Virus record (IMG/VR): IMGVR_UViG_3300049847_000494
Location: 1-64,000 of that record
Source: a virus
Length of the DNA: 64,000 nucleotides
Direction: 5' to 3' (one strand)
In this document: piece by piece, positions 1 through 64,000 of the stretch
Numbering within the stretch: position 1 is the first letter of the stretch
Layout: each line of letters begins with the position of its first letter
Program-made: the position numbers and the translations under genes
The notes under the pieces: model-generated
Seen by the model: only the letters and a program-made list of their open reading frames with translations
Databases searched by the model: none
Told to the model about the DNA's origin: nothing

Positions 1-936
1 CCTGGAAGCGGTGGTGGTGGTGGTGGTGGTGGCGGTGCTCTTGGTAGTTACAAGTTGGATAATGGCGCAGTTGGTTCTGGTGGTGGTGGCGGTGGTGGAG
101 CAGGCGGCACTGGTTGCGAATCAGTTTTAGTAAACTTAGCTGTAACACCTGGTGCTTTTTATGGTATAACAATAGGAGTTGGTGGTATACCTGGAACTGG
201 CGGGGCTGGTGCTCCTGCTGGATCCGGAGCAGGCGCCAGCCAAAGCGGCACAAATGGCGGGAATGGTGGTAATGGAAGTATATCTTCGTTTGGTACCAGT
301 ACCAAATTTGGTTATAGTACTACAATAGGTGGTTTAGGCGGATCTGGTGGTACGGGTGGAATAACACCAGGACCTAATAGTAGTGGTCCTGGTCCAGGAG
401 GTTCTGGAGGATCAGCAAACTTAAATTACGGCGGTGTTGTGGTTAGTAGTCAAGGTTTGATATTAAAAAATCAAAGTACATCGGGTGGTAATGGTGGCTT
501 TGGTGGAGGTACTGGTAGCACAGCTAGTAGCTGGAATGGTGGTAATGGTGGCACCAGCACGGCTAGTGCCCACAACATTTATGCAAATAGTAGTGTACCT
601 GGCGCTGGTGGTGGTACAGGCACAGCAGGTTTTGTTAATATTCTAGGTGGTACTGGTGGTGGCGGTGCTGGTGGTGCTGGTGGTGTGGGAGATGAAATTT
701 TTAACCTATTTTTAGGTGGTGTTGTTAGTACAGGTGGCGATGGAGGGGCTGGAGGAAATGGTGATGGTTTCAATGGTTCTTCGGGTGTAACAGGTACTAA
801 CGGGCGTGGTGGCGGTGGTGGCGGTGGTGGCGGTGGTCGCGGTGGATTTCATATTGGTGGGCAATCTGCCGCTGGAGCAGGTGCTCCTGGAGGATCAGGA
901 TCTAACGGATTAATCATGCTAATTTGGCAGGTTTAA
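1..936 (+). CDS. Glycine-rich tail-associated protein (5' end cut by window)
   Basis: The reading frame is open from base 1, so the true start lies left of the window; the TTG at 55 is only an internal codon. The visible 311 residues are Gly/Ser/Thr/Ala-rich with long Gly runs. They end in a short hydrophobic beta-strand (GLIMLIWQV), as in phage glycine-rich fibre-tip proteins. The next gene, 3 bases downstream, is a clear relative. Such proteins are known to decorate fibre tips and contact receptors; that role is inferred here. Trinucleotide GGT/GGC tracts near 13-35 and 808-840 could change glycine number in frame by slippage. Confidence 0.8.
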   Translation, partial: PGSGGGGGGGGGALGSYKLDNGAVGSGGGGGGGAGGTGCESVLVNLAVTPGAFYGITIGVGGIPGTGGAGAPAGSGAGASQSGTNGGNGGNGSISSFGTSTKFGYSTTIGGLGGSGGTGGITPGPNSSGPGPGGSGGSANLNYGGVVVSSQGLILKNQSTSGGNGGFGGGTGSTASSWNGGNGGTSTASAHNIYANSSVPGAGGGTGTAGFVNILGGTGGGGAGGAGGVGDEIFNLFLGGVVSTGGDGGAGGNGDGFNGSSGVTGTNGRGGGGGGGGGGRGGFHIGGQSAAGAGAPGGSGSNGLIMLIWQV

Positions 937-939
937 TTT

Positions 940-1869
940 ATGACTATTAAAATATTCACTACTTCTAGTAGTTGGGTATGTCCTGCTGGTATCTCTGTTG
1001 CCTCTATCCACATCAGAGGAGGTGCCGGTGGAGGTGCCGGTGGAGGTGGTGGTGGTAGTGGGTTCTCCTCTTCCCCAGGTGGGGGTGGAGGCGGGGGTAC
1101 AGGAGCTGCTGCAGGTGGCGCTTGTCAATCAGTAAAATTCAGAATAACTGTTATACCAGGATCCACATATACAGTTACTATTGGCGCAGGTGGTTCGGGT
1201 GGTACAGGCGGTTCTGCTGGTACCATTGGTACAGCAGGTAACAATGGTGGAGACTCTGAAGTATTATTAGGGTCCATAGTGATAATTCGTGGTGCTGGTG
1301 GTGCTGGTGGTGGCTTTTCTTATCCAGGTAACTCTGCAACCTCATCGAGCGGAGCATCCAGTGGATCTGCTACTTTAAATAGTGCATCTTCAGGATCCAG
1401 GGAACTTATACAGGGTGTAGCTGGGGTTATAGGTAGCTACGGTAGTGATTTTGATATTGGAAACAGTGCACCACTTAATCCAGTTCAACAAAAGGAAATA
1501 CGTCATGGTACTATAATGCCTTTAGGTGTATCTGGATTACAAGGTTTAAACGTTACTGCTCTAGGTGGTGGTGGTGCTGGTGGTGCTGGTGGTTCATCTG
1601 GTATGGGAGATGAATTTCAGTTTTTTGGTTTAGTATTACCTACAGGTGGTGGTGGTGGATCTGGTGGGTCAGGTAGTAATGCTCACAACGGAACAGCTCT
1701 AATAGCTACTGCAGGTACCGCAGGTACTTCAGGGACAGGAGGGCGCGGTGGTGGCGGTGGTGGCGGTGGTGGTGGTGGTGGTGCCTATGTATCAACAGCC
1801 ACTATCAACGGCGGCTCTGGTGGAGCTGGTGGAGCTGGTAGTAATGGGTTAGTAATAATAGAATACTAG
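940..1869 (+). CDS. Glycine-rich tail fibre-associated protein
   Basis: A 309-residue protein. The N-terminus (W at residue 13, then CPAG, then a beta-strand before the Gly tract) follows the usual plan of phage glycine-rich proteins: a short beta-hairpin, a Gly-rich body, and a C-terminal strand (GLVIIEY). It is paralogous to the preceding gene; both carry a GDE(I/F) segment after a GGAGG-type tract and a near-terminal run of about ten glycines. It starts with ATG 3 bases after the previous stop, so the two are probably co-translated. The inferred role is a fibre-tip or receptor-binding component. No enzymatic motif is seen. Confidence 0.8.
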   Translation: MTIKIFTTSSSWVCPAGISVASIHIRGGAGGGAGGGGGGSGFSSSPGGGGGGGTGAAAGGACQSVKFRITVIPGSTYTVTIGAGGSGGTGGSAGTIGTAGNNGGDSEVLLGSIVIIRGAGGAGGGFSYPGNSATSSSGASSGSATLNSASSGSRELIQGVAGVIGSYGSDFDIGNSAPLNPVQQKEIRHGTIMPLGVSGLQGLNVTALGGGGAGGAGGSSGMGDEFQFFGLVLPTGGGGGSGGSGSNAHNGTALIATAGTAGTSGTGGRGGGGGGGGGGGGAYVSTATINGGSGGAGGAGSNGLVIIEY

Positions 1870-1917
1870 GTGTCAGCATTCAAAGGTTATTTGATCAAAA
1901 GGTTTAGGTAGTTTTAG

Positions 1918-3171
1918 ATGGCTTTTATTCAGAAAATATACGACAACGGATTATCGCAGTTTGTATATTACACAAAAGCCATAGTTACAGCTACACCATT
2001 AACCACAGAAACCACACCAAACCACTCAGGTAGTTTAGACGCATCTACCCATGTTATTATAGGTGAAACAGGGGCTAACTTTTTAGTAAAAGACGAAGGT
2101 AATGACATAACAGTCAATACCAGGTCACTTAACTTCGTCGGCGCAGATATAACAGCTACAGCTAGTTTGGATGCAGTAACAGTAACTGTTGCAGGTTCAG
2201 GTTTAGCAGGTTCACATGCTGGTACCCACATATCTGGCGCGGTTGATCCTATAGATGGTGATAAGTTAGATATTGATTACACTCCAACAGCTTATACCAG
2301 AACGCTAGCTAGCGGTTTTTCAACAGCTACCACCCAACTAACATCTCATTTAAAAGGTATAGATAATTACTTATTAAGTATACCTTATGCCGGTGAAACG
2401 AACACAGCAAGTAACGTTGGTACTGGTACTGGTTGGTGGAAAACTAAGTTAGGTGTAGACCTTCAATTTAAATCAGCTTTAGCTGGTTACGGTCTAACGA
2501 TTACTTCAGGTACTAATGAAAACACTACCGCACTAAAAACTACAGTTACCACACTTACAGATGCTGCCACGATAGCAATAGATGCTGATGCTGGTCCTCA
2601 TTATCAAGTTACAGTAGCTGGTAATAGAATGCTCGGTAACCCCACAAATACAGCCGTAGGGAAAAAGATAGAAATACTTCTTACACAAGATTCTTCTGGT
2701 AATAGAAGACTTAGCTTTGATACTGATTGGATTCCAGTAAGTAAAATTTATCAAGTAGCACTAACGCCCAATACAGTTAGTGTTATTACAGCGATAGCCC
2801 GTGGTGGATCCACTAAGTGGTATTACACAATTGAACATTCTGAAGATACTGAAATAACAGCAACGGCGGTTACTTCTAATCAAAACAGTTGGGCACCTGA
2901 TGGTAAGGGTTTTGCGAATTTAATAAGAGCTTCAAGTGATAATAACACACGCGAGATTAGAGGTATTACCACACCTGTTCAAGGTACGGAAAATACCAGC
3001 TTTACCCTGGTATTAACTGGTAGTTTTTATTTACAGCTTAAGCATGAAAGTGCTTCTGCTGCAACAGCATCAAATAGATTATTATTACCTAACGGTGATC
3101 TAACCCTAGTTCCTAATGATGTTGTTACATTCCAATATGATTTTACTTCATTAAGGTGGCGCATAAAGTAA
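1918..3171 (+). CDS. Tail fibre protein (modular)
   Basis: A 417-residue protein that opens a set of three fibre genes sharing modules. Module A is TASNVGTG...GVDL.FK...AGYG; module B is VTTLTDAATIAIDA...GNR.LGNPTN; module C is the C-terminal IKH/LKHE...A.SNR...RWR segment. It carries one copy each of A (about residues 160-200), B (about 205-275) and C (about 355-417). The pattern of repeated beta-rich modules is typical of trimeric phage fibres. It starts at ATG after an AGGTAG-like ribosome site and is followed 9 bases later by the next fibre gene. Confidence 0.8.
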   Translation: MAFIQKIYDNGLSQFVYYTKAIVTATPLTTETTPNHSGSLDASTHVIIGETGANFLVKDEGNDITVNTRSLNFVGADITATASLDAVTVTVAGSGLAGSHAGTHISGAVDPIDGDKLDIDYTPTAYTRTLASGFSTATTQLTSHLKGIDNYLLSIPYAGETNTASNVGTGTGWWKTKLGVDLQFKSALAGYGLTITSGTNENTTALKTTVTTLTDAATIAIDADAGPHYQVTVAGNRMLGNPTNTAVGKKIEILLTQDSSGNRRLSFDTDWIPVSKIYQVALTPNTVSVITAIARGGSTKWYYTIEHSEDTEITATAVTSNQNSWAPDGKGFANLIRASSDNNTREIRGITTPVQGTENTSFTLVLTGSFYLQLKHESASAATASNRLLLPNGDLTLVPNDVVTFQYDFTSLRWRIK

Positions 3172-3180
3172 GGTGGTAGT

Positions 3181-6100
3181 ATGTCCTTCATTCGTAGATT
3201 TGTCCAGCAAGATCATGATCTAGTTTTAGATACATCAGCTGTTGCAATTGATAACGTATTCAACACGTTTTCAAGTGTAGTTACTGCTGCTAATGCACGT
3301 AACGGTTTAACTAGGGTTAAGCTTACACAAAGTGTAACGGTAAGTAGCGGGTCTTATGACCTATCCAGGATTATCTTTGTAGGCGATTTTGACGTAGTAC
3401 CTGTCCTTACACTAAGTGGTACTACCACTGTTACAGGAAATCCTCCTAGAGAGCTTGTTAACGTTTCATTAGAAAACGGCAAAACTTCCGCATTATGGAC
3501 ACTTACCCTAGCTGCACAGATGACACTACGTGGGTTAGCTGCTATTGGCGGATCCTCAACAAGTCCTCTTATTGAATTAGACGGCAAGAACTTTGATTTA
3601 TATTTTGAAGATGGTGCTAGCTTTGCTACTACACCTTCTGGCTTTGGTGTGGTTAATAACGCTAATGCGACTACTTCAATAGTCTACTTCAAAAACAACA
3701 GCGTGTCAACACCTGATGTTAACGCTATCGCGGTTTCTGGTGCTGGTACCATGGACCTCAGGTACTTCCCTATCTCTGGGAATTTGACACATGTAGAACT
3801 ATCAACATTATTTACCACAGTAAATGCTTCACTATATAAGCAACAAGCTTACACCGTCAGCCCAGCACAGATTACAGCTACAGCAAACAACTATGCAACC
3901 GTTGGATTAGAACACGCTAACGTCTTACGGATTACATCCAATGCCGCTTACGATATTACGGGCTTTGCTGCAACTAACGCCGGTACGGGTTGGTTTAATC
4001 CATATAAACTAGTAGTAAACTCTGGAAGTTTTGCTCTTACAATCAAGCACCAAAATGCTGGATCTACTGCAAGTAACCGATTTATTACCACCAGCGGTTC
4101 TGACCTTGTGCTGTCAGCAAATGGTGGATCAGCTATTATCTATTATGATCCTACTGATTCGCGCTGGCGTGCTTTCAGTGTAAGTATTACTTCTGCAGGT
4201 GAAGTCAATACTGCAAGTAACGTTGGTACCGGTGCTGGTCTTATTTTCAAGCAAAAGACTGGTGTTGACCTAGAGTTTAAGAGGATCGCAGCTGGATATG
4301 CTGTATCAGTAACAAACGGTACCAGCGATGTAACCATTTCTCGTAGTACTGTAGTAACCACCCTTACAGATGGTGCATCGATTGCTGTAGATGCTGACTT
4401 GGGTCCCAACTACATGGTTACCTTAGGTGGTAACCGTACACTAAGTAACCCTACTAACGCGGCTGTGGGTAAAGAGCTATGGATCGCGGTAGCACAAGAT
4501 GGTACTGGTGGTAGGACACTTACTTTTGATACTAACTTTATTTCGGCTGACGGTTATACAACCCTCAATCCAACGGCTTCTGCTGTTAGTATTGTCCATG
4601 CTATAGCGCGGGATTTTGGTGGTGGTGTAAAGTGGTACTACACTGTAACATCAACAAGTGAGACGTTAGGGGAAGTAAATACTGCCAGTAACGTTGGTAC
4701 TGGTGCTACCACATTCAAGCAAAAAACTGGTTTTGACTTAGAGTTTAAGACTTCATTAGCTGGTTATGGTGCAGCGGTTACATCTGGTACGAATGAGAAT
4801 ACTTTTGCAATTAAAACTGCTGTTACTACTCTTACAGATGCAGCTACGATTGCTGTAGACGGTGCAGTAGGACCTAACTACATGGTTACTTTAGGTGGTA
4901 ACCGTACTTTAGGAAATCCTACTAACGCTGCTGTTGGTCAGCATATTGAAATAGTAATCGTTCAAGATGGTACTGGTGGTAGAACATTAGCTTTTGCGTC
5001 TGATTGGATACCTGTAGATGGTACAACTTACCTTAACCCTACAGCAGGAGCACCAAGCTATTTATATGCGGCTGCTCGTGATTTTGGTGGTGGTGTAAAA
5101 TGGTACTTTACACTAAACCATACCTTGGATACAGCTGGTGGTGAGAGTAATACTGCTTCAAACGTTGGAACTGGTACTGGTTTAGTCTTCAAGCAAAAGA
5201 CAAGCGTTGACTTAGAGTTCCGTAGTTTACTTGCTGGTTATGGTATTTCAGTAACCAATAATACCAGTGATATTACATTAGCTCAGAAAACAGCTGTTAC
5301 TACACTTACTGATGGTGCCACTATAGCGATTGATGCTGCTGTTGGTCCTAACTATGAAGTAACTATAGCTGGTAACCGTACTCTTAGCAATCCAACTAAT
5401 GGTGTTGCTGGTCAAATACTAATTATCGGTGTAAAGCAGGACGCTACAGGAAGTAGAACTTTAGCTTTCGATACTGATTTTATTGCATCTGGTCAGTTAT
5501 TCCAAGTAGCTCAAGCAGCAAGCGCGGTTAGCATGGTTGTAGCTGAAGCTCGTAGCTTTGGTGGTACATTAAAGTGGTATTATACAATTCACCATGGTGA
5601 GCCTACTTATCAGATTACACCTTCACAGCTTTTAGCTGTAGCTGCAACTGGTACACTAACATCAACAGCTAACTTTGCTAACGGTGAAACGGTTACCACG
5701 GGTACTAAGACCTATACCTTCCAAACGTCTCTGACTAACGTTGACGGTAACGTACTTATTGGTGGTAGTACAGCGGCTTCTCTATCTAATTTGATAGCAG
5801 CTATTAACTTAGGTGCTGGTTCTGGTACTGTTTATGCTGCAGCTACATCAGCTAACGGGTTCGTATCAGCATCAACAGGTGCTGGTACGAGTATGAACGT
5901 TACGGCTCTTGTAGCAGGTTCAGCGGGTAATACCATAGCTACTACAGAAACTGGGGCGAATGCTTCTTGGGGTGGTTCCACTCTAAGTGGTGGGGCTCAA
6001 AGCACCACAGATTATAATCCTACTAACTTTTCGGCGGCTACCACACTAAGAGTTAGTACTGATACTTCCCATAATCTACTTGGTATGGTTGGTACAGCTG

Positions 6101-6282
6101 CTCAGAGTCGCAAGAAGATTATAAACGTTGGGTCATTTAACTTAGTAATCAAACATCAGGATACAGGAGCTACTGCAGCTAATCGATTTATCTGCCAAGG
6201 TAGCTTAGATGTAACGATGTTACCAGATGATGCTTTAGATTTCGAATATGACAAGACAGCTTCACGCTGGCGTCTAGTCTAA
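3181..6282 (+). CDS. Long tail fibre protein with repeated modules
   Basis: A 1033-residue protein. It contains three A+B module pairs (about residues 340-490, 495-650 and 655-800) and two C modules (about 270-330 and 960-1033, ending in SRWRLV). A region near 810-930 with GTLTS..FANGETVT resembles repeated beta domains of phage adhesins. The ATG is preceded by AGGTGG. The same modules occur in the 417- and 1681-residue neighbours, so these genes appear to evolve by duplication and exchange of modules. The inferred role is host recognition at the distal tail. Confidence 0.82.
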   Translation: MSFIRRFVQQDHDLVLDTSAVAIDNVFNTFSSVVTAANARNGLTRVKLTQSVTVSSGSYDLSRIIFVGDFDVVPVLTLSGTTTVTGNPPRELVNVSLENGKTSALWTLTLAAQMTLRGLAAIGGSSTSPLIELDGKNFDLYFEDGASFATTPSGFGVVNNANATTSIVYFKNNSVSTPDVNAIAVSGAGTMDLRYFPISGNLTHVELSTLFTTVNASLYKQQAYTVSPAQITATANNYATVGLEHANVLRITSNAAYDITGFAATNAGTGWFNPYKLVVNSGSFALTIKHQNAGSTASNRFITTSGSDLVLSANGGSAIIYYDPTDSRWRAFSVSITSAGEVNTASNVGTGAGLIFKQKTGVDLEFKRIAAGYAVSVTNGTSDVTISRSTVVTTLTDGASIAVDADLGPNYMVTLGGNRTLSNPTNAAVGKELWIAVAQDGTGGRTLTFDTNFISADGYTTLNPTASAVSIVHAIARDFGGGVKWYYTVTSTSETLGEVNTASNVGTGATTFKQKTGFDLEFKTSLAGYGAAVTSGTNENTFAIKTAVTTLTDAATIAVDGAVGPNYMVTLGGNRTLGNPTNAAVGQHIEIVIVQDGTGGRTLAFASDWIPVDGTTYLNPTAGAPSYLYAAARDFGGGVKWYFTLNHTLDTAGGESNTASNVGTGTGLVFKQKTSVDLEFRSLLAGYGISVTNNTSDITLAQKTAVTTLTDGATIAIDAAVGPNYEVTIAGNRTLSNPTNGVAGQILIIGVKQDATGSRTLAFDTDFIASGQLFQVAQAASAVSMVVAEARSFGGTLKWYYTIHHGEPTYQITPSQLLAVAATGTLTSTANFANGETVTTGTKTYTFQTSLTNVDGNVLIGGSTAASLSNLIAAINLGAGSGTVYAAATSANGFVSASTGAGTSMNVTALVAGSAGNTIATTETGANASWGGSTLSGGAQSTTDYNPTNFSAATTLRVSTDTSHNLLGMVGTAAQSRKKIINVGSFNLVIKHQDTGATAANRFICQGSLDVTMLPDDALDFEYDKTASRWRLV

Positions 6283-6310
6283 TCACTTCAGTTATTTCAA
6301 GAGGTTTCCT

Positions 6311-9300
6311 ATGAGTTTCATGAGACGCTTTACAGATGCAACGGTTACTACCCTAACTGATGCCTCTACGATAGCTATAGATGTTTCTACCGGACCTAAT
6401 TTTATGGTTACGTTGGGTGGTAATAGGACACTAGGAAACCCTACTAATTCTACAGCTACTAAAGAAATTTGGTTAGCTGTTTCCCAGGATGGAACTGGTG
6501 GGAGAACACTATCTTTTAGTTCTGACTGGGTAGCTGTTGACAGTACTACCACTATTAATACTACAGCTAGTGCTGTTAGCTTAGTCTATGCTATAGCCAG
6601 AGATTTTGGTGGTGGAGTTAAGTGGTACTATACTGTACAGCATGCAGCTGAAACAGGAGGTGTTACTGGTCCTGGTTCTTCAACTAATACTGGTATAGCC
6701 ACATGGAATGGTACAACAGGTACTGTTCTACTTAATAACAATCTGACTATATCAGGACAGACAATATCAGCACCAAATGCTGGAACTGCCTCTGCTATTA
6801 ATATTACTGGAGGTACTTCAACAACATCTGCTAGTGCTGGTGGTACTGTAGCTATTACAGGTGGAACACCAGGTGCAACAGGTATTGGTGGTGCTATTAC
6901 ATTAGCTGGGGGTCAAGGAGGATCAAGCAGCGGCGGAGGTGGATCTGTAACTGTGGCTGCTGGTGATGGTTTTAGTGGAGGCGGTGGTGGAGCTGGTGGC
7001 ACTTTGACGCTTAGAGGAGGAGCTGGTCAGGTAGCTGTTGGTGGCGCCATAACTCTTGAGGGAGGAGCAGCTGTTGGGGCAAACGGAGGTCAGGCTACGG
7101 TTAGGGGTGGTACTGGTAACAGTGGTGGTGGAGTCACTATCAAAGGCAGGGACGCTTCAGGCGGATCTGGTGGATCTGTAGACATAAGTGCAGGCAACGG
7201 AACGACGACTAATAGTGGCGGATTTCTAACCCTGTCTGCAGGTAATGGTGGATCTACTACAGGGCAGGGAGGGTTAGCTTCTCTAACAGGCGGAAACGCT
7301 ACTAATGGTCCAGCTGGAAGTGCAAGCGTAGTAGGAGGGACTAGCACAACAGGTGCTGGCGGGCAGGTAAACATTACAGGCGGCTCGGGGAGCACTGGTG
7401 GTAGCGTAGTTATTTCAACGTCAGTAGGATCTGTAAATATCACACCTGCTTCCAATTTTGGTGTCACTGCTGTTGGAACAGTAAGCATAACTTCGGGTCC
7501 TGGTGCAACTACAACAATAGCTGCTGGCAACCAAAGTTCGTCTGGTTCAGGTGGAGCTATTTCTATTTCAGCAGGTACATCTGGTTCTAGCAGTGGTGAT
7601 GGTGGTAACATTACACTGGTAGGTGGTAACTGTAATAGTGGCAGTGGTGTAGGTGGCACAGTAACAATACGTGGTGGTGATACAAGTACAGGAACTACAG
7701 GAGGGGCTTTATCGTTAACAGGAGGGAACGGGAATGGTAATTTCTCAGGAGGAGTAGTCACACTAACAGGTGGTACTGGTGGAACTGTTGCTAATGGTGG
7801 TGCTATTACATTAGCTGGCGGATTAGGTGGTGGTGGTGGTGGTGGTGGTGGATCAACAACACTACGTGGTGGAAATGCTACAGGTAGTAATGGTGCAGGA
7901 GGTTCTGTAAGCATCACAGGTGGTGCCCCAGTAGGAACGGGTGCCCCTGGCACAGTTACAATTGCGGGTGCTTCTGCTACAGGTGCTACAATTGCTGGTG
8001 CTGCTGTCACTATTAACTCAGGGGCTGGTAACACAAGTGGTGCTGGTGGTCTATTAACAGTACAATCAGGCCAGGGTGGTTCTACAGGAACGGGTGGCGC
8101 TCTTACATTAACAGCAGGTGCAGGTGGATCTACTTCAGGGGCTGGTGGTGCCACTACCATAAAGGGTGGTAATGCTACTACTTCAGGAGCTGGGGGTGTA
8201 TTAAACCTGCAGGGAGGAACGGGTGTTGGTACCAACCAAAATGGTGGTAATATAGTAATAGCTGGTGGTATTTCCACGGGTACTGGGTCTGATGGTTCAC
8301 TATTAATATCAACAACTAATGCTAAAGCCACAAGATTAGCCTTCTTACAAGGATCAACCCCAGTAGGTACTGCAGTTGCAAATACAATATCAGTTTATGC
8401 TCCTTCATCAGTTACAGCTCACAATTTAATACTACCTGGTACACAGGGTGGATCAAATACAGTACTAACTAATAATGGATCAGGTACACTAAGTTGGGGT
8501 ACACCAAGTGGTGTTACTGGTCCTGGTTCTTCAACTAATACTGGTATAGCCACATGGAATGGTACAACAGGTACTGTTCTACTTGATAACAATCTGACTA
8601 TATCAGGACAGACAATAACAGCACCAAATGCAGCCACAGCTTCACAAGTTAATATTACTGGAGGCACTGCTACAACATCAGCAAATAATGGTGGTGCTGT
8701 AAACATTACAGGTGGAACACCCGGATCAACAGGCGCTGCTGGTGGAGCTATAACAATTATAGGTGGCGTTGGTGGGACTACTTCTGGTGCTGGTGGTCAA
8801 GTAACAATAAGGGGAGGAAACTCCACCACTGATGGTAATGGTGGTACACTATTCCTACGTGGTGGAACTGGAGCTGGAGCCACCACAGGTAATGCTGGTA
8901 ATATATTCATCAATACTATTGATGGAACTTCTCCACTGGTTCTTTCTGGTCCTCTTGGATTAGCTTCATCTGTGGCTATATTTGGTGGTACTGCTGGGTC
9001 TACTGGTGGTAATGGTGGTACTGCATTAATTCAAGGTGGTGGTGGTAGCGCTAGTGGTGGTGTTGGTGGTGATGTAACCTTACGTGGTGGTGATGGAGTA
9101 AGCGCATCTGGTGGAGTGCTAAATCTACAGGGTGGCACTGCTGGTAGTGGCAGTCAGCAGGGTGGCAGCATATTTATTAATACCACTAATGGAAGTTCAT
9201 CATTAGTTCTTTCTACAGGAGCAGCAGCTGGATCTTCTGTAGCTATATTTGGTGGTGGTGGTGGTCCTACAGGAACTGGTGGTACTGCACGTTTTCAAGG

Positions 9301-11356
9301 TGGAAATGGTGGTTCTACTTCTGGTGCTGGTGGTGCCACTACCATAAAGGGTGGAAATGCTTCAACATCTGGGGCTGGTGGTGTACTAAACCTGCAGGGT
9401 GGTAATGGAATAGGTACAACACAAGCAGGTGGTAATATAGCTATTACTGGTGGATCTGGTGGAGCAACAACATCAGCTGGTGGTAACATAACTATCACTG
9501 GTGGTACTCCTGGTACTACGGGTGCACCAGGCACAATTACAATCACAGGAGCTGCTGCTGCTGGAGCAACAGTGGCTGGAGCTGTTGTTACTATTAACTC
9601 TGGTGCAGGTAACACTTCAGGAGCTGGTGGTTTATTAACAGTACAATCTGGTCAGGGTGGTTCTACAGGTACTGGTGGAGGACTTACACTAACAGCTGGT
9701 TTAGGTGGATCTACTTCTGGTGCTGGAGGAGATTCTACACTAAAGGGAGGGAATGCTACTACATCAGGTGCTGGGGGTGCACTAAATTTGCAGGGTGGTA
9801 CTGGATCTGGCACAAATCAAACAGGAGGAAACGTATTTATTAATACCACTAATGGAACTTCCTCATTGGTTCTTTCCACAGGGTCAGCAACAGGATCTTC
9901 TGTAGCTATATTAGGTGGAGGTGGGGGACCCACAGGTACTGGTGGTACTGCCATCTTTCAAGGAGGCAATGGTGGATCTACTTCAGGTGCTGGTGGTGTA
10001 ACAACAGTAAAGGGTGGTAATGCTACTACTTCTGGTGTTGGTGGTGTATTAAATCTACAAGGTGGAGACGCAGTATCCTCTGGTATAGGTGGTAATATTA
10101 ACCTAACTGCTGGTACAGCAGCTGGCACTAATAATGGTGCTAACATAGTATTAACACCAACAGCTTTTAGTACATCAGGTACAGATGGTTTCGTATCCAT
10201 AGCTGCGAATGCTTCAAGAGCATCACGACTTTCATTTGCACAGGGTGCTACACCAGGAACGACTGAACCTACAACAAGCGTTTCTTTTGCAGCACCTTCT
10301 TCAGTCACTTCTCACACTTACCTTCTACCAGGAACAACAGGTACTGCAAATCAAGTATTAAGTATCAATTCTATCTCTGGAACACAAGCTTCTTTAGGCT
10401 GGTCTACACCAGCAACAGGAACAGTTACAACGGTTTCAGTTGCTTCAGCTAATGGTTTTGCTGGGACTGTAGCAACGGCTTCATCTACACCAGCTATAAC
10501 ACTAACTACAACCGTAACTGGACTAATTAAAGGCAACGGAATAGCTCTTAGCGCTGCTACTCTAGGTACTGATTATGTTGGTGGTCCTGGTACTACAACA
10601 GATACAGCCATAGCGACTTGGAATGGATCTAGTGCCACTACTCTACGAAATACCACATTAACAATCTCAGGTCAAACAATTTCAACACCTTCAGCATCCG
10701 CAGGTAATGCTATTACCATTACAGCAGGTGCTGGTACTAGTACTACAGGTGGCAATCTAAATCTAAACGGTGGGGCTGCCACTTCTGGTGTTGGCGGGGC
10801 TGCTTCGCTAACAGCCGGTGCTTCAGGTGGAACAGCCTCTGGTGCTAATGCGTCAGTAACAGCTTCTGCAGGTGTCGGATCCAATCAAAATGGTGGTAAT
10901 ATTACATTAGTCCCAGGTGTAGCTACAGGCACAGGTACTCCCGGCGTCGTAAACATAACACCTGCAAGCGGTACCGCTATCATCAAAGCTGGTAGTGGAG
11001 ACTTGCTTGTTGGTGGTCTTGCTGCATCAACAGCATCTGCTGGAGCTAGCGTCGTAAGTCAAGTACCTACGGCAATATCTGCTACAGGTTCAACACTTAT
11101 AAAGGGTTCTTTTCAAGAAATTGGCGTATTAATTGTTACAGATATCGTCAATCTACCTGATCCGAACGTAAGTGCTGGTCAGTCGATTACTTTCTTTACA
11201 CCTGCTGCTAGTATTTTTCTACTAAAAAGCCCATCTGGTAACATCAATGGAACAGCTGGCACAACAGGAGTTGCCATAACAAGTAGCAATTTTGAACAAT
11301 TTATTGCAAAATGCAACGGTACAAATTGGTATGTAGCTCGAATGACAGCGGTCTAA
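6311..11356 (+). CDS. Very long Gly/Thr-rich repetitive fibre protein
   Basis: A 1681-residue protein. The N-terminal 110 residues are one fibre B module (VTTLTDASTIAIDV...GNRTLGNP). The rest is three blocks. Each is headed by a cassette containing GPG(S/T)(S/T)T.T.IATWNG...LTISGQTI (near residues 118, 735 and 1424) and followed by a long GG-T/S-rich tract in short strand-turn units, suggestive of a beta-helix or collagen-like stalk. The last 100 residues are not Gly-rich and may form a knob. The ATG follows AGAGG. An antisense Pro-rich frame across the repeats is only a mirror of the GGT/GGA codons. It is probably the distal fibre shaft. Confidence 0.78.
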   Translation: MSFMRRFTDATVTTLTDASTIAIDVSTGPNFMVTLGGNRTLGNPTNSTATKEIWLAVSQDGTGGRTLSFSSDWVAVDSTTTINTTASAVSLVYAIARDFGGGVKWYYTVQHAAETGGVTGPGSSTNTGIATWNGTTGTVLLNNNLTISGQTISAPNAGTASAINITGGTSTTSASAGGTVAITGGTPGATGIGGAITLAGGQGGSSSGGGGSVTVAAGDGFSGGGGGAGGTLTLRGGAGQVAVGGAITLEGGAAVGANGGQATVRGGTGNSGGGVTIKGRDASGGSGGSVDISAGNGTTTNSGGFLTLSAGNGGSTTGQGGLASLTGGNATNGPAGSASVVGGTSTTGAGGQVNITGGSGSTGGSVVISTSVGSVNITPASNFGVTAVGTVSITSGPGATTTIAAGNQSSSGSGGAISISAGTSGSSSGDGGNITLVGGNCNSGSGVGGTVTIRGGDTSTGTTGGALSLTGGNGNGNFSGGVVTLTGGTGGTVANGGAITLAGGLGGGGGGGGGSTTLRGGNATGSNGAGGSVSITGGAPVGTGAPGTVTIAGASATGATIAGAAVTINSGAGNTSGAGGLLTVQSGQGGSTGTGGALTLTAGAGGSTSGAGGATTIKGGNATTSGAGGVLNLQGGTGVGTNQNGGNIVIAGGISTGTGSDGSLLISTTNAKATRLAFLQGSTPVGTAVANTISVYAPSSVTAHNLILPGTQGGSNTVLTNNGSGTLSWGTPSGVTGPGSSTNTGIATWNGTTGTVLLDNNLTISGQTITAPNAATASQVNITGGTATTSANNGGAVNITGGTPGSTGAAGGAITIIGGVGGTTSGAGGQVTIRGGNSTTDGNGGTLFLRGGTGAGATTGNAGNIFINTIDGTSPLVLSGPLGLASSVAIFGGTAGSTGGNGGTALIQGGGGSASGGVGGDVTLRGGDGVSASGGVLNLQGGTAGSGSQQGGSIFINTTNGSSSLVLSTGAAAGSSVAIFGGGGGPTGTGGTARFQGGNGGSTSGAGGATTIKGGNASTSGAGGVLNLQGGNGIGTTQAGGNIAITGGSGGATTSAGGNITITGGTPGTTGAPGTITITGAAAAGATVAGAVVTINSGAGNTSGAGGLLTVQSGQGGSTGTGGGLTLTAGLGGSTSGAGGDSTLKGGNATTSGAGGALNLQGGTGSGTNQTGGNVFINTTNGTSSLVLSTGSATGSSVAILGGGGGPTGTGGTAIFQGGNGGSTSGAGGVTTVKGGNATTSGVGGVLNLQGGDAVSSGIGGNINLTAGTAAGTNNGANIVLTPTAFSTSGTDGFVSIAANASRASRLSFAQGATPGTTEPTTSVSFAAPSSVTSHTYLLPGTTGTANQVLSINSISGTQASLGWSTPATGTVTTVSVASANGFAGTVATASSTPAITLTTTVTGLIKGNGIALSAATLGTDYVGGPGTTTDTAIATWNGSSATTLRNTTLTISGQTISTPSASAGNAITITAGAGTSTTGGNLNLNGGAATSGVGGAASLTAGASGGTASGANASVTASAGVGSNQNGGNITLVPGVATGTGTPGVVNITPASGTAIIKAGSGDLLVGGLAASTASAGASVVSQVPTAISATGSTLIKGSFQEIGVLIVTDIVNLPDPNVSAGQSITFFTPAASIFLLKSPSGNINGTAGTTGVAITSSNFEQFIAKCNGTNWYVARMTAV
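6659..6780 (+). repeat. 122-bp repeat inside the fibre gene, second copy at 8510-8631
   Basis: Bases 6659-6780 and 8510-8631 align without gaps over 122 bases with about three mismatches. They encode the GPGSSTNTGIATWNG cassette. A third, diverged copy lies near 10578-10690. Near-identity at the DNA level suggests recent duplication or conversion between blocks of the same gene. Confidence 0.85.
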
Positions 11357-11446
11357 ATTATACTCCAAGGAGTAAGCTCCGTTAGAAAGATTATTTAATT
11401 AAGGGTGGACAAAGCCCCATTAATCAGTCTTCAGATGGAGCCTTAA

Positions 11447-11896
11447 ATGCTTACTATTCTTAAGTTTTTCGAGAATACTAATAAAACCGCAACTGATGAT
11501 AACAGTGTCATCAGCCGTACACTACTTAAAATAGCCGTGGTGAGCAGGCATTATAAAACCCAACCTAACGTTATTATGCCAAAACATGGTGAAATTTGGC
11601 GCTGTAAGATAGTCAAAGAAATTTCAAGTGGTCTAAATAAAGGTTGCTTTATCGTTGAACCTGTGGAATTATTAGATGAAAGTTCTATTGTAAGGCTTGT
11701 CCCTGGTTTATTCTGTAAGAAGGTTGTCAAAGGTAGAATGATTGTATTCCCAAAGAAACCTGGGTACAACTGGATTTTACCACTAACTCATAAAAAGATT
11801 ATGGCTGAAGAATTTGGTGCTTACTGCCTAATAGTACAGCTGGATGCATCAGAAGACGATCTATCAGAATGTAATAAAAAAAGTGAAGAGCCTTAA
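11447..11896 (+). CDS. Unknown 149-residue protein
   Basis: I do not recognise a family. The ATG is preceded by GGAG (spacing 7). The middle (HGEIWRCKIVKEI, about residues 45-57, then strands with VKGRMIVFPKK) looks like a small beta-barrel or SH3-like fold. The C-terminus is acidic. It is immediately followed (TAAATG) by the next small gene, so the two are a translational unit just downstream of the fibre genes. A role in fibre assembly or tail accessory function is possible but not shown. Confidence 0.7.
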   Translation: MLTILKFFENTNKTATDDNSVISRTLLKIAVVSRHYKTQPNVIMPKHGEIWRCKIVKEISSGLNKGCFIVEPVELLDESSIVRLVPGLFCKKVVKGRMIVFPKKPGYNWILPLTHKKIMAEEFGAYCLIVQLDASEDDLSECNKKSEEP

Positions 11897-12163
11897 ATGA
11901 AAATATACGCTGAAATACTAGAGCCTGTCACAACCGGTACCAGGGTACGAGTATGCCAACAAGATGGCAGGTCGGTAGCTTCAGCTAACTTTTCTAATGG
12001 AAAGCAGGGTACAATAAAAGCAATAAATGGTAAAATTGCTTTTATTGAGTTAGATCAGAATAATACACCAGCATTAGCTGTAGATTCTGGTAATGCTGTT
12101 GGTGTAACAGTTAAACTGCCTATAGTAGGCAACACGGGTTTGACAATTACTTATGAACCTTGA
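11897..12163 (+). CDS. Unknown small beta-rich protein
   Basis: An 88-residue protein with alternating hydrophobic strands (RVRVCQQDGR, GTIKAINGKIAFIEL, GVTVKLPIVG) and no helix-rich segment. The ATG follows the previous stop directly and the end overlaps the next start by 11 bases. No family was recognised. Position in the fibre-proximal cluster suggests a virion accessory protein, but this is only context. Confidence 0.65.
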   Translation: MKIYAEILEPVTTGTRVRVCQQDGRSVASANFSNGKQGTIKAINGKIAFIELDQNNTPALAVDSGNAVGVTVKLPIVGNTGLTITYEP

Positions 12164-12935
12164 AGAAGCTACTCAGCTACGTGATACGATCCAATCCAGT
12201 CTTACTGGGTATCATGCTTATTGTAAAATCTCACCAGCAGCCGATGAGGCTTATCAGGTAGTTGTTGTGCAACAAGGTGCAATTTTACCAAAGTTACCAG
12301 AAGGTATCAAAGTAATAGTTGATCCTACTTTTGAGCCGATCAGTAGCGAAGGTATGGATTTAGAGAAACCACAAAGTTTAACTAACAGAACAACTGAGCT
12401 TCCTGAGGAGATCCGCTGGCGAAACAGGGAGATACAGGATCTTGTTAAAAGGGTTGCAACTATGAGTACAATAAATAATATCGTACGAGGTATTGAAGTT
12501 TTAGCTTTAGGTAGAGACTCTCGTATTGATTCTCTTCTAGAAAGCCTACAAAGTGACCTGATGTTAAGTGGTTTAAAAGCTACTAATCCACTAGTTAGGT
12601 TACTTAACAAGGTACAAAAAAGCTATAAAGAAGATTTAGCTGATGCTCTTGTAGCTTCTTTAAAAGCAAAATACCCAGAAGCTTCTGATTTTATAATCAA
12701 AGCAAAGCATATCCACAAGCTAATAAATGAAGTTGGTGATATTAGTCCAGACGATAATAAAAAAGTGGATATAGCTAAAGAAGCTTCCCAGCTACTAAGG
12801 GAAGTAGATGTGCTATGTATGAAACTCACGACCAAGATGAAGCAGCTTGATTTAGCTGAAGAAGCACATCAGCTAAAAGCTATGTCAGGTGCTGCTAAGG
12901 ATATATTTAAAGCTGTGAGCAAGCAAATAGGGTAA
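12153..12935 (+). CDS. Unknown helical protein, last gene before a terminator
   Basis: A 260-residue protein. The N-terminal 65 residues form a small alpha/beta segment; the rest is predominantly helical with charged heptad-like stretches (about residues 85-260). No catalytic motif is visible. It overlaps the preceding gene by 11 bases and is followed by a strong rho-independent terminator at 12962-12993, so it closes the transcription unit that starts upstream with the fibre genes. Confidence 0.65.
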   Translation: MNLEEATQLRDTIQSSLTGYHAYCKISPAADEAYQVVVVQQGAILPKLPEGIKVIVDPTFEPISSEGMDLEKPQSLTNRTTELPEEIRWRNREIQDLVKRVATMSTINNIVRGIEVLALGRDSRIDSLLESLQSDLMLSGLKATNPLVRLLNKVQKSYKEDLADALVASLKAKYPEASDFIIKAKHIHKLINEVGDISPDDNKKVDIAKEASQLLREVDVLCMKLTTKMKQLDLAEEAHQLKAMSGAAKDIFKAVSKQIG

Positions 12936-12961
12936 AGCAATTTGAAATTAAAATTGTAGCT

Positions 12962-12993
12962 AAAGCCAGCTTTCTAAAAAGGCTGGCTTTTTT
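12962..12993 (+). terminator. Rho-independent terminator
   Basis: A perfect 9-bp stem (AAAGCCAGC / GCTGGCTTT) with an 11-base loop, running into a T tract of six. It lies 26 bases after the stop of the 260-residue gene and ends the left-hand + strand unit. Confidence 0.9.
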
Positions 12994-13005
12994 GTGGGGT
13001 TTGCC

Positions 13006-13461
13006 ATGATAGTACAAGTTATAAGTGGTATACTTTATGCAAATTTAATTGAATGGCTAGCCCACAAATACATCCTACATGGTTTAGGTAAAAAGAAAAA
13101 GAGCTTTTTTAGCTTTCACTGGTCTTATCACCACCGCATATCTAGAAAATTAGGTATGTATGATCCATCATACTTAGAAAGTTCTTTTTCGTCTAACAGA
13201 TGGAAAGAGGTTTGCGGAATACTATTGTTAATGGTAATACACACCCCAGTAGTATTTATACTATCTTACTTTACAATAGCAACCTGGGTATACGCTTTAC
13301 TATACCTCTATTTACACAAAAAGTGCCATATCGATGTGAAATGGTGTAAAAAGTACATGCCATGGCATTATAGGCATCATTTAGGTAAAAATCAAGATAG
13401 TGATTTTAATGTAGTTTTCCCTATTGTTGATTACCTGTTTAATACCAGAAACGGAGCTTGA
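13006..13461 (+). CDS. Fatty acid hydroxylase / sterol desaturase-like membrane protein
   Basis: A 151-residue protein from ATG 13006; a GTG at 12994 would overlap the terminator and is less likely. It carries the di-iron histidine signature of the fatty acid hydroxylase superfamily in order: HX4H (H20, H25), HX3HH (H38, H42, H43), HX3H (H104, H108) and HX2HH (H121, H124, H125). Hydrophobic helices lie around residues 3-18, 70-90 and 92-104. Known members oxidise membrane lipids, sterols, carotenoids or lipid A acyl chains. The substrate here is unknown; modification of host envelope lipids is an inference. All ligand positions look intact. Confidence 0.75.
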   Translation: MIVQVISGILYANLIEWLAHKYILHGLGKKKKSFFSFHWSYHHRISRKLGMYDPSYLESSFSSNRWKEVCGILLLMVIHTPVVFILSYFTIATWVYALLYLYLHKKCHIDVKWCKKYMPWHYRHHLGKNQDSDFNVVFPIVDYLFNTRNGA

Positions 13462-13463
13462 AA

Positions 13464-13802
13464 GTGGGCTGTAACTGTCGTGGGAATAACTCTTACATAC
13501 CTACAGTAAATAGAGGTACAGCACAGGTGAACAACTTGTGCTCGGTAGTCAATAAAGCACAAAATAATTTACCTTTAAATATTGACCAATCAGGTAGTCT
13601 AATACTACCTTCTACCTATTTACCAGCACATTCTTCCTTATCCTCACAGCGGTGCACTGGTGTTTACGTAGAGCGTATACTAGCAGCCGAGCTTGTTATA
13701 ACAGCTAACTTCAGTAACCCTATTTGGAAAGCTACATTCCTGAGTAAAGTAGGTAACAATCCTACTCTTGGATCTATTGAAGCTTTATTAAAAACAATTT
13801 AA
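13464..13802 (+). CDS. Unknown 112-residue protein with N-terminal CxC motif
   Basis: The likely start is GTG 13464, eight bases after GGAG at 13453-13456; an upstream TTG at 13458 has no usable spacing. The protein begins GCNCRGNN and has further cysteines at about residues 25 and 64. The remainder is Ser/Thr/Asn-rich with predicted beta content. No family was recognised. The short gap to the previous gene suggests co-expression. Confidence 0.6.
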   Translation: MGCNCRGNNSYIPTVNRGTAQVNNLCSVVNKAQNNLPLNIDQSGSLILPSTYLPAHSSLSSQRCTGVYVERILAAELVITANFSNPIWKATFLSKVGNNPTLGSIEALLKTI

Positions 13803-13851
13803 ACCTTGACAACAACCTACTTCATATTTAGTCTATACTAAAGAGGTTTAA

Positions 13852-14004
13852 ATGAATGATGTTAAAGTAATGAAGTATTTCTTTACAGCTTTAGCCGTTA
13901 TGGCTATAGCTGGTTTTGTTACTGGTCTTTTAGCAGAAATAAGTAAAACTGAACGGTATAAAGCCTGTATTGAAAAGTACAGTCATCAAGTTTGTTCCGA
14001 ATAA
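13852..14004 (+). CDS. Small single-pass membrane protein
   Basis: A 50-residue ORF. Residues 9-28 form one hydrophobic segment (FFTALAVMAIAGFVTGLL) preceded by lysines. The short C-terminal tail contains two cysteines (KACIEKY..VCSE) and would face the periplasm. An AGAGG site lies just upstream. It pairs with the lipoprotein gene 9 bases downstream. It is too short for an ordinary inner-membrane spanin; function unknown. Confidence 0.55.
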   Translation: MNDVKVMKYFFTALAVMAIAGFVTGLLAEISKTERYKACIEKYSHQVCSE

Positions 14005-14013
14005 GGAGACATT

Positions 14014-14181
14014 ATGTATACAAAAGAAATTACAATTGCGCTATTATTGACCGCGTGTGTTAAAACCCAGCAAACACCACAAAAACCTATTCCCGTAAAT
14101 GACATTGAAATTCACAATAACTACTGTGCAGCAGTTCCAGAAGCCTACGATTGCCAGCTAGAAAATGAAGAAGAGGATTGA
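14014..14181 (+). CDS. Small predicted lipoprotein
   Basis: A 55-residue protein with a signal peptide and lipobox (LLTAC, Cys at residue 15), then a Gln/Pro-rich linker and an acidic tail with two cysteines. AAGGAG at 14003-14008 gives an excellent ribosome site. The inferred location is the outer membrane inner leaflet. With the preceding small membrane protein it could form an envelope-spanning pair, but no spanin homology is claimed. Confidence 0.6.
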   Translation: MYTKEITIALLLTACVKTQQTPQKPIPVNDIEIHNNYCAAVPEAYDCQLENEEED

Positions 14182-14209
14182 CCTTAGAGCTAGTACCTGC
14201 TAAGGTCAA
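14178..14209 (+). promoter_or_regulatory. 10-bp perfect hairpin between lipoprotein gene and dnaJ
   Basis: TTGACCTTAG (14178-14187) pairs perfectly with CTAAGGTCAA (14200-14209) across a 12-base loop. It overlaps the lipoprotein stop and is not followed by a T tract. It is more likely an RNA processing or stability element, or an operator, than a terminator. Confidence 0.6.
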
Positions 14210-14229
14210 CCTAACAAGAGGTTATACAA

Positions 14230-15204
14230 GTGAAAGATTATTATAAAGTCTTAGGCGTAAGCAAAACAGCAACCGATGCAGAAATTAAGAAAGCTTATAA
14301 AAAGCTAGCAATTAAATATCATCCTGATAAGAACCCAGATAACAAAGAAGCTGAAGAAACCTTTAAGCAGATTTCAGAAGCTTACGCTACCTTGTCTGAC
14401 AAGAACAAGCGTCATGCCTATGACAACCCACAACAAGCCTATAACCCATTTGGTGGAGTCGATTTAGAATCAGCTATGGCTGATTTTATGTATCGACAAC
14501 ATCAACAAACACAAATTATTCAGCTTCAAAAGATGATCACACTGAAAGATGCCGTGTTTGGAGCTAAATTTGATATTGATCTTCAATACAATAAGCCTTG
14601 TCTTCCTTGTAAGGAAACAGGCTACAAAGATGGTAAGGTAATTACTTGCTCAAAATGCAATGGCTTAGGTATGGTTACCTTAACTAAGGGTTCCTTTAGA
14701 ATACAGCAAACTTGCCCAAGCTGTCAGGGTAAAAAGTACCAAGCAGATTCTAACGCTAAGCGTTGCTCCTCCTGTAATGGAGCAGGTGCCATAAATGCTA
14801 AAAAGAAAATCAATATTAAAGTACCTCCAGGTGTACATAGTCAACAAATCCTTGGTTTAAAGGATGTTGACTTTGAAGGTATTGGTAATAGAAATATACA
14901 TGTAATGTTACATATTCAAGATGAAGCTGATTTTCAGCAAATGAATAAGGATATTCTTACCAAGGTAGAACTTCCTGTCATTACTGCGTTGCTTGGTGGT
15001 AAGTATAAAGTCAAGGGTCTTGAGGGTAACACACACGAAGCAGAAATAAGTGCAGGTACTCAATCAGGTGAGTTTATCAAAATCAAAGAAAAGTACACAC
15101 CTACTGGTGGTGATTTCTACGGTGTAGTACACATTAAGGTACCGAAAAATCTATCAGAGGATACAAAGCAAAAGTTAGAGGAGCTACGAAAGGAATTATC
15201 CTGA
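14230..15204 (+). CDS. dnaJ: DnaJ-type (Hsp40) co-chaperone
   Basis: A 324-residue protein starting at GTG 14230 with AGAGG eight bases upstream. The J domain (residues 1-67) has the HPD motif at 31-33, needed to stimulate DnaK. The Gly/Phe linker is very short. Four zinc-binding CxxC motifs follow at about 124-127, 140-143, 162-165 and 179-182, then the client-binding C-terminal domains. Bacterial DnaJ is usually about 375 residues, so this is a compact version. No phage DnaK is in the window, so it probably recruits host DnaK to phage replication or folding. The DNA polymerase gene follows 30 bases later. Confidence 0.93.
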
Positions 15205-15234
15205 TCCAGGCTCAAAAAGTGTAAAACTACCTAC

Positions 15235-18200
15235 ATGCGAACCACATTAAAGCACCCCAAAACGTTTTGTGAGGGGTGCTCCCTAAATAAAACCCGTAAC
15301 AAGTTAAGTCACTACATACCTACTGATGTTTACTATAATCAAGTAAACGATGAGGGTAAGCCACAAGTAGACCTACTTATAGTAGGCGATCCCCCTGGTA
15401 AGGCAGAAGATGAGTCTTCTATGCCTTTCACCGGGGCAGCTGGTTTTGAAATAAAACAAGCCCTAGTAGATGGTAATATTACATCCTATGCTATAGCTCA
15501 TAGTGTGCGCTGTAGACCTGTAGGACCTGACGGTAAAAATCGTGCACCTACAGCAGAAGAAGCCGCTGCCTGCTCTAATTACATCAAACAAGATTTAGTA
15601 CAATTACGTCCAAAAGTAGTATTATTACTCAGTAATATAGCAAAAGATGTAATTGCACCTAAAGAATGGAAAAGTATAGGTATTAATAAGCTGCGTGGTG
15701 ATATTCTAACCACAGAAGGTACTACCTATACAGCTACAGTTAATCCAAATCAGTTTATTAGAAGCAATAACTATCTAGAAAAACAACAATTCTACCGGCA
15801 TGTCGCCAATACTAAAAGACTAATAACCGGCGAACATTCAGCGTATTCACGTAAAGGTATTACACAAGTATTAAAAACTGAAGAAGATGTTTTCAAGTTT
15901 ATTAATATATTAGAAACAGTACCCTCAGAGTACGTATTTGTTGATACAGAAACTGAAAACCTAAACCGGGTAGCACCTAATAAAGTAGCTACTATACAAT
16001 TTGCTATGGATAATGAGGTAGGCTACGTTATACCTATTGACCATTGGCAATCACCATTTAGCCCAGAAGCTACAGAGCGTATAGTATCCAGACTTGGACA
16101 ATTATTCAGCAATCCAGATCTGCCTTTTGAATGCTGGTGTGCCCATGGCACCAAATTCGATTATAACAAAATATGCCGTAGATTTAATATACATCGTACA
16201 GGTAAACCTTTCTTAGATACTATCATGCTAGAGTACCTCCGTGATGAAAATCAACGTCGAGGTGCTGATGACGATGAAGGCGGGGGTGGACAAGAAGGTG
16301 CTGGTGTAGCGTTTGACTTAAAGTCTATGGCTAAAGACAAGTTATGCTTCCGGCATTACAAATCAGAAATGCTTGAAGCCAGGAAAAGCGGCTCCTTTAT
16401 AGAGGAGCCACTATGGCTTGATAATGGCAAAATAAGTGATTTCTCCGATTATGCCGGTATGGATGTTTATGTAGGTCGAAGATTACTTTGCTATATCTTA
16501 GAGGATCTTGAAAAAACAGGTCATAAGCAAAAATCTTGGAACTTTGCCATTAAGTGGAGTTTTCGTGTTACTCACTTATTAAGTAAAATAGAAATTAATG
16601 GTGCTTTTGCTGACAAAGACCATTTGGATTACTTACAAAGTGAGTATTCACCTATTCTAACACGGATGTTAGAAATACCACAAGATATTATGGAATCACC
16701 TGAAGGTAAAAAAGCTAATGCTTTGTTGCTGGAAACAGGTAATAAAACCAAGGGTTTCCGTCCTCTGTTTGGTAAGCAACCTACCGTATTTAGTATAGAT
16801 AAAAAAGATCATAGAATAGCTCTATTGGTAAATACCTGTAAGCTTGAACCAGTTTCTTACGGTAAACTGAAAGATGAAAATGGTAAGGAGATCCGAGCTA
16901 GACGTGGTGAAGTTGATAAAGGGAATGGCATAGCCAGCATTGATAAAGCTTTTTATGCCCAGCATAAAGGTAACTACTTTTCGGATATTATACAGGAGTA
17001 TGAAGGACTAAAGAAACTCAAATCAAGTTACCTTGATTCAGTAAGAAGCTTTCTTACCGATGAGTTTATACAAACAAAACGAGGTTTGCAATCTAATGCG
17101 GATAACTTGTTTGATGGTAGAATCCATGCTACTTTCTGGGATTCCAGGACTGTAACAGGTAGATTAGCTTCTTCTGCGCCAAACATGCAGCAACAGCCGC
17201 GATCAGATACTTTTGCTAAAGCAATGATTAAAAGCCTTTATGGGGCAGCGCCAGGACACTTTATACTAGAAGCCGACTATGGACAAGCTGAAGTTAGGTG
17301 GTGGGCTCAAATAGCTAAGGATAAGGAATACGCTGCTTTATTTTGGAACATGTACCATATCATCCAGGAATATGAAGCTAACCCTACACCCGAGCTGAAG
17401 CTGCGTGTAGAAAACGAATGTGATATCCATAAGCAAGTATCATCTGCTATGAATAGGATACCTATTACAGAGGTTACTAAAGAACAAAGACAGGCAGCTA
17501 AAGGGCTTTGTGTAGCTAAAGGTACACTTATAAGAACTGAAGAAGGTTTAATTCCTATTGAAGAAGCTATTGAAAATTGGAAGGGCGAATTAAAGCTGGA
17601 AACTAGGGCAGGTGTAGAAACTGCTAATAAAGCTTATGAAATTACTGTAGATAAAACTATTAAAGTAACATCTGGTAGAGGGTTTGAATTGGAAGGTAGA
17701 CCAGAACACCCTATCTTAGCTTGGAGAGATTGCAAGCTACAGTATGTAGAGCTACAAGATCTACAAGAAACTGATAATATAGTTATTAGAAGAGAAGCTA
17801 AATTATGGCCTACCAGGGAAATACCCTTGGTGCCGTATGTGCGGGAGCGTAACGGAGGTCAGGGATCTGAACCCTACCCATGTAGCATGCCAGAATTTCT
17901 CGATGGTGATCTTGCAAGGCTTATAGGTTATATCACAAGTGAGGGTTTTTCAAATGCAGAACGTACTATTAGTATTAGTAATACAGATAGAAGAATAATA
18001 GAAGATATTAGGTATATTCTGACATCTAAATTTGGAACAACAGGCTACTCTGAGTTTGTAAACAATAAGGACAGGATTGAAATACAAGGACATAAACCAT
18101 GTACTTGTTTCAGTATCAATGCTAGTGCTAGCAGATTTTTACGTTTAAACAACTTAGTTGGTTTTGAAACGTCTTACACAAAGTATGTTTCACCTGCTAT

Positions 18201-19620
18201 ACTAAAATCACCTAAAAATGTGATTATCGAATTTCTTAGAGGTTACATTGCAGGGGACGGATCCTCTGATAAACGTCAAATAAAAGTAACATCTGCATCA
18301 GAACAGCTTATGAAAGAAATTCAGATTTTATTTATAGATCTGGGTCTTATTTCAAGTAGACGTTCTGAATACGTTGTGACTAATAAAGGAGAAGGTTTAT
18401 ACTGGAATGTGACACTTGTAGGAAAAGAAGTGGATACAGCTTGGATCCTTATACCACCTATTCGACCTTTAAAAATACCAACACCTAAGAAGTTTAACAA
18501 TTCCAATCTTGACAAGATTTTCGGCTTACATGATAAAATTAAAGAGATTAGAAAAGATAATCAACATGTAGCAGGGAACCAACATAAAGGTCATTGGCAA
18601 TATCCAGGCTTCCCTTGGACAGGTGCAAAGGAACTTACAATAGGTTTTTATAGAACACATAGAGAGCAAATAACAAAAGGATTATTAGCACGAGGTAAAA
18701 CAGAGTTAGTCGCTGACATAAATGAGATATTAGATCAAGGCTATTTCTTGGATACTTTAAAGCACAAAGAAGAAAAGACAACTAAAGGACAAGTTGTCTA
18801 TGACTTTACAGTTCCTGGAAGTCACTCATTTGTCACACAAAGTTTTCTGTCTCGTAACACATTTGGGGTCATCTTTGGCATGGTGGCTAAATCACTTTCT
18901 GTGCTTATTAAGTGTTCTGAGCAGGAGGCTCAAAAGCTAATGAACGATTTAACCAATCGCTTTGAACGTGCGGGTGGTTGGTTAACCTATATTGAAGAGT
19001 TTGCCATTGACAATGGTTATGTTATGTCACCTTATGGTAGGGTAAGGCATTTAGCCCATCTAGCTGGTGACCAGGAACACTTACTAAGGCGTTTGGCTCG
19101 TAATTCACCTATTCAAGGTGCGGCATCGGATACTACAGCTTTAGCTGCTTGGACCTTACAAGATTGGATTGAACGCAATAATAAACCATACAAAATATGG
19201 AATGTTGTGCATGATGCTATTTATACAGAAGCTCCACTTACAATGGAAGCCTTACAAGAATGTATCAGCCAAACCAAGCGTTGCATGACACAGATCGGCG
19301 GTTTACTGAAAGACGATTTTGGGATTGACTTGATCGTACCGCTTGTAGTAGATTTCAAAGTAGGCTTACGCGGTGGAAGTTGTAAAACAATTGATGCTGA
19401 AACTAATCTTGAGGATTTCCTAAAAAATCTACAAGCTCAAGACAGGCGCATGCACAATGGTGATAAGTGGTGGCAAATAGCTACAGAACTTGAAATTAAA
19501 AGCTTGCAAAAAGAGATGTCTAAGGTTGAGAAAGATAAGAAGGACGGTTTTGAAGCCAAGTTAAAGAAAATAAGCCTTCAAATAGAGCATCACAAACAAA
19601 ACTTAGAGCGAGCAAAATGA
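15235..19620 (+). CDS. DNA polymerase: UDG-like domain + 3'-5' exonuclease + family A polymerase, with intein
   Basis: 1461 residues before splicing, about 1011 after. Residues 1-200 resemble family 4 uracil-DNA glycosylase: GDPPG (51-55), PFTGAAG (64-70), and all four Fe-S cysteines (C12, C15, C93, C113); the final HPS-type loop is altered to NPNQF. The DnaQ-like exonuclease has DTE (D237, E239), a later HG..FDYNK and YAGMD. The family A core has motif A DYGQAEVR (D681), motif B RQAAKGL...TFGVIFGM split by the intein, and motif C VHDAIY (H1326, D1327). A similar UDG-polymerase arrangement is known in SPO1-like phages. It is the probable replicative polymerase. Confidence 0.93.
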   Translation: MRTTLKHPKTFCEGCSLNKTRNKLSHYIPTDVYYNQVNDEGKPQVDLLIVGDPPGKAEDESSMPFTGAAGFEIKQALVDGNITSYAIAHSVRCRPVGPDGKNRAPTAEEAAACSNYIKQDLVQLRPKVVLLLSNIAKDVIAPKEWKSIGINKLRGDILTTEGTTYTATVNPNQFIRSNNYLEKQQFYRHVANTKRLITGEHSAYSRKGITQVLKTEEDVFKFINILETVPSEYVFVDTETENLNRVAPNKVATIQFAMDNEVGYVIPIDHWQSPFSPEATERIVSRLGQLFSNPDLPFECWCAHGTKFDYNKICRRFNIHRTGKPFLDTIMLEYLRDENQRRGADDDEGGGGQEGAGVAFDLKSMAKDKLCFRHYKSEMLEARKSGSFIEEPLWLDNGKISDFSDYAGMDVYVGRRLLCYILEDLEKTGHKQKSWNFAIKWSFRVTHLLSKIEINGAFADKDHLDYLQSEYSPILTRMLEIPQDIMESPEGKKANALLLETGNKTKGFRPLFGKQPTVFSIDKKDHRIALLVNTCKLEPVSYGKLKDENGKEIRARRGEVDKGNGIASIDKAFYAQHKGNYFSDIIQEYEGLKKLKSSYLDSVRSFLTDEFIQTKRGLQSNADNLFDGRIHATFWDSRTVTGRLASSAPNMQQQPRSDTFAKAMIKSLYGAAPGHFILEADYGQAEVRWWAQIAKDKEYAALFWNMYHIIQEYEANPTPELKLRVENECDIHKQVSSAMNRIPITEVTKEQRQAAKGLCVAKGTLIRTEEGLIPIEEAIENWKGELKLETRAGVETANKAYEITVDKTIKVTSGRGFELEGRPEHPILAWRDCKLQYVELQDLQETDNIVIRREAKLWPTREIPLVPYVRERNGGQGSEPYPCSMPEFLDGDLARLIGYITSEGFSNAERTISISNTDRRIIEDIRYILTSKFGTTGYSEFVNNKDRIEIQGHKPCTCFSINASASRFLRLNNLVGFETSYTKYVSPAILKSPKNVIIEFLRGYIAGDGSSDKRQIKVTSASEQLMKEIQILFIDLGLISSRRSEYVVTNKGEGLYWNVTLVGKEVDTAWILIPPIRPLKIPTPKKFNNSNLDKIFGLHDKIKEIRKDNQHVAGNQHKGHWQYPGFPWTGAKELTIGFYRTHREQITKGLLARGKTELVADINEILDQGYFLDTLKHKEEKTTKGQVVYDFTVPGSHSFVTQSFLSRNTFGVIFGMVAKSLSVLIKCSEQEAQKLMNDLTNRFERAGGWLTYIEEFAIDNGYVMSPYGRVRHLAHLAGDQEHLLRRLARNSPIQGAASDTTALAAWTLQDWIERNNKPYKIWNVVHDAIYTEAPLTMEALQECISQTKRCMTQIGGLLKDDFGIDLIVPLVVDFKVGLRGGSCKTIDAETNLEDFLKNLQAQDRRMHNGDKWWQIATELEIKSLQKEMSKVEKDKKDGFEAKLKKISLQIEHHKQNLERAK
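17509..18858 (+). other. Intein with LAGLIDADG homing endonuclease, inserted in polymerase motif B
   Basis: 450 residues (759-1208 of the precursor). The first residue is Cys759 after RQAAKGL. Splicing block A is CVAKGTLIRTEEGLIPIEE. Two LAGLIDADG-like helices are GYITSEG (898-904) and GYIAGDG (1003-1009). The C-terminal blocks are VYDFTVPGSHSF and SFLSRN, with Asn1208 and +1 Thr1209. Excision would join RQAAKGL to TFGVIFGM and rebuild motif B exactly. The residue before Asn is Arg where most inteins have His, which may slow Asn cyclisation. Both acidic LAGLIDADG residues are present (E903, D1008), so the nuclease may be active. Confidence 0.92.
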
Positions 19621-19814
19621 CATTTATACTTAATATATTAGGTGATATAATACTTTTTTTGGTGTTTCTTCTAGCTGCTTGCTTTGGACTAATCTTTCTT
19701 ATGGCAATCTCTTTCTTAGCTCTAGTCGGGTTAGCTGTTACCAGCCCACTATTAACAACATTATTTGTCGGGTATGCAGCAGCAACACGACTCAAGGACC
19801 AACAAGATGATTAG
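19617..19814 (+). CDS. Small membrane protein
   Basis: A 65-residue protein, ATG overlapping the polymerase stop (ATGA). It is almost wholly hydrophobic, with two or three predicted membrane helices (about residues 5-25, 26-40 and 42-58) and a short charged tail (RLKDQQDD). It is translationally coupled to the polymerase gene. Size and topology would fit a holin or membrane anchor, but no family was recognised. Confidence 0.6.
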   Translation: MTFILNILGDIILFLVFLLAACFGLIFLMAISFLALVGLAVTSPLLTTLFVGYAAATRLKDQQDD

Positions 19815-20031
19815 TCTAAAAGAGCTACGCCATATATGTATTTCGCATGATCCAGCTGACGAAATGTCCGAGGCTAACTTCCGTAAGTTAATTACACCTA
19901 ATGTAGTATTAGAGTTAATCAATAAAGTTGAAAGCTTGAACAATTTAGTAGTGTCGCTGGAAAATGAACATAATCAAGTCGTATCAGATCTAACAGAGGA
20001 GATAGCTTCAAAAACAGCTATTATTTTCTGA
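19807..20031 (+). CDS. Unknown small coiled-coil protein
   Basis: A 74-residue protein. ATG 19807 was chosen because AAGGA lies eight bases upstream; the frame is also open from 19765, but that would overlap the preceding gene by 50 bases. It contains ANFRKLITPNVVLELI, a pattern seen in many small phage proteins of the Ead/Ea22 type, followed by a leucine/valine heptad coiled coil. Function is unknown. Confidence 0.6.
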   Translation: MISLKELRHICISHDPADEMSEANFRKLITPNVVLELINKVESLNNLVVSLENEHNQVVSDLTEEIASKTAIIF

Positions 20032-20085
20032 ATTTAAAAATAAACTGTAAATTTACAAAGTAGAAAATTATGCCTATTGTAGCAC

Positions 20086-20145
20086 CAAAAGTATAATATG
20101 TTCCCTTGACATCCTCCCCGTCCTAAAGGACGTGGATTCCTGGAT
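20086..20145 (-). ncRNA. Predicted TnpB guide RNA (omega-RNA) 3' part, copy 1
   Basis: From the tnpB stop through the right-end hairpin (8-bp stem with one mismatch, TTTA loop) to GGATGTCAA, then about 20 bases of flanking DNA (20105 down to 20086) acting as the guide. This layout follows known TnpB systems; the boundaries are inferred from comparison with copy 2. The predicted target would be the pre-insertion site beginning after TTTAT. Confidence 0.5.
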
Positions 20146-21280
20146 CACTTTAGATCTAGCGTTTGATGCCCCAAACGGAGAATGTTTATTGCAGCATTTG
20201 TATCCCGGTCATGATGCCGGTTACAAGTATTACAAACCCACTCTCTTATCCCCAAACCTTCTAGTCCTCTCGGACCACCTACTGTTAAACAGTAGGAACA
20301 GGTTTGAGTTGTAAGGTGTTCACTTACCTCAGTATAATTTCCTGAATGCCTAATGGCTTTATATTTCAAGAACGTCTTAATCATACCCCAACCAGAATCA
20401 TTAACAGACTTAGCCATCTTAGTCTTTGTAAGCTTCTTACTACTTACATCACCTACAAATATATCTTGGTAGTTTTTAGCTATTTCAGTAGTAAGCTTAT
20501 GACAAGCATCTAACCTGGAGTTCTTAATTTTAGCATGGATAGCTTTAACAGCTTTCCTCTTTTTATCTTTTTGAGCAAGAGCTAGTTTTCTTTGATGTTT
20601 TTGATAGAATTTTCCGTTCTTATACTTTTTACCGTGGGATGTTGTAGCTAATGTCTTTAAACCTAAATCAATACCTACACTGGTATTTTCAGGAGCAGGT
20701 TTAAGCTGCTCTACTTCACACACGAGGTTAATATACCACCTACCTCTTGTATCCCTACCAAAAGAACCTGACTTAATTCTACCTGGTAATTTCCGGCTAT
20801 TCCAGTAATTAATTGTTTTACCACAATACTTTAGGGTATCATCATTTATTACCTTAATAGCCGAGCCTTTAAAGGGTAACCAAGGTAAAGACTTTTTACC
20901 ACGGTATCTTAGCTTAATCTTCTTAGCTTTGTTTCTTTTGTTAGCATATTCTTCACATACAACTTGTATAGAAGTAGAATGAATGTTAAGCTCTTTAGAA
21001 GTACCTGATGTAAGGTTATTTAAGTCAAAGCCAGATAACCATTTACCATCTCTTTTAATAGCATTAAAAGCAGTATTATTACAATAGTTCCATACATAAT
21101 TAACAGCACCTGAAGCTTGTTCTAACCAAGCCACACCTGAGGAATCCTTAATCCGGTAACTGAAAGTCTGAAGTATCATGTTAAACCTAATTTACAAGAA
21201 AAGATGTAAAATGAAGAAAGAAAAGCTTGCATCCCCGCCCTGCAGCTACGCTGGAAGGACGTGGTTTTATGCTAAAGAGG
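20106..21280 (-). mobile_element. IS200/IS605-group, IS1341-like insertion sequence, copy 1 (TnpB only)
   Basis: A 1175-bp element in minus orientation. The right end carries a hairpin and finishes in GGATGTCAA (20106). The left end begins CCTCTTTAGC next to a flanking TTTAT at 21281-21285 (read on the minus strand). Both ends match copy 2 (22861-24005), which defines the boundaries. No tnpA is present, so it needs a transposase in trans. It separates the small coiled-coil gene from the membrane-protein gene at 21289. Confidence 0.85.
20145..21179 (-). CDS. tnpB: TnpB (RNA-guided nuclease of IS1341-like element), copy 1
   Basis: A 344-residue protein. RuvC-I is GIDLGLKT (D171), the zinc ribbon is C294, C297, C316 and C319, and RuvC-III is RDTNAA (D326). 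At the usual RuvC-II glutamate the sequence is IFVGDVSS (D244), so the canonical Glu is absent. A conserved Glu before the zinc ribbon (E284 or E287 in TEVSEHLTTQ) may replace it, as described for TnpBs with rearranged RuvC-II sites. TnpB uses an RNA from the element's right end to cut DNA and keep the IS in place. The ORF is intact. Confidence 0.92.
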   Translation of the reverse strand: MILQTFSYRIKDSSGVAWLEQASGAVNYVWNYCNNTAFNAIKRDGKWLSGFDLNNLTSGTSKELNIHSTSIQVVCEEYANKRNKAKKIKLRYRGKKSLPWLPFKGSAIKVINDDTLKYCGKTINYWNSRKLPGRIKSGSFGRDTRGRWYINLVCEVEQLKPAPENTSVGIDLGLKTLATTSHGKKYKNGKFYQKHQRKLALAQKDKKRKAVKAIHAKIKNSRLDACHKLTTEIAKNYQDIFVGDVSSKKLTKTKMAKSVNDSGWGMIKTFLKYKAIRHSGNYTEVSEHLTTQTCSYCLTVGGPRGLEGLGIREWVCNTCNRHHDRDTNAAINILRLGHQTLDLK

Positions 21281-21288
21281 ATAAAATA

Positions 21289-21564
21289 ATGGATCTAAGA
21301 CCACCAGCCTTACCACGTATCAGTTCACGCCCAGGACAGGCTATAGCTATTATACCAACTAAAAGCTTAGTAGCTATCTTCCTTGTGGTTTTTATATTAG
21401 AAGCTATTTTAGTATTAGCTCTAAATTCCTTTACTTTGCAGATAATCAAGGAAACAGCTGCTATAAATACATCACTCAAAGCCGGTCAAGCTGATCTACA
21501 GTGGCAACTTGAAGAGCTTAAAGCTAAGAAGATTGAATGCCGAACAATTTACCTGAAAAAGTAA
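21289..21564 (+). CDS. Single-pass membrane protein with coiled-coil tail
   Basis: A 91-residue protein from ATG 21289. A longer frame from 21178 runs through the IS left end and is an artefact. The N-terminus is Pro/Arg-rich, a strong membrane helix spans about residues 24-46, and a helical, Gln/Glu/Lys-rich tail follows. The ribosome site AAAGAGG (21274-21280) belongs to the very end of IS copy 1, so the transposon supplies its translation signal. Topology would fit a small inner-membrane protein with a periplasmic coiled coil. Function unknown. Confidence 0.65.
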   Translation: MDLRPPALPRISSRPGQAIAIIPTKSLVAIFLVVFILEAILVLALNSFTLQIIKETAAINTSLKAGQADLQWQLEELKAKKIECRTIYLKK

Positions 21565-21566
21565 GC

Positions 21567-22028
21567 ATGAAAAAACCTATAGAGCCTAGAAAACCAGTAG
21601 AACCACAAAAAGATAAAGAAGTATATGTAGATACGACTATACCAGATATTACCTATAGTTACAAAGTAGATTATGATGATTATGGTCAGTCAGCTACATT
21701 TGAAAATTTCACTATCAGTGTTGGTGAAGTTAGGAAGCTGCTAGCTAACATAGATCCTCAAATAGATCCTGGTACTACAATATTCTTTAGTCCATATGCT
21801 GTAGAATACCGTGTTAGTAAAACAGTCCATGATCCTAAATATGATCAGAAAAGGGCTAGGTATCTAAAAGACCTTGAACGATATGAAACTAAAAAAGTTG
21901 AGTTTGAGGAAAAATCGAAACTATACGATGCATGGTTAAAAACACATCAAGAAGAAAACCTTACTAAGGAATACGAAAAAGCTAAAAAAGACTTGTTAAA
22001 ATTAGAGAAAAAGCTTAGGTTAAGGTAA
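21567..22028 (+). CDS. Unknown charged protein
   Basis: A 153-residue protein from ATG 21567, two bases after the previous stop; an in-frame ATG at 21537 would add ten residues. A Pro/Lys-rich N-terminus is followed by a probable small globular beta segment (residues 25-90). A long Lys/Glu-rich helix (about 95-153) likely forms a coiled coil. It ends TAATG with the next gene. No family recognised. Confidence 0.65.
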
Positions 22029-22654
22029 TGGACGATTTAAACTTTAAAAAGAAATGGTATAATTATCTCCCTAAGCGGGTAACCTATTTCTACTTTAGGG
22101 TAATATGGTACCGTAAGCAATGGCTTATCAATTTATTCCAGTTTTTAGTAAATCTAACTAAGCTGATATACAGCGTAGGTATCATCCAATACCGTAAAGG
22201 TACTAAAGCTTACAATAACATGTTTAAAGCTTTAAGTAATATTTATAGCAAGTGCCATGTAGTAAAAGGCAGGTTAGAGGCTTTTGCTGAAACCGGAACT
22301 GAAGGTTTTGTATGGATGCTTAATGATGCTACTAAGTCTGGTTATGAGGCTTTGGTACCTATTGAAAATGGTGATAAACTATTGATTTTTGACCACCATG
22401 GTAAGTGCATCTTTTGTGACTATATAGAGGAGGATCATGAAGCTGGTTATCAAGCCTATCCGCTAAACCCAAAATACGGTCAACCTGAAGCTTTTGGTTG
22501 TTGGATTCATTGGACGCAACGTGGTTATACACCCCAAAAATGGGCAGCTTTGTTTTTTCATAGTGTAGTGAATACAGAAGAGCACCCACTGTTATCAAAC
22601 AATAGTGATAAGGTAGCCTATCGTGCTATACTAATTAAAAAGTGCAATACTTAA
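22028..22654 (+). CDS. Unknown 208-residue protein, duplicated in the genome
   Basis: The start overlaps the previous stop (TAATG). The basic, aromatic N-terminus (about residues 10-60) may associate with membranes. The C-terminal half ([10 protein letters not shown]...[20 protein letters not shown]) looks like a compact alpha/beta domain with Cys residues. Its last 26 residues match the remnant at 24237-24327, just upstream of the histidine kinase, so a second copy of this gene once existed there. Function unknown. Confidence 0.7.
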
Positions 22655-22665
22655 AGAAACTGATC

Positions 22666-22694
22666 TTGACTTAGACTCGAAAAGCCCTTATAGT
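22666..22694 (+). promoter_or_regulatory. Sigma70-like promoter
   Basis: TTGACT (22666-22671), a 17-base spacer, then TATAGT (22689-22694). It lies just after the 208-residue gene and points toward the TnpB relics, IS copy 2 and, further on, the kinase/cyclase operon. It matches consensus at 5 of 6 positions in each box. Confidence 0.55.
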
Positions 22695-22714
22695 AACGCT
22701 ACTACTCATGTTAA

Positions 22715-22860
22715 TCTATAAACGCTATAGAATCACCAAGATTCTACTATGCTCAACGTACCCTGGCTAGAAGAAAGAAAGGATCTATAAACAGGGATAA
22801 AGCAAAGATAAAGTTAGCATGTATCCACAGGATAATCAAGAGACAACAGGAACACTTTAT
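22715..22860 (+). pseudogene. Internal fragment of a second, unrelated TnpB
   Basis: In one frame this stretch encodes SPRFYYAQRTLARRKKG, then SINRDKAKIKLACIHR and IIKRQQEHF. This matches the post-RuvC-I helical region of ordinary TnpBs (NPRF...L.RKKKGS.N..KA...A.LH..I..QR.DF). It is not similar to the intact 344-residue TnpBs here. A stop lies upstream and the frame is cut by the left end of IS copy 2 at 22861. The C-terminal part reappears at 24006. Confidence 0.75.
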
Positions 22861-24005
22861 CGTCTTCAGTGTAAAACCCGTCATTCAGGGCTGGGATGTA
22901 AGCTTTTATTTTCTTGTAAATTAGGTACAACGTGATAATTCAAACTTTTAGTTACCGGATTAAGGATTCATCAGGTGTAGCTTGGTTAGAACAAGCTTCA
23001 GGTGCTGTTAATTATGTATGGAACTATTGTAATAATACTGCTTTTAATGCTATCAAAAGAGATGGTAAGTGGTTATCTAGCTTCGATTTACATAACCTTA
23101 CATCAGGTACTTCTAAAGAGCTTAAGATATCTTCTACTTCTATACAAGTTGTTTGTGAAGAATATGCTAACAAAAGAAACAAAGCTAAGAAGATTAAGCT
23201 GAGATACCGTGGTAAAAAGTCTTTACCTTGGTTACCTTTTAAAGGCGCAGCTATTAAGGTAATAAGCGATGATACTATAAAGTATTGTGGTAAAACAATT
23301 AATTATTGGAATAGCCGGAAATTACCAGGTAAAATTAAAACTGGATCTTTTGGTAGAGATGCAAGAGGTAGATGGTATGTTAACCTCGTGTGTGAGGTAG
23401 AGCAATACCAACCTGCCCCTGAAGGTACCAGTGTAGGTATTGACCTTGGTTTAAAGACATTAGCTACAACATCCCATGGTAAAAAGTATAAGAACGGAAA
23501 ATTCTATCAAAAACATCAAAGAAAACTAGCTCTTGCTCAAAAAGATAAAAAGAGGAAAGCTGTTAAAGCTATCCATGCTAAAATTAAGAACTCCAGGTTA
23601 GATGCTTGTCATAAGCTTACTACTGAAATAGCTAAAAACTACCAAGATATATTTGTAGGTGATGTAAGTAGTAAGAAGCTTACAAAGACTAAGATGGCTA
23701 AGTCTGTTAATGATTCTGGTTGGGGTATGATTAAGACGTTCTTGAAATATAAAGCCATTAGGCATTCAGGAAATTATACTGAGGTAAGTGAACACCTTAC
23801 AACTCAAACCTGTTCCTACTGTTTAACAGTAGGTGGTCCGAGAGGACTAGAAGGTTTGGGGATAAGAGAGTGGGTTTGTAGTACTTGTAACCGGCATCAT
23901 GACCGGGATACAAATGCTGCAATAAACATTCTCCGTTTGGGGCATCAAACGCTAGATCTAAAGTGATCTAGGAATCCCCGTCCTTTAGGACGGGGAGGAT
24001 GTCAA
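22861..24005 (+). mobile_element. IS1341-like insertion sequence, copy 2 (TnpB only), inserted in an older TnpB relic
   Basis: A 1145-bp element in plus orientation, inverted relative to copy 1. It is preceded by TTTAT (22856-22860), starts CGTCTTCAG, and ends in an 8-bp perfect hairpin (23976-23983 / 23988-23995) and GGATGTCAA. Flanking sequences on both sides are parts of a different TnpB, so this is an IS-in-IS arrangement. No tnpA is present. Confidence 0.85.
22932..23966 (+). CDS. tnpB: TnpB, copy 2
   Basis: 344 residues from GTG 22932. It has the same architecture as copy 1: D171, D244 in place of the RuvC-II Glu, a zinc ribbon, and RDTNAA. Differences from copy 1 cluster strongly: about fifteen substitutions in residues 1-166 and one in residues 167-344. 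The ORF is intact and probably functional with its own right-end RNA. It is likely expressed from the upstream promoter at 22666 as well as from the element. Confidence 0.92.
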   Translation: MIIQTFSYRIKDSSGVAWLEQASGAVNYVWNYCNNTAFNAIKRDGKWLSSFDLHNLTSGTSKELKISSTSIQVVCEEYANKRNKAKKIKLRYRGKKSLPWLPFKGAAIKVISDDTIKYCGKTINYWNSRKLPGKIKTGSFGRDARGRWYVNLVCEVEQYQPAPEGTSVGIDLGLKTLATTSHGKKYKNGKFYQKHQRKLALAQKDKKRKAVKAIHAKIKNSRLDACHKLTTEIAKNYQDIFVGDVSSKKLTKTKMAKSVNDSGWGMIKTFLKYKAIRHSGNYTEVSEHLTTQTCSYCLTVGGPRGLEGLGIREWVCSTCNRHHDRDTNAAINILRLGHQTLDLK

Positions 24006-24025
24006 AGCTCGCAGACATGTTTGGG
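23966..24025 (+). ncRNA. Predicted TnpB guide RNA (omega-RNA) 3' part, copy 2
   Basis: The right end of copy 2: hairpin CCCCGTCC-TTTA-GGACGGGG, then GAGGATGTCAA, then about 20 bases of guide (24006-24025). The guide is taken from the interrupted older TnpB, so the RNA would direct cleavage of the uninterrupted form of that gene next to TTTAT. Extent is inferred from known TnpB systems. Confidence 0.5.
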
Positions 24026-24211
24026 TGTGGTACTATTGATGCAGCTAATCGATTGAACCAGGCAGAGTTTTGTTGTGTAGTTTGCCAACTCAAAATGCAT
24101 GCTGATTTGAACGCTGCACTAGTTTTAAAAAGCCGTGCGAGTCGCTCGGCTCAGCCTGTGGAGGGCTCGGCAATAGCCACCCGTCGAAGCAGGAAACAGC
24201 CCAAAAGCTGA
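24006..24211 (+). pseudogene. C-terminal remnant of the second TnpB
   Basis: One frame encodes GCGTIDAANRLNQAEFCC, then VVCQLKMHADLNAA, then QPVEGSAIATRRSRKQ. It matches TnpB C-termini (CG...NR..QAxFxCxxC...HAD.NAA...PVEG), including the RuvC-III Asp (HAD). The apparent ATG at 23999 lies inside the IS right end, so this is not a real gene start. About 80-100 residues expected between this and the fragment at 22715 are missing, and the frames do not join, so the older TnpB was already decayed. Confidence 0.78.
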
Positions 24212-24212
24212 A

Positions 24213-24235
24213 AATCATAAAGAAAACTTATGATT
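24213..24235 (+). other. 8-bp perfect hairpin, possible right end of the older TnpB element
   Basis: AATCATAA (24213-24220) pairs with TTATGATT (24228-24235) over a 7-base loop, just after the TnpB remnant stop and just before the resumed phage gene fragment. Position fits the subterminal right-end hairpin of the relic element. A transcription role is also possible. Confidence 0.5.
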
Positions 24236-24236
24236 G

Positions 24237-24327
24237 ATTACTGCAGAAGAGCACCCACTTTTATCAAAAAAAAAAAAAATAGTGACAAAGTAGCATACCG
24301 AGCTATACTAATTAAAGCAGCCACATG
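24237..24327 (+). pseudogene. 3' remnant of a duplicate of the 208-residue gene
   Basis: It encodes AEEHPLLS, a four-lysine insert, then [13 protein letters not shown] and a stop. It matches the last residues of the protein at 22028-22654 at both DNA and protein level. The insert comes from an A14 run (24266-24279). Its TGA overlaps the ATG of the histidine kinase, the usual coupling in this genome, so this was the native upstream neighbour before the relic element disrupted it. Confidence 0.75.
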
Positions 24328-25053
24328 ACAACAGAAAATGACACCCTAAAAGAGCTTGTAACCAAACTACAAAAAGCCAATGAGGAGCTTGAAAGGTTTG
24401 CTTATGTAGCTTCTCATGATTTAAAAGCACCCTTACGTGCTATATCTAATTTAGCTGGGTGGATCAAGGAGGATATAGATTCCTGTTCTATTACAGCTGA
24501 GACACAGTCTCACCTGAAAATGATGTTATCCAGGGTTGCCCGTATGGATAAGCTCCTTGACGATCTACTAACTTATGCTAGAGTAGGTAAGAACAAGGAT
24601 AGCTTGGAGCTTATTGAAATTGACGAGTTGATTAGAAGTGTAGTAGATGTACTTACCATAAAAAAGTTTGAGATAGTTATTGAGTCTGAAATATCCAGCT
24701 TTATAGCTGAGCGTGTTCCTTTAGAGCAAGTCCTTATGAATCTAATAGGTAACTCTATAAAGCACCACACTAAAAAGAGTGGTACTATTACTATAGGCAT
24801 AATAGATAAGCAGACGAAACTTGAGTTTACCATAACAGATGACGGTCCTGGTATACCAATAAAGCAACAAGACGAAGCTTTTGAGATGTTCAAAACTTTA
24901 AAACCTCGGGATGAGGTAGAGGGATCAGGTATGGGCTTGGCTCTAGTTAAAAAGATAGTGGAAAGTCAGGGTGGTAAAATTGAAATACTACCAACGAAAA
25001 AAGGTTTAAGTGTCAGGTTTACTTGGATTAAAGAAGTAGCCACCAGTGTTTAA
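24325..25053 (+). CDS. Soluble sensor-type histidine kinase
   Basis: A 242-residue protein. A short N-terminal coiled coil leads into the dimerisation/phosphoacceptor domain with SHDLKAPLR (His31) and the ATP-binding domain with N box NLIGNSIKHH (Asn143), G1 DDGPGIP (172-178), F-box region and G2 GSGMGLAL (200-207). All catalytic motifs are intact. No transmembrane or recognisable sensor domain is present, so it is cytoplasmic and may sense through partner proteins. It overlaps the next gene by 8 bases; together with the two receivers this is a complete phosphorelay set. Histidine kinases are rare in phages. Confidence 0.92.
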   Translation: MTTENDTLKELVTKLQKANEELERFAYVASHDLKAPLRAISNLAGWIKEDIDSCSITAETQSHLKMMLSRVARMDKLLDDLLTYARVGKNKDSLELIEIDELIRSVVDVLTIKKFEIVIESEISSFIAERVPLEQVLMNLIGNSIKHHTKKSGTITIGIIDKQTKLEFTITDDGPGIPIKQQDEAFEMFKTLKPRDEVEGSGMGLALVKKIVESQGGKIEILPTKKGLSVRFTWIKEVATSV

Positions 25054-25447
25054 TATACTATTAGTAGATGATGACAGTGTTGATGTCATGACGCTACAGC
25101 GGGCTTTCCGTAAACACCCAATTATGAAGAAAGCTAAGCTACTTACAGCTAAAAGTGGAAAAGACGCTTTAGATAAGCTACTTTCAGGTGAAATAGAAGA
25201 GCCAAGCATAGTATTACTTGATCTTAATATGCCAGAAATGGGTGGGTTGCAGTTTTTAGAGCATGTTCGATCTAACCCACAGCTTGCTAAATTACGTGTA
25301 ATCGTATTAACAACATCAGCTGATAAAAACGACATCAATCAAGCTACCGATAAATGTATTGTTGGTTATATCAAGAAAGCCAAAGCTGGTGATTATACCA
25401 CTCTTACAGAGCTAATTTATCATTACTGTTCTCTAACAGAGAGTTGA
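25046..25447 (+). CDS. Stand-alone response regulator receiver protein
   Basis: A 133-residue protein, GTG start inside the 3' end of the kinase gene. It is a single receiver domain: acidic pocket VDDD (8-10), phosphoacceptor Asp59 in VLLDLNMPEMGG, conserved Thr in VLTTSA, and conserved Lys in YIKKAKAG. It lacks an output domain. The form resembles single-domain regulators paired with phytochrome-type kinases. It probably shuttles phosphate or competes with the cyclase receiver; that is inference. The next gene starts 2 bases after the stop. Confidence 0.9.
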   Translation: MFNILLVDDDSVDVMTLQRAFRKHPIMKKAKLLTAKSGKDALDKLLSGEIEEPSIVLLDLNMPEMGGLQFLEHVRSNPQLAKLRVIVLTTSADKNDINQATDKCIVGYIKKAKAGDYTTLTELIYHYCSLTES

Positions 25448-25448
25448 C

Positions 25449-26327
25449 ATGCTAAATATTTTTCTATTAGAGGATGATGATGCAGATAGCTTGCTTATAA
25501 GCTTGACACTGAAAAAATCAGGCGTAGATTTTAAGCTAACAACCGCTAAAACCTTAGAACAAGCAAAAGAAACAATAAATACTTGTACGTTCGATTGTGC
25601 TATCCTTGATAATACCTTACCTGATGGTAAGGGTCTTACCCTATTAGATAGCTTACAAGATACACCTTGTATTATGCTAACAGGTTTGGCTGATGAAGCT
25701 TATGCTATCAAGGCAATCCAACAGGGATTGGAAGATTATATTAGTAAAGATTCTATCACGCCTAAAAATCTAATAAAATCTATAACTTATGCAATAGAAC
25801 GTAATACTATTAAAAAGCAGTTAGTGGCTACACAAAAGAAGTTAGACGATTTATCTAAAGCTGATCCACTAACAGGATTGCTAAATAGACGTGGGCTAGA
25901 TGAGGTACTAAACCGTTTAGCTACACGGGATACCTCACATGGTATCATCCTGATTGATATCGATAACTTTAAGACGATCAACGATAACTTTGGATATAAT
26001 GCTGGTGATACAGCTATCAAGTATATAGCAGACAAATTGTCAAAGGAGGTTAGACCCTTTGACATTGTATCACGTGTAGGCGGTGACGAGTTTATTATTC
26101 TTGTACAGAATGTAGATATTACTGCTTGTAAGCTAGTCGCTGAAAGAATCCGATCAGCTATTGCTTTTGAACAGGTCACCAGTGGTGACAATAAATTTAG
26201 TATAACCGTAAGTATAGGAGTATCAACAGTAAACCAAGTTTCAAAAAATATAGAACTATTGTTAAAATTAACACAAAATGCTTTAAAGCAAAGCAAATCC
26301 AAAGGAAAGAATGCCGTCTATGCGTAA
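25449..26327 (+). CDS. Response regulator diguanylate cyclase (REC-GGDEF)
   Basis: A 292-residue protein. The receiver domain (1-120) has EDDD (8-11), Asp54 in AILDNTLPDG and Lys100 in YISKD. A helical linker (about 121-138) leads to a GGDEF domain: DPLTGLLNRRG (139-149), LIDIDNFKTIND (metal/substrate site) and intact VGGDEF (210-215). RPFD (202-205), five residues before GGDEF, is the RxxD product-inhibition site. Known enzymes of this type (PleD, WspR) make cyclic di-GMP from two GTP when phosphorylated. No EAL or HD-GYP domain is in the window. It is likely activated by the adjacent kinase. Confidence 0.93.
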   Translation: MLNIFLLEDDDADSLLISLTLKKSGVDFKLTTAKTLEQAKETINTCTFDCAILDNTLPDGKGLTLLDSLQDTPCIMLTGLADEAYAIKAIQQGLEDYISKDSITPKNLIKSITYAIERNTIKKQLVATQKKLDDLSKADPLTGLLNRRGLDEVLNRLATRDTSHGIILIDIDNFKTINDNFGYNAGDTAIKYIADKLSKEVRPFDIVSRVGGDEFIILVQNVDITACKLVAERIRSAIAFEQVTSGDNKFSITVSIGVSTVNQVSKNIELLLKLTQNALKQSKSKGKNAVYA

Positions 26328-26775
26328 TATATTAAGTACTATTAAACTTTTTCTAGGGTTCAAACCAAAGAAGACAGTAGCTAAGACCTATATTGATTTT
26401 GTAACCCATTTAGAAAAAACTTTACCTCATAAAGATAGTTATGTTATGCTGACTCAGCATTCTTTAGAATATGGGTTATTAACTAATAAGTTTATTCTTG
26501 TTGAAAAACCTAATAATAAGTTTGTTCTTTCCTTTTTTATCCTATCAGACCCCCAGTTTGTTGCTTTGGTATATGGTTCAGCCTTAGAATACTTTAATAA
26601 AAAGAATCTTGAGTTGCAAGCTTCTTTTGTCTACAAACTTGATGGTAGTATTTGTCTAACAACTGATCCTAACTTTCGTAAGGTCTACGAAAGTCTATTG
26701 ACACCTGGTAAGGTTTACGATAGTCTATCAACTGTACCAACGACACAACCAGTAAAAAAGTCAGAAATGAACTAA
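26311..26775 (+). CDS. Unknown protein downstream of the cyclase
   Basis: A 154-residue protein overlapping the cyclase end by 17 bases; AAAGGA precedes ATG 26311, with ATG 26320 as an alternative. A basic N-terminal helix is followed by an alpha/beta region with aromatic strands (NKFVLSFFILSD, FVYKLDGSI). No family recognised. Overlap suggests it belongs to the signalling operon and could be a target or modulator, which is not shown. Confidence 0.65.
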   Translation: MPSMRNILSTIKLFLGFKPKKTVAKTYIDFVTHLEKTLPHKDSYVMLTQHSLEYGLLTNKFILVEKPNNKFVLSFFILSDPQFVALVYGSALEYFNKKNLELQASFVYKLDGSICLTTDPNFRKVYESLLTPGKVYDSLSTVPTTQPVKKSEMN

Positions 26776-26787
26776 AGAGGAATCTAT

Positions 26788-27198
26788 ATGAATGCAAATA
26801 ATGAAAAGATCCTGTTTACTTATATTCAAGACAAAAATGAACCTTTGCGGGTCCTAACCGTTGCTAGGCAACGTATTGAAAATACTATTTACTTTTCTTA
26901 TTGCATTAATAAGGTAGCTACTGACATCAATAGGAATACACGAGAAAGTTATAAGAATTATACTATCCTAACCCAGAAAAAAGAAATTGCAGTGTTTGAT
27001 TTCCACAACAAAAAGCGTGCTAGGGAGATCGTGACAGGTAGGCTCAAATCGGAATCTAATAACTATTCTGTTACACTCCAAGGCGGCGAAAGCCCCCTAA
27101 CTGCTGTGTTGTATGCACTTATGACTGAGCATCATCATAAACATGTAAGTAAAATTGCTAAACAAGCTGTAGAAGCTGGTTTCGGTTTACCTAAGTAA
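26788..27198 (+). CDS. Unknown 136-residue protein
   Basis: ATG preceded by AAAGAGGA (good spacing). Mixed alpha/beta composition, with a central basic stretch (HNKKRAREIVTGRLK) and a C-terminal helix with a His cluster (EHHHKHVSK). No recognised domain. It ends 2 bases before the Fe-S carrier gene. Confidence 0.65.
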   Translation: MNANNEKILFTYIQDKNEPLRVLTVARQRIENTIYFSYCINKVATDINRNTRESYKNYTILTQKKEIAVFDFHNKKRAREIVTGRLKSESNNYSVTLQGGESPLTAVLYALMTEHHHKHVSKIAKQAVEAGFGLPK

Positions 27199-27200
27199 CT

Positions 27201-27524
27201 ATGATTCAACTAACCCAACGAGCCACAGAAAAAATACTAGAGATTAGATCTACTGAAAACCTTGGTGACCAAGGACTAAGACTTAAAGTCATTGGAGGGG
27301 GTTGCTCCGGATTTCAGTATGATCTCCACTTTGAAGATACAGTAGCAGATACTGATGAAGTATTAAGCTTTAATAACATAGATCTTTATGTAGACATGAT
27401 TAGTTTCCAGTATCTGGATGAAACTACAATAGATTATATTGATGAATTGTACGGGTCAGGTTTTAAATTTTTGAATCCCAAAGCTAAAGCAACGTGTGGT
27501 TGCGGTTCCAGTTTTAATGTTTAG
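27201..27524 (+). CDS. A-type iron-sulfur cluster carrier (IscA/ErpA/HesB family)
   Basis: A 107-residue protein matching the full family length. The three cluster-binding cysteines are present: Cys35 in GGGCSGFQY, and Cys99 and Cys101 in CGCGSSF at the C-terminus. Known members carry Fe-S clusters to apo-proteins. A possible client is the Fe-S-type UDG domain of the phage DNA polymerase, whose four cysteines are intact; that link is inference. Position is between two unknown genes, spacing 2 and 9 bases. Confidence 0.93.
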   Translation: MIQLTQRATEKILEIRSTENLGDQGLRLKVIGGGCSGFQYDLHFEDTVADTDEVLSFNNIDLYVDMISFQYLDETTIDYIDELYGSGFKFLNPKAKATCGCGSSFNV

Positions 27525-27533
27525 GAGTTAAAA

Positions 27534-27983
27534 ATGCCAGAAAAATGTATGAAATGTGGGCATAATCTAACGGTACTTTTTTATACTAAAGATTGTGGTA
27601 GGTGTTCGAATAAAACATCTGAATGGTTTTATCATGGATACGTGCTATGGACAATTGTACCGGATCAGGTATGGGATGTACAAGAACATCCAGTTTTTAA
27701 ATCAGCTGAAGAAGTAGGAAAATGGTGGAAGTCCAATCAGACTTATTTAGCCAGTTTTATGGAAGTTAGAGAAGTTCTATCAAATGAACCTTTTGAATGG
27801 ATTCCTATGACATACTTCAACTGTGAAGTAGCCGATACTCGCTATAAAGTTACATCAAAGTTAACAAAAGAAAAACCTGCTAAACCAACAGTAATAATCA
27901 TACCTGCTGATGTACTCCTCCCGGAGGGGGAGAAAGTACTGCTGAATAAAGAAGACCGCAAAGCATTGGGAATAGAAGAATGA
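27534..27983 (+). CDS. Zinc-ribbon protein, function unknown
   Basis: A 149-residue protein. The N-terminus has CMKCGH (5-10) and CGRC (about 21-24), a four-cysteine zinc ribbon. A Trp-rich middle (WFYHGYVLWTIVPD, KWWKSNQ) and a Lys/Pro linker near the C-terminus follow. AGGAG precedes the ATG. It overlaps the next gene by ATGA. It may bind nucleic acid or protein; family not recognised. Confidence 0.7.
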   Translation: MPEKCMKCGHNLTVLFYTKDCGRCSNKTSEWFYHGYVLWTIVPDQVWDVQEHPVFKSAEEVGKWWKSNQTYLASFMEVREVLSNEPFEWIPMTYFNCEVADTRYKVTSKLTKEKPAKPTVIIIPADVLLPEGEKVLLNKEDRKALGIEE

Positions 27984-28438
27984 AATATATAATTTTATTA
28001 GTAGCTTTAGTAACTGGCTGTCATAACTTAAACAAATCACAGGATAATGACGTTTTCCAAGCTGTTATACGATCTTGGGAAGCTACTGGTATGATGGATG
28101 CATCTGGCTGCTTAGACGATACACATGTCCAAGTAGTATCTGATATTTCGTTTGCTACAGTTTGTGGGCAAACTACAAATCTATCCTTAGGTTGCTTCAG
28201 GGAAGAAACTAAAAATAGATTTTTTAGTAAAACAAAAGTTTTTTATATCAGTGAAAAGGTACAACAAAAGTGGCGTGACTATATACTCACACAATTAGCC
28301 TTACATGCTATGTGTGAGTGTACAGCTACAAGTCATAATGATAGACAAGATAGTCTAATGTTCCGCCCTAAGGTATGGATGGTTAACAGTAGAGAAGCCA
28401 GTGTAGAAGCTATGGCATATCGACGATTAGGGTATTAA
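27980..28438 (+). CDS. Predicted lipoprotein
   Basis: A 152-residue protein with a type II signal peptide: MKY, a hydrophobic stretch, and lipobox LVTGC (Cys14). The mature part has six further cysteines, suggesting disulfides in the periplasm. No domain recognised. A lipoprotein expressed by the phage could act in superinfection exclusion or lysis; neither is shown. Confidence 0.65.
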   Translation: MKYIILLVALVTGCHNLNKSQDNDVFQAVIRSWEATGMMDASGCLDDTHVQVVSDISFATVCGQTTNLSLGCFREETKNRFFSKTKVFYISEKVQQKWRDYILTQLALHAMCECTATSHNDRQDSLMFRPKVWMVNSREASVEAMAYRRLGY

Positions 28439-28487
28439 TTGGTAACAGGTATCTTGTAAAGAGTAGATATGCCTACGGGAGCTTACT

Positions 28488-29543
28488 TTGATTAAATACA
28501 TTGGTTCAAAAAGACTACTGATACCACTAATAACCGAGACTATAGCTACTATACAAGCAACAGGTACAGTACTTGACCTATTTTCAGGTACATCAAGAGT
28601 AGGTCATGCTTTAAAGAAAGCTGACTATCGTGTAGTTGCTAATGATCATAATAGCTATGCTGCTATAATAGGTCGATGTTACGTGCAAGCTGATTATGAG
28701 GATCACATCAAAGATGCTACAAAACTAGTAAAAGAGTTTAACCTAATGTCAGGTATACCAGGCTACTTCACAGAAACTTTTTGTGAAAAAAGCAGGTTTT
28801 TCCAGCCTAAAAATGGTGCTAAGGTTGATGCTATTCGTGAAGCTATAACAGCTAAAGGCTTAAATCCTGAGCTTGAGGCTATTATGCTGGTTTCACTAAT
28901 GGAAGCCGCTGATAGAGTTGATAGTACTACTGGGGTACAGATGGCTTACCTAAAACAGTGGGCTAGCCGGTCATTTACTGACCTGGAACTACGTGTACCT
29001 GATATCCTCCCCAAGGCTAAAGCTGGTAAATCTGAAGCACACCAGTTAGATGCCATTATAGCAGCTTCTAAGCTTGAGGCTGATATAGCCTATATTGACC
29101 CACCGTATAACCAGCATAAATACTTAGGTAACTACCATATCTGGGAATCCCTGGTGCTATGGGATAAGCCTAAAGTTTACGGTATTGCATGTAAAAGGGT
29201 AGATGTTAGGGACAGGTCAAGTGACTTTAACTCGAAAGTTAGGGCGCGTGCTGCATTAAGCTCAGTACTTAAAAATAGTAAAGCTAAACATTTAGTAGTA
29301 TCTTTTAATGATGAAGGTTATTTTAGCAAAGATGAAATAGAATCAATGCTTAGCTTTCATAAATATGTAGTTACTATTGAACAAAACTTCAATAGGTATG
29401 TAGGCGCAAAAATTGGCATACATAATATGGATGGTAAAAAAGTTGGCAAAGTAAGCCATACTAAAAACTTAGAATACGTTTATGTAGCTACTTCTGATAA
29501 GCAGGTTGCAGCGAAAATAACTAAACTTAAGTCAAGTAAATGA
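28488..29543 (+). CDS. D12-class adenine-N6 DNA methyltransferase
   Basis: A 351-residue protein starting at TTG 28488 with GGGAG six bases upstream. It begins KYIGSK as in Dam-like enzymes, then the SAM-binding motif DLFSGTSRVG (30-39) and catalytic DPPY (204-207), the alpha-class order. The end overlaps the next gene by 4 bases (ATGA); that gene encodes a PD-(D/E)XK nuclease. Together they look like a restriction-modification pair, with this enzyme protecting phage DNA. The recognition sequence cannot be read from the protein. Confidence 0.9.
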   Translation: MIKYIGSKRLLIPLITETIATIQATGTVLDLFSGTSRVGHALKKADYRVVANDHNSYAAIIGRCYVQADYEDHIKDATKLVKEFNLMSGIPGYFTETFCEKSRFFQPKNGAKVDAIREAITAKGLNPELEAIMLVSLMEAADRVDSTTGVQMAYLKQWASRSFTDLELRVPDILPKAKAGKSEAHQLDAIIAASKLEADIAYIDPPYNQHKYLGNYHIWESLVLWDKPKVYGIACKRVDVRDRSSDFNSKVRARAALSSVLKNSKAKHLVVSFNDEGYFSKDEIESMLSFHKYVVTIEQNFNRYVGAKIGIHNMDGKKVGKVSHTKNLEYVYVATSDKQVAAKITKLKSSK

Positions 29544-30292
29544 ACCAAAAAACATTTGGACTATCCGTTACTGGGTCTACAGTCGAAGCTATAGCTACTG
29601 GGAAAGCTTTTGAAAAAACTGTAGAATCTTTTAGAGATCACTTAAATAAAGATATTTTTCTTTTCACTAACAACTTAAATGAGTTACCTATATCAATTAA
29701 GTATGGGATAAAGCAGTTCTTTGCCTTATCGTCGAAAGAGCTTCTTAGCTCTAAACCGATAGAACCTAAACTTGGTGATATTGTTAAATCTGATTCTAAT
29801 GGTATAGTAGAAACATATACCATTAATGGATGGAAAGTTTGTAAAGAAGGTATACTACCGGATCATATACTTCTATGTAAACAAACCTCGAAAGCGGTAT
29901 TAATTGAAGTTAAATACGGTGATACAGAAGGTAATGCTCATATTGAAAGAGCTGGAGCCAGAGCAACACCACAGTTTTTAAATGCAGTTAATTATGTTTT
30001 TAGTGGCAAAGTAAGATACTTGTACATTTTCGGTGGTCCTATGGTCACAGCTAAACATGATATAGATCTTACACCGAAAGTAGCTTATAGAGGTTTAAAA
30101 GCAGGAGAAGTAATACAAGACCCGAATTACAGAAGACTCAAGTCTATCAAGTACAGAAGACAAATTGAAGTTTTGTTTGGATCAGGAGTTAGCTCCATAC
30201 ATTGGAATACCATACTATGGGATGACTATGGTATGGAAAACTTAGTTAGACTGTTTGATACTGAATTAAGTAGTTGGCTTACTTCTACCTAA
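29540..30292 (+). CDS. Putative type II restriction endonuclease (PD-(D/E)XK, EcoRI-like motif)
   Basis: A 250-residue protein. The nuclease core is P107-D108 in LPDHILL, then E123-V-K125 in LIEVKYG, then GNAHIER (131-137). EcoRI and relatives have a comparable order: PD, E-x-K, then GNAxERxxKN. That shared order, and the 4-base overlap with a cognate-type adenine methyltransferase, support a restriction enzyme. Alternatives are a Holliday-junction or repair nuclease of the same fold. The frame is intact. It is the last + strand gene before the convergent leftward block. Confidence 0.7.
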   Translation: MNQKTFGLSVTGSTVEAIATGKAFEKTVESFRDHLNKDIFLFTNNLNELPISIKYGIKQFFALSSKELLSSKPIEPKLGDIVKSDSNGIVETYTINGWKVCKEGILPDHILLCKQTSKAVLIEVKYGDTEGNAHIERAGARATPQFLNAVNYVFSGKVRYLYIFGGPMVTAKHDIDLTPKVAYRGLKAGEVIQDPNYRRLKSIKYRRQIEVLFGSGVSSIHWNTILWDDYGMENLVRLFDTELSSWLTST

Positions 30293-30747
30293 AGATACCC
30301 TTTTTGACGTAGATCACTTATAACCAGGGATTCTACGTACTTAGCAATACTTACTTTTTTGCCGTTAGCTCGTATACCACTAACAAGGGTTTTTAGTCTA
30401 CCATGGACTAAGGGATCCAAGTCTAGTTCTATACGAGTTTTTGCTTTTTTCTGTCCAGTACTTTTAGCTACTGTAACAGCTTGTAATATTTCACGGACTA
30501 CACCATGGAACCTAGTGCGTTGTGCTACATCAGAGAATAATGTGTCGCATATATCAGAAGCTTCACCACTCTTACCTGTTTCTTGTAGCTGGGCTACCCG
30601 ATGGGCTGTGTTATGGCAGTTAGCACAAAGCCACACCAGGTTAGAGGCTTCATCACCACCACCTGCCATTCTAGGGCGTTCATGATGAACATGGCACGTA
30701 GATTTAGGGAATATACTGCCATGCACATAACATTTAACTGTTGACAT
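30289..30747 (-). CDS. HNH endonuclease with C-terminal ribbon-like tail
   Basis: A 152-residue protein. The HNH core is CYVHG, then CHVHHERPR (His20-22), then N at SNLVWLC and CANCHNTAH, giving paired zinc cysteines and the catalytic His/Asn/His set. The C-terminal 45 residues (KTRIELDLDPLVHGRLKTLV...) resemble a ribbon-helix-helix-like DNA-binding segment. It is convergent with the putative restriction nuclease, with their stops overlapping by 4 bases. It may be a free-standing homing nuclease or a genome-packaging-type HNH; the former seems more likely given the accessory context. Confidence 0.85.
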   Translation of the reverse strand: MSTVKCYVHGSIFPKSTCHVHHERPRMAGGGDEASNLVWLCANCHNTAHRVAQLQETGKSGEASDICDTLFSDVAQRTRFHGVVREILQAVTVAKSTGQKKAKTRIELDLDPLVHGRLKTLVSGIRANGKKVSIAKYVESLVISDLRQKGYL

Positions 30748-30748
30748 A

Positions 30749-30940
30749 CTAAAAATCTATAATTTTGTCATCGTTTATGACTTCGTCAATGAAACCCATA
30801 TCCTTCATAGCCGTATAATATAGAGTAAAAGCTCTACGCAAAACATCAGCTTTACTACTTTTAGTTTGTAAGGCTATAGCTTGCAGCCCTACATACATCT
30901 CGGGTGACATATTTAAGGATATATACTTTTTATTTTTCAT
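30749..30940 (-). CDS. Small ribbon-helix-helix-like protein
   Basis: A 63-residue protein: an N-terminal strand (YISLNMSPEMY), then two helices (VGLQAIALQTKSSKADV and LRRAFTLYYTAMKDMG), the CopG/Arc-like plan. It overlaps the 3' end of phoH by 11 bases and precedes the HNH gene by one base. It may be a transcriptional regulator of the local unit. Confidence 0.65.
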   Translation of the reverse strand: MKNKKYISLNMSPEMYVGLQAIALQTKSSKADVLRRAFTLYYTAMKDMGFIDEVINDDKIIDF

Positions 30941-31934
30941 TTAGTTTTTCTTTTACACGATTTTCACGAGCTTCGTAGACAGAAACTATACGCTGGACAA
31001 CAGGGTGCCGGACAACATCTTGAGCTGTAAAATGGGTTATAGCTACGCTGGGTTCCTCCTTTAAGAGGTAAATAGCGTCCTCTAAACCATTCCGCTGATT
31101 ATTATATAGCTCAAGATCAACTTGTGAACAATCCCCATTAATAACCATTTTTGAACCTGCACCCATACGGGTAAGGAACATCTTCATCTGCTCAACGGTC
31201 GTATTCTGAGCTTCATCCAAAATGATAAAGGAGTTGTTCAAGCTGCGACCCCTAAGAAAAGCTAGGGGGGCAACTTCAATTATACCTGTTTTTATCATGT
31301 CCTGATACTTTTCAGTATCTACCATATCATCTAGAGCATCATATAGTGGTCTAAGGTAGGGATTAATCTTCTCAGCTAAGTCACCAGGAAGGAAACCAAG
31401 CTTCTCACCAGCTTCAACAGCTGGTCGACACAGGATGATTTTACGAACATCACCAGCAAAAAAAGACTCAATAGCACAAGCCATAGCAAGCCAACTCTTG
31501 CCACTACCCGCCAGACCCACACCAAAGGTAACATCATAGGTGTTTATGTTTTTAATGTACTCAGCTTGGTTATCGGTTTTTGGTACGATCACCTTTTTAG
31601 GTGTTCGTACTGAACCAGCTTTGCGTGGTACCTTAATAGTGTCTATTGTTCCAACTTGGTGGATACACTTTGTAACATCACCTGTTTCAATATTCTTACC
31701 AGATTCGGCTAAAGCTAATAAAGCAGCAAACACACCCTCAGCTGCGATTACACCAGCTGGTTGACCAGAAAGCTTTACAAGATTACCTCGTAACCATATT
31801 TTTATCTTAAAAGCTTTTTTGATAATCTTTACATTCGAGTCGTTTGGTCCTAAGACTTGTAATAATAAGTTGTTATCCGGTATTTCTAAATCTGTATACT
31901 TAGGTTCAGCCGCTAAACTTATTTTTCTAGTCAT
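30930..31934 (-). CDS. phoH: PhoH-like ATPase
   Basis: A 334-residue protein. An N-terminal KH-like RNA-binding segment (20-90) is followed by the PhoH P-loop domain: Walker A GLAGSGKS, CRPAVEAGEKLGFLPGDL, Walker B FIILDEAQNTT, and NGDCSQVDL. This is the full family length and motif set. PhoH is widespread in phages; its exact role (RNA metabolism, phosphate stress) is unsettled. It is 50 bases downstream of the 64-residue gene. Confidence 0.93.
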   Translation of the reverse strand: MTRKISLAAEPKYTDLEIPDNNLLLQVLGPNDSNVKIIKKAFKIKIWLRGNLVKLSGQPAGVIAAEGVFAALLALAESGKNIETGDVTKCIHQVGTIDTIKVPRKAGSVRTPKKVIVPKTDNQAEYIKNINTYDVTFGVGLAGSGKSWLAMACAIESFFAGDVRKIILCRPAVEAGEKLGFLPGDLAEKINPYLRPLYDALDDMVDTEKYQDMIKTGIIEVAPLAFLRGRSLNNSFIILDEAQNTTVEQMKMFLTRMGAGSKMVINGDCSQVDLELYNNQRNGLEDAIYLLKEEPSVAITHFTAQDVVRHPVVQRIVSVYEARENRVKEKLNEK

Positions 31935-31984
31935 TATATGGAAGTGTCCTGACGCTAGGCTTTGTTAGGTAAGACTACTTAAGA

Positions 31985-32179
31985 CTAATCTTCACCATTG
32001 TAAGGCGGTCTCAATGATCCATCAAGATTATGAATACCAGCAGCAACAGAGGAAAGAAAAACATCCCTAGGTGTCATAGCAGCTACACGATTCATGAACC
32101 TAGCGTGAGCCTCAGCATTAGGATTAGCACGAGGTTTTAAATTTCGCCAAAAGTCCAATATTTCCTTAGGTATGGTCAT
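31985..32179 (-). CDS. Unknown small protein coupled to the metallophosphatase
   Basis: A 64-residue protein whose ATG overlaps the stop of the upstream gene (ATGA). It is mostly helical with a Pro/Asn-rich middle. No motif recognised. The overlap supports that it is real. Confidence 0.6.
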   Translation of the reverse strand: MTIPKEILDFWRNLKPRANPNAEAHARFMNRVAAMTPRDVFLSSVAAGIHNLDGSLRPPYNGED

Positions 32180-33246
32180 TTAATAATCTGAGAAATACCA
32201 ACTATATGCCGAGTAAGCTTACCATGCTCCTTATGCCATATGTCACAAACTAACTCTCTACCTGATCTATAACCTTTAGAGTTATGCCAAGCATCCTTAG
32301 CAGCAAGAGTTCTGAAGGTCTCCACCATACACCCAGGATATTCCCTTGAAATTAGCGAGTGTAAATGCCCGAGATACCATTGTCGAGTGGTATTTGTACT
32401 TCGAGCCCAAGCATCTTTCTTATCGGTTGCCATTAAAAGTGGTAAATTTTCGGGTTTGACATTATGACCGTGATGTACAGCTAATAAACACTTACCAAAC
32501 TCAAACCAATGAAATGGTGTAGGTGCTGTATCAATAAAAACTCGTGGGTTATTTTGATAATGATGAGCTAAACATAGGCTAAGCATGGAAGATGAATAAT
32601 TGTCATGGTTTCCTATGGAATTTATTAAAGTTACTTTCTTATGCTTCTCAAGCGCACAATTGATACACTGAATCATTATATTAATACCAATCCGCATTAC
32701 TTTAGCCCAACGGGAATCAACATCTAGTTGAGCACCACTTTGTTCTGTTCTAGCCGCGTTATTATCAGCATGAAAGAAGTCACCAAGGTTTATAAGTAAA
32801 GCTTGCTCACTAGCCGGAGCTAAACCAACAAGTTTATTAATAGCTGCTACTAAAGTTTCTTCAGCAATCTTAAGGTCAAAATCTTCCCCAGCTTCATCTT
32901 TCCAAGCTAACATACCAATGTGAGCATCACCAATAACGTAGGTTGCAAGAAGATCTTCATTATGATCTTTTTCTACCAGTTTGATTTCAGGTGCTACTTT
33001 AATATCTCTTTCAGCCATAGCTACTTGGAAAGCATCAAGGATAGCTTGTGGGTCTTCTAAGCTTTTTTGTGTTTTAACCCAAGTTTGGGTTACGTTGCCA
33101 TCTTTATTAATTAGGGTACTAACCCCCCTTAGGTGGTAACCCAAAGGGGCTTGGTAGTTATGTAGTGCGGGATCTTTCTTAGCTTGACGCCGTGCATAAG
33201 CTTGAGCAATAATATCATCTGCTGTAAGTTTAGGATTAACTTTCAT
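32176..33246 (-). CDS. Phage calcineurin-like metallophosphatase
   Basis: A 356-residue protein. An N-terminal helical region (1-95), possibly DNA-binding, is followed by a complete metallophosphoesterase motif set: GDAHIGM, NLGDFFHADN, GNHDNY, HHGHN and GHLHS. Such enzymes cleave phosphodiesters with two metal ions; related phage proteins are often annotated as exonuclease-like phosphatases. The substrate is unknown. It is the first gene after a structured 139-base leader containing a long hairpin. Confidence 0.88.
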   Translation of the reverse strand: MKVNPKLTADDIIAQAYARRQAKKDPALHNYQAPLGYHLRGVSTLINKDGNVTQTWVKTQKSLEDPQAILDAFQVAMAERDIKVAPEIKLVEKDHNEDLLATYVIGDAHIGMLAWKDEAGEDFDLKIAEETLVAAINKLVGLAPASEQALLINLGDFFHADNNAARTEQSGAQLDVDSRWAKVMRIGINIMIQCINCALEKHKKVTLINSIGNHDNYSSSMLSLCLAHHYQNNPRVFIDTAPTPFHWFEFGKCLLAVHHGHNVKPENLPLLMATDKKDAWARSTNTTRQWYLGHLHSLISREYPGCMVETFRTLAAKDAWHNSKGYRSGRELVCDIWHKEHGKLTRHIVGISQIIK

Positions 33247-33300
33247 TTTAACCTTTAGCTAAGAAATTGTATTTAAACGAGAGCTACACAAATATCTGGC

Positions 33301-33349
33301 TTTAAGCAATTTTATTTAAAGCTACAAGAACCAATTAAAACTGCTTAAA
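33301..33349 (-). promoter_or_regulatory. 14-bp leader hairpin upstream of the metallophosphatase gene
   Basis: Bases 33301-33314 and 33336-33349 are inverted repeats of 14 bases with a single mismatch (a G-U pair in RNA), with a 21-base loop. It lies between the 172-residue gene and the metallophosphatase start. A T tract does not follow on the minus strand, so it is probably an mRNA processing or stability element. A weaker 6-bp stem at 33353-33377 followed by GGTTTT could be a partial terminator. Confidence 0.55.
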
Positions 33350-33385
33350 ACCAGCTAGCCTCTTCAGCTAACTAGCTTTATTTAC

Positions 33386-33904
33386 TTAGAGGGAAAGTGT
33401 ACGTCCAAAGTTAGCCTTTAGCAGCCTGTTGAGGCTTGAAGTTGAACCTACATCAAGGCTGTAGTCATTATTAAGCTTAGAAATTACTTCCTGACGAGTT
33501 ACCCTCTTTGAGGCGTCTTTTGCTTTATCATTATTCCTAAGAGTACGTTCTAGGTATGATAAAGCTTGCTTCGATAACACCCTGCGCTTATTAGGATTGA
33601 CTGCTACCGTTTCATTAGTAAGTTCTGGAGATGCCCCTGTGAATGTACGTCCAAAATTAGCCTTTAGTAGGCTATTCAGCCCCTTGTAAGAACCTGACCA
33701 CCACTTATTATGACTAAGTAGATCTAAAACTTCATCACGGGTTACCTTTTCCACTCGGGAGGTACAAGTGTCGTTATACTGTAGGATCTTCCAGAGCTCA
33801 CTAATAGCTGCCTTAGGTAGATAATAAGGTGAATCCTTTGCTACAGCTAGTGTTACTGGATGGGTTCGGACAGATGAGCACTCTTCGTTCTTTTTCTTGG
33901 ACAT
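33386..33904 (-). CDS. Unknown protein with two internal repeats
   Basis: A 172-residue protein made of two related units of about 60 residues (27-90 and 110-172). Each runs L.K.A...L...L..ND......VTR.EV...L......S..LN.LLKANFGRT. The closing LLKANFGRT is identical in both. Each unit looks helical, HTH-like in size. Function unknown. It follows the tape-measure cluster and precedes the structured leader. Confidence 0.7.
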   Translation of the reverse strand: MSKKKNEECSSVRTHPVTLAVAKDSPYYLPKAAISELWKILQYNDTCTSRVEKVTRDEVLDLLSHNKWWSGSYKGLNSLLKANFGRTFTGASPELTNETVAVNPNKRRVLSKQALSYLERTLRNNDKAKDASKRVTRQEVISKLNNDYSLDVGSTSSLNRLLKANFGRTLSL

Positions 33905-33929
33905 ATAAGACTCCTTAATTGAATGACTA

Positions 33930-34160
33930 CTACACTATAGCCAGACTTCCATCATTTACAAGTTTTTTGAGATTAGGTGAGCTTCTTAATTGTGCAATTG
34001 TTGCGAATTCTAACAAATTGACGGGCTTACGATCTGGTTTGATAACCACATTTCGAACTTTTGCATTTGAATCGGTCCAGTAAATAATAACTTCACCAGA
34101 AATTTTATTCAAAACTGTACAGATACCTTCAGCTAACGATTTCATTAATTTTGCGGACAT
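33930..34160 (-). CDS. Unknown small protein next to the tape measure gene
   Basis: A 76-residue protein with GGAGA upstream of ATG 34160. An amphipathic helix, then strands (EVIIYWTDSNAKVRNVVIKP), then a helix. Position immediately after the tape measure gene suggests a tail or baseplate part. No family recognised. Confidence 0.65.
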   Translation of the reverse strand: MSAKLMKSLAEGICTVLNKISGEVIIYWTDSNAKVRNVVIKPDRKPVNLLEFATIAQLRSSPNLKKLVNDGSLAIV

Positions 34161-34175
34161 TATATCTCCTAGTAT

Positions 34176-37031
34176 TTATGATGCTTGAGGCTTAAGTTGA
34201 CCACCGTCAGCCATTGCTTGATATACAGCAGGTGCGAAACCTGGTATAACCAGTGTAAAATCAAAGTTAGAACTACCATCAGGGTTCACAGTCATTGATC
34301 GTGACGTAGCCATAGCATAAACACTACCCCTGGATGGTGCTGCTGCACTTTTAGATAATAAAGGATCCCCTATATTTTTTTCTAACTTAGCTTTGGCATC
34401 ATCTACGTTAGGTGCAAATATGGATTCTACTAAACCAGTAACAGTGTTTGCTATAGTAGCATTATCTAAAATATCCTTCTCTGCTTGAGATTTCGACCCT
34501 ATACTTTTAGATATAGATACGCCAGCCCTGGACAGTAATTCAGGAGTCATAGAACCTGCTACTCCTCCTGCAAGAAGTAAGGCTGGAGCTAATAATCCTC
34601 CTGTAGCTACTGTACCACCAGCTAAAAGCGCGGTTACTGCAGCTACTCCTAACGCTCCACCGATCCTACTTAGTGCAATATCGGTGGCAACTTCACCTGC
34701 TAGTAAAGCTTTACCCTCTTCAGATGCAGCTTTTAGTCTATCTCGTTCAAGATAAAGAGAGGCACCTGCTCCTAAAGCAGTACCAATACTACCTGCTTTA
34801 GGTATCTTTACTTTAGGTATCTTGTCTACTAAATTTTTATTAAAATTCCTAAGTCCTACATTTACTCTTGATATTCTACTTAATGGCGGAGGTGTACCTG
34901 TAGGCGGTATTGTAGGTGTACCTGTAGGCGGTATTGTAGGTGTACCTGATGGTGTACCTGTAGGTTTTAGTCCAAACAAAGCTCGTTCCTCTACTGATAG
35001 GTCATCTGAAATCTCAAGCCAAGCCCTACCAGCATTATTAGCATCATTAGCAGCATTAGCAGCATTAGCAGCAGTAGAAGTAACACTAGCTGTAGCTGAA
35101 GTTGCTTGATTTACCATTCTTGAAAGCGTAGCTGACCTGCTTGCAGCCTCTGCTAGTTTAGCTGCAGCACGTTGTGCGATCATCTGTTTAGATTGTGCAC
35201 CACCTAAAGAAACTAGCAAAGATCCTGCACCTAGACCCCATTTATTTATACCTAGGTCGTTTTCAAGACTACCTAAAGCCAAAGCTAATGTATCCTGGGT
35301 AGGATCCGCACTTCTGGGTTTACCATCTGAACCTACGGCTACTCCTAATGCCTCTCGTTGTTTCTCCTCTTTACTGCCTTTAGCTGCTGCAGCGTTAGCA
35401 CCCCTAAGTAGTTGAGAAAAAGCAGCATCTGCGCCTGGAACACCGTTTGCCATATCGATTGCAACTTGTGCAAGCCTAAGCTGATCAGACGCATTAGCTG
35501 CAACTATACCTTGTCGAGATAATGCCATAGCTACTATTCTAGTGTTGTTAGAGGATCCTGATGTTTGAACTAGCTTTTTAGTATATAATTTTTGTATAGT
35601 AGGTGTATCAAGAATGGTTTTTAAAACATAACCACCTTCATATGCATTAGAACTCACACCTTCTATAAGTTGTTTTTTATCAAACTCCCTAGCCGCTTTA
35701 CCTTGAGCATCCTTAGAATATGATTTATTTTTTAGAATATCATCTACAATAGCTTCCATTTCTGCTTTTGATTTTGAACCCAAATCAGCAGCTACTAAAG
35801 CTTCTATACCATTTACATCTGTAGTTTTACCCCTAGCAGCTATACCACCTATAAGCGTTGCAGCGATTGAATTAGCTGACTCAGCCGAGGCACCATACTT
35901 AGCTACTTGTGCTGTTAGCATTGTATAAGATGCAGCAAGCCCACTTATACTACTATTTTGTGTAGCAACCGAGGCAGCAAATGCACTGGCGTGCTTACTT
36001 AAATCTTGAGCATTTTTAGCTAAAAATTGTGACGTTGCACTGGAGGCATCACCTTGAGCATCTTTTAGTTTACCTGGTAAATAGGATATAGCTACATATT
36101 CGCGACTTACACGAGCTAAATCAGCTGAGGTACCTATACCAAACTTTTTAGATTGGTTGGTAAGCTCCTCCAGCGTTATATTAGCAGGTAAAACACCTAA
36201 CTTTCGTAGATTTACAAAGTTAGTGGTAGTATCGACTATATCTTTCCTAGTTTGAGGATTTACTACATCCAAGTTACCGAGTGTTTGTAACGAATCAGTA
36301 AGATTAGCAGCTTCATCGCGTGATAGACCTAGCTTACGAGCTAAGGTAGTTACACTATAAGCCATCTTACCTTGAGCTTCAGTTTGTACCCTTATATTAG
36401 CTTCTGCTTGAGCAGCCAAATTTATATCAATACCTGTAAATGCGGTATTTTTAGCAGCCATCCCGTAATCAGCTTTACTTATCTCTAAATCTTTCCTAAA
36501 CTCTTTCTGTAATCTTATGGTATCACGGGCTGCCGTAGCATAGTTTTGATAAAAATACTTGCTTGTTTGACCAAAAACCGTGCTTGGTGATGATGAGGGG
36601 TCAGATATAGTCTTAAGATATTCTTGTGTATTTTTTAGTGCTGTTGCCCCCATAGCAACCATCTCAGCACTAACATTCCGTAAACCTTGAGGTATTTTAT
36701 TAAAGGTATTACTAATACCCTCACTTACTTTATTGATTTTTTCAGAGTTCTCAAGCAAACGTTGAAAGGGCTTATCCATTAGCTCAATATTGCGTTCGAT
36801 TTTAGCTGTTATCTTATCCTGCTCTAAAAGAGCAGTATTATGAGCTTTTAGTTGTACAGCTATATTTTTTTCTAAGTCTGCTATCTGTTGTGTAGTTAGG
36901 CTTTTATCCTCTACTAAAGAATTAATTTTAGTGGCTAACTCTTTTTCAGTGTTAGAAAGCTGATTTTTAATCTTCAACAAATTAATTTGTTGCTGAAGTG
37001 CAGCTGTCTCTTTATCTATTGGGTCAGCCAT
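34176..37031 (-). CDS. Tail tape measure protein
   Basis: A 951-residue protein. It has an N-terminal coiled coil (1-110), a long Ala/Ser-rich helical body, a Pro/Thr/Gly linker (about 665-695) with a direct repeat of GTPTIPPT, and a hydrophobic region around residues 780-825 that could insert in the host membrane. Position directly downstream of the chaperone G/GT pair is diagnostic for tape measure genes. At the usual 0.15 nm per residue it would predict a tail near 140 nm, which is an estimate. Confidence 0.82.
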   Translation of the reverse strand: MADPIDKETAALQQQINLLKIKNQLSNTEKELATKINSLVEDKSLTTQQIADLEKNIAVQLKAHNTALLEQDKITAKIERNIELMDKPFQRLLENSEKINKVSEGISNTFNKIPQGLRNVSAEMVAMGATALKNTQEYLKTISDPSSSPSTVFGQTSKYFYQNYATAARDTIRLQKEFRKDLEISKADYGMAAKNTAFTGIDINLAAQAEANIRVQTEAQGKMAYSVTTLARKLGLSRDEAANLTDSLQTLGNLDVVNPQTRKDIVDTTTNFVNLRKLGVLPANITLEELTNQSKKFGIGTSADLARVSREYVAISYLPGKLKDAQGDASSATSQFLAKNAQDLSKHASAFAASVATQNSSISGLAASYTMLTAQVAKYGASAESANSIAATLIGGIAARGKTTDVNGIEALVAADLGSKSKAEMEAIVDDILKNKSYSKDAQGKAAREFDKKQLIEGVSSNAYEGGYVLKTILDTPTIQKLYTKKLVQTSGSSNNTRIVAMALSRQGIVAANASDQLRLAQVAIDMANGVPGADAAFSQLLRGANAAAAKGSKEEKQREALGVAVGSDGKPRSADPTQDTLALALGSLENDLGINKWGLGAGSLLVSLGGAQSKQMIAQRAAAKLAEAASRSATLSRMVNQATSATASVTSTAANAANAANDANNAGRAWLEISDDLSVEERALFGLKPTGTPSGTPTIPPTGTPTIPPTGTPPPLSRISRVNVGLRNFNKNLVDKIPKVKIPKAGSIGTALGAGASLYLERDRLKAASEEGKALLAGEVATDIALSRIGGALGVAAVTALLAGGTVATGGLLAPALLLAGGVAGSMTPELLSRAGVSISKSIGSKSQAEKDILDNATIANTVTGLVESIFAPNVDDAKAKLEKNIGDPLLSKSAAAPSRGSVYAMATSRSMTVNPDGSSNFDFTLVIPGFAPAVYQAMADGGQLKPQAS

Positions 37032-37032
37032 A

Positions 37033-37587
37033 TTACCTACCTAACTTAATACCAGGACCAGGTTTGAATCCAGGTTCCTTGCGTGAACCTCGTATATACA
37101 TATCATCAGGATCACTTGCTTTACGCCCCAAGCGCTGGAAGAATTCTTCCTTACTTAATGTAGACATAGAAACAGATCCAGGTGGAGTATAAGGCATACC
37201 AGGGTCATAATTAAAGTTATCATCACCTTCAGTAGGTTCTATGTTAGAACCACCAAACCTTAATTTAAGCTCTTGAACCAGATTTGGTTTCATAATAAGT
37301 GACAAAGGATATCTTATAATATTAAGATCAGTTGCTTTAACATCCTCAATAGTATCCTCACTACCTATCATTGATTCAACAGCTTCCCGTGTCCAACGTA
37401 AACCTAGTATCTCTTCCAATCGTATAAACTGCTGGGATTCCTCTTCTTTAAAGAAAGCTAATGATATCTCAGCTTGCTCATGGGTAAGATCCAGCAGCCT
37501 TGGATCATTAATCGTGGTTTTCATTTTCGCAGCAAGCTTACCGCGACACCACAAATCATAATCTTCTTGCTTAAGCTGCTCTAGACT
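37033..37587 (-). CDS. Tail assembly chaperone T domain, made as a -1 frameshift extension of G
   Basis: Open in the -1 frame relative to the upstream chaperone. A TGA in this frame lies just before the slippery site and no ATG with a ribosome site exists; the first ATG is at residue 29 after the join. About 184 residues follow the shift: helical and acidic, then Pro/Gly-rich, with no known enzymatic motif. It is followed 1 base later by the tape measure start. The lambda G/GT paradigm fits: GT binds the tape measure protein during tail assembly. Confidence 0.85.
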   Translation of the reverse strand, partial: SLEQLKQEDYDLWCRGKLAAKMKTTINDPRLLDLTHEQAEISLAFFKEEESQQFIRLEEILGLRWTREAVESMIGSEDTIEDVKATDLNIIRYPLSLIMKPNLVQELKLRFGGSNIEPTEGDDNFNYDPGMPYTPPGSVSMSTLSKEEFFQRLGRKASDPDDMYIRGSRKEPGFKPGPGIKLGR

Positions 37588-38273
37588 AAAGGGCTTTCAA
37601 CCTTCTCTTCACTTAGAGTCTTATATTGACCACCAATCTTTGTATCTAAAGCTTCACGTAGTTCTTCAACTAGATTAAAGAATGAACCACGCAGCTCTTC
37701 CATCAAAGCTGCAGCCGCCTCAAAACGTACGGTAGCTGGTGGGTAATAAGGATCTCTTACCTGATTATCAGTAGGTACATCAAAAACCAAGTAAGTAGGT
37801 GTTGGTAATGCAATAGGATCAAAATTAAAGTCCATAGCACAAACAGAAACTGCTATACTTGTTAAGTTCCAAGCTACAACAAGAGGCAGATCAGTTAGAT
37901 TTCTAGCCTGCTCTAATGCCCACTGAAAATCTTCATACCCCATAGCCCGTAAATGAAAGGTCATAGATAAATTCTCATCACCTTCCCCTTTATATGTGAC
38001 CGTATGTGGTACCTTAGTAATCCGCTTAATACCAAAAGCTTCACGGAATTTCTGCAACTGTAAGGATGGTTTCTTTTTAGGTGGTAGCGTTGCTTGCTTC
38101 ACAGGAGCTTTAGGCGGGACTACGGTATCAGCTGTATATACAGCGCCAAAAGGTGCTGTTACTTCCTCAGCGGAGGAGAATGGATCTTCATCTACAGGCT
38201 TATCCTGACCAGGGTAAGGTAGGTCATCATCACTAATACTGCTAACATCAATACGCTCGCCTAATTTTGACAT
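37581..38273 (-). CDS. Tail assembly chaperone G
   Basis: A 230-residue protein. The N-terminal 75 residues are acidic and Pro/Lys-rich; a folded domain follows (about 85-215; FHLRAMGYEDFQWALEQAR..., then Trp/Pro-rich loops). It lies between the tube region and the tape measure gene and ends at a slippery heptamer, as tail chaperones do. The zero-frame product is G; a minority product of about 413 residues would be GT. Confidence 0.8.
   Translation of the reverse strand: MSKLGERIDVSSISDDDLPYPGQDKPVDEDPFSSAEEVTAPFGAVYTADTVVPPKAPVKQATLPPKKKPSLQLQKFREAFGIKRITKVPHTVTYKGEGDENLSMTFHLRAMGYEDFQWALEQARNLTDLPLVVAWNLTSIAVSVCAMDFNFDPIALPTPTYLVFDVPTDNQVRDPYYPPATVRFEAAAALMEELRGSFFNLVEELREALDTKIGGQYKTLSEEKVESPLV
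37587..37593 (-). promoter_or_regulatory. Programmed -1 ribosomal frameshift site CCCTTTA
   Basis: Read on the minus strand the heptamer is C CCT TTA in the frame of G, a match to X XXY YYZ. It sits in the only overlap window between the -1 frame (opened after a TGA) and the G stop TAG at 37583-37581. Slippage joins G to the T domain. Confidence 0.9.
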
Positions 38274-38361
38274 GTAATAATCCTTTCAAAAGACTGCTTA
38301 ACTAGATTTACAGGAAAATTTAGCAAAAACCTACTATTAAATAACGGGTTTTAAACTAAAA

Positions 38362-38405
38362 ACCCGCTGAAAGTTAGCATGCCTTACGGCAGAGGCTCAG
38401 CGGGT
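38362..38405 (-). terminator. Terminator after the acidic protein gene, with overlapping alternative hairpin
   Basis: On the minus strand ACCCGCTGA (38405-38397 complement) pairs with TCAGCGGGT (38370-38362) over a 26-base loop and runs into TTTTT. The 3' arm can instead pair with AAAACCCG immediately downstream (CGGGTTTT, 6-base loop, AAAACCCG), giving a mutually exclusive structure. The terminator separates the acidic protein gene from the chaperone gene. Confidence 0.7.
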
Positions 38406-38425
38406 GTGCTAATAATATATAACTA

Positions 38426-39634
38426 TTATACTACTGAATCAAGTAGCTTACGAAGCTTAACACCTAAAGAAGACTCCCAGTTAAGAGTGGTCCATGCGCC
38501 GTGTTCTTCAGAAGCTTCAGCAACATCATGCATTTCGTGCTCAGGGATTTCATAAATGCCCTTAGCTTCATCCTTGGTTTCAAGTACATCAAGTAGCCCA
38601 GCATCATAACCATGGCTCTTGAAGTAATCAAGAGTTTTATACTCGTCAGGCGTTAGCTGGATCGTGTAAACACCAGCCTTTTTATTTACAGGTTTTGCAA
38701 CCTTACGATCAATAAGGTCAGCAATAGCAAAAGCTGCCTTAGTCTCACCAGCTGCAGCTAGTTTCTTAGCTAGAGCATAGAGCTTTTTAGCCTGCTTTTC
38801 GTCGGATTCTTCATCTGACTTTTCATCATCTGACTTTTCAGAGGAATCGTCAGAATCTGAATCGTCATCTTCATCAGTATCTTCTGGCTTAACAGCTGGT
38901 GCCATACCACAATCTGACATTGCAGGGATCGCTGGAGCTTTAGGCATATCATCCATAAGATCGTACTTACGGAGCATAGCCTCTACATCTTCATCCATAA
39001 CATCGGAATCAGCTTTATAAGCCTTACCAGGCTCCTTGCTATCCATATCCTCTGCGTCGTCATCTTCATCATCTTCATCGTCGTCAGCATCAGCTGCATC
39101 GTCAGAATCATCATCGGAATCTGACTCATCGTCAGAATCATCATCGGAATCATCTGAATCATCTGAATCATCTGAATCTGCATCAGAATCTTCGGCGGGC
39201 ATACCATCTTCATCCGTGGTATCTACATCTTCTTTATGATCAAGATCTTCTTCTTCCTTCTTGACTTCTTCTGCATACCGGATAACATGGCGAGCTTCCT
39301 TAAGGTCACCATCCTTAATAAGCTCACTAGCAATATCAAGTAACTCTGTATGAGCAGCCTTTAAAACTCGCTTAGCATCGTGCCGGCTAACAGCCAGCTT
39401 TGGCATAGTAGACATCTTCTTCTTGTTCTTCTTACGACGCTTATTGTTTGACTTAGCAGGCTTAGGAGCAGCTTTCTTTGCTTCTACCTTAGTTACACTA
39501 ACAGGCTTATCTTCAAGTAGCTCAGCAGATACTTCATCAATAAGTCCCGCAAGATCTACATTACCCTTGCTTTCAAGCTCTGCCGCCATGAGATCAAGTT
39601 CTGCTACGATAAGTTGATTTTTTTTATGAGCCAT
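38426..39634 (-). CDS. Acidic Asp/Ser-rich protein with helical-pair motifs
   Basis: A 402-residue protein. Central low-complexity tracts of Asp/Ser/Glu lie at about 138-205 and 245-275. Around them are helical units of the form A.ELxxxGxxxLAxxID, at about 9-32, 92-118 and 278-305. A C-terminal folded domain (315-402, YTIQLTPDEYKTLDYF...) ends the protein. AGGAAAAAG precedes ATG. It lies between the tube and chaperone genes, so it is probably a virion-associated or assembly protein. The acidic tracts could mimic DNA or bind cations; that is inference. Confidence 0.75.
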   Translation of the reverse strand: MAHKKNQLIVAELDLMAAELESKGNVDLAGLIDEVSAELLEDKPVSVTKVEAKKAAPKPAKSNNKRRKKNKKKMSTMPKLAVSRHDAKRVLKAAHTELLDIASELIKDGDLKEARHVIRYAEEVKKEEEDLDHKEDVDTTDEDGMPAEDSDADSDDSDDSDDSDDDSDDESDSDDDSDDAADADDDEDDEDDDAEDMDSKEPGKAYKADSDVMDEDVEAMLRKYDLMDDMPKAPAIPAMSDCGMAPAVKPEDTDEDDDSDSDDSSEKSDDEKSDEESDEKQAKKLYALAKKLAAAGETKAAFAIADLIDRKVAKPVNKKAGVYTIQLTPDEYKTLDYFKSHGYDAGLLDVLETKDEAKGIYEIPEHEMHDVAEASEEHGAWTTLNWESSLGVKLRKLLDSVV

Positions 39635-39667
39635 TGTGCTTTTTCCTACTTTAATAAAAATCTAGCC

Positions 39668-39687
39668 AAAAACCTGAACCATTTCAG
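39668..39687 (-). terminator. Weak terminator after the tail tube gene
   Basis: On the minus strand CTGAA-ATGG-TTCAG is followed by G and five T. The stem is only 5 bp. It lies 30-49 bases after the tube gene stop and before the ribosome site of the acidic protein gene; it may attenuate rather than stop transcription. Confidence 0.4.
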
Positions 39688-39716
39688 ATTTATAGCTAAA
39701 TTTGAAAAATATTTGC

Positions 39717-40247
39717 TTATACGCCCCTGCTACGACTAACGAAAGCTAATGTTGCATTCATTTTTACAGTAGGTGTGTCTTGAGCTTTGAAACCTTCTGT
39801 ATTTCGATCAGTAAACCAACAACCACGGTAAGTCCATGTACGATTAATATTAGTACCTTGGTATAAATATTCTGTTACTGTAAATGGTCGAGTTTGATCC
39901 ATTAAATCAGCCCAGATAGCAGTATCCCCATAACCAAGAGCTTTTTCTAACTCTTGATTCCATATTTCAATTTTAGTACAATTTACAGTATAACCTTCAT
40001 TTATACCGGGTACGTAATCAACAGGACGACCAAAGGTAAAAGAATTTAACTCGTAAATATGCTCACCTTTACGTGAGTACATTTTAGGTTCCCAAGTCTG
40101 GATTCTCCCGATTAGACTATTTTCCATAACAATAGCAATACCATGATAAGTTTTAGTATCAGGAGAATCAGCCCGACTATAATCTAGCTTTGTACCTAAA
40201 ACACCGAAATTATTCTGAGAAAATCTATTCTGCTGCGGAGTAGCCAT
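39717..40247 (-). CDS. Putative tail tube protein
   Basis: 176 residues from ATG 40247, seven bases after GAGG; a TTG at 40259 overlaps that ribosome site. Beta-rich (GIAIVMENSLIGRIQTWEPKMYSR, YTVNCTKIEIWNQELE, RTWTYRGCWFTDR), ending MNATLAFVSRSRGV. Size, fold pattern and position between sheath and tape measure match myovirus tube proteins; no direct family motif is claimed. Confidence 0.7.
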   Translation of the reverse strand: MATPQQNRFSQNNFGVLGTKLDYSRADSPDTKTYHGIAIVMENSLIGRIQTWEPKMYSRKGEHIYELNSFTFGRPVDYVPGINEGYTVNCTKIEIWNQELEKALGYGDTAIWADLMDQTRPFTVTEYLYQGTNINRTWTYRGCWFTDRNTEGFKAQDTPTVKMNATLAFVSRSRGV

Positions 40248-40260
40248 GGTATACCTCAAA

Positions 40261-40281
40261 TTTTGCTCAAATAGAGCAAAA
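40261..40281 (-). other. 8-bp hairpin upstream of the tube gene
   Basis: TTTTGCTC (40261-40268) and GAGCAAAA (40274-40281) form a perfect stem with a 5-base loop, 13 bases upstream of the tube gene ATG. It may be a weak terminator for the preceding gene or protect the tube mRNA 5' end. Confidence 0.5.
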
Positions 40282-40322
40282 AGTATATAAAAATAATACC
40301 TTTAAAACTTAAATAACAAGTT

Positions 40323-40748
40323 TTAATACCAAGTTGATACTAAGGCTTGCTCTAATGTTTTACCTTCAGCTAATGCTTCTCTAAACTTTAAACGAGCTTC
40401 TTCAGCGGCTTTAGCAGCTTTTCGCTTATCTGTTTGATGCTCTGCTGCTAATCTACCCGCATGCAACTCTAGATGAGAAGTTAGAACTTCCTTAATTTCA
40501 CGCTGCGAAGCTAATAAGCTTGCATTTACAGTTTTAATCTCATCTATCTCAGACTTAAGTTTGACATTCTCGCTGACTAAGTACTTACGTGTATTATCCA
40601 GATTTTCTTTTGTAGCTAAAGTAGCTAAAAATTGAGCAGCTTGAAATCCAAATAAAACTACCGAAAAGGTAGAGCCTATAACTAGGGTTACCCACGAATG
40701 TGCTTTATGCAACTTCGTGTGCAACGAAGGTATAGGCTCTGTCGCCAT
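40323..40748 (-). CDS. Membrane-anchored coiled-coil protein between sheath and tube genes
   Basis: 141 residues from ATG 40748 with GAGGA upstream. A 20-residue N-terminal stretch is followed by one transmembrane helix (about 22-47). A long helical coiled coil (48-125) then runs to a charged end. The topology (N-in, periplasmic coiled coil) resembles inner-membrane spanins or phage envelope proteins, unusual within a tail operon. No partner lipoprotein gene is adjacent. Confidence 0.65.
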   Translation of the reverse strand: MATEPIPSLHTKLHKAHSWVTLVIGSTFSVVLFGFQAAQFLATLATKENLDNTRKYLVSENVKLKSEIDEIKTVNASLLASQREIKEVLTSHLELHAGRLAAEHQTDKRKAAKAAEEARLKFREALAEGKTLEQALVSTWY

Positions 40749-40763
40749 TACGGTCCTCAACTA

Positions 40764-43700
40764 CTAGGATTGAGAGAATAGTTTGTCATCAACACTATAA
40801 AGACCAAATAGTCTCTTAATAGGATAACGACCATTCCAGTAATACTTGAAGTTATATAATGTCTTAGTAGTAGTATCACGAAATACTTCAATATCTGTAG
40901 AGGGATCGAATGCCCTTTCGTTACCAGCATCATCAGTGTACGCACCAATAATGCCTTTAGTAACTAGATCGCGAAGAATCTGTGCTAAGAAAGTTCTGAC
41001 AACAGCCAAGCCCGCTTGTTCACTTGGAGGAACAATAGCCACCAGACTATCATCCATCTGATCACGAACACTCTTAGTAACATACTGACGTTGATTGATT
41101 GATACGCTAATCTCGTTATTATCAGAAGACGAGGTATCAACCGTAACAGATTCTTCAATTCTAAATACAGGAGCTGCTACACTACCTTGATTAGACAAGT
41201 ATAGAACAGAAGCAGCTTCTAACTGTAGCTCTTCCGATTCTGAGAATGTTTGCATTGACTTGAAGCCTGATACAAACTGTCGTAGTAAGGGAGTACCAGG
41301 GTCTGGAAAGCTAGCATTTTTAGCAGCTATAGCAGCTTGTATAAAAGATCCATCCAAAGTTACATCACTCTGCGACCCATCAGGTAGCGTAATAGTCTTA
41401 ACAGCTTTATTGTTAGCTACTAATACGCGTGTACCATGAGCAGGGTTTGAGCCATAAACCTGTAGAGTTTTCTTAGCTGTAGCTACTGTACTACCCGCAT
41501 TAGTAACACTACCAATTAGTGTACCCACAGGTAAGCCAACCCATAAAGCTCGTTCCTTACGTTCAAAAGGATCATTCATTCTTTCATTAGAAAGCAGCGC
41601 TGTAGCAAGAGAACTGTTACCGTTAAGTACCACGATATCAGTAATCTTGTTATTACCTTCTGTTGCTAAGATAGCGTTGTTTATATCAGATGTTGATATA
41701 ATCCCATCACTATCAGCATCAAAAGCTTGACAAGTATAAACACCAGGTGCACCATTATCACGTAGTGCTAACTCAGACGCAATCAACAGGTCATTACTCT
41801 TACTGGAAGGTCCTAGAAGACGTAAAGCCTCATCATAAGTCAAGCTAAGAATAGGTGTATTATACAGTTCAGCAGGACGCTTGATATTAGCTGTAATGTA
41901 ATAGAAATTCCCAGGTGATGGCTCCTCACCACGATATTCATACGAAATTTCAATACTGCTTGTAGGAGCACTACTTGGTAAGAACCAAACAATAGGAGTA
42001 CCTAGTACATGTGTCGCAGTTAGTAACGTCTGTGTTGCTGCATCTCGGACGGATAGAACACTACCATCTATAGGTGTATGACTCAGAATTACATAAGTAG
42101 CACCGACTGTACCAGTAATAGTACTTAAACCAAGATTATCCTTGTAAAATTCCGTTGTATTGAATACTTCGTTATTAATACGAGAGTATAGATTCCAATC
42201 TATAACATTAGAATTAATAGTAGAAAAAGTAAACTCATCATTAGCCGCGTATCTGTTTTGTGCTAATAATGTACCCACGTTACGAGCATAGGTAAATATA
42301 CCACCAGGTAAACGAAGCTCACCCGTAGTACCAGAAATAGCAGCTGTACCAAACCGACCCTCTGGGGTATCAGTAGTATATTGTACTTGAACAGTATTAG
42401 CAGCTGTGCTTGTCACAGTTATAGTATAGTTACGGCTATCTTTTGCCGTAACAAACCTACGAGGTGCCTTAGCTGTAAAGGTGAATTTATCACCAATAGT
42501 AAAGTTAGAAGTACCAAAAGTAAAAGCTAAATGTATACCAAGTTCTAAAGTAGCATTTAAGTTAGTAGCTGCTGACTCCGAGATATTTATAACACCTTCC
42601 GTGCTTACAGCATGAGCTGTAGTAGCTTCACCGTAACCAACCCACCTAAAGGTAGCTAAACGATTACCAGATAAACCGCTAGCTGCAGTACATACGATGA
42701 TGTAATTACGGTTAGATGTACCAGTATACGTGAAATCTTCTCGCACATCAAGAGCTACTGTTGGATCAGTAGCTGTCTCAACTACAGCCGAAAACTCAGG
42801 ATACTGGTTAGTATTCGATAACGTAGCATCCTTTTCAAGGATGCTTGGACCCACACCTGTAAAGGTTATAAGATTATCAGTTGAAGCAGCAACACCTGTA
42901 TCGCTAAGAGATAAACGAATAATGTCATTAGTAACTGGATCAAGTATAGCAGATTTAGAAGCAGAAGCTGCTACAGTAAACCGAACAGTTTGACCACGAA
43001 CAACCGTAACAATACCCGTATAAGCTTCAGCTACTGCAGAAGCATTTGTGTAGGTGATTTGATTTAAGCCCACATTTACAGAGGCTATCGTAAAGTAACC
43101 ATTATTAGCCGCAGTAGTAGCACCCGACACAACTACAGTTTTACCTACATCTGAAGTAAGTAAGGTTATTCCAGATACTGTAAGTGTCACAGTAGGTGTA
43201 GCAAAAGCAATACCAGCACCCGTAGCAATACCATTGGTAGCTACAGTATCGGCTGTATGGTACGGAGCAGGTGCACCAACTGAGTTACCACCACTACCTA
43301 GTGTAATACGTACTTCTGCATTGATAAAACCACCACCAACCGTAAGTACATCTAAAGTATATACACGATTATAGTTATGTGTGTATGTACCAGATACGGA
43401 TAATACAGGTGTACCTGTACCAGTAACTACGGGTGTAGTGAAGCTATGAAGATTGTAGTTAGCATTAGATGTGTTAGCTGTAATAGAACTCATAGAGACA
43501 GGGATGTTATAATTAACATTCTCTATGTACTTATCTTGACCTTCTGTATCTCCGACAAACCTAACCTCACGAATATCACTAAAAGGGAGTTCATCCTGTA
43601 GGGTTCTTGAATCTGACTGATAATCAATGAAGTAATCCGAGTTAGAGTCGTAGGCTTCAGCCGTGATAAAAACCTGATCAAAGTTACCAGAGTTTACAAC

Positions 43701-44015
43701 AGACTCACGAAAAGACCAAAAAAGATTTGATACAGGGGTACCATCTTCTTTGTAGAGAGTCGAAATGTTTTGATCATTCACAGCTGTATATGCTAGTGTA
43801 GCAGTGTGAGGTGCTGATGAGGTGAAGCTTAAAAGAACACCATTTCTGTAGCTCCTACGAATAGGAATATCATAGAGAGTCTGTAAACGACTACCCTTAC
43901 CAACAAAACAAGGTAAGCGAGCAAAACCACTTAGACCAGTGGGTTGAGGTCTAAATATACGACCAATGTATGCACCAGGTTTCGTTGCACGTGTTGTAGT
44001 GAGAATATCAGCCAT
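40764..44015 (-). CDS. Tail sheath protein (very large)
   Basis: A 1083-residue protein, longer than the T4 sheath (659). The N-terminus (TRATKPGAYIGRIFRPQPTGLSG) and the C-terminal 250 residues (LVAIVPPSEQAGLAVVRTFL...DLVTKGIIGAYTDD...YWNGRYPIKRLFG) follow the sheath plan for the contractile core. The middle (about 170-620) is Thr/Val/Gly-rich beta repeats, probably surface domains decorating the sheath. This gene identifies the phage as contractile-tailed. Confidence 0.85.
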   Translation of the reverse strand: MADILTTTRATKPGAYIGRIFRPQPTGLSGFARLPCFVGKGSRLQTLYDIPIRRSYRNGVLLSFTSSAPHTATLAYTAVNDQNISTLYKEDGTPVSNLFWSFRESVVNSGNFDQVFITAEAYDSNSDYFIDYQSDSRTLQDELPFSDIREVRFVGDTEGQDKYIENVNYNIPVSMSSITANTSNANYNLHSFTTPVVTGTGTPVLSVSGTYTHNYNRVYTLDVLTVGGGFINAEVRITLGSGGNSVGAPAPYHTADTVATNGIATGAGIAFATPTVTLTVSGITLLTSDVGKTVVVSGATTAANNGYFTIASVNVGLNQITYTNASAVAEAYTGIVTVVRGQTVRFTVAASASKSAILDPVTNDIIRLSLSDTGVAASTDNLITFTGVGPSILEKDATLSNTNQYPEFSAVVETATDPTVALDVREDFTYTGTSNRNYIIVCTAASGLSGNRLATFRWVGYGEATTAHAVSTEGVINISESAATNLNATLELGIHLAFTFGTSNFTIGDKFTFTAKAPRRFVTAKDSRNYTITVTSTAANTVQVQYTTDTPEGRFGTAAISGTTGELRLPGGIFTYARNVGTLLAQNRYAANDEFTFSTINSNVIDWNLYSRINNEVFNTTEFYKDNLGLSTITGTVGATYVILSHTPIDGSVLSVRDAATQTLLTATHVLGTPIVWFLPSSAPTSSIEISYEYRGEEPSPGNFYYITANIKRPAELYNTPILSLTYDEALRLLGPSSKSNDLLIASELALRDNGAPGVYTCQAFDADSDGIISTSDINNAILATEGNNKITDIVVLNGNSSLATALLSNERMNDPFERKERALWVGLPVGTLIGSVTNAGSTVATAKKTLQVYGSNPAHGTRVLVANNKAVKTITLPDGSQSDVTLDGSFIQAAIAAKNASFPDPGTPLLRQFVSGFKSMQTFSESEELQLEAASVLYLSNQGSVAAPVFRIEESVTVDTSSSDNNEISVSINQRQYVTKSVRDQMDDSLVAIVPPSEQAGLAVVRTFLAQILRDLVTKGIIGAYTDDAGNERAFDPSTDIEVFRDTTTKTLYNFKYYWNGRYPIKRLFGLYSVDDKLFSQS

Positions 44016-44082
44016 TTTTATGTTACCTCAGGTACTCAGCTTGCACTGTAGACCCAACTTAAAGAATAAGACTATCTAAATT

Positions 44083-44931
44083 TTACAAAGAATTTTTTCC
44101 GCCAATACCTAATTCGTCTTTAAGGCGTTGTTCAAATTTTTTAGCTTTAAACTTATTAAGGTTTATAGATTTCCATTCCTGGTATTCAGCTTCTTCTGAT
44201 TCATATTCTTTTTGTTGTTTAATTTTACGTGCTTGTTGCTCTAATTCTTCTTCCTGTTTTTTTACTATTGCTTTAGCTTTAACTAAAGCATTTTCAAAAA
44301 ATTCATCTAAATCCTCAACTATTTGAGTCAAGAATCCTTTAAAATTAGGATGCCAAGGAATTTTACCTGAAGCAAGAATCAAAGGTTTTTGATTTACTTG
44401 TTGCAAAACAGCTGTATGATTACCTGATTCTGTATCATACACTAAGCTAAGTTTAGTGTTAGCACTAACCGCCTTAGTAGCTCTAACTACAGTGTTATTT
44501 TCAGTCGAAACTTCATATTCATAAATATTATGAAGTTTTCTAGCTATAATATCAAGTACTTCTTCTTTAGGTGGACTAACTACTTTTTCTTCACCACCTA
44601 TTAACTTACGCGCTTCTTGATCAATCATTTCAGCTAAATGATAGGCAGGCTCAAAGTGAAAATCTATCTGACTCCTTTTACCATTTTTGGTACCTATTAA
44701 AACAGCATCAGATCCGAATGTAGGACTAAAAGCAATCCAAGCTATATTATCACCAATAGTTAAGCTATAACCTAAAAGGTTAGAATTCCAACCTAAAGTT
44801 TTAAGCTTAGACTTAATATCAGCTGCTCGTTCACGTTTTTCTTTGTTATTACTAGGATATTGTGCTGTCAGAGCATCGGCGTATACCTCTAAAGAGAGGG
44901 CTAATCTAGCTATATTTTTAGCTGTTGACAC
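44083..44931 (-). CDS. Unknown protein in the tail cluster
   Basis: A 282-residue protein. It begins with a helical AxLALSLEVYADAL motif seen in other virion-cluster proteins here. A beta-rich middle (about 45-205) is followed by a highly charged coiled coil (205-275). No recognised family. The ATG lies 3 bases after the stop of the 136-residue gene, so the two are co-translated. Probable virion or assembly protein. Confidence 0.65.
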   Translation of the reverse strand: MSTAKNIARLALSLEVYADALTAQYPSNNKEKRERAADIKSKLKTLGWNSNLLGYSLTIGDNIAWIAFSPTFGSDAVLIGTKNGKRSQIDFHFEPAYHLAEMIDQEARKLIGGEEKVVSPPKEEVLDIIARKLHNIYEYEVSTENNTVVRATKAVSANTKLSLVYDTESGNHTAVLQQVNQKPLILASGKIPWHPNFKGFLTQIVEDLDEFFENALVKAKAIVKKQEEELEQQARKIKQQKEYESEEAEYQEWKSINLNKFKAKKFEQRLKDELGIGGKNSL

Positions 44932-44934
44932 AGA

Positions 44935-45345
44935 TTAGCCTTCCAAAGAATCAGCGTCCTCAATAGAAGGTTCAGGCGCCGGAGCAGGAGCCGCAGGTGC
45001 TGGCACAGCTTGATTCTGTGCTGCTTGAGCAGCTTGTGCCTTATTACGCAAGCTCATATAAAAAGCATGTAGATGCTGCTCTAAAGCATTAGCTTCATCA
45101 ATAAGCTTTTGAACTTCTTTAGCTTCCTCACTATCCTCACCATAAGTATCAATAAAGATATAGGAAAGCGATTGCCCACGATTAGAGTTCCACCAACCTA
45201 AAAAGTCAGGCCAGCTGGAAATTTCCACCTCTGACTCTTTACTGGAAGCTGCATTGATTTCCCTAATTAGCTGGGGAATTTTAGCCGAGTATTCGTGAAA
45301 ACCTTTGTCTTCAAGCTCTACAGCAAGTTTTAGCAGTTTATTCAT
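44935..45345 (-). CDS. Unknown helical protein in the tail cluster
   Basis: A 136-residue protein. It begins LLKLAVELEDKGFHEYSAKI, the same helical-pair motif as in the acidic protein at 38426. A helical body and an Ala/Pro-rich tail (about 110-130) follow. No function recognised; likely virion-associated by position. Confidence 0.65.
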   Translation of the reverse strand: MNKLLKLAVELEDKGFHEYSAKIPQLIREINAASSKESEVEISSWPDFLGWWNSNRGQSLSYIFIDTYGEDSEEAKEVQKLIDEANALEQHLHAFYMSLRNKAQAAQAAQNQAVPAPAAPAPAPEPSIEDADSLEG

Positions 45346-45389
45346 TTAATAAATCCCCAACAAAAGTTAAAATCAATACTGTAATAATA

Positions 45390-45409
45390 CATAACAATAT
45401 TTTGTTATG
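45390..45409 (-). other. 8-bp hairpin directly after a stop codon
   Basis: CATAACAA (45390-45397) and TTGTTATG (45402-45409) form a perfect stem with loop TATT, touching the stop of the 344-residue gene. There is no T tract after it on the minus strand; it may protect the 3' end of the upstream mRNA. Confidence 0.5.
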
Positions 45410-46444
45410 TTAATTTGCCGAGCATTTTACTGCCCATTTCTCTTTAACTTTACCACGTTCCAACAATAAAACATTAAAATTACCAATACGTTTAGGTATG
45501 ATAATATTGTCTATTGTAACTATAGCTACACGAGGGTCATCGCTAACCAATTTAGCCTCGGCTGGTATCCAGGATAAGCCAATAGGCGTAGGCTTACCTA
45601 ACCTAACTACATCTGGTACAATAATACTAGTCACTTCAAACTGAGGATCAGGTTTAAAACCCATGCTACCATCTACATGATGTATACCATCAGGTGTAGA
45701 CCCTTCCAAATAATCACTAACTTTCATAAGTTGTGTTTGTTGGGAAAAAGCATGCTGTATTCGCGATTCAAAAGCCACTTCCAAATCTACACCAGATGTC
45801 CAAAAAGCATCCTTAGCATCAGATGTATAAAACTTACGAGATAAACCTTGTGGAGTAAACATAGCAGGTAAGCGAACTTCCCACTTGTCTTGGGGTCTAT
45901 TACTATGTAATATATGACTTTTATTAAAAATAGTAAGTGGACCAAGTATATATAATAACAAGTCTCTTAGATCGCCGCATGTTGTTTCATCATTTGCTGC
46001 AATTTCTAATGAAAGAGAAACATTAGCAAGTATCTGCGTAAATACAGTTGACGTGAAAGGGCTAATATAACCAGAACCTAATATACCACCTAAACCAGAA
46101 GGTTCATATTCTATCTTAGAATCTACTATAATAATACAAGGTAACTTAGCTCGAAGTTGTCCCCATAAACGCGCAAGTTGAAGATTATAAACAGTAGGGT
46201 CAGCCGGATCTAAAGATCCAGTAATACCTGTCTCATACTGAATAGAATAAGGAGCTGTAAGTTTGAGCTGTTCTCTATAACACCCAGTAGGACTGAAGTA
46301 CTTATCAAGATAATCTTGCATTGCACTTTTTACAGTAGATGTAACACGAGCTTCTGCTACCTGAGAAGCTGCTTGCTTGCTTGATTTAGGTACAGAACTA
46401 AATATATAATCTTCAGGTTTTTCACTGTCATCAACAATAGACAT
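45410..46444 (-). CDS. Putative virion protein (neck or tail completion)
   Basis: A 344-residue protein: a helical N-terminus (1-60) followed by a beta/alpha body (RLWGQLRAKLPCIIIVDSKIEYEP..., SPFTSTVFTQILANVSLSLEIAA...). No known enzymatic motif. It lies upstream of the sheath cluster and has the look of a tail terminator or connector, but I cannot confirm a family. Confidence 0.6.
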   Translation of the reverse strand: MSIVDDSEKPEDYIFSSVPKSSKQAASQVAEARVTSTVKSAMQDYLDKYFSPTGCYREQLKLTAPYSIQYETGITGSLDPADPTVYNLQLARLWGQLRAKLPCIIIVDSKIEYEPSGLGGILGSGYISPFTSTVFTQILANVSLSLEIAANDETTCGDLRDLLLYILGPLTIFNKSHILHSNRPQDKWEVRLPAMFTPQGLSRKFYTSDAKDAFWTSGVDLEVAFESRIQHAFSQQTQLMKVSDYLEGSTPDGIHHVDGSMGFKPDPQFEVTSIIVPDVVRLGKPTPIGLSWIPAEAKLVSDDPRVAIVTIDNIIIPKRIGNFNVLLLERGKVKEKWAVKCSAN

Positions 46445-46479
46445 TTAATACCTTATAGAGGTGTATGTATACATCTTGA

Positions 46480-46920
46480 CTACGTTTTTTTAGCTTTATC
46501 TTCCTCTTCCATACGATTAATAAAGTCATAAACAGTATTACGGGACACTTTTGTTTTGTGACTCTTAACAAAGTCCTCTATTGTAATATAACGAGATGCT
46601 GCTTTAGTATGACCTGGATGGTCAAAAATGATACCTGAAATATTCTTAGCCTTAAATAGAGCAAACCTAGCTATCTTAATTAAGCTAGACTGAATTTGTT
46701 TGCCTTGTGGTCCTTGTGTTCTAGTTAGCTCAACAATAGATTCTATTAGACTAGGTTTTTGTAATAACGCATATCTATATGCTGAATCATAGGATGTAAA
46801 AACTAGAATATTATAACTACCGGTAGTAGGATCCCACTCTAAGGCAGGCAAGCCATCAGGATCCTTTACAGAAAATGCATAAAATATAGTAGTGTCTAAA
46901 TTTATAACATGCTCTGTCAT
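46480..46920 (-). CDS. Unknown protein with possible C-terminal HTH
   Basis: A 146-residue protein. The N-terminal 90 residues are alpha/beta. The C-terminal segment ITIEDFVKSHKTKVSRNTVY has a helix-turn-helix-like spacing. It overlaps the upstream gene by 4 bases. Function unknown; DNA binding is a guess. Confidence 0.55.
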   Translation of the reverse strand: MTEHVINLDTTIFYAFSVKDPDGLPALEWDPTTGSYNILVFTSYDSAYRYALLQKPSLIESIVELTRTQGPQGKQIQSSLIKIARFALFKAKNISGIIFDHPGHTKAASRYITIEDFVKSHKTKVSRNTVYDFINRMEEEDKAKKT

Positions 46921-47561
46921 TTTCTAACTCTATAGTATTTGTTTTTTGTATTACCGCAATGTACTCTATAAAATAAATTTGGATTTGTTTTTATATGAGG
47001 TGCTGCCCAATCGGTAGCTCTATTAGAGCAAGAGTCAGGTATAGAACCTTCACTCCAAGCTTTTACAAAAATACGGACACTAAACCAGGAATTTTTATAA
47101 TTATTCCAACTTGCATGGCGAGGCCAACCTACAGGTTTTGTCTCACCATCTTCAGGTAAGTACTGCACCCAACGTTGTCTAGGTCGATTACGGAACCTAG
47201 GTTTAAATCCAGTACAATACGAAAACAGGAAATTCTTAAAAGTTAGGCTTGGATCCTTAGCATTAGCTTTATGCCACTTTCTTGCTAATATCCAAAGGAT
47301 AGAAGCGTATTCCCTGTCAGCCTCAAAACCCGCCTCTGATACAAGCGCACGAGATACCCAAAGTAAAGTATCCTCTGACAACTGACTTATAGGTAAAGGT
47401 GGTTTCCCTACCACTACACTTGATTCTAGTGCAACTATTCCAAGGTCATCGCAAACAAAACCCTTACGCACAAAAGAATAATCAAAACATATACTTTGAC
47501 TATAACTTTTAGGTGCGTAAACCAAAAGAAAGGATAAACTTAAAAGTAATTTAATCATCAA
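46917..47561 (-). CDS. Secreted protein, possible cell-wall hydrolase
   Basis: A 214-residue protein with a classical signal peptide (residues 1-21, ending YAPKSYS). The mature region has LWVSRALVSEAGFEADREYASILWIL, resembling the start of SleB-like or lytic-transglycosylase-like hydrolases, in which a Glu in a V/YxEA context is catalytic. Later Trp/Arg-rich parts follow. If active it would act on peptidoglycan in the periplasm. Not certain; an unknown secreted protein is the fallback. It is coupled to dnaX by a 4-base overlap. Confidence 0.5.
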   Translation of the reverse strand: MMIKLLLSLSFLLVYAPKSYSQSICFDYSFVRKGFVCDDLGIVALESSVVVGKPPLPISQLSEDTLLWVSRALVSEAGFEADREYASILWILARKWHKANAKDPSLTFKNFLFSYCTGFKPRFRNRPRQRWVQYLPEDGETKPVGWPRHASWNNYKNSWFSVRIFVKAWSEGSIPDSCSNRATDWAAPHIKTNPNLFYRVHCGNTKNKYYRVRK

Positions 47562-48661
47562 ACCACCTTCAAAGGAGCAGTAGCCATCAACTCTAGACTC
47601 TTAATCACTACTAAGTCAAGTACATCATAAGGATCTAACGAATATTGTTTAGCTTGACTTAGACCTGTTAAATGCAAATCTAACAGTTTGATTATATGCT
47701 CTTTGGTGTAGTTTCTCTTGAAAGATTGCATAAGAAAAGAAGATACCTTAGGATCCGATGTTACACCTGTAAGTTCATATAGGATATCACGTAAAAATTT
47801 ATAAACTATATGTAGAAAATATTCAGGATTCTCCACTTGCTTTACTGATTTACAGCAAAGACGATGTGATGCATCAAGTAAATACTGAACATATTTACTT
47901 ACAAGTATCTCAGGTGGTAAACTCCCAAGCTCTTCGAAAACAGTAGGTAATATCTCTTCCAGGTTATCAGGTATTACACCTTTAGATATAACGTAATGTT
48001 GTACCTGTTCCAGTAACATCAGAGCATTCCGGGGATGCCCATCAGCTAAATTAGCTACTAAATCTATGACTTTTGAAGGGAAAGGTAGCTTTTCCTCCTC
48101 ACAAACCATTGAAAGTAATCCCTGAATATTTTTAGTTGGTACTTTCTGTAGCTTTATATGCTGACATCTACTTCTTATAGAAGCTAATATCTTCTGTGGG
48201 TCTGTAGTGCAAAGTAACCAAAGGGTTTTCTTTGGTGGTTCTTCCAGTGGCTTAAGAAGAGCTTGTGAACTGGTGGTTGTAAGCTGATGAATTTCGTCCA
48301 ATATAAAAACACGATAATTACTACGTGGTGTGAAGCTTGCAGAATTTATAAGCTCTCTTATATCATCAATACCACGCGTATTAGCTGCATTGATTTCAAT
48401 GATATCTGGATGTGTACCGTTATCAAGAGCTATACATGATTTACATACACCACAGGCGTTCCGCGTATCACAATTAACATAGCGAGCTACTATACGAGCT
48501 AATGTAGTTTTACCTACACCATATTCACCACTCAACATAATAGTAGGGTTTATCTTGTTGTTGTAGATCATACTTTCTAAAGTACCTACAGCAACCTTTT
48601 GACCTACTACATCAATAAACTTTTTTGGACGGTATTTGCCTGTAAGTTGGACGTAATCCAT
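47558..48661 (-). CDS. dnaX: DnaX-like clamp loader subunit (DNA polymerase III gamma/tau type)
   Basis: A 367-residue protein. Start KYRPKKFIDVVGQ; Walker A GEYGVGKTT; four zinc cysteines (CDTRNACGVCKSC); Walker B ILDEIHQL; sensor-1 LCTTDPQK; SRC arginine finger motif SIRSRCQHI. The C-terminal part forms the oligomerisation region. A bacterial-type clamp loader in a phage with its own polymerase suggests it loads a phage or host sliding clamp. The product is near gamma length and lacks the long tau tail. Confidence 0.92.
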   Translation of the reverse strand: MDYVQLTGKYRPKKFIDVVGQKVAVGTLESMIYNNKINPTIMLSGEYGVGKTTLARIVARYVNCDTRNACGVCKSCIALDNGTHPDIIEINAANTRGIDDIRELINSASFTPRSNYRVFILDEIHQLTTTSSQALLKPLEEPPKKTLWLLCTTDPQKILASIRSRCQHIKLQKVPTKNIQGLLSMVCEEEKLPFPSKVIDLVANLADGHPRNALMLLEQVQHYVISKGVIPDNLEEILPTVFEELGSLPPEILVSKYVQYLLDASHRLCCKSVKQVENPEYFLHIVYKFLRDILYELTGVTSDPKVSSFLMQSFKRNYTKEHIIKLLDLHLTGLSQAKQYSLDPYDVLDLVVIKSLELMATAPLKVV

Positions 48662-48674
48662 ATTTTATAACCTA

Positions 48675-49061
48675 TTAAAGTGTATTCTTTAAGAGAAGTA
48701 ACTTACTAAGTAAAGATTCAATACTTTCATTGTTACTCGCAGTATTTATATTAGGAATTTCCTCGTCCTCTTCATCCTCACCAAAGGGATCTTTAAAGAG
48801 CACTTCGTCTTTAACTAGAACGTCACACTTTTCTTCTGGTCCAGATACTGTAACAACATGACAATCAGTTGTTTCAATGGCAACATCAGGGTTTTCATAG
48901 AGGAAAGATGCCATACGTTTACAAACTTCAGCTGCCATCTCATAGTAGGAGGCTTGTAGCTTAAAAGCTTCATGCCCTGAAGTTGTTGATGTCACGCAAT
49001 GGTGCATGTCATCGCCTTTTTTATATACAGGAATTAATACTTCATAGGATTTCACACTCAT
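48675..49061 (-). CDS. Unknown protein, paralogue of the 82-residue protein at 50348
   Basis: A 128-residue protein. The core (residues 10-75) contains A.E......FL..NPD..I.....D...VSGP and aligns with the protein at 50348-50596. A long acidic linker (EDEEDEE) and a Leu-rich C-terminal helix are extra. GGAGA precedes ATG. Function unknown; position among nucleotide metabolism genes is the only clue. Confidence 0.65.
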   Translation of the reverse strand: MSVKSYEVLIPVYKKGDDMHHCVTSTTSGHEAFKLQASYYEMAAEVCKRMASFLYENPDVAIETTDCHVVTVSGPEEKCDVLVKDEVLFKDPFGEDEEDEEIPNINTASNNESIESLLSKLLLLKNTL

Positions 49062-49075
49062 AACATCTCCTTTAA

Positions 49076-49522
49076 TTAAAACTTACCACTACTACCAAAA
49101 CCACGATCACCACGATCGTTTACAAAGTTATCTACAAACTCAGTAACTTCAACAATATCATGAAATTCAATAGCTTTAACAACTAATTGCGCTACCCTTT
49201 CACCTGCTTTCCCATAATAAGGGAAAGGGCTGTGATTAATAAGTAAAACCAAAATTTCTGAACGAAAATCGTTATCAATTGTGCCTGGTGTATTGAGAAC
49301 CGTTAGCTGATGGTTCTTTGCTAAGCCTGACCTTGGTCGTACCTGACCTTCATAACCTTCGGGGCATTGCATTGCAATGCCTGTGGGTATACTAATCATT
49401 CTACCTGGTTGTAATGCAAAATCATGCAACGCAAATATGTCCATACCTGAGGATCTAGAACTACCAGAATATGCTGGAAGCTTTGCACTAGGATCTAGCT
49501 TTTTAAAATTTACTGTAGCCAT
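49076..49522 (-). CDS. dut: dUTP pyrophosphatase (dUTPase)
   Basis: A 148-residue trimeric-type dUTPase with all five motifs: SSGMDIFA, RPRSGLA, NTPGTIDNDFR with catalytic Asp, ERVAQLV, and the C-terminal RGDRGFGSSG that closes over the active site. It converts dUTP to dUMP, keeping uracil out of DNA. It fits with the dCTP deaminase and the UDG-like polymerase domain. Confidence 0.95.
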   Translation of the reverse strand: MATVNFKKLDPSAKLPAYSGSSRSSGMDIFALHDFALQPGRMISIPTGIAMQCPEGYEGQVRPRSGLAKNHQLTVLNTPGTIDNDFRSEILVLLINHSPFPYYGKAGERVAQLVVKAIEFHDIVEVTEFVDNFVNDRGDRGFGSSGKF

Positions 49523-49532
49523 TTTAGCCTCT

Positions 49533-50210
49533 TTATACCATGTAATAGTGGTTTTTAATTGAATTAACAGTTGTATAGCTGCTATTCTGTAATCTATAAT
49601 CGAAAAGGCAAGCCTCTTCCCAATTACCTACTCTAAGTAAATCTGCAATAAGTTGTTGTAACCAAAACTTACCAGTAACACACCCAACTATTAAATCAGG
49701 TTTAATAGTTAAACTTTCAGTTTCAGAACGATGACTATCTTTACTTGGCAAACTATCCACTCGAATTATCTGTATAATCTTACCACCTAGAGATCGTATA
49801 GCCTCAACTTCATTTATAAAGCGTGTATCAGGTATAAGTACATCACTAGCCTCTGTAACACCCATTAGTAGATTATCTACCCAGTAGCTATCCTTAGCTG
49901 ACCTTACATAATCTGTACCCACATACTGGAGTAATTCTCTGGGGGAATTCGCACTCAAATTTTTAGTACTAAGAACAAGCCCCGTAGCCTCTTGTAAGGA
50001 AGCTAGGTAGCTATCGATATGAATAGGTTTGTCAAAGAGCAGCTCTTTAAGATCAGGATCATGAAACTGGGAAAAACTTAGATTAAAAACATAACTACAT
50101 ATGTTTTTAAGTTTGGTAGCCCCATGTTCAATCCTATAAGGATTGCCTACCATTCTAGCAAAAGTATCTTTACCAGAAAACTTAGCTCCCATAATACCAT
50201 AAACAGCCAT
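49533..50210 (-). CDS. Deoxynucleoside monophosphate kinase
   Basis: A 225-residue protein. P-loop GAKFSGKDTFARM (8-20), then SPRELLQYVGTDYVR as in T4 gp1-like dNMP kinases, DVLIPDTRFINEVEAIRSLGG (Walker B-like plus Asp-Thr-Arg), and HRSETE. These enzymes phosphorylate dNMPs, including modified ones, for phage DNA synthesis. It is coupled to dUTPase with 10 bases between. A strong hairpin lies upstream at 50240-50270. Confidence 0.85.
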   Translation of the reverse strand: MAVYGIMGAKFSGKDTFARMVGNPYRIEHGATKLKNICSYVFNLSFSQFHDPDLKELLFDKPIHIDSYLASLQEATGLVLSTKNLSANSPRELLQYVGTDYVRSAKDSYWVDNLLMGVTEASDVLIPDTRFINEVEAIRSLGGKIIQIIRVDSLPSKDSHRSETESLTIKPDLIVGCVTGKFWLQQLIADLLRVGNWEEACLFDYRLQNSSYTTVNSIKNHYYMV

Positions 50211-50239
50211 ATTTTAACCTCAAGTTTAAAAGTCCTGGG

Positions 50240-50270
50240 ATTTATAAGTGGTAACCATCCACCTATAAAT
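50240..50270 (-). promoter_or_regulatory. 12-bp hairpin upstream of the dNMP kinase gene
   Basis: On the minus strand ATTTATAGGTGG pairs with CCACTTATAAAT (one G-U pair) over a 7-base loop. It sits 30 bases upstream of the kinase start, in a 137-base gap with no supported ORF. No T tract follows. It is possibly an mRNA processing or protein-binding site. Confidence 0.6.
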
Positions 50271-50347
50271 CTAACGCAGCCAGGGCTACGGAACAATAGA
50301 AGTTAGCACGCCATGAGTATTAGTCACCAGCTTGTTCATCTATTGTA

Positions 50348-50596
50348 TTAATCATTATTAAGGAATCGAGAAAGCTTATAACGAGGACCAGATACAATAA
50401 AACCATCAGTAGTTTCGTCTGTAATCGAGCAATCAGGGTTTGTACGAAGGAAATTATAAAGATTTTTTGTAACTAATGCAGCTTTTTCGTAAGCTTTATA
50501 ACGATTTCCAACGTAAGACATTGGAAATGTATTTCTAGTTTCAGGTGCAATATACAACACAAAAGTAATGTCAATAATATCAGTATTAGTAGTCAT
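50348..50596 (-). CDS. Unknown small protein, paralogue of the 128-residue protein at 48675
   Basis: An 82-residue protein with the shared core: KAALVTKNLYNFLRTNPDCS, then D..IVSGP. Alpha/beta, no motif. It starts 3 bases downstream of the dCTP deaminase stop. Confidence 0.65.
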   Translation of the reverse strand: MTTNTDIIDITFVLYIAPETRNTFPMSYVGNRYKAYEKAALVTKNLYNFLRTNPDCSITDETTDGFIVSGPRYKLSRFLNND

Positions 50597-50599
50597 AGC

Positions 50600-51154
50600 T
50601 TACTTTCTGTATGTGGTAGGACCTGATTGATGTTGATACCGAGAACCTAACGAAGGTGAACCGTAAGGAACAGCAACAGGTTTAGATAGCTGTATAAACC
50701 TTAATTGAGCAATAGGCATACCAGGGTATAATACTACATCAAAAGGACCTACATTTACAATCTCTAGTGTAATCGTACCATGAAAACCTGGTACAATGCC
50801 ACCACAAGCTACATGAGGTACTAAAAAAGTTCGAGCTAACGTAGATTTACCTTCTAACTCTAGATGTAGATCAGCTGGCAATGTCATGTATTCTACAGTA
50901 GAACCTAACACAGCTTTACCTGAGCGTAAAGTATAACTAGACCCGTTAGGTATGATATCTGTCATGGTATACTTTGTAAAATACTTAGATATGTCAGTAT
51001 ACCGTAAATCAATACTTTTAGGATTGTAGTTATCAGGTATCAAAAGGTCAGCCGCTAAACTACAATCATAAGAAGTAGGTTGTACCTTAGAAGGATCAAA
51101 ATTCTTTATAACAGAAGGACCAATATTAATAATATCAGTATCAGTTAAAAACAT
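50600..51154 (-). CDS. dcd: dCTP deaminase
   Basis: A 184-residue protein of the dUTPase/dCTP deaminase fold. Motifs: QPTSYDCSLA near the N-terminus, EGKSTLAR, HVACGGIVPGFHGTITLEIVN with the catalytic Glu, GMPIAQLRF, and a C-terminal SRYQHQSGPT. It deaminates dCTP to dUTP, feeding dTMP synthesis together with dUTPase. It could also be the bifunctional form; this cannot be told by eye. Confidence 0.9.
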   Translation of the reverse strand: MFLTDTDIINIGPSVIKNFDPSKVQPTSYDCSLAADLLIPDNYNPKSIDLRYTDISKYFTKYTMTDIIPNGSSYTLRSGKAVLGSTVEYMTLPADLHLELEGKSTLARTFLVPHVACGGIVPGFHGTITLEIVNVGPFDVVLYPGMPIAQLRFIQLSKPVAVPYGSPSLGSRYQHQSGPTTYRK

Positions 51155-51169
51155 GGCACACCGTTCGTT

Positions 51170-51514
51170 CTATTTAGATAATTTTATACGGGTTTTTGCT
51201 TTGTATGAACGCATTAAATCACTTGAGTCTAAGCTACCACCTAGTTTTAGGAACTTAAATCTCCATGTGGCATTATGATAATACTGATTAGATAGTATAT
51301 GTGCTAATTCATGTAAGCACAAATTTATGTCACGCATAACCTTACGATCTTTAAAGCAAATCCAGCCTCTAAAATCATCAGAGGCTTGAACATGTGCATG
51401 AGCTAATGTATCTTTAGGTAAAGGCTTATTTTCGACACAGTTATCAACGTATACACCTTGAACATCTGCAACCTGCAGTACTTTAGGTCGTTTTCTATAA
51501 GGTATTACAGGCAT
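51170..51514 (-). CDS. Small HExxH zinc-metallopeptidase-like protein
   Basis: A 114-residue protein. LCLHELAHILS (about residues 66-76) is a HExxH zincin motif, preceded by a strand-rich half. A later His (YYHNATWR) could be the third ligand, which fits an SprT- or WLM-like minimal zincin. Substrate unknown. It starts 3 bases after the preceding phosphoesterase gene. Confidence 0.65.
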   Translation of the reverse strand: MPVIPYRKRPKVLQVADVQGVYVDNCVENKPLPKDTLAHAHVQASDDFRGWICFKDRKVMRDINLCLHELAHILSNQYYHNATWRFKFLKLGGSLDSSDLMRSYKAKTRIKLSK

Positions 51515-51517
51515 AAG

Positions 51518-52306
51518 TTACACGTCTAAAAGTTTCCAAACAGCAGGGTAGTTGTACTCAGCATGTGCTGTATACACACACAAATTATTTAAAGGTTGGT
51601 AAGTAGCTGCATCATGTGTATGACCACAAAATACATTAAATTTAACTGATGGAAAAGTTCCAGCTACATCTAACAACATATCACCAAAAGTCATATTTAC
51701 AAAATAAGGCTGTGCAAAAGGTTCTGAAATTTTACCTTTGTATAAGCTACTTTGTATGTAAGGAGGTACATGCGTAGCAAAATATACATTAGAGTATTGA
51801 TTAGCAGCTAAAGTGAGGTCAGCTTTAGCTTGTACTGCCATCTTCTCAACTACTACTTTACAAGTTTCAGATAGAGAACTTGTGGTTCTAAGAACTAAAT
51901 TTGCGGAAAAATCAGTAAGTATAAAATTAGAATTTTTAGATCCTGCTTTCATATCATAGAAGCCCATATTACCTACCAAACAAGTAGTAGGTGTTATTTC
52001 CTGTACACCAGAAACATCTAAGAAAACAAGATTACTATTAGGCTTTGCAGTTAGATTAACACACATAGCCTTAACTTTAGCAAATGTAGAATAATAAATA
52101 TCATGATTTCCTAAAGTGAAATAAACCTTACCTTTAAAGTTATCGGCAAAACTAGTAAGGTGCATATGCAATCGTTTACTATCAGAAATGTCACCAGTTA
52201 TCATAACAGCATCTGCGCCGTAACTGCTAGTTTGACGAGCAAAAGCTTTGACAGTATCTATAGATACAAAATCAAAATGACAATCTGAAATCCAAGCTAA
52301 TTTCAC
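51518..52306 (-). CDS. Calcineurin-like metallophosphoesterase
   Basis: A 262-residue protein with the full motif series: SDCHFDF, GDISD, LGNHDIYY, ATHVPP and GHTHD. A two-metal phosphoesterase; substrate unknown. It is one of three in the window, of different subtypes. Confidence 0.88.
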   Translation of the reverse strand: MKLAWISDCHFDFVSIDTVKAFARQTSSYGADAVMITGDISDSKRLHMHLTSFADNFKGKVYFTLGNHDIYYSTFAKVKAMCVNLTAKPNSNLVFLDVSGVQEITPTTCLVGNMGFYDMKAGSKNSNFILTDFSANLVLRTTSSLSETCKVVVEKMAVQAKADLTLAANQYSNVYFATHVPPYIQSSLYKGKISEPFAQPYFVNMTFGDMLLDVAGTFPSVKFNVFCGHTHDAATYQPLNNLCVYTAHAEYNYPAVWKLLDV

Positions 52307-52315
52307 TATATTACC

Positions 52316-52639
52316 CTAGTTAAGTCGCTTTTTAGGATCAACATCAGGAAATGTCTTAATATCAAATTCAACCAAATTATCAGTAACTAACTCATCTGTT
52401 GAGTCTTCTTCTAGATCATAGGTATCTTCAATATATCCTAACTCGTCAAGATCTTCAACAAAAGATAGTGTTAGTTCAACTAAATCAGTAACAGCTATAG
52501 AATTACCGTTTTCTATACGTTCAACTAAATGCTTTAGCAGTGCTACAGCATCATCTTTATCTTCCATCAATAGAGCTGTGAGCGTACCATATAAAAGAGA
52601 AATAGTTTCAAGATCCTTTAATGATTCTTTATCTGACAT
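52316..52639 (-). CDS. Unknown acidic helical protein
   Basis: A 107-residue protein, strongly acidic (runs such as LEEDSTDELVTDN) and largely helical. No motif. It lies between a membrane protein gene and the phosphoesterase. Confidence 0.6.
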   Translation of the reverse strand: MSDKESLKDLETISLLYGTLTALLMEDKDDAVALLKHLVERIENGNSIAVTDLVELTLSFVEDLDELGYIEDTYDLEEDSTDELVTDNLVEFDIKTFPDVDPKKRLN

Positions 52640-52655
52640 ATTACTACTTTCTTTG

Positions 52656-53060
52656 TTAATTAGAAACTTCTGTAGTACCTTGACTTTTTAAGTAATTTTT
52701 ATGGCTTTGCGTAGTGATCTCATGACATTCTATAAACATCAAAACTAAATGATAAAAACAAAAAATAACAAAGGCTATAAAAGCTAAAAATAAAGCTATA
52801 TAGCTTAGCAGCAGTATTATGTCAAATACTAAACTTAGAAATGGTATAGAAAGTAGCGTAACTACTAAAAGTAACAAAGCTAATACTTGATGATTCTCAG
52901 TAAAAAGAATATTAACTTTAGAAATACTTAAAGCTACTGTAACGAATATAAAAAGTGACTTTATGGGTATAAGAGTATTATTTATATCTGACGACCAATG
53001 ACTTCTTAGATTAAACTCCCAAGCATTATCCGCTAAATTCCGCCAATCACTGTTAAGCAT
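52656..53060 (-). CDS. Multi-pass membrane protein
   Basis: A 134-residue protein with an aromatic N-terminal 28 residues and three to four hydrophobic helices between about 30 and 115, then a polar tail. Topology would allow a holin or immunity-type protein, but there is no homology evidence. AAGGAG precedes the ATG. Confidence 0.65.
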   Translation of the reverse strand: MLNSDWRNLADNAWEFNLRSHWSSDINNTLIPIKSLFIFVTVALSISKVNILFTENHQVLALLLLVVTLLSIPFLSLVFDIILLLSYIALFLAFIAFVIFCFYHLVLMFIECHEITTQSHKNYLKSQGTTEVSN

Positions 53061-53115
53061 GTTTATCTCCTTGTCTACAGACTAAGCTAGTAGAGGAAGG
53101 AAGTAAACAAGCTAA

Positions 53116-53571
53116 TTACCAATCTTCGTCTTCATTACGTTCGCGCGACTTTTTACGAAATCTATCTCGCCTAGAATTAGGCTCCTTACCTGTAAACATA
53201 TCTTGTTGATATATTGGATAAACTGGCTTGTCTTCTCTTAAAGAGATTCGAGATTTAGCGGCTATAGGAGGATCTACCATAGCTTGTTTGTTATACTTAC
53301 TCTCTACAACAGGTGATTTCTTCCCGGAAGATTTATTCTGAGCTTCGTTTACAGTCAAAGACCTACCATCTAAATAAGCACCATGTAGTGCATTTAGCAA
53401 AGCGATTGAATTAGTAGAGTCAACATCTACAAAACCAAAACCTCTAGATTTATTAGTGGTTTTATCTAAAACTAGGCTAACAGCCTTTGGCTTAAATCCC
53501 TTAGAAGCAAAAAGATTAAAGATAGATTCTTCTGTGGAAGAGAATGATAGATTCCCGACAAATAGGCGCAC
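53116..53571 (-). CDS. RRM-type RNA-binding protein
   Basis: A 151-residue protein. Residues 1-78 are a canonical RNA recognition motif: RNP2 LFVGNL (3-8) and RNP1 SRGFGFVDV (42-50) with both aromatic positions, and the beta-alpha-beta-beta-alpha-beta spacing. The C-terminal half is a basic, Arg/Ser-rich disordered tail ending in an acidic patch. Single-RRM proteins occur in cyanobacteria and some other bacteria as RNA chaperones. In phages they are rare. Likely function: binding phage or host RNA. Confidence 0.9.
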   Translation of the reverse strand: MRLFVGNLSFSSTEESIFNLFASKGFKPKAVSLVLDKTTNKSRGFGFVDVDSTNSIALLNALHGAYLDGRSLTVNEAQNKSSGKKSPVVESKYNKQAMVDPPIAAKSRISLREDKPVYPIYQQDMFTGKEPNSRRDRFRKKSRERNEDEDW

Positions 53572-53584
53572 AACTAAATATCCT

Positions 53585-53752
53585 TTATATTAAATCAACT
53601 TTATTAATAGTATAAAACTCATACTTATAATTTGTAAGCTTTTCTAATGCGTTTTTATAAGCTAGAGCATCATCTTGCTTAAGAAAGACACGTATAGGGT
53701 AAGATTCCCCTCCTGGTATCTTACGACTAATTACATAACATTCAGTCGGCAT
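53585..53752 (-). CDS. Unknown 55-residue protein
   Basis: ATG 53752, overlapping the methyltransferase 3' end by 11 bases, with GGAG ten bases upstream. Sequence MPTECYVISRKIPGG..., then a helix (DDALAYKNALEKLT) and a strand, a plausible small alpha/beta fold. No family recognised. Confidence 0.55.
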   Translation of the reverse strand: MPTECYVISRKIPGGESYPIRVFLKQDDALAYKNALEKLTNYKYEFYTINKVDLI

Positions 53753-54536
53753 TTTCTAAGAACTCCACGTCATTATCTTTGAAACGTAATTTCATAATTT
53801 CAAAAGCTTCTGGATTAGAATCAGCTAAAAGGAAGTTACGACCTGTAGTGAGAGCTGCTGCACCTGTTGTACCACTACCAGCAAAAATGTCAACAACTAA
53901 ACCACCACGTGGACAAGAAGCTCGAATAATACGACTTAAAACATCTAAAGGTTTCTGGGTAGGGTACCCAGTTTTTTCTTTGCTATTAGGTGAAACAATC
54001 GTATGCCACCAGAAATCAGTATCAGGGATATCACTCCAAGCTGACGTAGGAGTCTTGCCTTTAGCAGCTTTTTCAGGACCACATAAGCCAGGTGCTAAAT
54101 AAGGCAATCTATCTGTTTCATCGTAAGAAAAGTAATATTGATTTATATCCTTAACATACACTAAAATGTTGTTGTGTTTGTTAGACCACTTCTTTTTGTT
54201 CCTGGCACCATAATCAAATGCCCAGATAATCTCATTGAGGAAGTTATCTCTACCAAAAACCTGATCAATCATTACCTTAGCGTAATGGACTTCCCGGTAA
54301 TCCAAGTGGCAATAAAAGCTCCCAGTAGGCTTCAGTATACGATGAATTTCCTCCACACGTGGTTGTAGGAACCCAAGGAAATCGCTGAAGGTATCAGGGT
54401 AACTTGGACCATCCTTAGTACGCTTTTGAACTATCTTTGTATTGAATGGCGGATCGACATATATTAAATCGACACTGGCGTCAGTTATATGCTTTAAAAC
54501 AGCTATATTATCAGCTAAATATACTTTGTTTAACAT
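53742..54536 (-). CDS. Beta-class adenine/cytosine-N4 DNA methyltransferase
   Basis: A 264-residue protein. Catalytic motif VDPPFNT (27-33) comes before the SAM motif DIFAGSGTTG, near residues 217-226: the beta-class order of N6-adenine or N4-cytosine methyltransferases. The motif TQKPLD.L.RII is also typical. There is no adjacent restriction gene, so it is probably an orphan protecting phage DNA from host restriction. It overlaps the ATP-grasp gene by 7 bases. Confidence 0.92.
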   Translation of the reverse strand: MLNKVYLADNIAVLKHITDASVDLIYVDPPFNTKIVQKRTKDGPSYPDTFSDFLGFLQPRVEEIHRILKPTGSFYCHLDYREVHYAKVMIDQVFGRDNFLNEIIWAFDYGARNKKKWSNKHNNILVYVKDINQYYFSYDETDRLPYLAPGLCGPEKAAKGKTPTSAWSDIPDTDFWWHTIVSPNSKEKTGYPTQKPLDVLSRIIRASCPRGGLVVDIFAGSGTTGAAALTTGRNFLLADSNPEAFEIMKLRFKDNDVEFLENAD

Positions 54537-55324
54537 AAAACCTCGGTTAAGTTACTATATAGGTCTTCAGCTCGATTACCAGATAAACCTGACATCTGCC
54601 CGTCATTAAGCTCTACAACCTTCCATTTACCATCAGCTGTTTGAGCTACATCTATTACAAAAAAGGGTACATTAGGGGAAACTATTGAGATTACTTCATT
54701 TAACCAGCTTAGTGGTACTTCGGATATATCTGGGATATAAGGTAGATCTTCAGAAAAAGCATCCCAGTAGAAGCCACCTGTGAGGATTTGACCATGACAT
54801 ACAAAATATCTAAATTCCTTAGTAATAGGTAGACCTGTCAGGGTCGTACCTAAACGGTATAGCTCCTCATAGCGTCTAATGTAGATATGCTGTGTACCTA
54901 CAAGCGAGTCTTGTTGTAGGGCTACATGTACTTTTACAGCGTCTTCCCAAGTTTCGGCGTACATTTTAGTTAGAAACTGGTTTTTCAGGCTATTGGTAGC
55001 ACCTTTTAGTATAAAAGGTGCTTCAGACTTAGGTACCTGATCAAGTGAATACCAAGTTTGGAAAGTAAAGTTTTCTAAATCGGAATAATAGTTACCTAAA
55101 TCTGCAACATAGTTATGTTCGCTAACAGAATTAATAAGCTTAGAGTTGTTAAAGGTAATATCAGTAAAAACTTCTTGATAAAAGGGTAGCACAGAATACC
55201 TACCAATAACCAAAGAGTTAGGTGGTATTCTACTTCTAGAGGTGTAAGCTGGAAAGCTAGCCTTAATTGCCTCTATCTCAAAGCTTTCAAGCTCTGAGGG
55301 TCGATATAATATAATAGGTTTCAA
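54530..55324 (-). CDS. ATP-grasp domain protein
   Basis: A 264-residue protein starting at TTG 55324, which overlaps the TGA of the upstream small ORF. C-terminal motifs FVIDVAQTADGKWKVVELNDGQ fit the metal/ATP-binding strand of ATP-grasp ligases of the short phage/bacterial type. A Lys-containing strand (FILKGA.NSLKN) and EFRYFV precede it. ATP-grasp enzymes join a carboxylate to an amine or thiol via acyl-phosphate. The substrate here is unknown; it may modify a protein or small molecule. Confidence 0.75.
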   Translation of the reverse strand: MKPIILYRPSELESFEIEAIKASFPAYTSRSRIPPNSLVIGRYSVLPFYQEVFTDITFNNSKLINSVSEHNYVADLGNYYSDLENFTFQTWYSLDQVPKSEAPFILKGATNSLKNQFLTKMYAETWEDAVKVHVALQQDSLVGTQHIYIRRYEELYRLGTTLTGLPITKEFRYFVCHGQILTGGFYWDAFSEDLPYIPDISEVPLSWLNEVISIVSPNVPFFVIDVAQTADGKWKVVELNDGQMSGLSGNRAEDLYSNLTEVLC

Positions 55325-55422
55325 ATCGTTGTGCCTCGCAACTTAGCTAAATATTTAGTAGCATTAATAGCCGTAACAGGGAGATTCACAGAAATTGTAA
55401 CAAAATCATATACTTCTGGCAT
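55321..55422 (-). CDS. 33-residue ORF coupled to the ATP-grasp gene
   Basis: ATG 55422 to TGA 55321, the stop overlapping the TTG start of the ATP-grasp gene (TTGA). A weak GAG lies nine bases upstream of ATG. The sequence starts MPEVYDFVTISVN and ends KLRGTTI. It could be a leader peptide controlling the TTG gene by coupling, or a small substrate peptide; neither is shown. Confidence 0.45.
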   Translation of the reverse strand: MPEVYDFVTISVNLPVTAINATKYLAKLRGTTI

Positions 55423-55436
55423 AGTTTAAGTCTCAA

Positions 55437-55802
55437 TTAAAGATTAGATTTACCATCGGGTGTATTGTAGCCTAAAAATCCTATGATTACATTCTGCACA
55501 AGAGCATCAGGATCAAATTCCATCTCTTTACCATTCATGGTACTAGCTTTAATTGCATATTGCAATACTTTTCTAATACCATCTTCGTACCTTTTACGAT
55601 CAGGATCTGATGTTCCTGTTTGGAATAGGATAGGAGGCTCACCACGATCCTCGTAGACCCAATGATCCTCCGGTAAAGGCAAAGTACCTGTGAAAAAACC
55701 ACTACCATCAGGCAGCTTAGTTACCTTTGAAAATATAAAGTTTGGCTTTCGGTGCTCAGCACACGTCCAATCTTCAGCACAATCACAGTCTTCTCCAGTC
55801 AT
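55437..55802 (-). CDS. Unknown Cys-containing protein
   Basis: A 121-residue protein. The N-terminus (DCDCAEDWTCAEH) could bind a metal. The rest is mixed with many Pro/Gly turns. It overlaps the phosphoesterase gene upstream by 4 bases. No family recognised. Confidence 0.6.
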   Translation of the reverse strand: MTGEDCDCAEDWTCAEHRKPNFIFSKVTKLPDGSGFFTGTLPLPEDHWVYEDRGEPPILFQTGTSDPDRKRYEDGIRKVLQYAIKASTMNGKEMEFDPDALVQNVIIGFLGYNTPDGKSNL

Positions 55803-56398
55803 TCACCACCACCTTTCTGAGCCTTTTTAACCAGTTTAGTTACTTCTTCAATAGGTGCTGGGTAGTAATCCCAAGCATCTACACCCACATGGACAGTATT
55901 TTTACTTGTTAACTTTACAGTATCGTGTGTATGACCATGAACAATTACTGTGCCATTTCTGGGTGGTCGTTTATCTTGGTGACGCATATCCTGGGAATAA
56001 CCTGCAAAAGGGTAATGTGAGTAATAAACAGGTATACCATCTATACTTGATTTAAAGTATTTAGGATAAATATCTAAAAATCCCATTTCTTTAAATTGAG
56101 CATCTTTAAACGATTTATCATGATTTCCCCTAAGTAGGTACTTTTGACCATTAAGGGATTGGGTTATTTCTTTAGCTACCAGAAAAGGTAAGAAAAAGCA
56201 ATCCCCTAAGAAAAGGACCTTGTCATTAGGACCTACTAAGGCATTGTACCTATTGATAAGCTCCTCTTCCATATGTGTTATATGGGTAAAAGGTCTGTTA
56301 GAATAGGTTATGATCGATTTATGTCCAAAATGAGTATCAGAATATAAATAAGAAAAATCAATATTTTGAGATATAATCAAGTTTATTATACCTTTCAC
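55799..56398 (-). CDS. Calcineurin-like phosphoesterase (small phage type)
   Basis: A 199-residue protein: YSDTHFGHKSI, LGDCFF, RGNHDKS, YSHYPF and HGHTHD, all metal-binding motifs in order. It resembles the short metallophosphoesterases common in phages. The start overlaps the 3' end of the homing endonuclease gene by 41 bases. This fits insertion of the endonuclease gene just upstream, with the native start kept or slightly changed. Confidence 0.85.
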   Translation of the reverse strand: MKGIINLIISQNIDFSYLYSDTHFGHKSIITYSNRPFTHITHMEEELINRYNALVGPNDKVLFLGDCFFLPFLVAKEITQSLNGQKYLLRGNHDKSFKDAQFKEMGFLDIYPKYFKSSIDGIPVYYSHYPFAGYSQDMRHQDKRPPRNGTVIVHGHTHDTVKLTSKNTVHVGVDAWDYYPAPIEEVTKLVKKAQKGGGE

Positions 56399-57314
56399 CT
56401 TTCATATATCTAGAGATTAATTTCAAGCAAATATCGTGCTCCTCCCAACTATTTTGATAGTATTTTATGTCATGAAAAAGTTCTTCTAAGGTTTTATTAC
56501 TACTTTTACTAAATATTTTTCTAATATTGTCACTGTGGGACATAATTGTCCTATTAGCAGGATGACGTAATATTTCAGGAAATACACCTACTTTAAAACC
56601 ATCCCATCTTGAATAAGAATGATCTCTAACAACACCTTTACTATTTGTATCTTTATTAAAAACACCTAATTTAGGTAATATTTCAGGAAATACACCTACT
56701 TTAAAACCATCCCATCTTGAATAAGAATGATCTCTAACAACACCTTTACTATTTGTATCTTTATTAAAAACACCTAATTTAGGTAATTTTTCTAGCTGTT
56801 CTTTGTCTGTAACTAAATCAAACATTTTAGAAATCCAGTTTGCTAATTTAAAATATAACTTATATTCATCTTGATCTATAAGTGGAATCCAATATCCAGA
56901 GGCTTCCATTTTTAGTCTATACTCTTTTTTATAACTATCAGTAAATTTCGCAGCAGAGGCTTTACCAATAATAGCCTTCATGTCATCACTATGAGGAGTA
57001 CCTTTTCTACCTATATTAGCTTTTGACATTTTGGCTCTAGACTCTGCAGACATTACTTTGCCTCTATGAAAATCCCCTATAGCATCTCTCCTCTCTTTTG
57101 TCATATGCGAGGATGTTCTCAAACTACCAGCAATTTTCTGCTCCTCTGTCCACTTATTCCCCAAATTTGGATTATTTTCGCCTTTAAGAGATTCTTTATA
57201 AGACAAACCTTTACATGCATTACTACAAAATATTCTGGGTCTTAGTAGGTGTTTATAGCGCTCAACTATAGTATTACATACGATACAAGCTACTTTAACT
57301 TTAATTTTAGGCAT
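56358..57314 (-). CDS. NUMOD3-type homing endonuclease with internal tandem duplication
   Basis: A 318-residue protein. N-terminal zinc-finger-like cysteines (CIVC...CSNACKG), then NUMOD3-type DNA-binding repeats (GENNPNLGNKWTEEQKI, then SAESRAKMSKANIGRKG), then a nuclease segment with RDHSYSR..GF..GVFPEIL and HPANRTIMSH. A 36-residue unit with LPKLGVFNKD and RDHSYSRWDGF is present twice in tandem, identical in DNA, so the likely catalytic RDH is doubled. It is a free-standing mobile gene; the duplication may reduce or alter activity. A 28-bp palindrome lies just upstream. Confidence 0.85.
   Translation of the reverse strand: MPKIKVKVACIVCNTIVERYKHLLRPRIFCSNACKGLSYKESLKGENNPNLGNKWTEEQKIAGSLRTSSHMTKERRDAIGDFHRGKVMSAESRAKMSKANIGRKGTPHSDDMKAIIGKASAAKFTDSYKKEYRLKMEASGYWIPLIDQDEYKLYFKLANWISKMFDLVTDKEQLEKLPKLGVFNKDTNSKGVVRDHSYSRWDGFKVGVFPEILPKLGVFNKDTNSKGVVRDHSYSRWDGFKVGVFPEILRHPANRTIMSHSDNIRKIFSKSSNKTLEELFHDIKYYQNSWEEHDICLKLISRYMKGERYNKLDYISKY
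56567..56782 (-). repeat. Perfect 108-bp tandem duplication in the homing endonuclease gene
   Basis: Two identical 108-base units (56567-56674 and 56675-56782), in frame, adding 36 residues. No difference between copies was seen, indicating a recent event or an assembly artefact. Confidence 0.93.
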
Positions 57315-57319
57315 GATAT

Positions 57320-57347
57320 ATTAGTAATAATAATTATTATTACTAAT
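57320..57347. promoter_or_regulatory. 28-bp perfect palindrome upstream of the homing endonuclease gene
   Basis: ATTAGTAATAATAA followed by its exact reverse complement, centred at 57333/57334, starting 6 bases from the endonuclease ATG. It may be an operator, a hairpin that sequesters the start of the mRNA, or a boundary mark of the inserted gene. Confidence 0.7.
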
Positions 57348-57382
57348 GTGCCTCAATGGGGGTCCGATATTAAAAATTATAA

Positions 57383-57574
57383 TTAGTCATACTCACGAGG
57401 ATCTGTTAGTAGAGGCTTAAAAGCTAACAAATCATTACCATTGACCCATAAATAATTAGCGGATTTAAAAGCTAACTTATTTAAGGAATCTAATGTATGC
57501 GTATTACCTTGTAAATCAGTATCACCAACAGATAACAAAGCGATTACAATATAAGGATTAGATTTTTTGACCAT
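57383..57574 (-). CDS. Unknown 63-residue protein
   Basis: ATG 57574. The N-terminal strand (NPYIVIALLSVGDTDL) and a C-terminal helix suggest a small alpha/beta fold. No motif. It lies between the sigma-like gene and the endonuclease insertion. Confidence 0.55.
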   Translation of the reverse strand: MVKKSNPYIVIALLSVGDTDLQGNTHTLDSLNKLAFKSANYLWVNGNDLLAFKPLLTDPREYD

Positions 57575-57620
57575 TTATTTACGCGCCATGCTTTTGACCT
57601 AATTTACAATTATTTGTATC

Positions 57621-58712
57621 TTAAGGTGGTGTGATTGATTTATACTTATATTGTAGTACGCGCTGTACCTTAGATCTACTTAAATTTAGATAATTTAAAG
57701 CGTAGTTAGTTAGTTTTCTATTGTCAGTAATATCATTAAGTTTTACATTTTTTGTATTCAATAACCAACTTTCAAAATCTTCTAAATTCTTATCGTAAAG
57801 AATGTCAACAAATTTAGCCATTTTAGAGTCTAAACTTGATTTAATAGCATTATAAAACTCAGCAGATGAAAATTGTTGTTCAGGTGAACATTGAAGGGTA
57901 CTTGCATCTTTTAGCATAGAATCTGTAGTATCATAATCTAATCGATATGTTGAAATCTGATAATCTTCTACCTGATTAGCACAAAAACCTGTTTGCTCTC
58001 GACAAAGTTTACATGCACCACAATCTTTCTGTACACTAAATATGCGAGCCCGTTTCTTTGTCGTATAAAAATGTATAAAATTAGTTAAATAGTTCTTAAT
58101 ACCTTGTTTTACATAATTTTCTATTTTAAGTAGATCATGTATACCATTTTTATGTAGATGCTCATAATACCTTATCAACTTCAAGGCTTTAGTTTGCAGT
58201 TCACTACATAAATCTTCAGGTAGTATAGCATGATCCGCTGTAGATATAAAAGCAAGTTTTTTATAAGCTAATAATTTACAAAATTTAGTTACACCTTTAA
58301 GGACAACTGCTAAGTCTTTATCTGATAAAGGTTTGAGTAATACGTCCTCTGTTGTGGAGAATTTTATAAAAGTTGACAAATCTCTATTAGGTAGACCATC
58401 TAAACAAAAATATACGTCGGATGGACTAATATTTTCCTTTTTAGCCGAATCTTCAATAGATATACCATCACGGTATATCCTGATACAGGATCTCCAAATA
58501 GCACGAGTTAGATAAGAATCTGTGATAGCAGCTTTTAAAGGCTTCAACAATTCCTTTGATTTTAGCTTAGAGGATAAAAGATACATCATTTCATCATAAA
58601 GTTTTACATTATCCAATAAAACTAAATAGGATACGGCTCTATAGGCTAACTGTAAATCCCCATAAGTTAATGTTTCAAAAAAAGGATTTAATTTTTGACT
58701 AAATGTCTGCAT
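57621..58712 (-). CDS. Possible sigma-like transcription factor with a cysteine cluster
   Basis: A 363-residue protein. The middle (EDLCSELQTKALKLIRYYE...IENYVKQGIKNYLTNFIHFYTTKKRAR, about 165-223) resembles sigma70 region 2 (KI.NYV.Q.IKN..TN.IR). A four-cysteine cluster CGACKLCREQTGFC follows (about 232-245). A C-terminal HTH-like segment NYALNYLNLSRSKVQRVL (about 336-353) matches region 4 spacing. Large phages often carry divergent late sigma factors. The assignment is tentative; a nucleic-acid-binding protein of unknown type is the alternative. Confidence 0.4.
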   Translation of the reverse strand: MQTFSQKLNPFFETLTYGDLQLAYRAVSYLVLLDNVKLYDEMMYLLSSKLKSKELLKPLKAAITDSYLTRAIWRSCIRIYRDGISIEDSAKKENISPSDVYFCLDGLPNRDLSTFIKFSTTEDVLLKPLSDKDLAVVLKGVTKFCKLLAYKKLAFISTADHAILPEDLCSELQTKALKLIRYYEHLHKNGIHDLLKIENYVKQGIKNYLTNFIHFYTTKKRARIFSVQKDCGACKLCREQTGFCANQVEDYQISTYRLDYDTTDSMLKDASTLQCSPEQQFSSAEFYNAIKSSLDSKMAKFVDILYDKNLEDFESWLLNTKNVKLNDITDNRKLTNYALNYLNLSRSKVQRVLQYKYKSITPP

Positions 58713-58723
58713 AAACTCCTAGT

Positions 58724-59494
58724 TTAGTCAAGATCTTGTTGTTTTTGTTGCTCTTTTGCGTTTTTCTCCACCTGTTCTGGATCTTGTTCGAATTCATCAC
58801 AAATATCAGACTTCTCGTATACATGCTCTTTGGTATACATGCATACACGTAAGTTTACGCAATCACCGCAATAGTTAGGCGTCTCATCAAATTCTTTATT
58901 TATCTTTGATACGGAGTCTTTCACATTTTCAAAACATATATCACAAAAGCTTTCAGCTTGAGAAATAGCATTAGGTTGTGGACATACTTGCATAATACAC
59001 CCTAAACCAAGACAATGAGCACCATCTAACTCCACCATAGAGTCAGGGTATAGCTTAGAAAGCTTATCCAAAGCACCTTGCTGTATAAGCGTGGCTTTGG
59101 TATCATTCATAAGCTCCCTTTTAGCTTTAACTTGCATAACCATCTTATGAGATCGACGACGAACAGCTTTAAGGGAATGACCGAGCTCATGTAGGGCTAT
59201 TGTACACAAGGTCTCTGCATCAGGATGTGATGCAAACATCAATTTACCCATAGATTGCCCGGCAAGAGGCTTGACGGTTTCAGCTGCTACTAACATCCTA
59301 AGATGTCCACGAGGTAAAGGCAAGCCCCAAATACCAGCTTGCTTGTAAGCAGCTTCAACATAACAAGATAAAAGCCTATCATGCTTCGCTGGTGCTTTCC
59401 GCACCATATAGTTTAAATTCATCTTGACCAGCTTCTCCAGGAAGAGCTTTAATGACATCTCTTCTGCGCCTTCAAGTAAATATATTTCTAACAC
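58724..59494 (-). CDS. Archaemetzincin-like zinc metalloprotease with extra cysteine motif
   Basis: 256 residues from GTG 59494 (AAGAAGG five bases upstream). Active-site helix ALHELGHSL (HELGH 102-106), then after an insertion H160-C161-x4-C166-x-M168 and C184xxC187. This reproduces the HExxH ... HCx4CxM ... CxxC order of archaemetzincins, including the Met-turn and the structural zinc cysteines. The 53-residue insert between HELGH and HC is unusual. A second cluster, CGDC...VC, lies near 210-219. Substrate unknown. Confidence 0.7.
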   Translation of the reverse strand: MLEIYLLEGAEEMSLKLFLEKLVKMNLNYMVRKAPAKHDRLLSCYVEAAYKQAGIWGLPLPRGHLRMLVAAETVKPLAGQSMGKLMFASHPDAETLCTIALHELGHSLKAVRRRSHKMVMQVKAKRELMNDTKATLIQQGALDKLSKLYPDSMVELDGAHCLGLGCIMQVCPQPNAISQAESFCDICFENVKDSVSKINKEFDETPNYCGDCVNLRVCMYTKEHVYEKSDICDEFEQDPEQVEKNAKEQQKQQDLD

Positions 59495-59572
59495 TGTAAC
59501 CTTCTTTGTTTTTGGTTAACTTCAACCTAACACATAGCAGAAAAATTGCAAGCTATGCAAACAAAAAATGTG

Positions 59573-59601
59573 TTGACATGTTTCAAATTTCAGGTTATTT
59601 T
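59573..59601 (+). promoter_or_regulatory. Strong sigma70-type promoter on the + strand
   Basis: TTGACA (59573-59578, exact consensus), a 17-base spacer, then TATTTT (59596-59601). It lies in the intergenic gap and drives the single rightward gene at 59625, against the direction of all surrounding genes. Confidence 0.75.
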
Positions 59602-59624
59602 ATCCTTCCTTAGAAAGGAATATC

Positions 59625-59879
59625 ATGTACTTACAAATTCTTGCAGTGATTTTTTTATTTGTTTTATGTTGTATAGTTTTATGGTGTGTTGGTGCTGCTT
59701 TAACATTTGAACGTAATTTAAAAACTCTGGATAAGATCGAAGATTACAATATTTATTCAGTAATACCGCCAACTTATAATATGGATAATTATATAAGTGA
59801 TGAAGTTTCTGAGGATGATATAACACAGCCGTTTATACGACTGCCTACTTTAGAAATTAAATCTAAACACGAAGCTTAA
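59625..59879 (+). CDS. Small membrane protein on the + strand, own transcription unit
   Basis: An 84-residue protein, AAAGGA five bases upstream of ATG. One N-terminal membrane helix (about 3-28, including CC and a Trp-Cys) and an acidic cytoplasmic-type tail. The promoter (59573) and the terminator (59885) bracket it exactly, so it is a one-gene unit inside the leftward head/replication region. Early expression from host RNA polymerase is likely; a membrane-acting takeover or exclusion role is speculative. The antisense frame here has no such signals. Confidence 0.75.
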   Translation: MYLQILAVIFLFVLCCIVLWCVGAALTFERNLKTLDKIEDYNIYSVIPPTYNMDNYISDEVSEDDITQPFIRLPTLEIKSKHEA

Positions 59880-59884
59880 AAAGA

Positions 59885-59908
59885 AAACCCACCTAGTTTG
59901 GTGGGTTT
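59885..59908. terminator. Bidirectional rho-independent terminator
   Basis: A perfect 9-bp stem AAACCCACC / GGTGGGTTT with a 6-base loop. On the + strand it ends the small membrane-protein gene. On the minus strand it is followed by TCTTTTT and ends the 238-residue virion gene. Confidence 0.9.
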
Positions 59909-59931
59909 CTTAGACAAAGTAAACTTACTTC

Positions 59932-60648
59932 TTATGACTGGACAGGGAAGTTAAACTTGATTCCAAGTAGACCGTCAGTTGTAGAAGGTAGCTTCGATAC
60001 GAAACCAAGTGCATTGCTTGCACCACCAGCTACGGACGAAACCTTACCACCAGCAGCAGGATACACAAGTGAACCAATTGTGTAGTTTACAGATGTATCG
60101 AACATAGAGGTAAAGATTTCACCTTCGCCCATAAGTACGCTAACCGAGCTAAAGTAGTCCTGAGCGCGGTTATTGATTGAACGCTCATGGAAGCGCTCAA
60201 GGCTCTGTTGTAGAGTTAGATTGTAACGGTAAGTTACTGTTACAGTCTCGCCCTGCTGAGCAGCTACGAAGGAGATAGCACCAGTTGCATCAACTAGGCA
60301 GTATTCGCCAGCACCAAGAGAAGCACAATCTTCAGTTAGAACGCCAGTTACCGAAGCAACTACACGCTCTGAACCAGATACGATATTGGTATTACCAAGG
60401 AATACCGTACCACCACCAGTAGGTACTGTAACAGTATCAACTACTGTCTCAGTAAGAACCTTCATAGCATCAGTAAGTGCAAAACCAGCATACTTTTGTG
60501 CAGCACCTGTAGAACAGGGTTGTACTGCCATACCACCAGCAAGGTTGTCTACGAAAACAAGAAGCTGAGCTTCTTCTGTGATCGTCTGCCCTGCCTTAAC
60601 GGCATATTCACGAGCTTCTGTATAATGGGTTTTAGTTAAATCAAACAT
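59932..60648 (-). CDS. Putative virion protein (decoration or capsid-related)
   Basis: A 238-residue protein. The N-terminus EYAVKAGQTITEEAQLLVFVD...G and AGFALTD resemble head-decoration proteins (lambda gpD-like style of AGQ.I..G.LV..D). Its beta-rich body has VTVPTGGGTVFLGNTN. Last gene of the head cluster, directly before a strong terminator. Codon choice looks more uniform (for example GCA, ACC, GAA), consistent with high expression. It could instead be a tail or capsid vertex protein. Confidence 0.6.
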   Translation of the reverse strand: MFDLTKTHYTEAREYAVKAGQTITEEAQLLVFVDNLAGGMAVQPCSTGAAQKYAGFALTDAMKVLTETVVDTVTVPTGGGTVFLGNTNIVSGSERVVASVTGVLTEDCASLGAGEYCLVDATGAISFVAAQQGETVTVTYRYNLTLQQSLERFHERSINNRAQDYFSSVSVLMGEGEIFTSMFDTSVNYTIGSLVYPAAGGKVSSVAGGASNALGFVSKLPSTTDGLLGIKFNFPVQS

Positions 60649-60663
60649 TTTATATTACTCCTA

Positions 60664-61602
60664 TTAGCGATTGATTACACGAGAGTTGTTACGTGCACGT
60701 AAGCCGAGAACACCTTTAAGCTGTTGTTTCTCGTCGGCAACTTCAAAGTCAGCTGCAGCTGTATAAGTCATGAGATTGACATTTTTACTGGCTGTGATAG
60801 TAAGGTCATCCACTTCAACAGTGGGTGTGCGCTGAGGCAGATCATTAATCTGCTCTTCAATTTCACGATAAGCTTCAGGTGAAAGCTCACCCCACTGCAT
60901 CGCTTTCTTGAAAAGAGCTTCGAAGTACTCTGAGGATTTCTCCTGGAAAGCAGCTTCAATGATTGCTACCGCACGGTCATTCTCAATACCCGCAGATGTC
61001 ATGCGAGAAAATAGAGCACCCTTAAGAGGGTTCTCCGTGATGAAGTTCTTGCTATTCGCCGTAACAACAAGATTAAGTGTATTAATCATATCATTACGTA
61101 GATTTGCCTTTGCCTTGCGAATTTCAGCTAGTCCCTCTGCCTTGACCTTAGCTTCAATAGCTGAATAAGCTGTTGAAGATTCAACCGCAGAAACATAAGG
61201 ACGAGCACGAACACTAGTAAGTACTTCATCAAGATCCATACGTGAAGCAGCGCTTGCAATGCCATTAGCATAACCGTCGGTTGTGAAAACCTTAGAAACA
61301 CTACCAACATCATCCTGGTCGCTAAGACGAATCTGAGCAACAGGCTGACCATCAGCACAAACTAGCCAATGAGGATCAGAAGATCTCTCGTTGAAAAGTT
61401 GTAGGTGAAGTTCAGCAGCCTTTGATACTGCTTTAGGATCAAGTACAGCTGCCACTAGCTTCTCTGCTACAGAGGCTGCACTTTTCTGCACGGACACTTC
61501 CTGTGAAACAACAGTCTGAGACTGAGCAGCACTAACAGCAGGCTTACTTGCAAGCCTCTGATTACGAGCTGATCTTAAGGCTGCTTTACTATCAAGAGTC
61601 AT
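60664..61602 (-). CDS. Putative head protein (capsid or scaffold candidate)
   Basis: 312 residues from ATG 61602 with AGGTGA six bases upstream; a GTG at 61611 overlaps that site. An Ala/Ser/Gln/Val-rich N-terminal 60 residues could be a removable scaffold-like arm. A mixed alpha/beta body follows, with a long helical stretch at about 145-235. It lies in the expected capsid position downstream of portal and protease, with highly expressed style codons. I cannot tell major capsid from scaffold by eye. Confidence 0.6.
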   Translation of the reverse strand: MTLDSKAALRSARNQRLASKPAVSAAQSQTVVSQEVSVQKSAASVAEKLVAAVLDPKAVSKAAELHLQLFNERSSDPHWLVCADGQPVAQIRLSDQDDVGSVSKVFTTDGYANGIASAASRMDLDEVLTSVRARPYVSAVESSTAYSAIEAKVKAEGLAEIRKAKANLRNDMINTLNLVVTANSKNFITENPLKGALFSRMTSAGIENDRAVAIIEAAFQEKSSEYFEALFKKAMQWGELSPEAYREIEEQINDLPQRTPTVEVDDLTITASKNVNLMTYTAAADFEVADEKQQLKGVLGLRARNNSRVINR

Positions 61603-61672
61603 GTTTATCACCTATAATACTAGCCTTTTGATTTAATTAGAAGATTTTTAGCACCATTACTAAAAAACTTCT

Positions 61673-61690
61673 GCTCCGGCTAACAGGAGC
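61673..61690 (-). terminator. Possible weak terminator after the 83-residue gene
   Basis: On the minus strand GCTCC / GGAGC form a 5-bp stem with an 8-base loop, followed by AGAAG and six T. A second small stem, AACCC/GGGTT, lies just before it. It may limit read-through between the small gene and the capsid-cluster genes. Confidence 0.35.
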
Positions 61691-61731
61691 TATAACCCAT
61701 CGAAACGGGTTTAATTAATATTAAATAATAT

Positions 61732-61983
61732 TTATACAGTAGCGCCTTCTGCTTTTAGAGCAGATTTCAAAGAAAGAACGGATAATGTATGCACTAAACT
61801 TTCAATAGTTTTAATCTGCTCTTTAGTCGCAGGCAATGTTAATTGACCTTCAGCTAACGCTGTAAGGGCTTTAGTAAGCTTTTGGGCTGTATCCGCTTTT
61901 AATTCTTCAATATTGGAAGGTAGAGCTAGTTTCTCTAAAGACTTAGCTACTACCGTTATACGCTTTTTAATTGAATTTTTCAT
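61732..61983 (-). CDS. Small helical protein in the head cluster
   Basis: An 83-residue protein, Lys/Leu/Ala-rich, wholly helical by appearance (SLEKLALPSNIEELKADTAQ, TKEQIKTIESLVHTLSVL). It lies between the putative protease and the 312-residue head protein, where small scaffold or prohead core proteins are common. Function inferred from position only. Confidence 0.6.
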   Translation of the reverse strand: MKNSIKKRITVVAKSLEKLALPSNIEELKADTAQKLTKALTALAEGQLTLPATKEQIKTIESLVHTLSVLSLKSALKAEGATV

Positions 61984-62007
61984 GAATTACCCTTTTAAAA
62001 TTTTATT

Positions 62008-62751
62008 TTAAGCCCAAAGAGAACGCCATTTATCATATGCAGTATGATCTGCTGGATCCGTGCCAGGCAAAGCTGAAGTTTCGATGTAGTTGACCTGCTC
62101 ACAGTACTCAAAATTGAGATAACCTTGAGTTATCGTACCTTTACCTCTACCATGCTGCTGATGTGAGCAAGCAATCCTACCGTTAGAGCTGGTAGCATTA
62201 CAGTTAGGGAAACTACATCGTGTTAAGCCTACAAATGCACCCATGGAGTAACCAACAGGTTTAGATGTATTCAATATATCAGAAACAAGTTTTGCATCCT
62301 TCGTACGATCCCAGGCAGCTAAAACTACAATCTTATAAGAACCATCTGCTAGTTTCTGTAGTTGTGAATCAAGATGCACCCCACGAGCTTTCTTAATATC
62401 TTTGTTGTCATGATCCCGATGGGTGGGCTTGCCTATAAAAGTCTGATAAGCTATTCTACCAATTTCAGGATTGAACTTAGTTACAGCACTAAAAGAGAAA
62501 GCATCCAAGTTTCGATTAGGAACATCTACAGTAACTATAGGGATCTCATTAATAACATAATCTTTAATATCAGGTGATATATTATAATCTTCAGAAGCTA
62601 TTGGCAACCAACTAATATCAATATGACCCGTATTATTAAATATATGATTAGAAGCGAGCTTGAGCTTACCAGATTTAGGATCTAGAAACTGCTCACATTT
62701 GTAACCTTCAAAATGGCGTATAGCAGATGTAGCTTCCCCAAGTTTAATCAT
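62008..62751 (-). CDS. Possible prohead maturation protease
   Basis: A 247-residue protein. Segments THRDHDNKDIKKARGVHLDS, IVVLAAWDRTKDAKLVSDI and KPVGYSMGAFVG follow the pattern of phage head maturation proteases: a His after the first strand, then an S-M-G segment near the catalytic Ser. A zinc-like CSFPNC...CSHQQH insert follows. Position between portal and capsid-cluster genes supports it. Not certain; a capsid assembly protein without protease activity is possible. Confidence 0.6.
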   Translation of the reverse strand: MIKLGEATSAIRHFEGYKCEQFLDPKSGKLKLASNHIFNNTGHIDISWLPIASEDYNISPDIKDYVINEIPIVTVDVPNRNLDAFSFSAVTKFNPEIGRIAYQTFIGKPTHRDHDNKDIKKARGVHLDSQLQKLADGSYKIVVLAAWDRTKDAKLVSDILNTSKPVGYSMGAFVGLTRCSFPNCNATSSNGRIACSHQQHGRGKGTITQGYLNFEYCEQVNYIETSALPGTDPADHTAYDKWRSLWA

Positions 62752-62798
62752 AGTTAGTATACCACCTATCTAAAATAGATAATAATTTAAAATTATAG

Positions 62799-64000
62799 CT
62801 AACTAATATCTTCAAATATTTTTTTGTTGCTCGTAAACCCTGTAAGAAGGGTATTAGGTGTTTTTTCTTGAAAAGATTTACTACTTTTAATTATATTACC
62901 TAAAGTTTCCCCAGTCTTTTCGGGTGGTTTGCCCATAACTTCAGGTTTAGCTAGTGTATAAGCATACACATAATAAAGCTCGTTTTTAAGAGCTGTCTTG
63001 TCTTTTACAGTAGCAAGAAGCTTATCAGTTACTTCTTCAGCTAAATCGTTACGTAAATAAATACCATGTAAAATACCGGCACGAGCTAATATATACTGAA
63101 GAATTTGGTCTCTATTAGAGTTACCTGTGCTAACTAATTGTTCTACTGCTACCTTCGATAAAACTTGTCTATCAGTACCTTCTAGCAAACCAATAAGTTT
63201 ACGTGCCGCAACTTCAGCTTGTTCCAACGTTACACCTAAAAAGGGTGTAGTACCTACCCAATGAGGTAAGGATTTAAGCTCTCTGATGGATTCGCTATCC
63301 CCAACAAAAGCACCTTTGAATACAGGAGTTTGTTTAGGTGTACGATCCCAACGATGACCAATACCAGCACCGACAGTAGGTAGGGAAATATTAGGTGGTG
63401 CCTCTGGTGTTACCTCACTTGGTTCCGTGGGCAAACCAGTAGGTTCAGGAGGTGTTGTTTCAGTACCTGTATCAAGACCTGATAGATCCGATGTACCTAA
63501 ACCCGTACCAGTATCTAGGTCCATACCTAAACCAGCGCTACCTCCACCTAAACCTCCACCCAAACCACCAATATCACTAGCAGGACCGGTACTAGAACCA
63601 CCACCAGCTAAAGTCTCAGGAGCTTGCTCTTGAATCTTTTTAGCATGTGCTGATAACACTTTACGGAGGTCTAAATCATCATCAAACTGATTTATCTCAG
63701 AATCAATATTAATACCACCAGCAGCTGCCCAAGAACGCATAGTAACAGGTATACCCTTACCCTGCATAAACTCTAAAATAGCTAAGTAGTCACGGTCAGC
63801 GCTAGGGCGTAGTGACTTTTCCCACTTAAAATCAGGAAGTATATAATCTTCTAAGGTAGAAGATCTACTGACCCTAATACGATGAGATAACTCTGCTTCT
63901 GTACGCTTGACAAAACCATGTTTTTGTGCTAATGGTTTTAAAATACGATCGATAAGTAAATAATGGGTAAAGAAATTTCTGTGTGCTCGTATTTTCTCAA
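62799..64000 (-). CDS. Portal protein (5' part beyond the right edge)
   Basis: Open on the minus strand to base 64000 with no start in the window; the ATG at 63767 is internal. The visible N-terminal part (HRNFFTHYLLIDRILKPLAQ, then LPDFKWEKSLRPSADRDYLAIL) and GKGIPVTMRSWAAAGG resemble the C-terminal wing/stem of large phage portals. The rest is a Gly/Leu-Asp/Thr linker (about 55-110 after the internal Met) and a helical C-terminal domain. Portals form the DNA-packaging channel at one capsid vertex. Head genes follow in the standard order. Confidence 0.65.
   Translation of the reverse strand, partial: EKIRAHRNFFTHYLLIDRILKPLAQKHGFVKRTEAELSHRIRVSRSSTLEDYILPDFKWEKSLRPSADRDYLAILEFMQGKGIPVTMRSWAAAGGINIDSEINQFDDDLDLRKVLSAHAKKIQEQAPETLAGGGSSTGPASDIGGLGGGLGGGSAGLGMDLDTGTGLGTSDLSGLDTGTETTPPEPTGLPTEPSEVTPEAPPNISLPTVGAGIGHRWDRTPKQTPVFKGAFVGDSESIRELKSLPHWVGTTPFLGVTLEQAEVAARKLIGLLEGTDRQVLSKVAVEQLVSTGNSNRDQILQYILARAGILHGIYLRNDLAEEVTDKLLATVKDKTALKNELYYVYAYTLAKPEVMGKPPEKTGETLGNIIKSSKSFQEKTPNTLLTGFTSNKKIFEDIS

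Follow-up and report, generated by a model that had tools for sequence, protein, structure and literature searches.

Three adjacent signalling genes

The window analysed here, i.e. the whole stretch of 64,000 nucleotides that forms bases 1-64000 of the record IMGVR_UViG_3300049847_000494 (132,976 bp, linear, possibly a fragment), carries between positions 24325 and 26327 three overlapping or abutting genes (Table 1), which encode a soluble histidine kinase, a stand-alone receiver and a REC-GGDEF protein predicted to act as a diguanylate cyclase. A first-pass annotation, made from the sequence alone, had credited these proteins with all catalytic boxes of a kinase, a phospho-accepting aspartate, and an intact GGDEF motif with an RxxD product-inhibition site (I-site), respectively, and the open reading frames, Pfam matches and alignments bear this out in each case.

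Table 1. Coordinates of the features discussed in the text (aa, amino acids; identities refer to the corresponding protein of the other phage).
Sequence	Feature	Position	Strand	Basis or identity
Window	Family-A DNA polymerase (PolA) with N-terminal uracil-DNA-glycosylase domain and LAGLIDADG intein	15235-19620		
Window	Soluble histidine kinase, 242 aa, HisKA and HATPase_c	24325..25053	+	Pfam; alignments with related phage and bacterial relatives
Window	Stand-alone receiver, 133 aa, Rcp1/phytochrome-response-regulator type	25046..25447	+	Pfam; PDB matches
Window	REC-GGDEF protein, predicted diguanylate cyclase, 292 aa	25449..26327	+	Pfam; PDB matches DgcR and PleD; AF2; Foldseek
Window	Coiled-coil linker helix from REC to GGDEF, residues 105-136	25761..25856	+	AF2 secondary structure
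Window	RxxD product-inhibition (I) site, R202-D205	26052..26063	+	Alignment with DgcR
Window	GGDEF motif, residues 211-215	26079..26093	+	Alignments
Window	Hypothetical protein, overlaps cyclase stop	26311..26775	+	Syntenic homologue beside related-phage cyclase, 27-32% identity
Window	Hypothetical protein	26788..27198	+	Syntenic in related phage, 36% identity
Related phage	Kinase	11830-12564		61% identical
Related phage	Receiver	12531-12965		59% identical
Related phage	REC-GGDEF	12967-13899		52% identical
240-kb phage, same capsid clade	REC-GGDEF	L149:8233-9231	-	
240-kb phage, same capsid clade	GGDEF-EAL	L149:11725-13725	-	

The kinase matches HisKA (6e-10) and HATPase_c (7e-23) above the Pfam cut-off and far beyond chance. 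Its phospho-acceptor H31 (codon 24415-24417) lies within the H-box SHDLKAPLR, and this residue, N143, D172xG174xG176 and G200SGMG are intact and common to the related phage described below; in an alignment of 12 rows comprising phages and bacterial relatives, H31, N143, D172/G174/G176, G202 and G204 are invariant. The AF2 model (pLDDT 82) folds residues 2-51 into one continuous helix, and a search for an input or sensor module found no Pfam domain in residues 1-21, which are helix only and part of an N-terminal coil of about 30 residues. Since this helix is the sole part upstream of the catalytic domains, the activity of the predicted kinase probably depends on its expression, on the free receiver or on another partner, and the enzyme could be weak without a sensor.

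At position H+4, a Thr or Asn is typical of HisKA phosphatase activity. The phage protein carries an Ala there (A35), as do many relatives, which argues for a weak phosphatase activity. The same residue bears on a reading in which the kinase stays silent for the most part, the cyclase runs at a basal rate, and kinase and free receiver together restrain c-di-GMP synthesis. Such an arrangement draws on the fact that sequence alone cannot fix the role of the free receiver; however, given the missing Thr or Asn in the kinase and its bacterial relatives alike, we regard it as improbable.

The receiver gene begins with a GTG codon and overlaps the kinase gene by 8 nt. Its product matches Response_reg (4e-17) and, among known structures, 6xvu, 2qvg and RcpA/Rcp1, and its key residues D8/D9/D10, D59 (the phospho-acceptor, codon 25220-25222), T89 and K111 are intact and conserved in the related phage.

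For the REC-GGDEF protein, Pfam returned Response_reg (4e-16) and GGDEF (2e-37). The receiver part retains E8/D9/D10, D54 (codon 25608-25610), T78 and K100, all common to the related phage, and the catalytic domain is intact with D170/D172, N178, FKxIND, GD187, the GGDEF motif and K283, of which D187 and GGDEF predict the use of GTP. A point against the reading as an active enzyme is that the C-terminal GRN motif of PleD-type enzymes reads GKN, i.e. its arginine is replaced by lysine. Among PDB entries, DgcR of Leptospira biflexa ranks first both in sequence (E 2e-34) and in fold; it is likewise a full-length REC-GGDEF protein with the same I-site and a switchable coiled coil. In the alignment, R202xxD205 falls on the RxxD of DgcR, which structure 6zxb, an I-site mutant, shows as AxxA. 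This structure is also the top Foldseek match (3.5e-27) of the AF2 model (pLDDT 90.5), in which a long helix joins REC to GGDEF. TM-scores are modest for the full model, presumably reflecting a differing relative orientation of the domains, whereas the GGDEF domain by itself gives a good fit.

Phosphorylation of DgcR shifts the register of its coiled coil, and linkers of this class vary in length by steps of seven (PMC8041772). The phage linker is one heptad and one loop residue longer than that of DgcR, with a spacing of 39 between the REC lysine K100 and DxLT, L125 and L132 at heptad a positions, S136, and the axxdexx leucine pattern in place. Because both length and leucine pattern fit the register-switch rule, the REC-GGDEF protein should be phospho-switchable. 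Both phages and those bacterial operon members that were typed share the spacing of 39, while other proteins, including that of a 240-kb phage of the same clade, have 32, i.e. one heptad less.

Phage context and conservation

The contig belongs to a phage (Caudoviricetes), and the cassette is phage-borne. On the same record lie genes for the large terminase subunit (phrog_17415), the major head protein (phrog_2522) and the portal (phrog_16240), for UvsX, a sigma-factor-like protein and a ribonucleotide reductase with an HNH-endonuclease insert, and for a clamp loader, an exonuclease and PhoH. Relatives of capsid and terminase, at about 30-35% identity, occur in jumbo phages such as PaBG and Peetri (Pseudomonas), BcepSauron (Burkholderia) and GR11A (Vibrio). 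As no tyrosine integrase was found in the record, a lytic life style is likely.

A capsid search led to a related phage, IMGVR_UViG_3300049855_000474 (153,375 bp, linear), whose capsid protein is 75% identical and in which all three genes recur with order and orientation unchanged. Both phages have PolA upstream, then kinase, receiver and REC-GGDEF, and finally two hypothetical genes; the two PolA proteins are of equal length and align end to end. While core proteins of the two phages are about 55-75% identical, the cassette genes share 0.53-0.60 of their amino acids, 0.36 of their third codon positions, which are saturated, and 0.19-0.44 of their fourfold sites, and this codon-position regime matches that of the clamp loader, PhoH and exonuclease genes. 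Given the synteny and the conservation of amino acids in the face of saturated third positions, the cassette is ancestral to both phages and under purifying selection. The two hypothetical genes have no family match and may belong to the module as well; the one that overlaps the cyclase stop, for which Pfam, PHROG, NCBIfam and PADLOC returned no match, is a possible fourth member of the cassette.

Just upstream of the kinase gene, two TnpB (IS605 OrfB) genes at 20106-21202 and 22909-24005 are inverted relative to each other and enclose 1.7 kb; with a third copy at 123137-124171 of the record they are near-identical (93-95%), and a TnpB-like relic ORF lies at 23999-24211. A stretch of about 70 nt at 22575-22639, in the 3' end of ORF 22028-22654, is duplicated at 24244-24316 (about 87%), directly before the kinase gene and flanking the TnpB element, and the duplicate contains a promoter-like match (24282-24309) that is not above chance. 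The TnpB of the related phage is of a different type (about 31% identical).

A region rearranged in this way invites the thought that the three genes are inert passengers, or host DNA joined to the phage contig during assembly, and the first-pass annotation had itself raised the prospect that the segment is host chromosome. However, the cassette stands at the same place in the related phage, whose sequence was assembled independently and lacks those elements, and the codon positions speak of long purifying selection, so that contamination and chimerism were rejected and we give the whole reading next to no credence. Acquisition of the cassette via the neighbouring TnpB elements was likewise dismissed, since in the related phage the cassette comes without these copies; they are probably a later addition to the neighbourhood.

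Elsewhere in the capsid clade the picture is patchier. No GGDEF, receiver or HATPase was found in a third relative of 137 kb, nor GGDEF and receiver in most of 18 further records, many of which are fragments; HATPase matches of 570-640 aa in other members were left out as likely topoisomerase-type ATPases, judged by size alone. A 240-kb member encodes a REC-GGDEF protein that has an RxxD site and, at a distance of 2.5 kb, a GGDEF-EAL protein, with both genes contained in 6 kb; one more member carries a bare GGDEF. As such, c-di-GMP genes recur in this phage group, and the kinase-driven form is so far confined to two of its members.

Counterparts in other viruses and in bacteria

Searched by tblastn against 50,697 phage records, the kinase found matches of at most about 30% identity, the full-length REC-GGDEF protein 30% at best, and the receiver was matched in only four records. 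GGDEF relatives are not rare in IMG/VR, where at least 500 loci are candidates, but of the best 80 of these and 11 kinase loci, only those in the related phage form the complete trio. These scans rely on short conserved patterns, so that absence is not proof; single-sequence scans of viral contigs gave little, and alignment-based ones did better. The three-gene order, whose search in phage genomes had been proposed at the outset, was thus found in one related phage and in no other virus searched. Our literature search, which left most subscription journals and preprints outside its range, found no paper on a phage kinase-receiver-cyclase cassette, in line with the earlier statement that no such described cassette is known.

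The nearest phage parallel is Microcoleus phage My-WqHQDG (OR578706.1), where a kinase and two receiver genes stand in a row (L243:3050-6140; their annotation names one response regulator and otherwise hypothetical proteins); its kinase, however, is 545 aa long with a longer N-terminal part, and no cyclase follows. Cyclase domains are encoded by Bacillus phages SP-15 and G and by the IMG/VR contigs G007, L164 and L165, several of them with a receiver or an RxxD site, but none has a kinase and a single receiver beside it. In SP-15 the lone GGDEF gene sits inside a polysaccharide cluster, and G007 adds a GGDEF-EAL protein. On the 116-kb virus contig L165, the GGDEF gene (4821-5675) comes right after a terminase-like gene, and its product combines a degenerate receiver, without recognisable acidic pocket or phospho-Asp, with an intact RxxD-GGDEF part. 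Two further, putatively viral IMG/VR contigs of 527 kb (L154:3767-6604) and 169 kb (L159:4269-6920) carry receiver-kinase-receiver-PAS and kinase-receiver-receiver sets, respectively.

In bacteria, the arrangement is a familiar one. Bacterial genomes were scanned with the kinase alignment and the neighbours of 80 loci were domain-typed: a single receiver is adjacent at 53 of them, a REC-GGDEF protein as well at 13, and the exact order of kinase, receiver and REC-GGDEF occurs at L042, L058, L062 and L068. HK-REC-REC-GGDEF(-EAL) is hence a recurrent bacterial operon with an Rcp-like receiver, and the phage cassette matches it in gene order, domain types, a closely similar H-box and the linker spacing. 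The claim of novelty therefore does not extend to the gene order, which is already known from bacteria; what is new is the reduced form in a phage lineage.

Operons close to that of the phage come, for example, from Colwellia polaris (L062), an alphaproteobacterial MAG (L042), Shewanella ulleungensis (L037) and the proteobacterial MAG JA1.bin24 (L044). The phage kinases nest within the operon-bearing bacterial clade (fork 99/98), with S. ulleungensis as a weakly placed sister (82/80). Bacterial operon kinases, however, measure about 400-1000 aa and have PAS, CHASE, CHASE3-HAMP or HAMP inputs, and their output protein mostly runs on into EAL (L044 is without EAL and L068 has GAF), whereas in the phage the kinase lacks a recognisable sensor and the cyclase ends after GGDEF. 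Relative to the bacterial operon, the phage form is thus without sensor and phosphodiesterase. The EAL domain may have been lost from an EAL-bearing ancestor or, equally possibly, the donor was already EAL-less, like L044. Compared with these sensor-equipped counterparts, the earlier suggestion that the system may sense a host cue has little basis.

Since bacterial operons of identical order exist, cognate pairing is implied. A different partnership can be imagined, namely that the cassette taps into host signalling, with kinase and free receiver exchanging phosphate mainly with host two-component proteins, either rewiring or draining them, and host kinases switching the REC-GGDEF protein. The kinase has no recognised input module, its H-box is common to 32 bacterial relatives, which makes docking to host receivers plausible, and other phages, e.g. 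L164 and G007, have a REC-GGDEF protein without a recognised two-component kinase nearby. We nevertheless consider this unlikely, as kinase and both receivers are co-conserved contiguously in two phages, which is what one would expect of mutual partners.

A predicted branched circuit

Two-component systems are the circuits by which bacteria as a rule take decisions, and in the choice between a motile and a sessile life, c-di-GMP serves as a master switch. A phosphorelay, as the set had been called, needs an Hpt step between two receivers. Hpt (PF01627) was found neither in the record nor in the related phage, by a search that was positive in 8 controls, so that the term does not apply: with a single kinase serving two receivers, the set reads as a branched two-component system. 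The earlier observation that the window holds no phosphodiesterase can be extended to the whole record, as EAL, HD-GYP and PilZ were found in neither of the two phage records, which are linear and may be incomplete, so that a gene for a phosphodiesterase or an effector could lie beyond them; an Rfam search found no riboswitch across the 132,976 bp.

With its biochemical function well predicted from sequence, the gene set is complete and apparently functional, and we consider it probable that it forms a minimal, phage-owned branched system that raises c-di-GMP in the infected cell. For the pairing of kinase and cyclase, their activity, the role of the free receiver and the effect on the host, we infer the following course. 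The soluble kinase would autophosphorylate on H31 without a dedicated sensor and pass the phosphate to D54 of the REC-GGDEF protein, whereupon the coiled coil would switch its register and pair the GGDEF domains for c-di-GMP synthesis, with the RxxD site capping the level by product inhibition. As the phage record holds no recognised effector, riboswitch or phosphodiesterase, the product most likely acts via host effectors, and motility, adhesion, envelope or pili would be affected. In part, the three proteins could also address host proteins rather than one another.

The stand-alone receiver (D59) would share the kinase and most likely tune it, either as a DivK-like allosteric adaptor or as a competing phosphate sink. 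In the PleC/DivJ-DivK-PleD circuit of Caulobacter, one kinase likewise serves a single-domain receiver and a receiver-controlled cyclase, although PleD has two receivers and the phage receiver has closer relatives than DivK. DivK, even when it cannot be phosphorylated, raises the kinase activity of PleC and hence the output of PleD (PMC3772055), and by analogy the phage receiver might stimulate its kinase in the same manner.

More tentatively, and with somewhat less than even confidence, one could speculate that this phage lineage domesticated a whole bacterial c-di-GMP operon in a version without sensor and phosphodiesterase, in which infection itself would be the input and a locked-on, I-site-capped pulse of c-di-GMP would reprogramme the cell, for instance in the surface structures needed by later phages. 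The absence of sensor and EAL relative to the bacterial operons yields a concrete hypothesis on the needs of infection. The cassette suggests that a virus sets the c-di-GMP signal of infected cells for itself. If so, this would be the first case of a two-component system that belongs to a virus and feeds into a second messenger, and by owning a complete kinase-to-cyclase circuit, phages would go beyond blocking host regulators and set a host second messenger directly, with a small and portable cassette of soluble proteins.

Rather than motility or adhesion, the cyclase product might feed or jam a nucleotide-based defence, an idea that gains some appeal from other accessory genes in the region, among them one for a DNA adenine methyltransferase. 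We hold such a counter-defence role to be about as improbable as the restraining circuit discussed above: the GGDEF domain bears the canonical c-di-GMP signature, the sole PADLOC matches of the cyclase are weak similarities to Cas10-palm and receiver models (E 1e-4 to 1e-3), and the bacterial relatives are ordinary signalling operons. The accessory genes nearby encode an ErpA/IscA-type iron-sulfur carrier (27201-27524), DnaJ (14230-15204) and the methyltransferase, which is of the D12 class (28488-29543); in the related phage, a gene resembling peptide deformylase lies before the kinase gene (L020:10799-11401).
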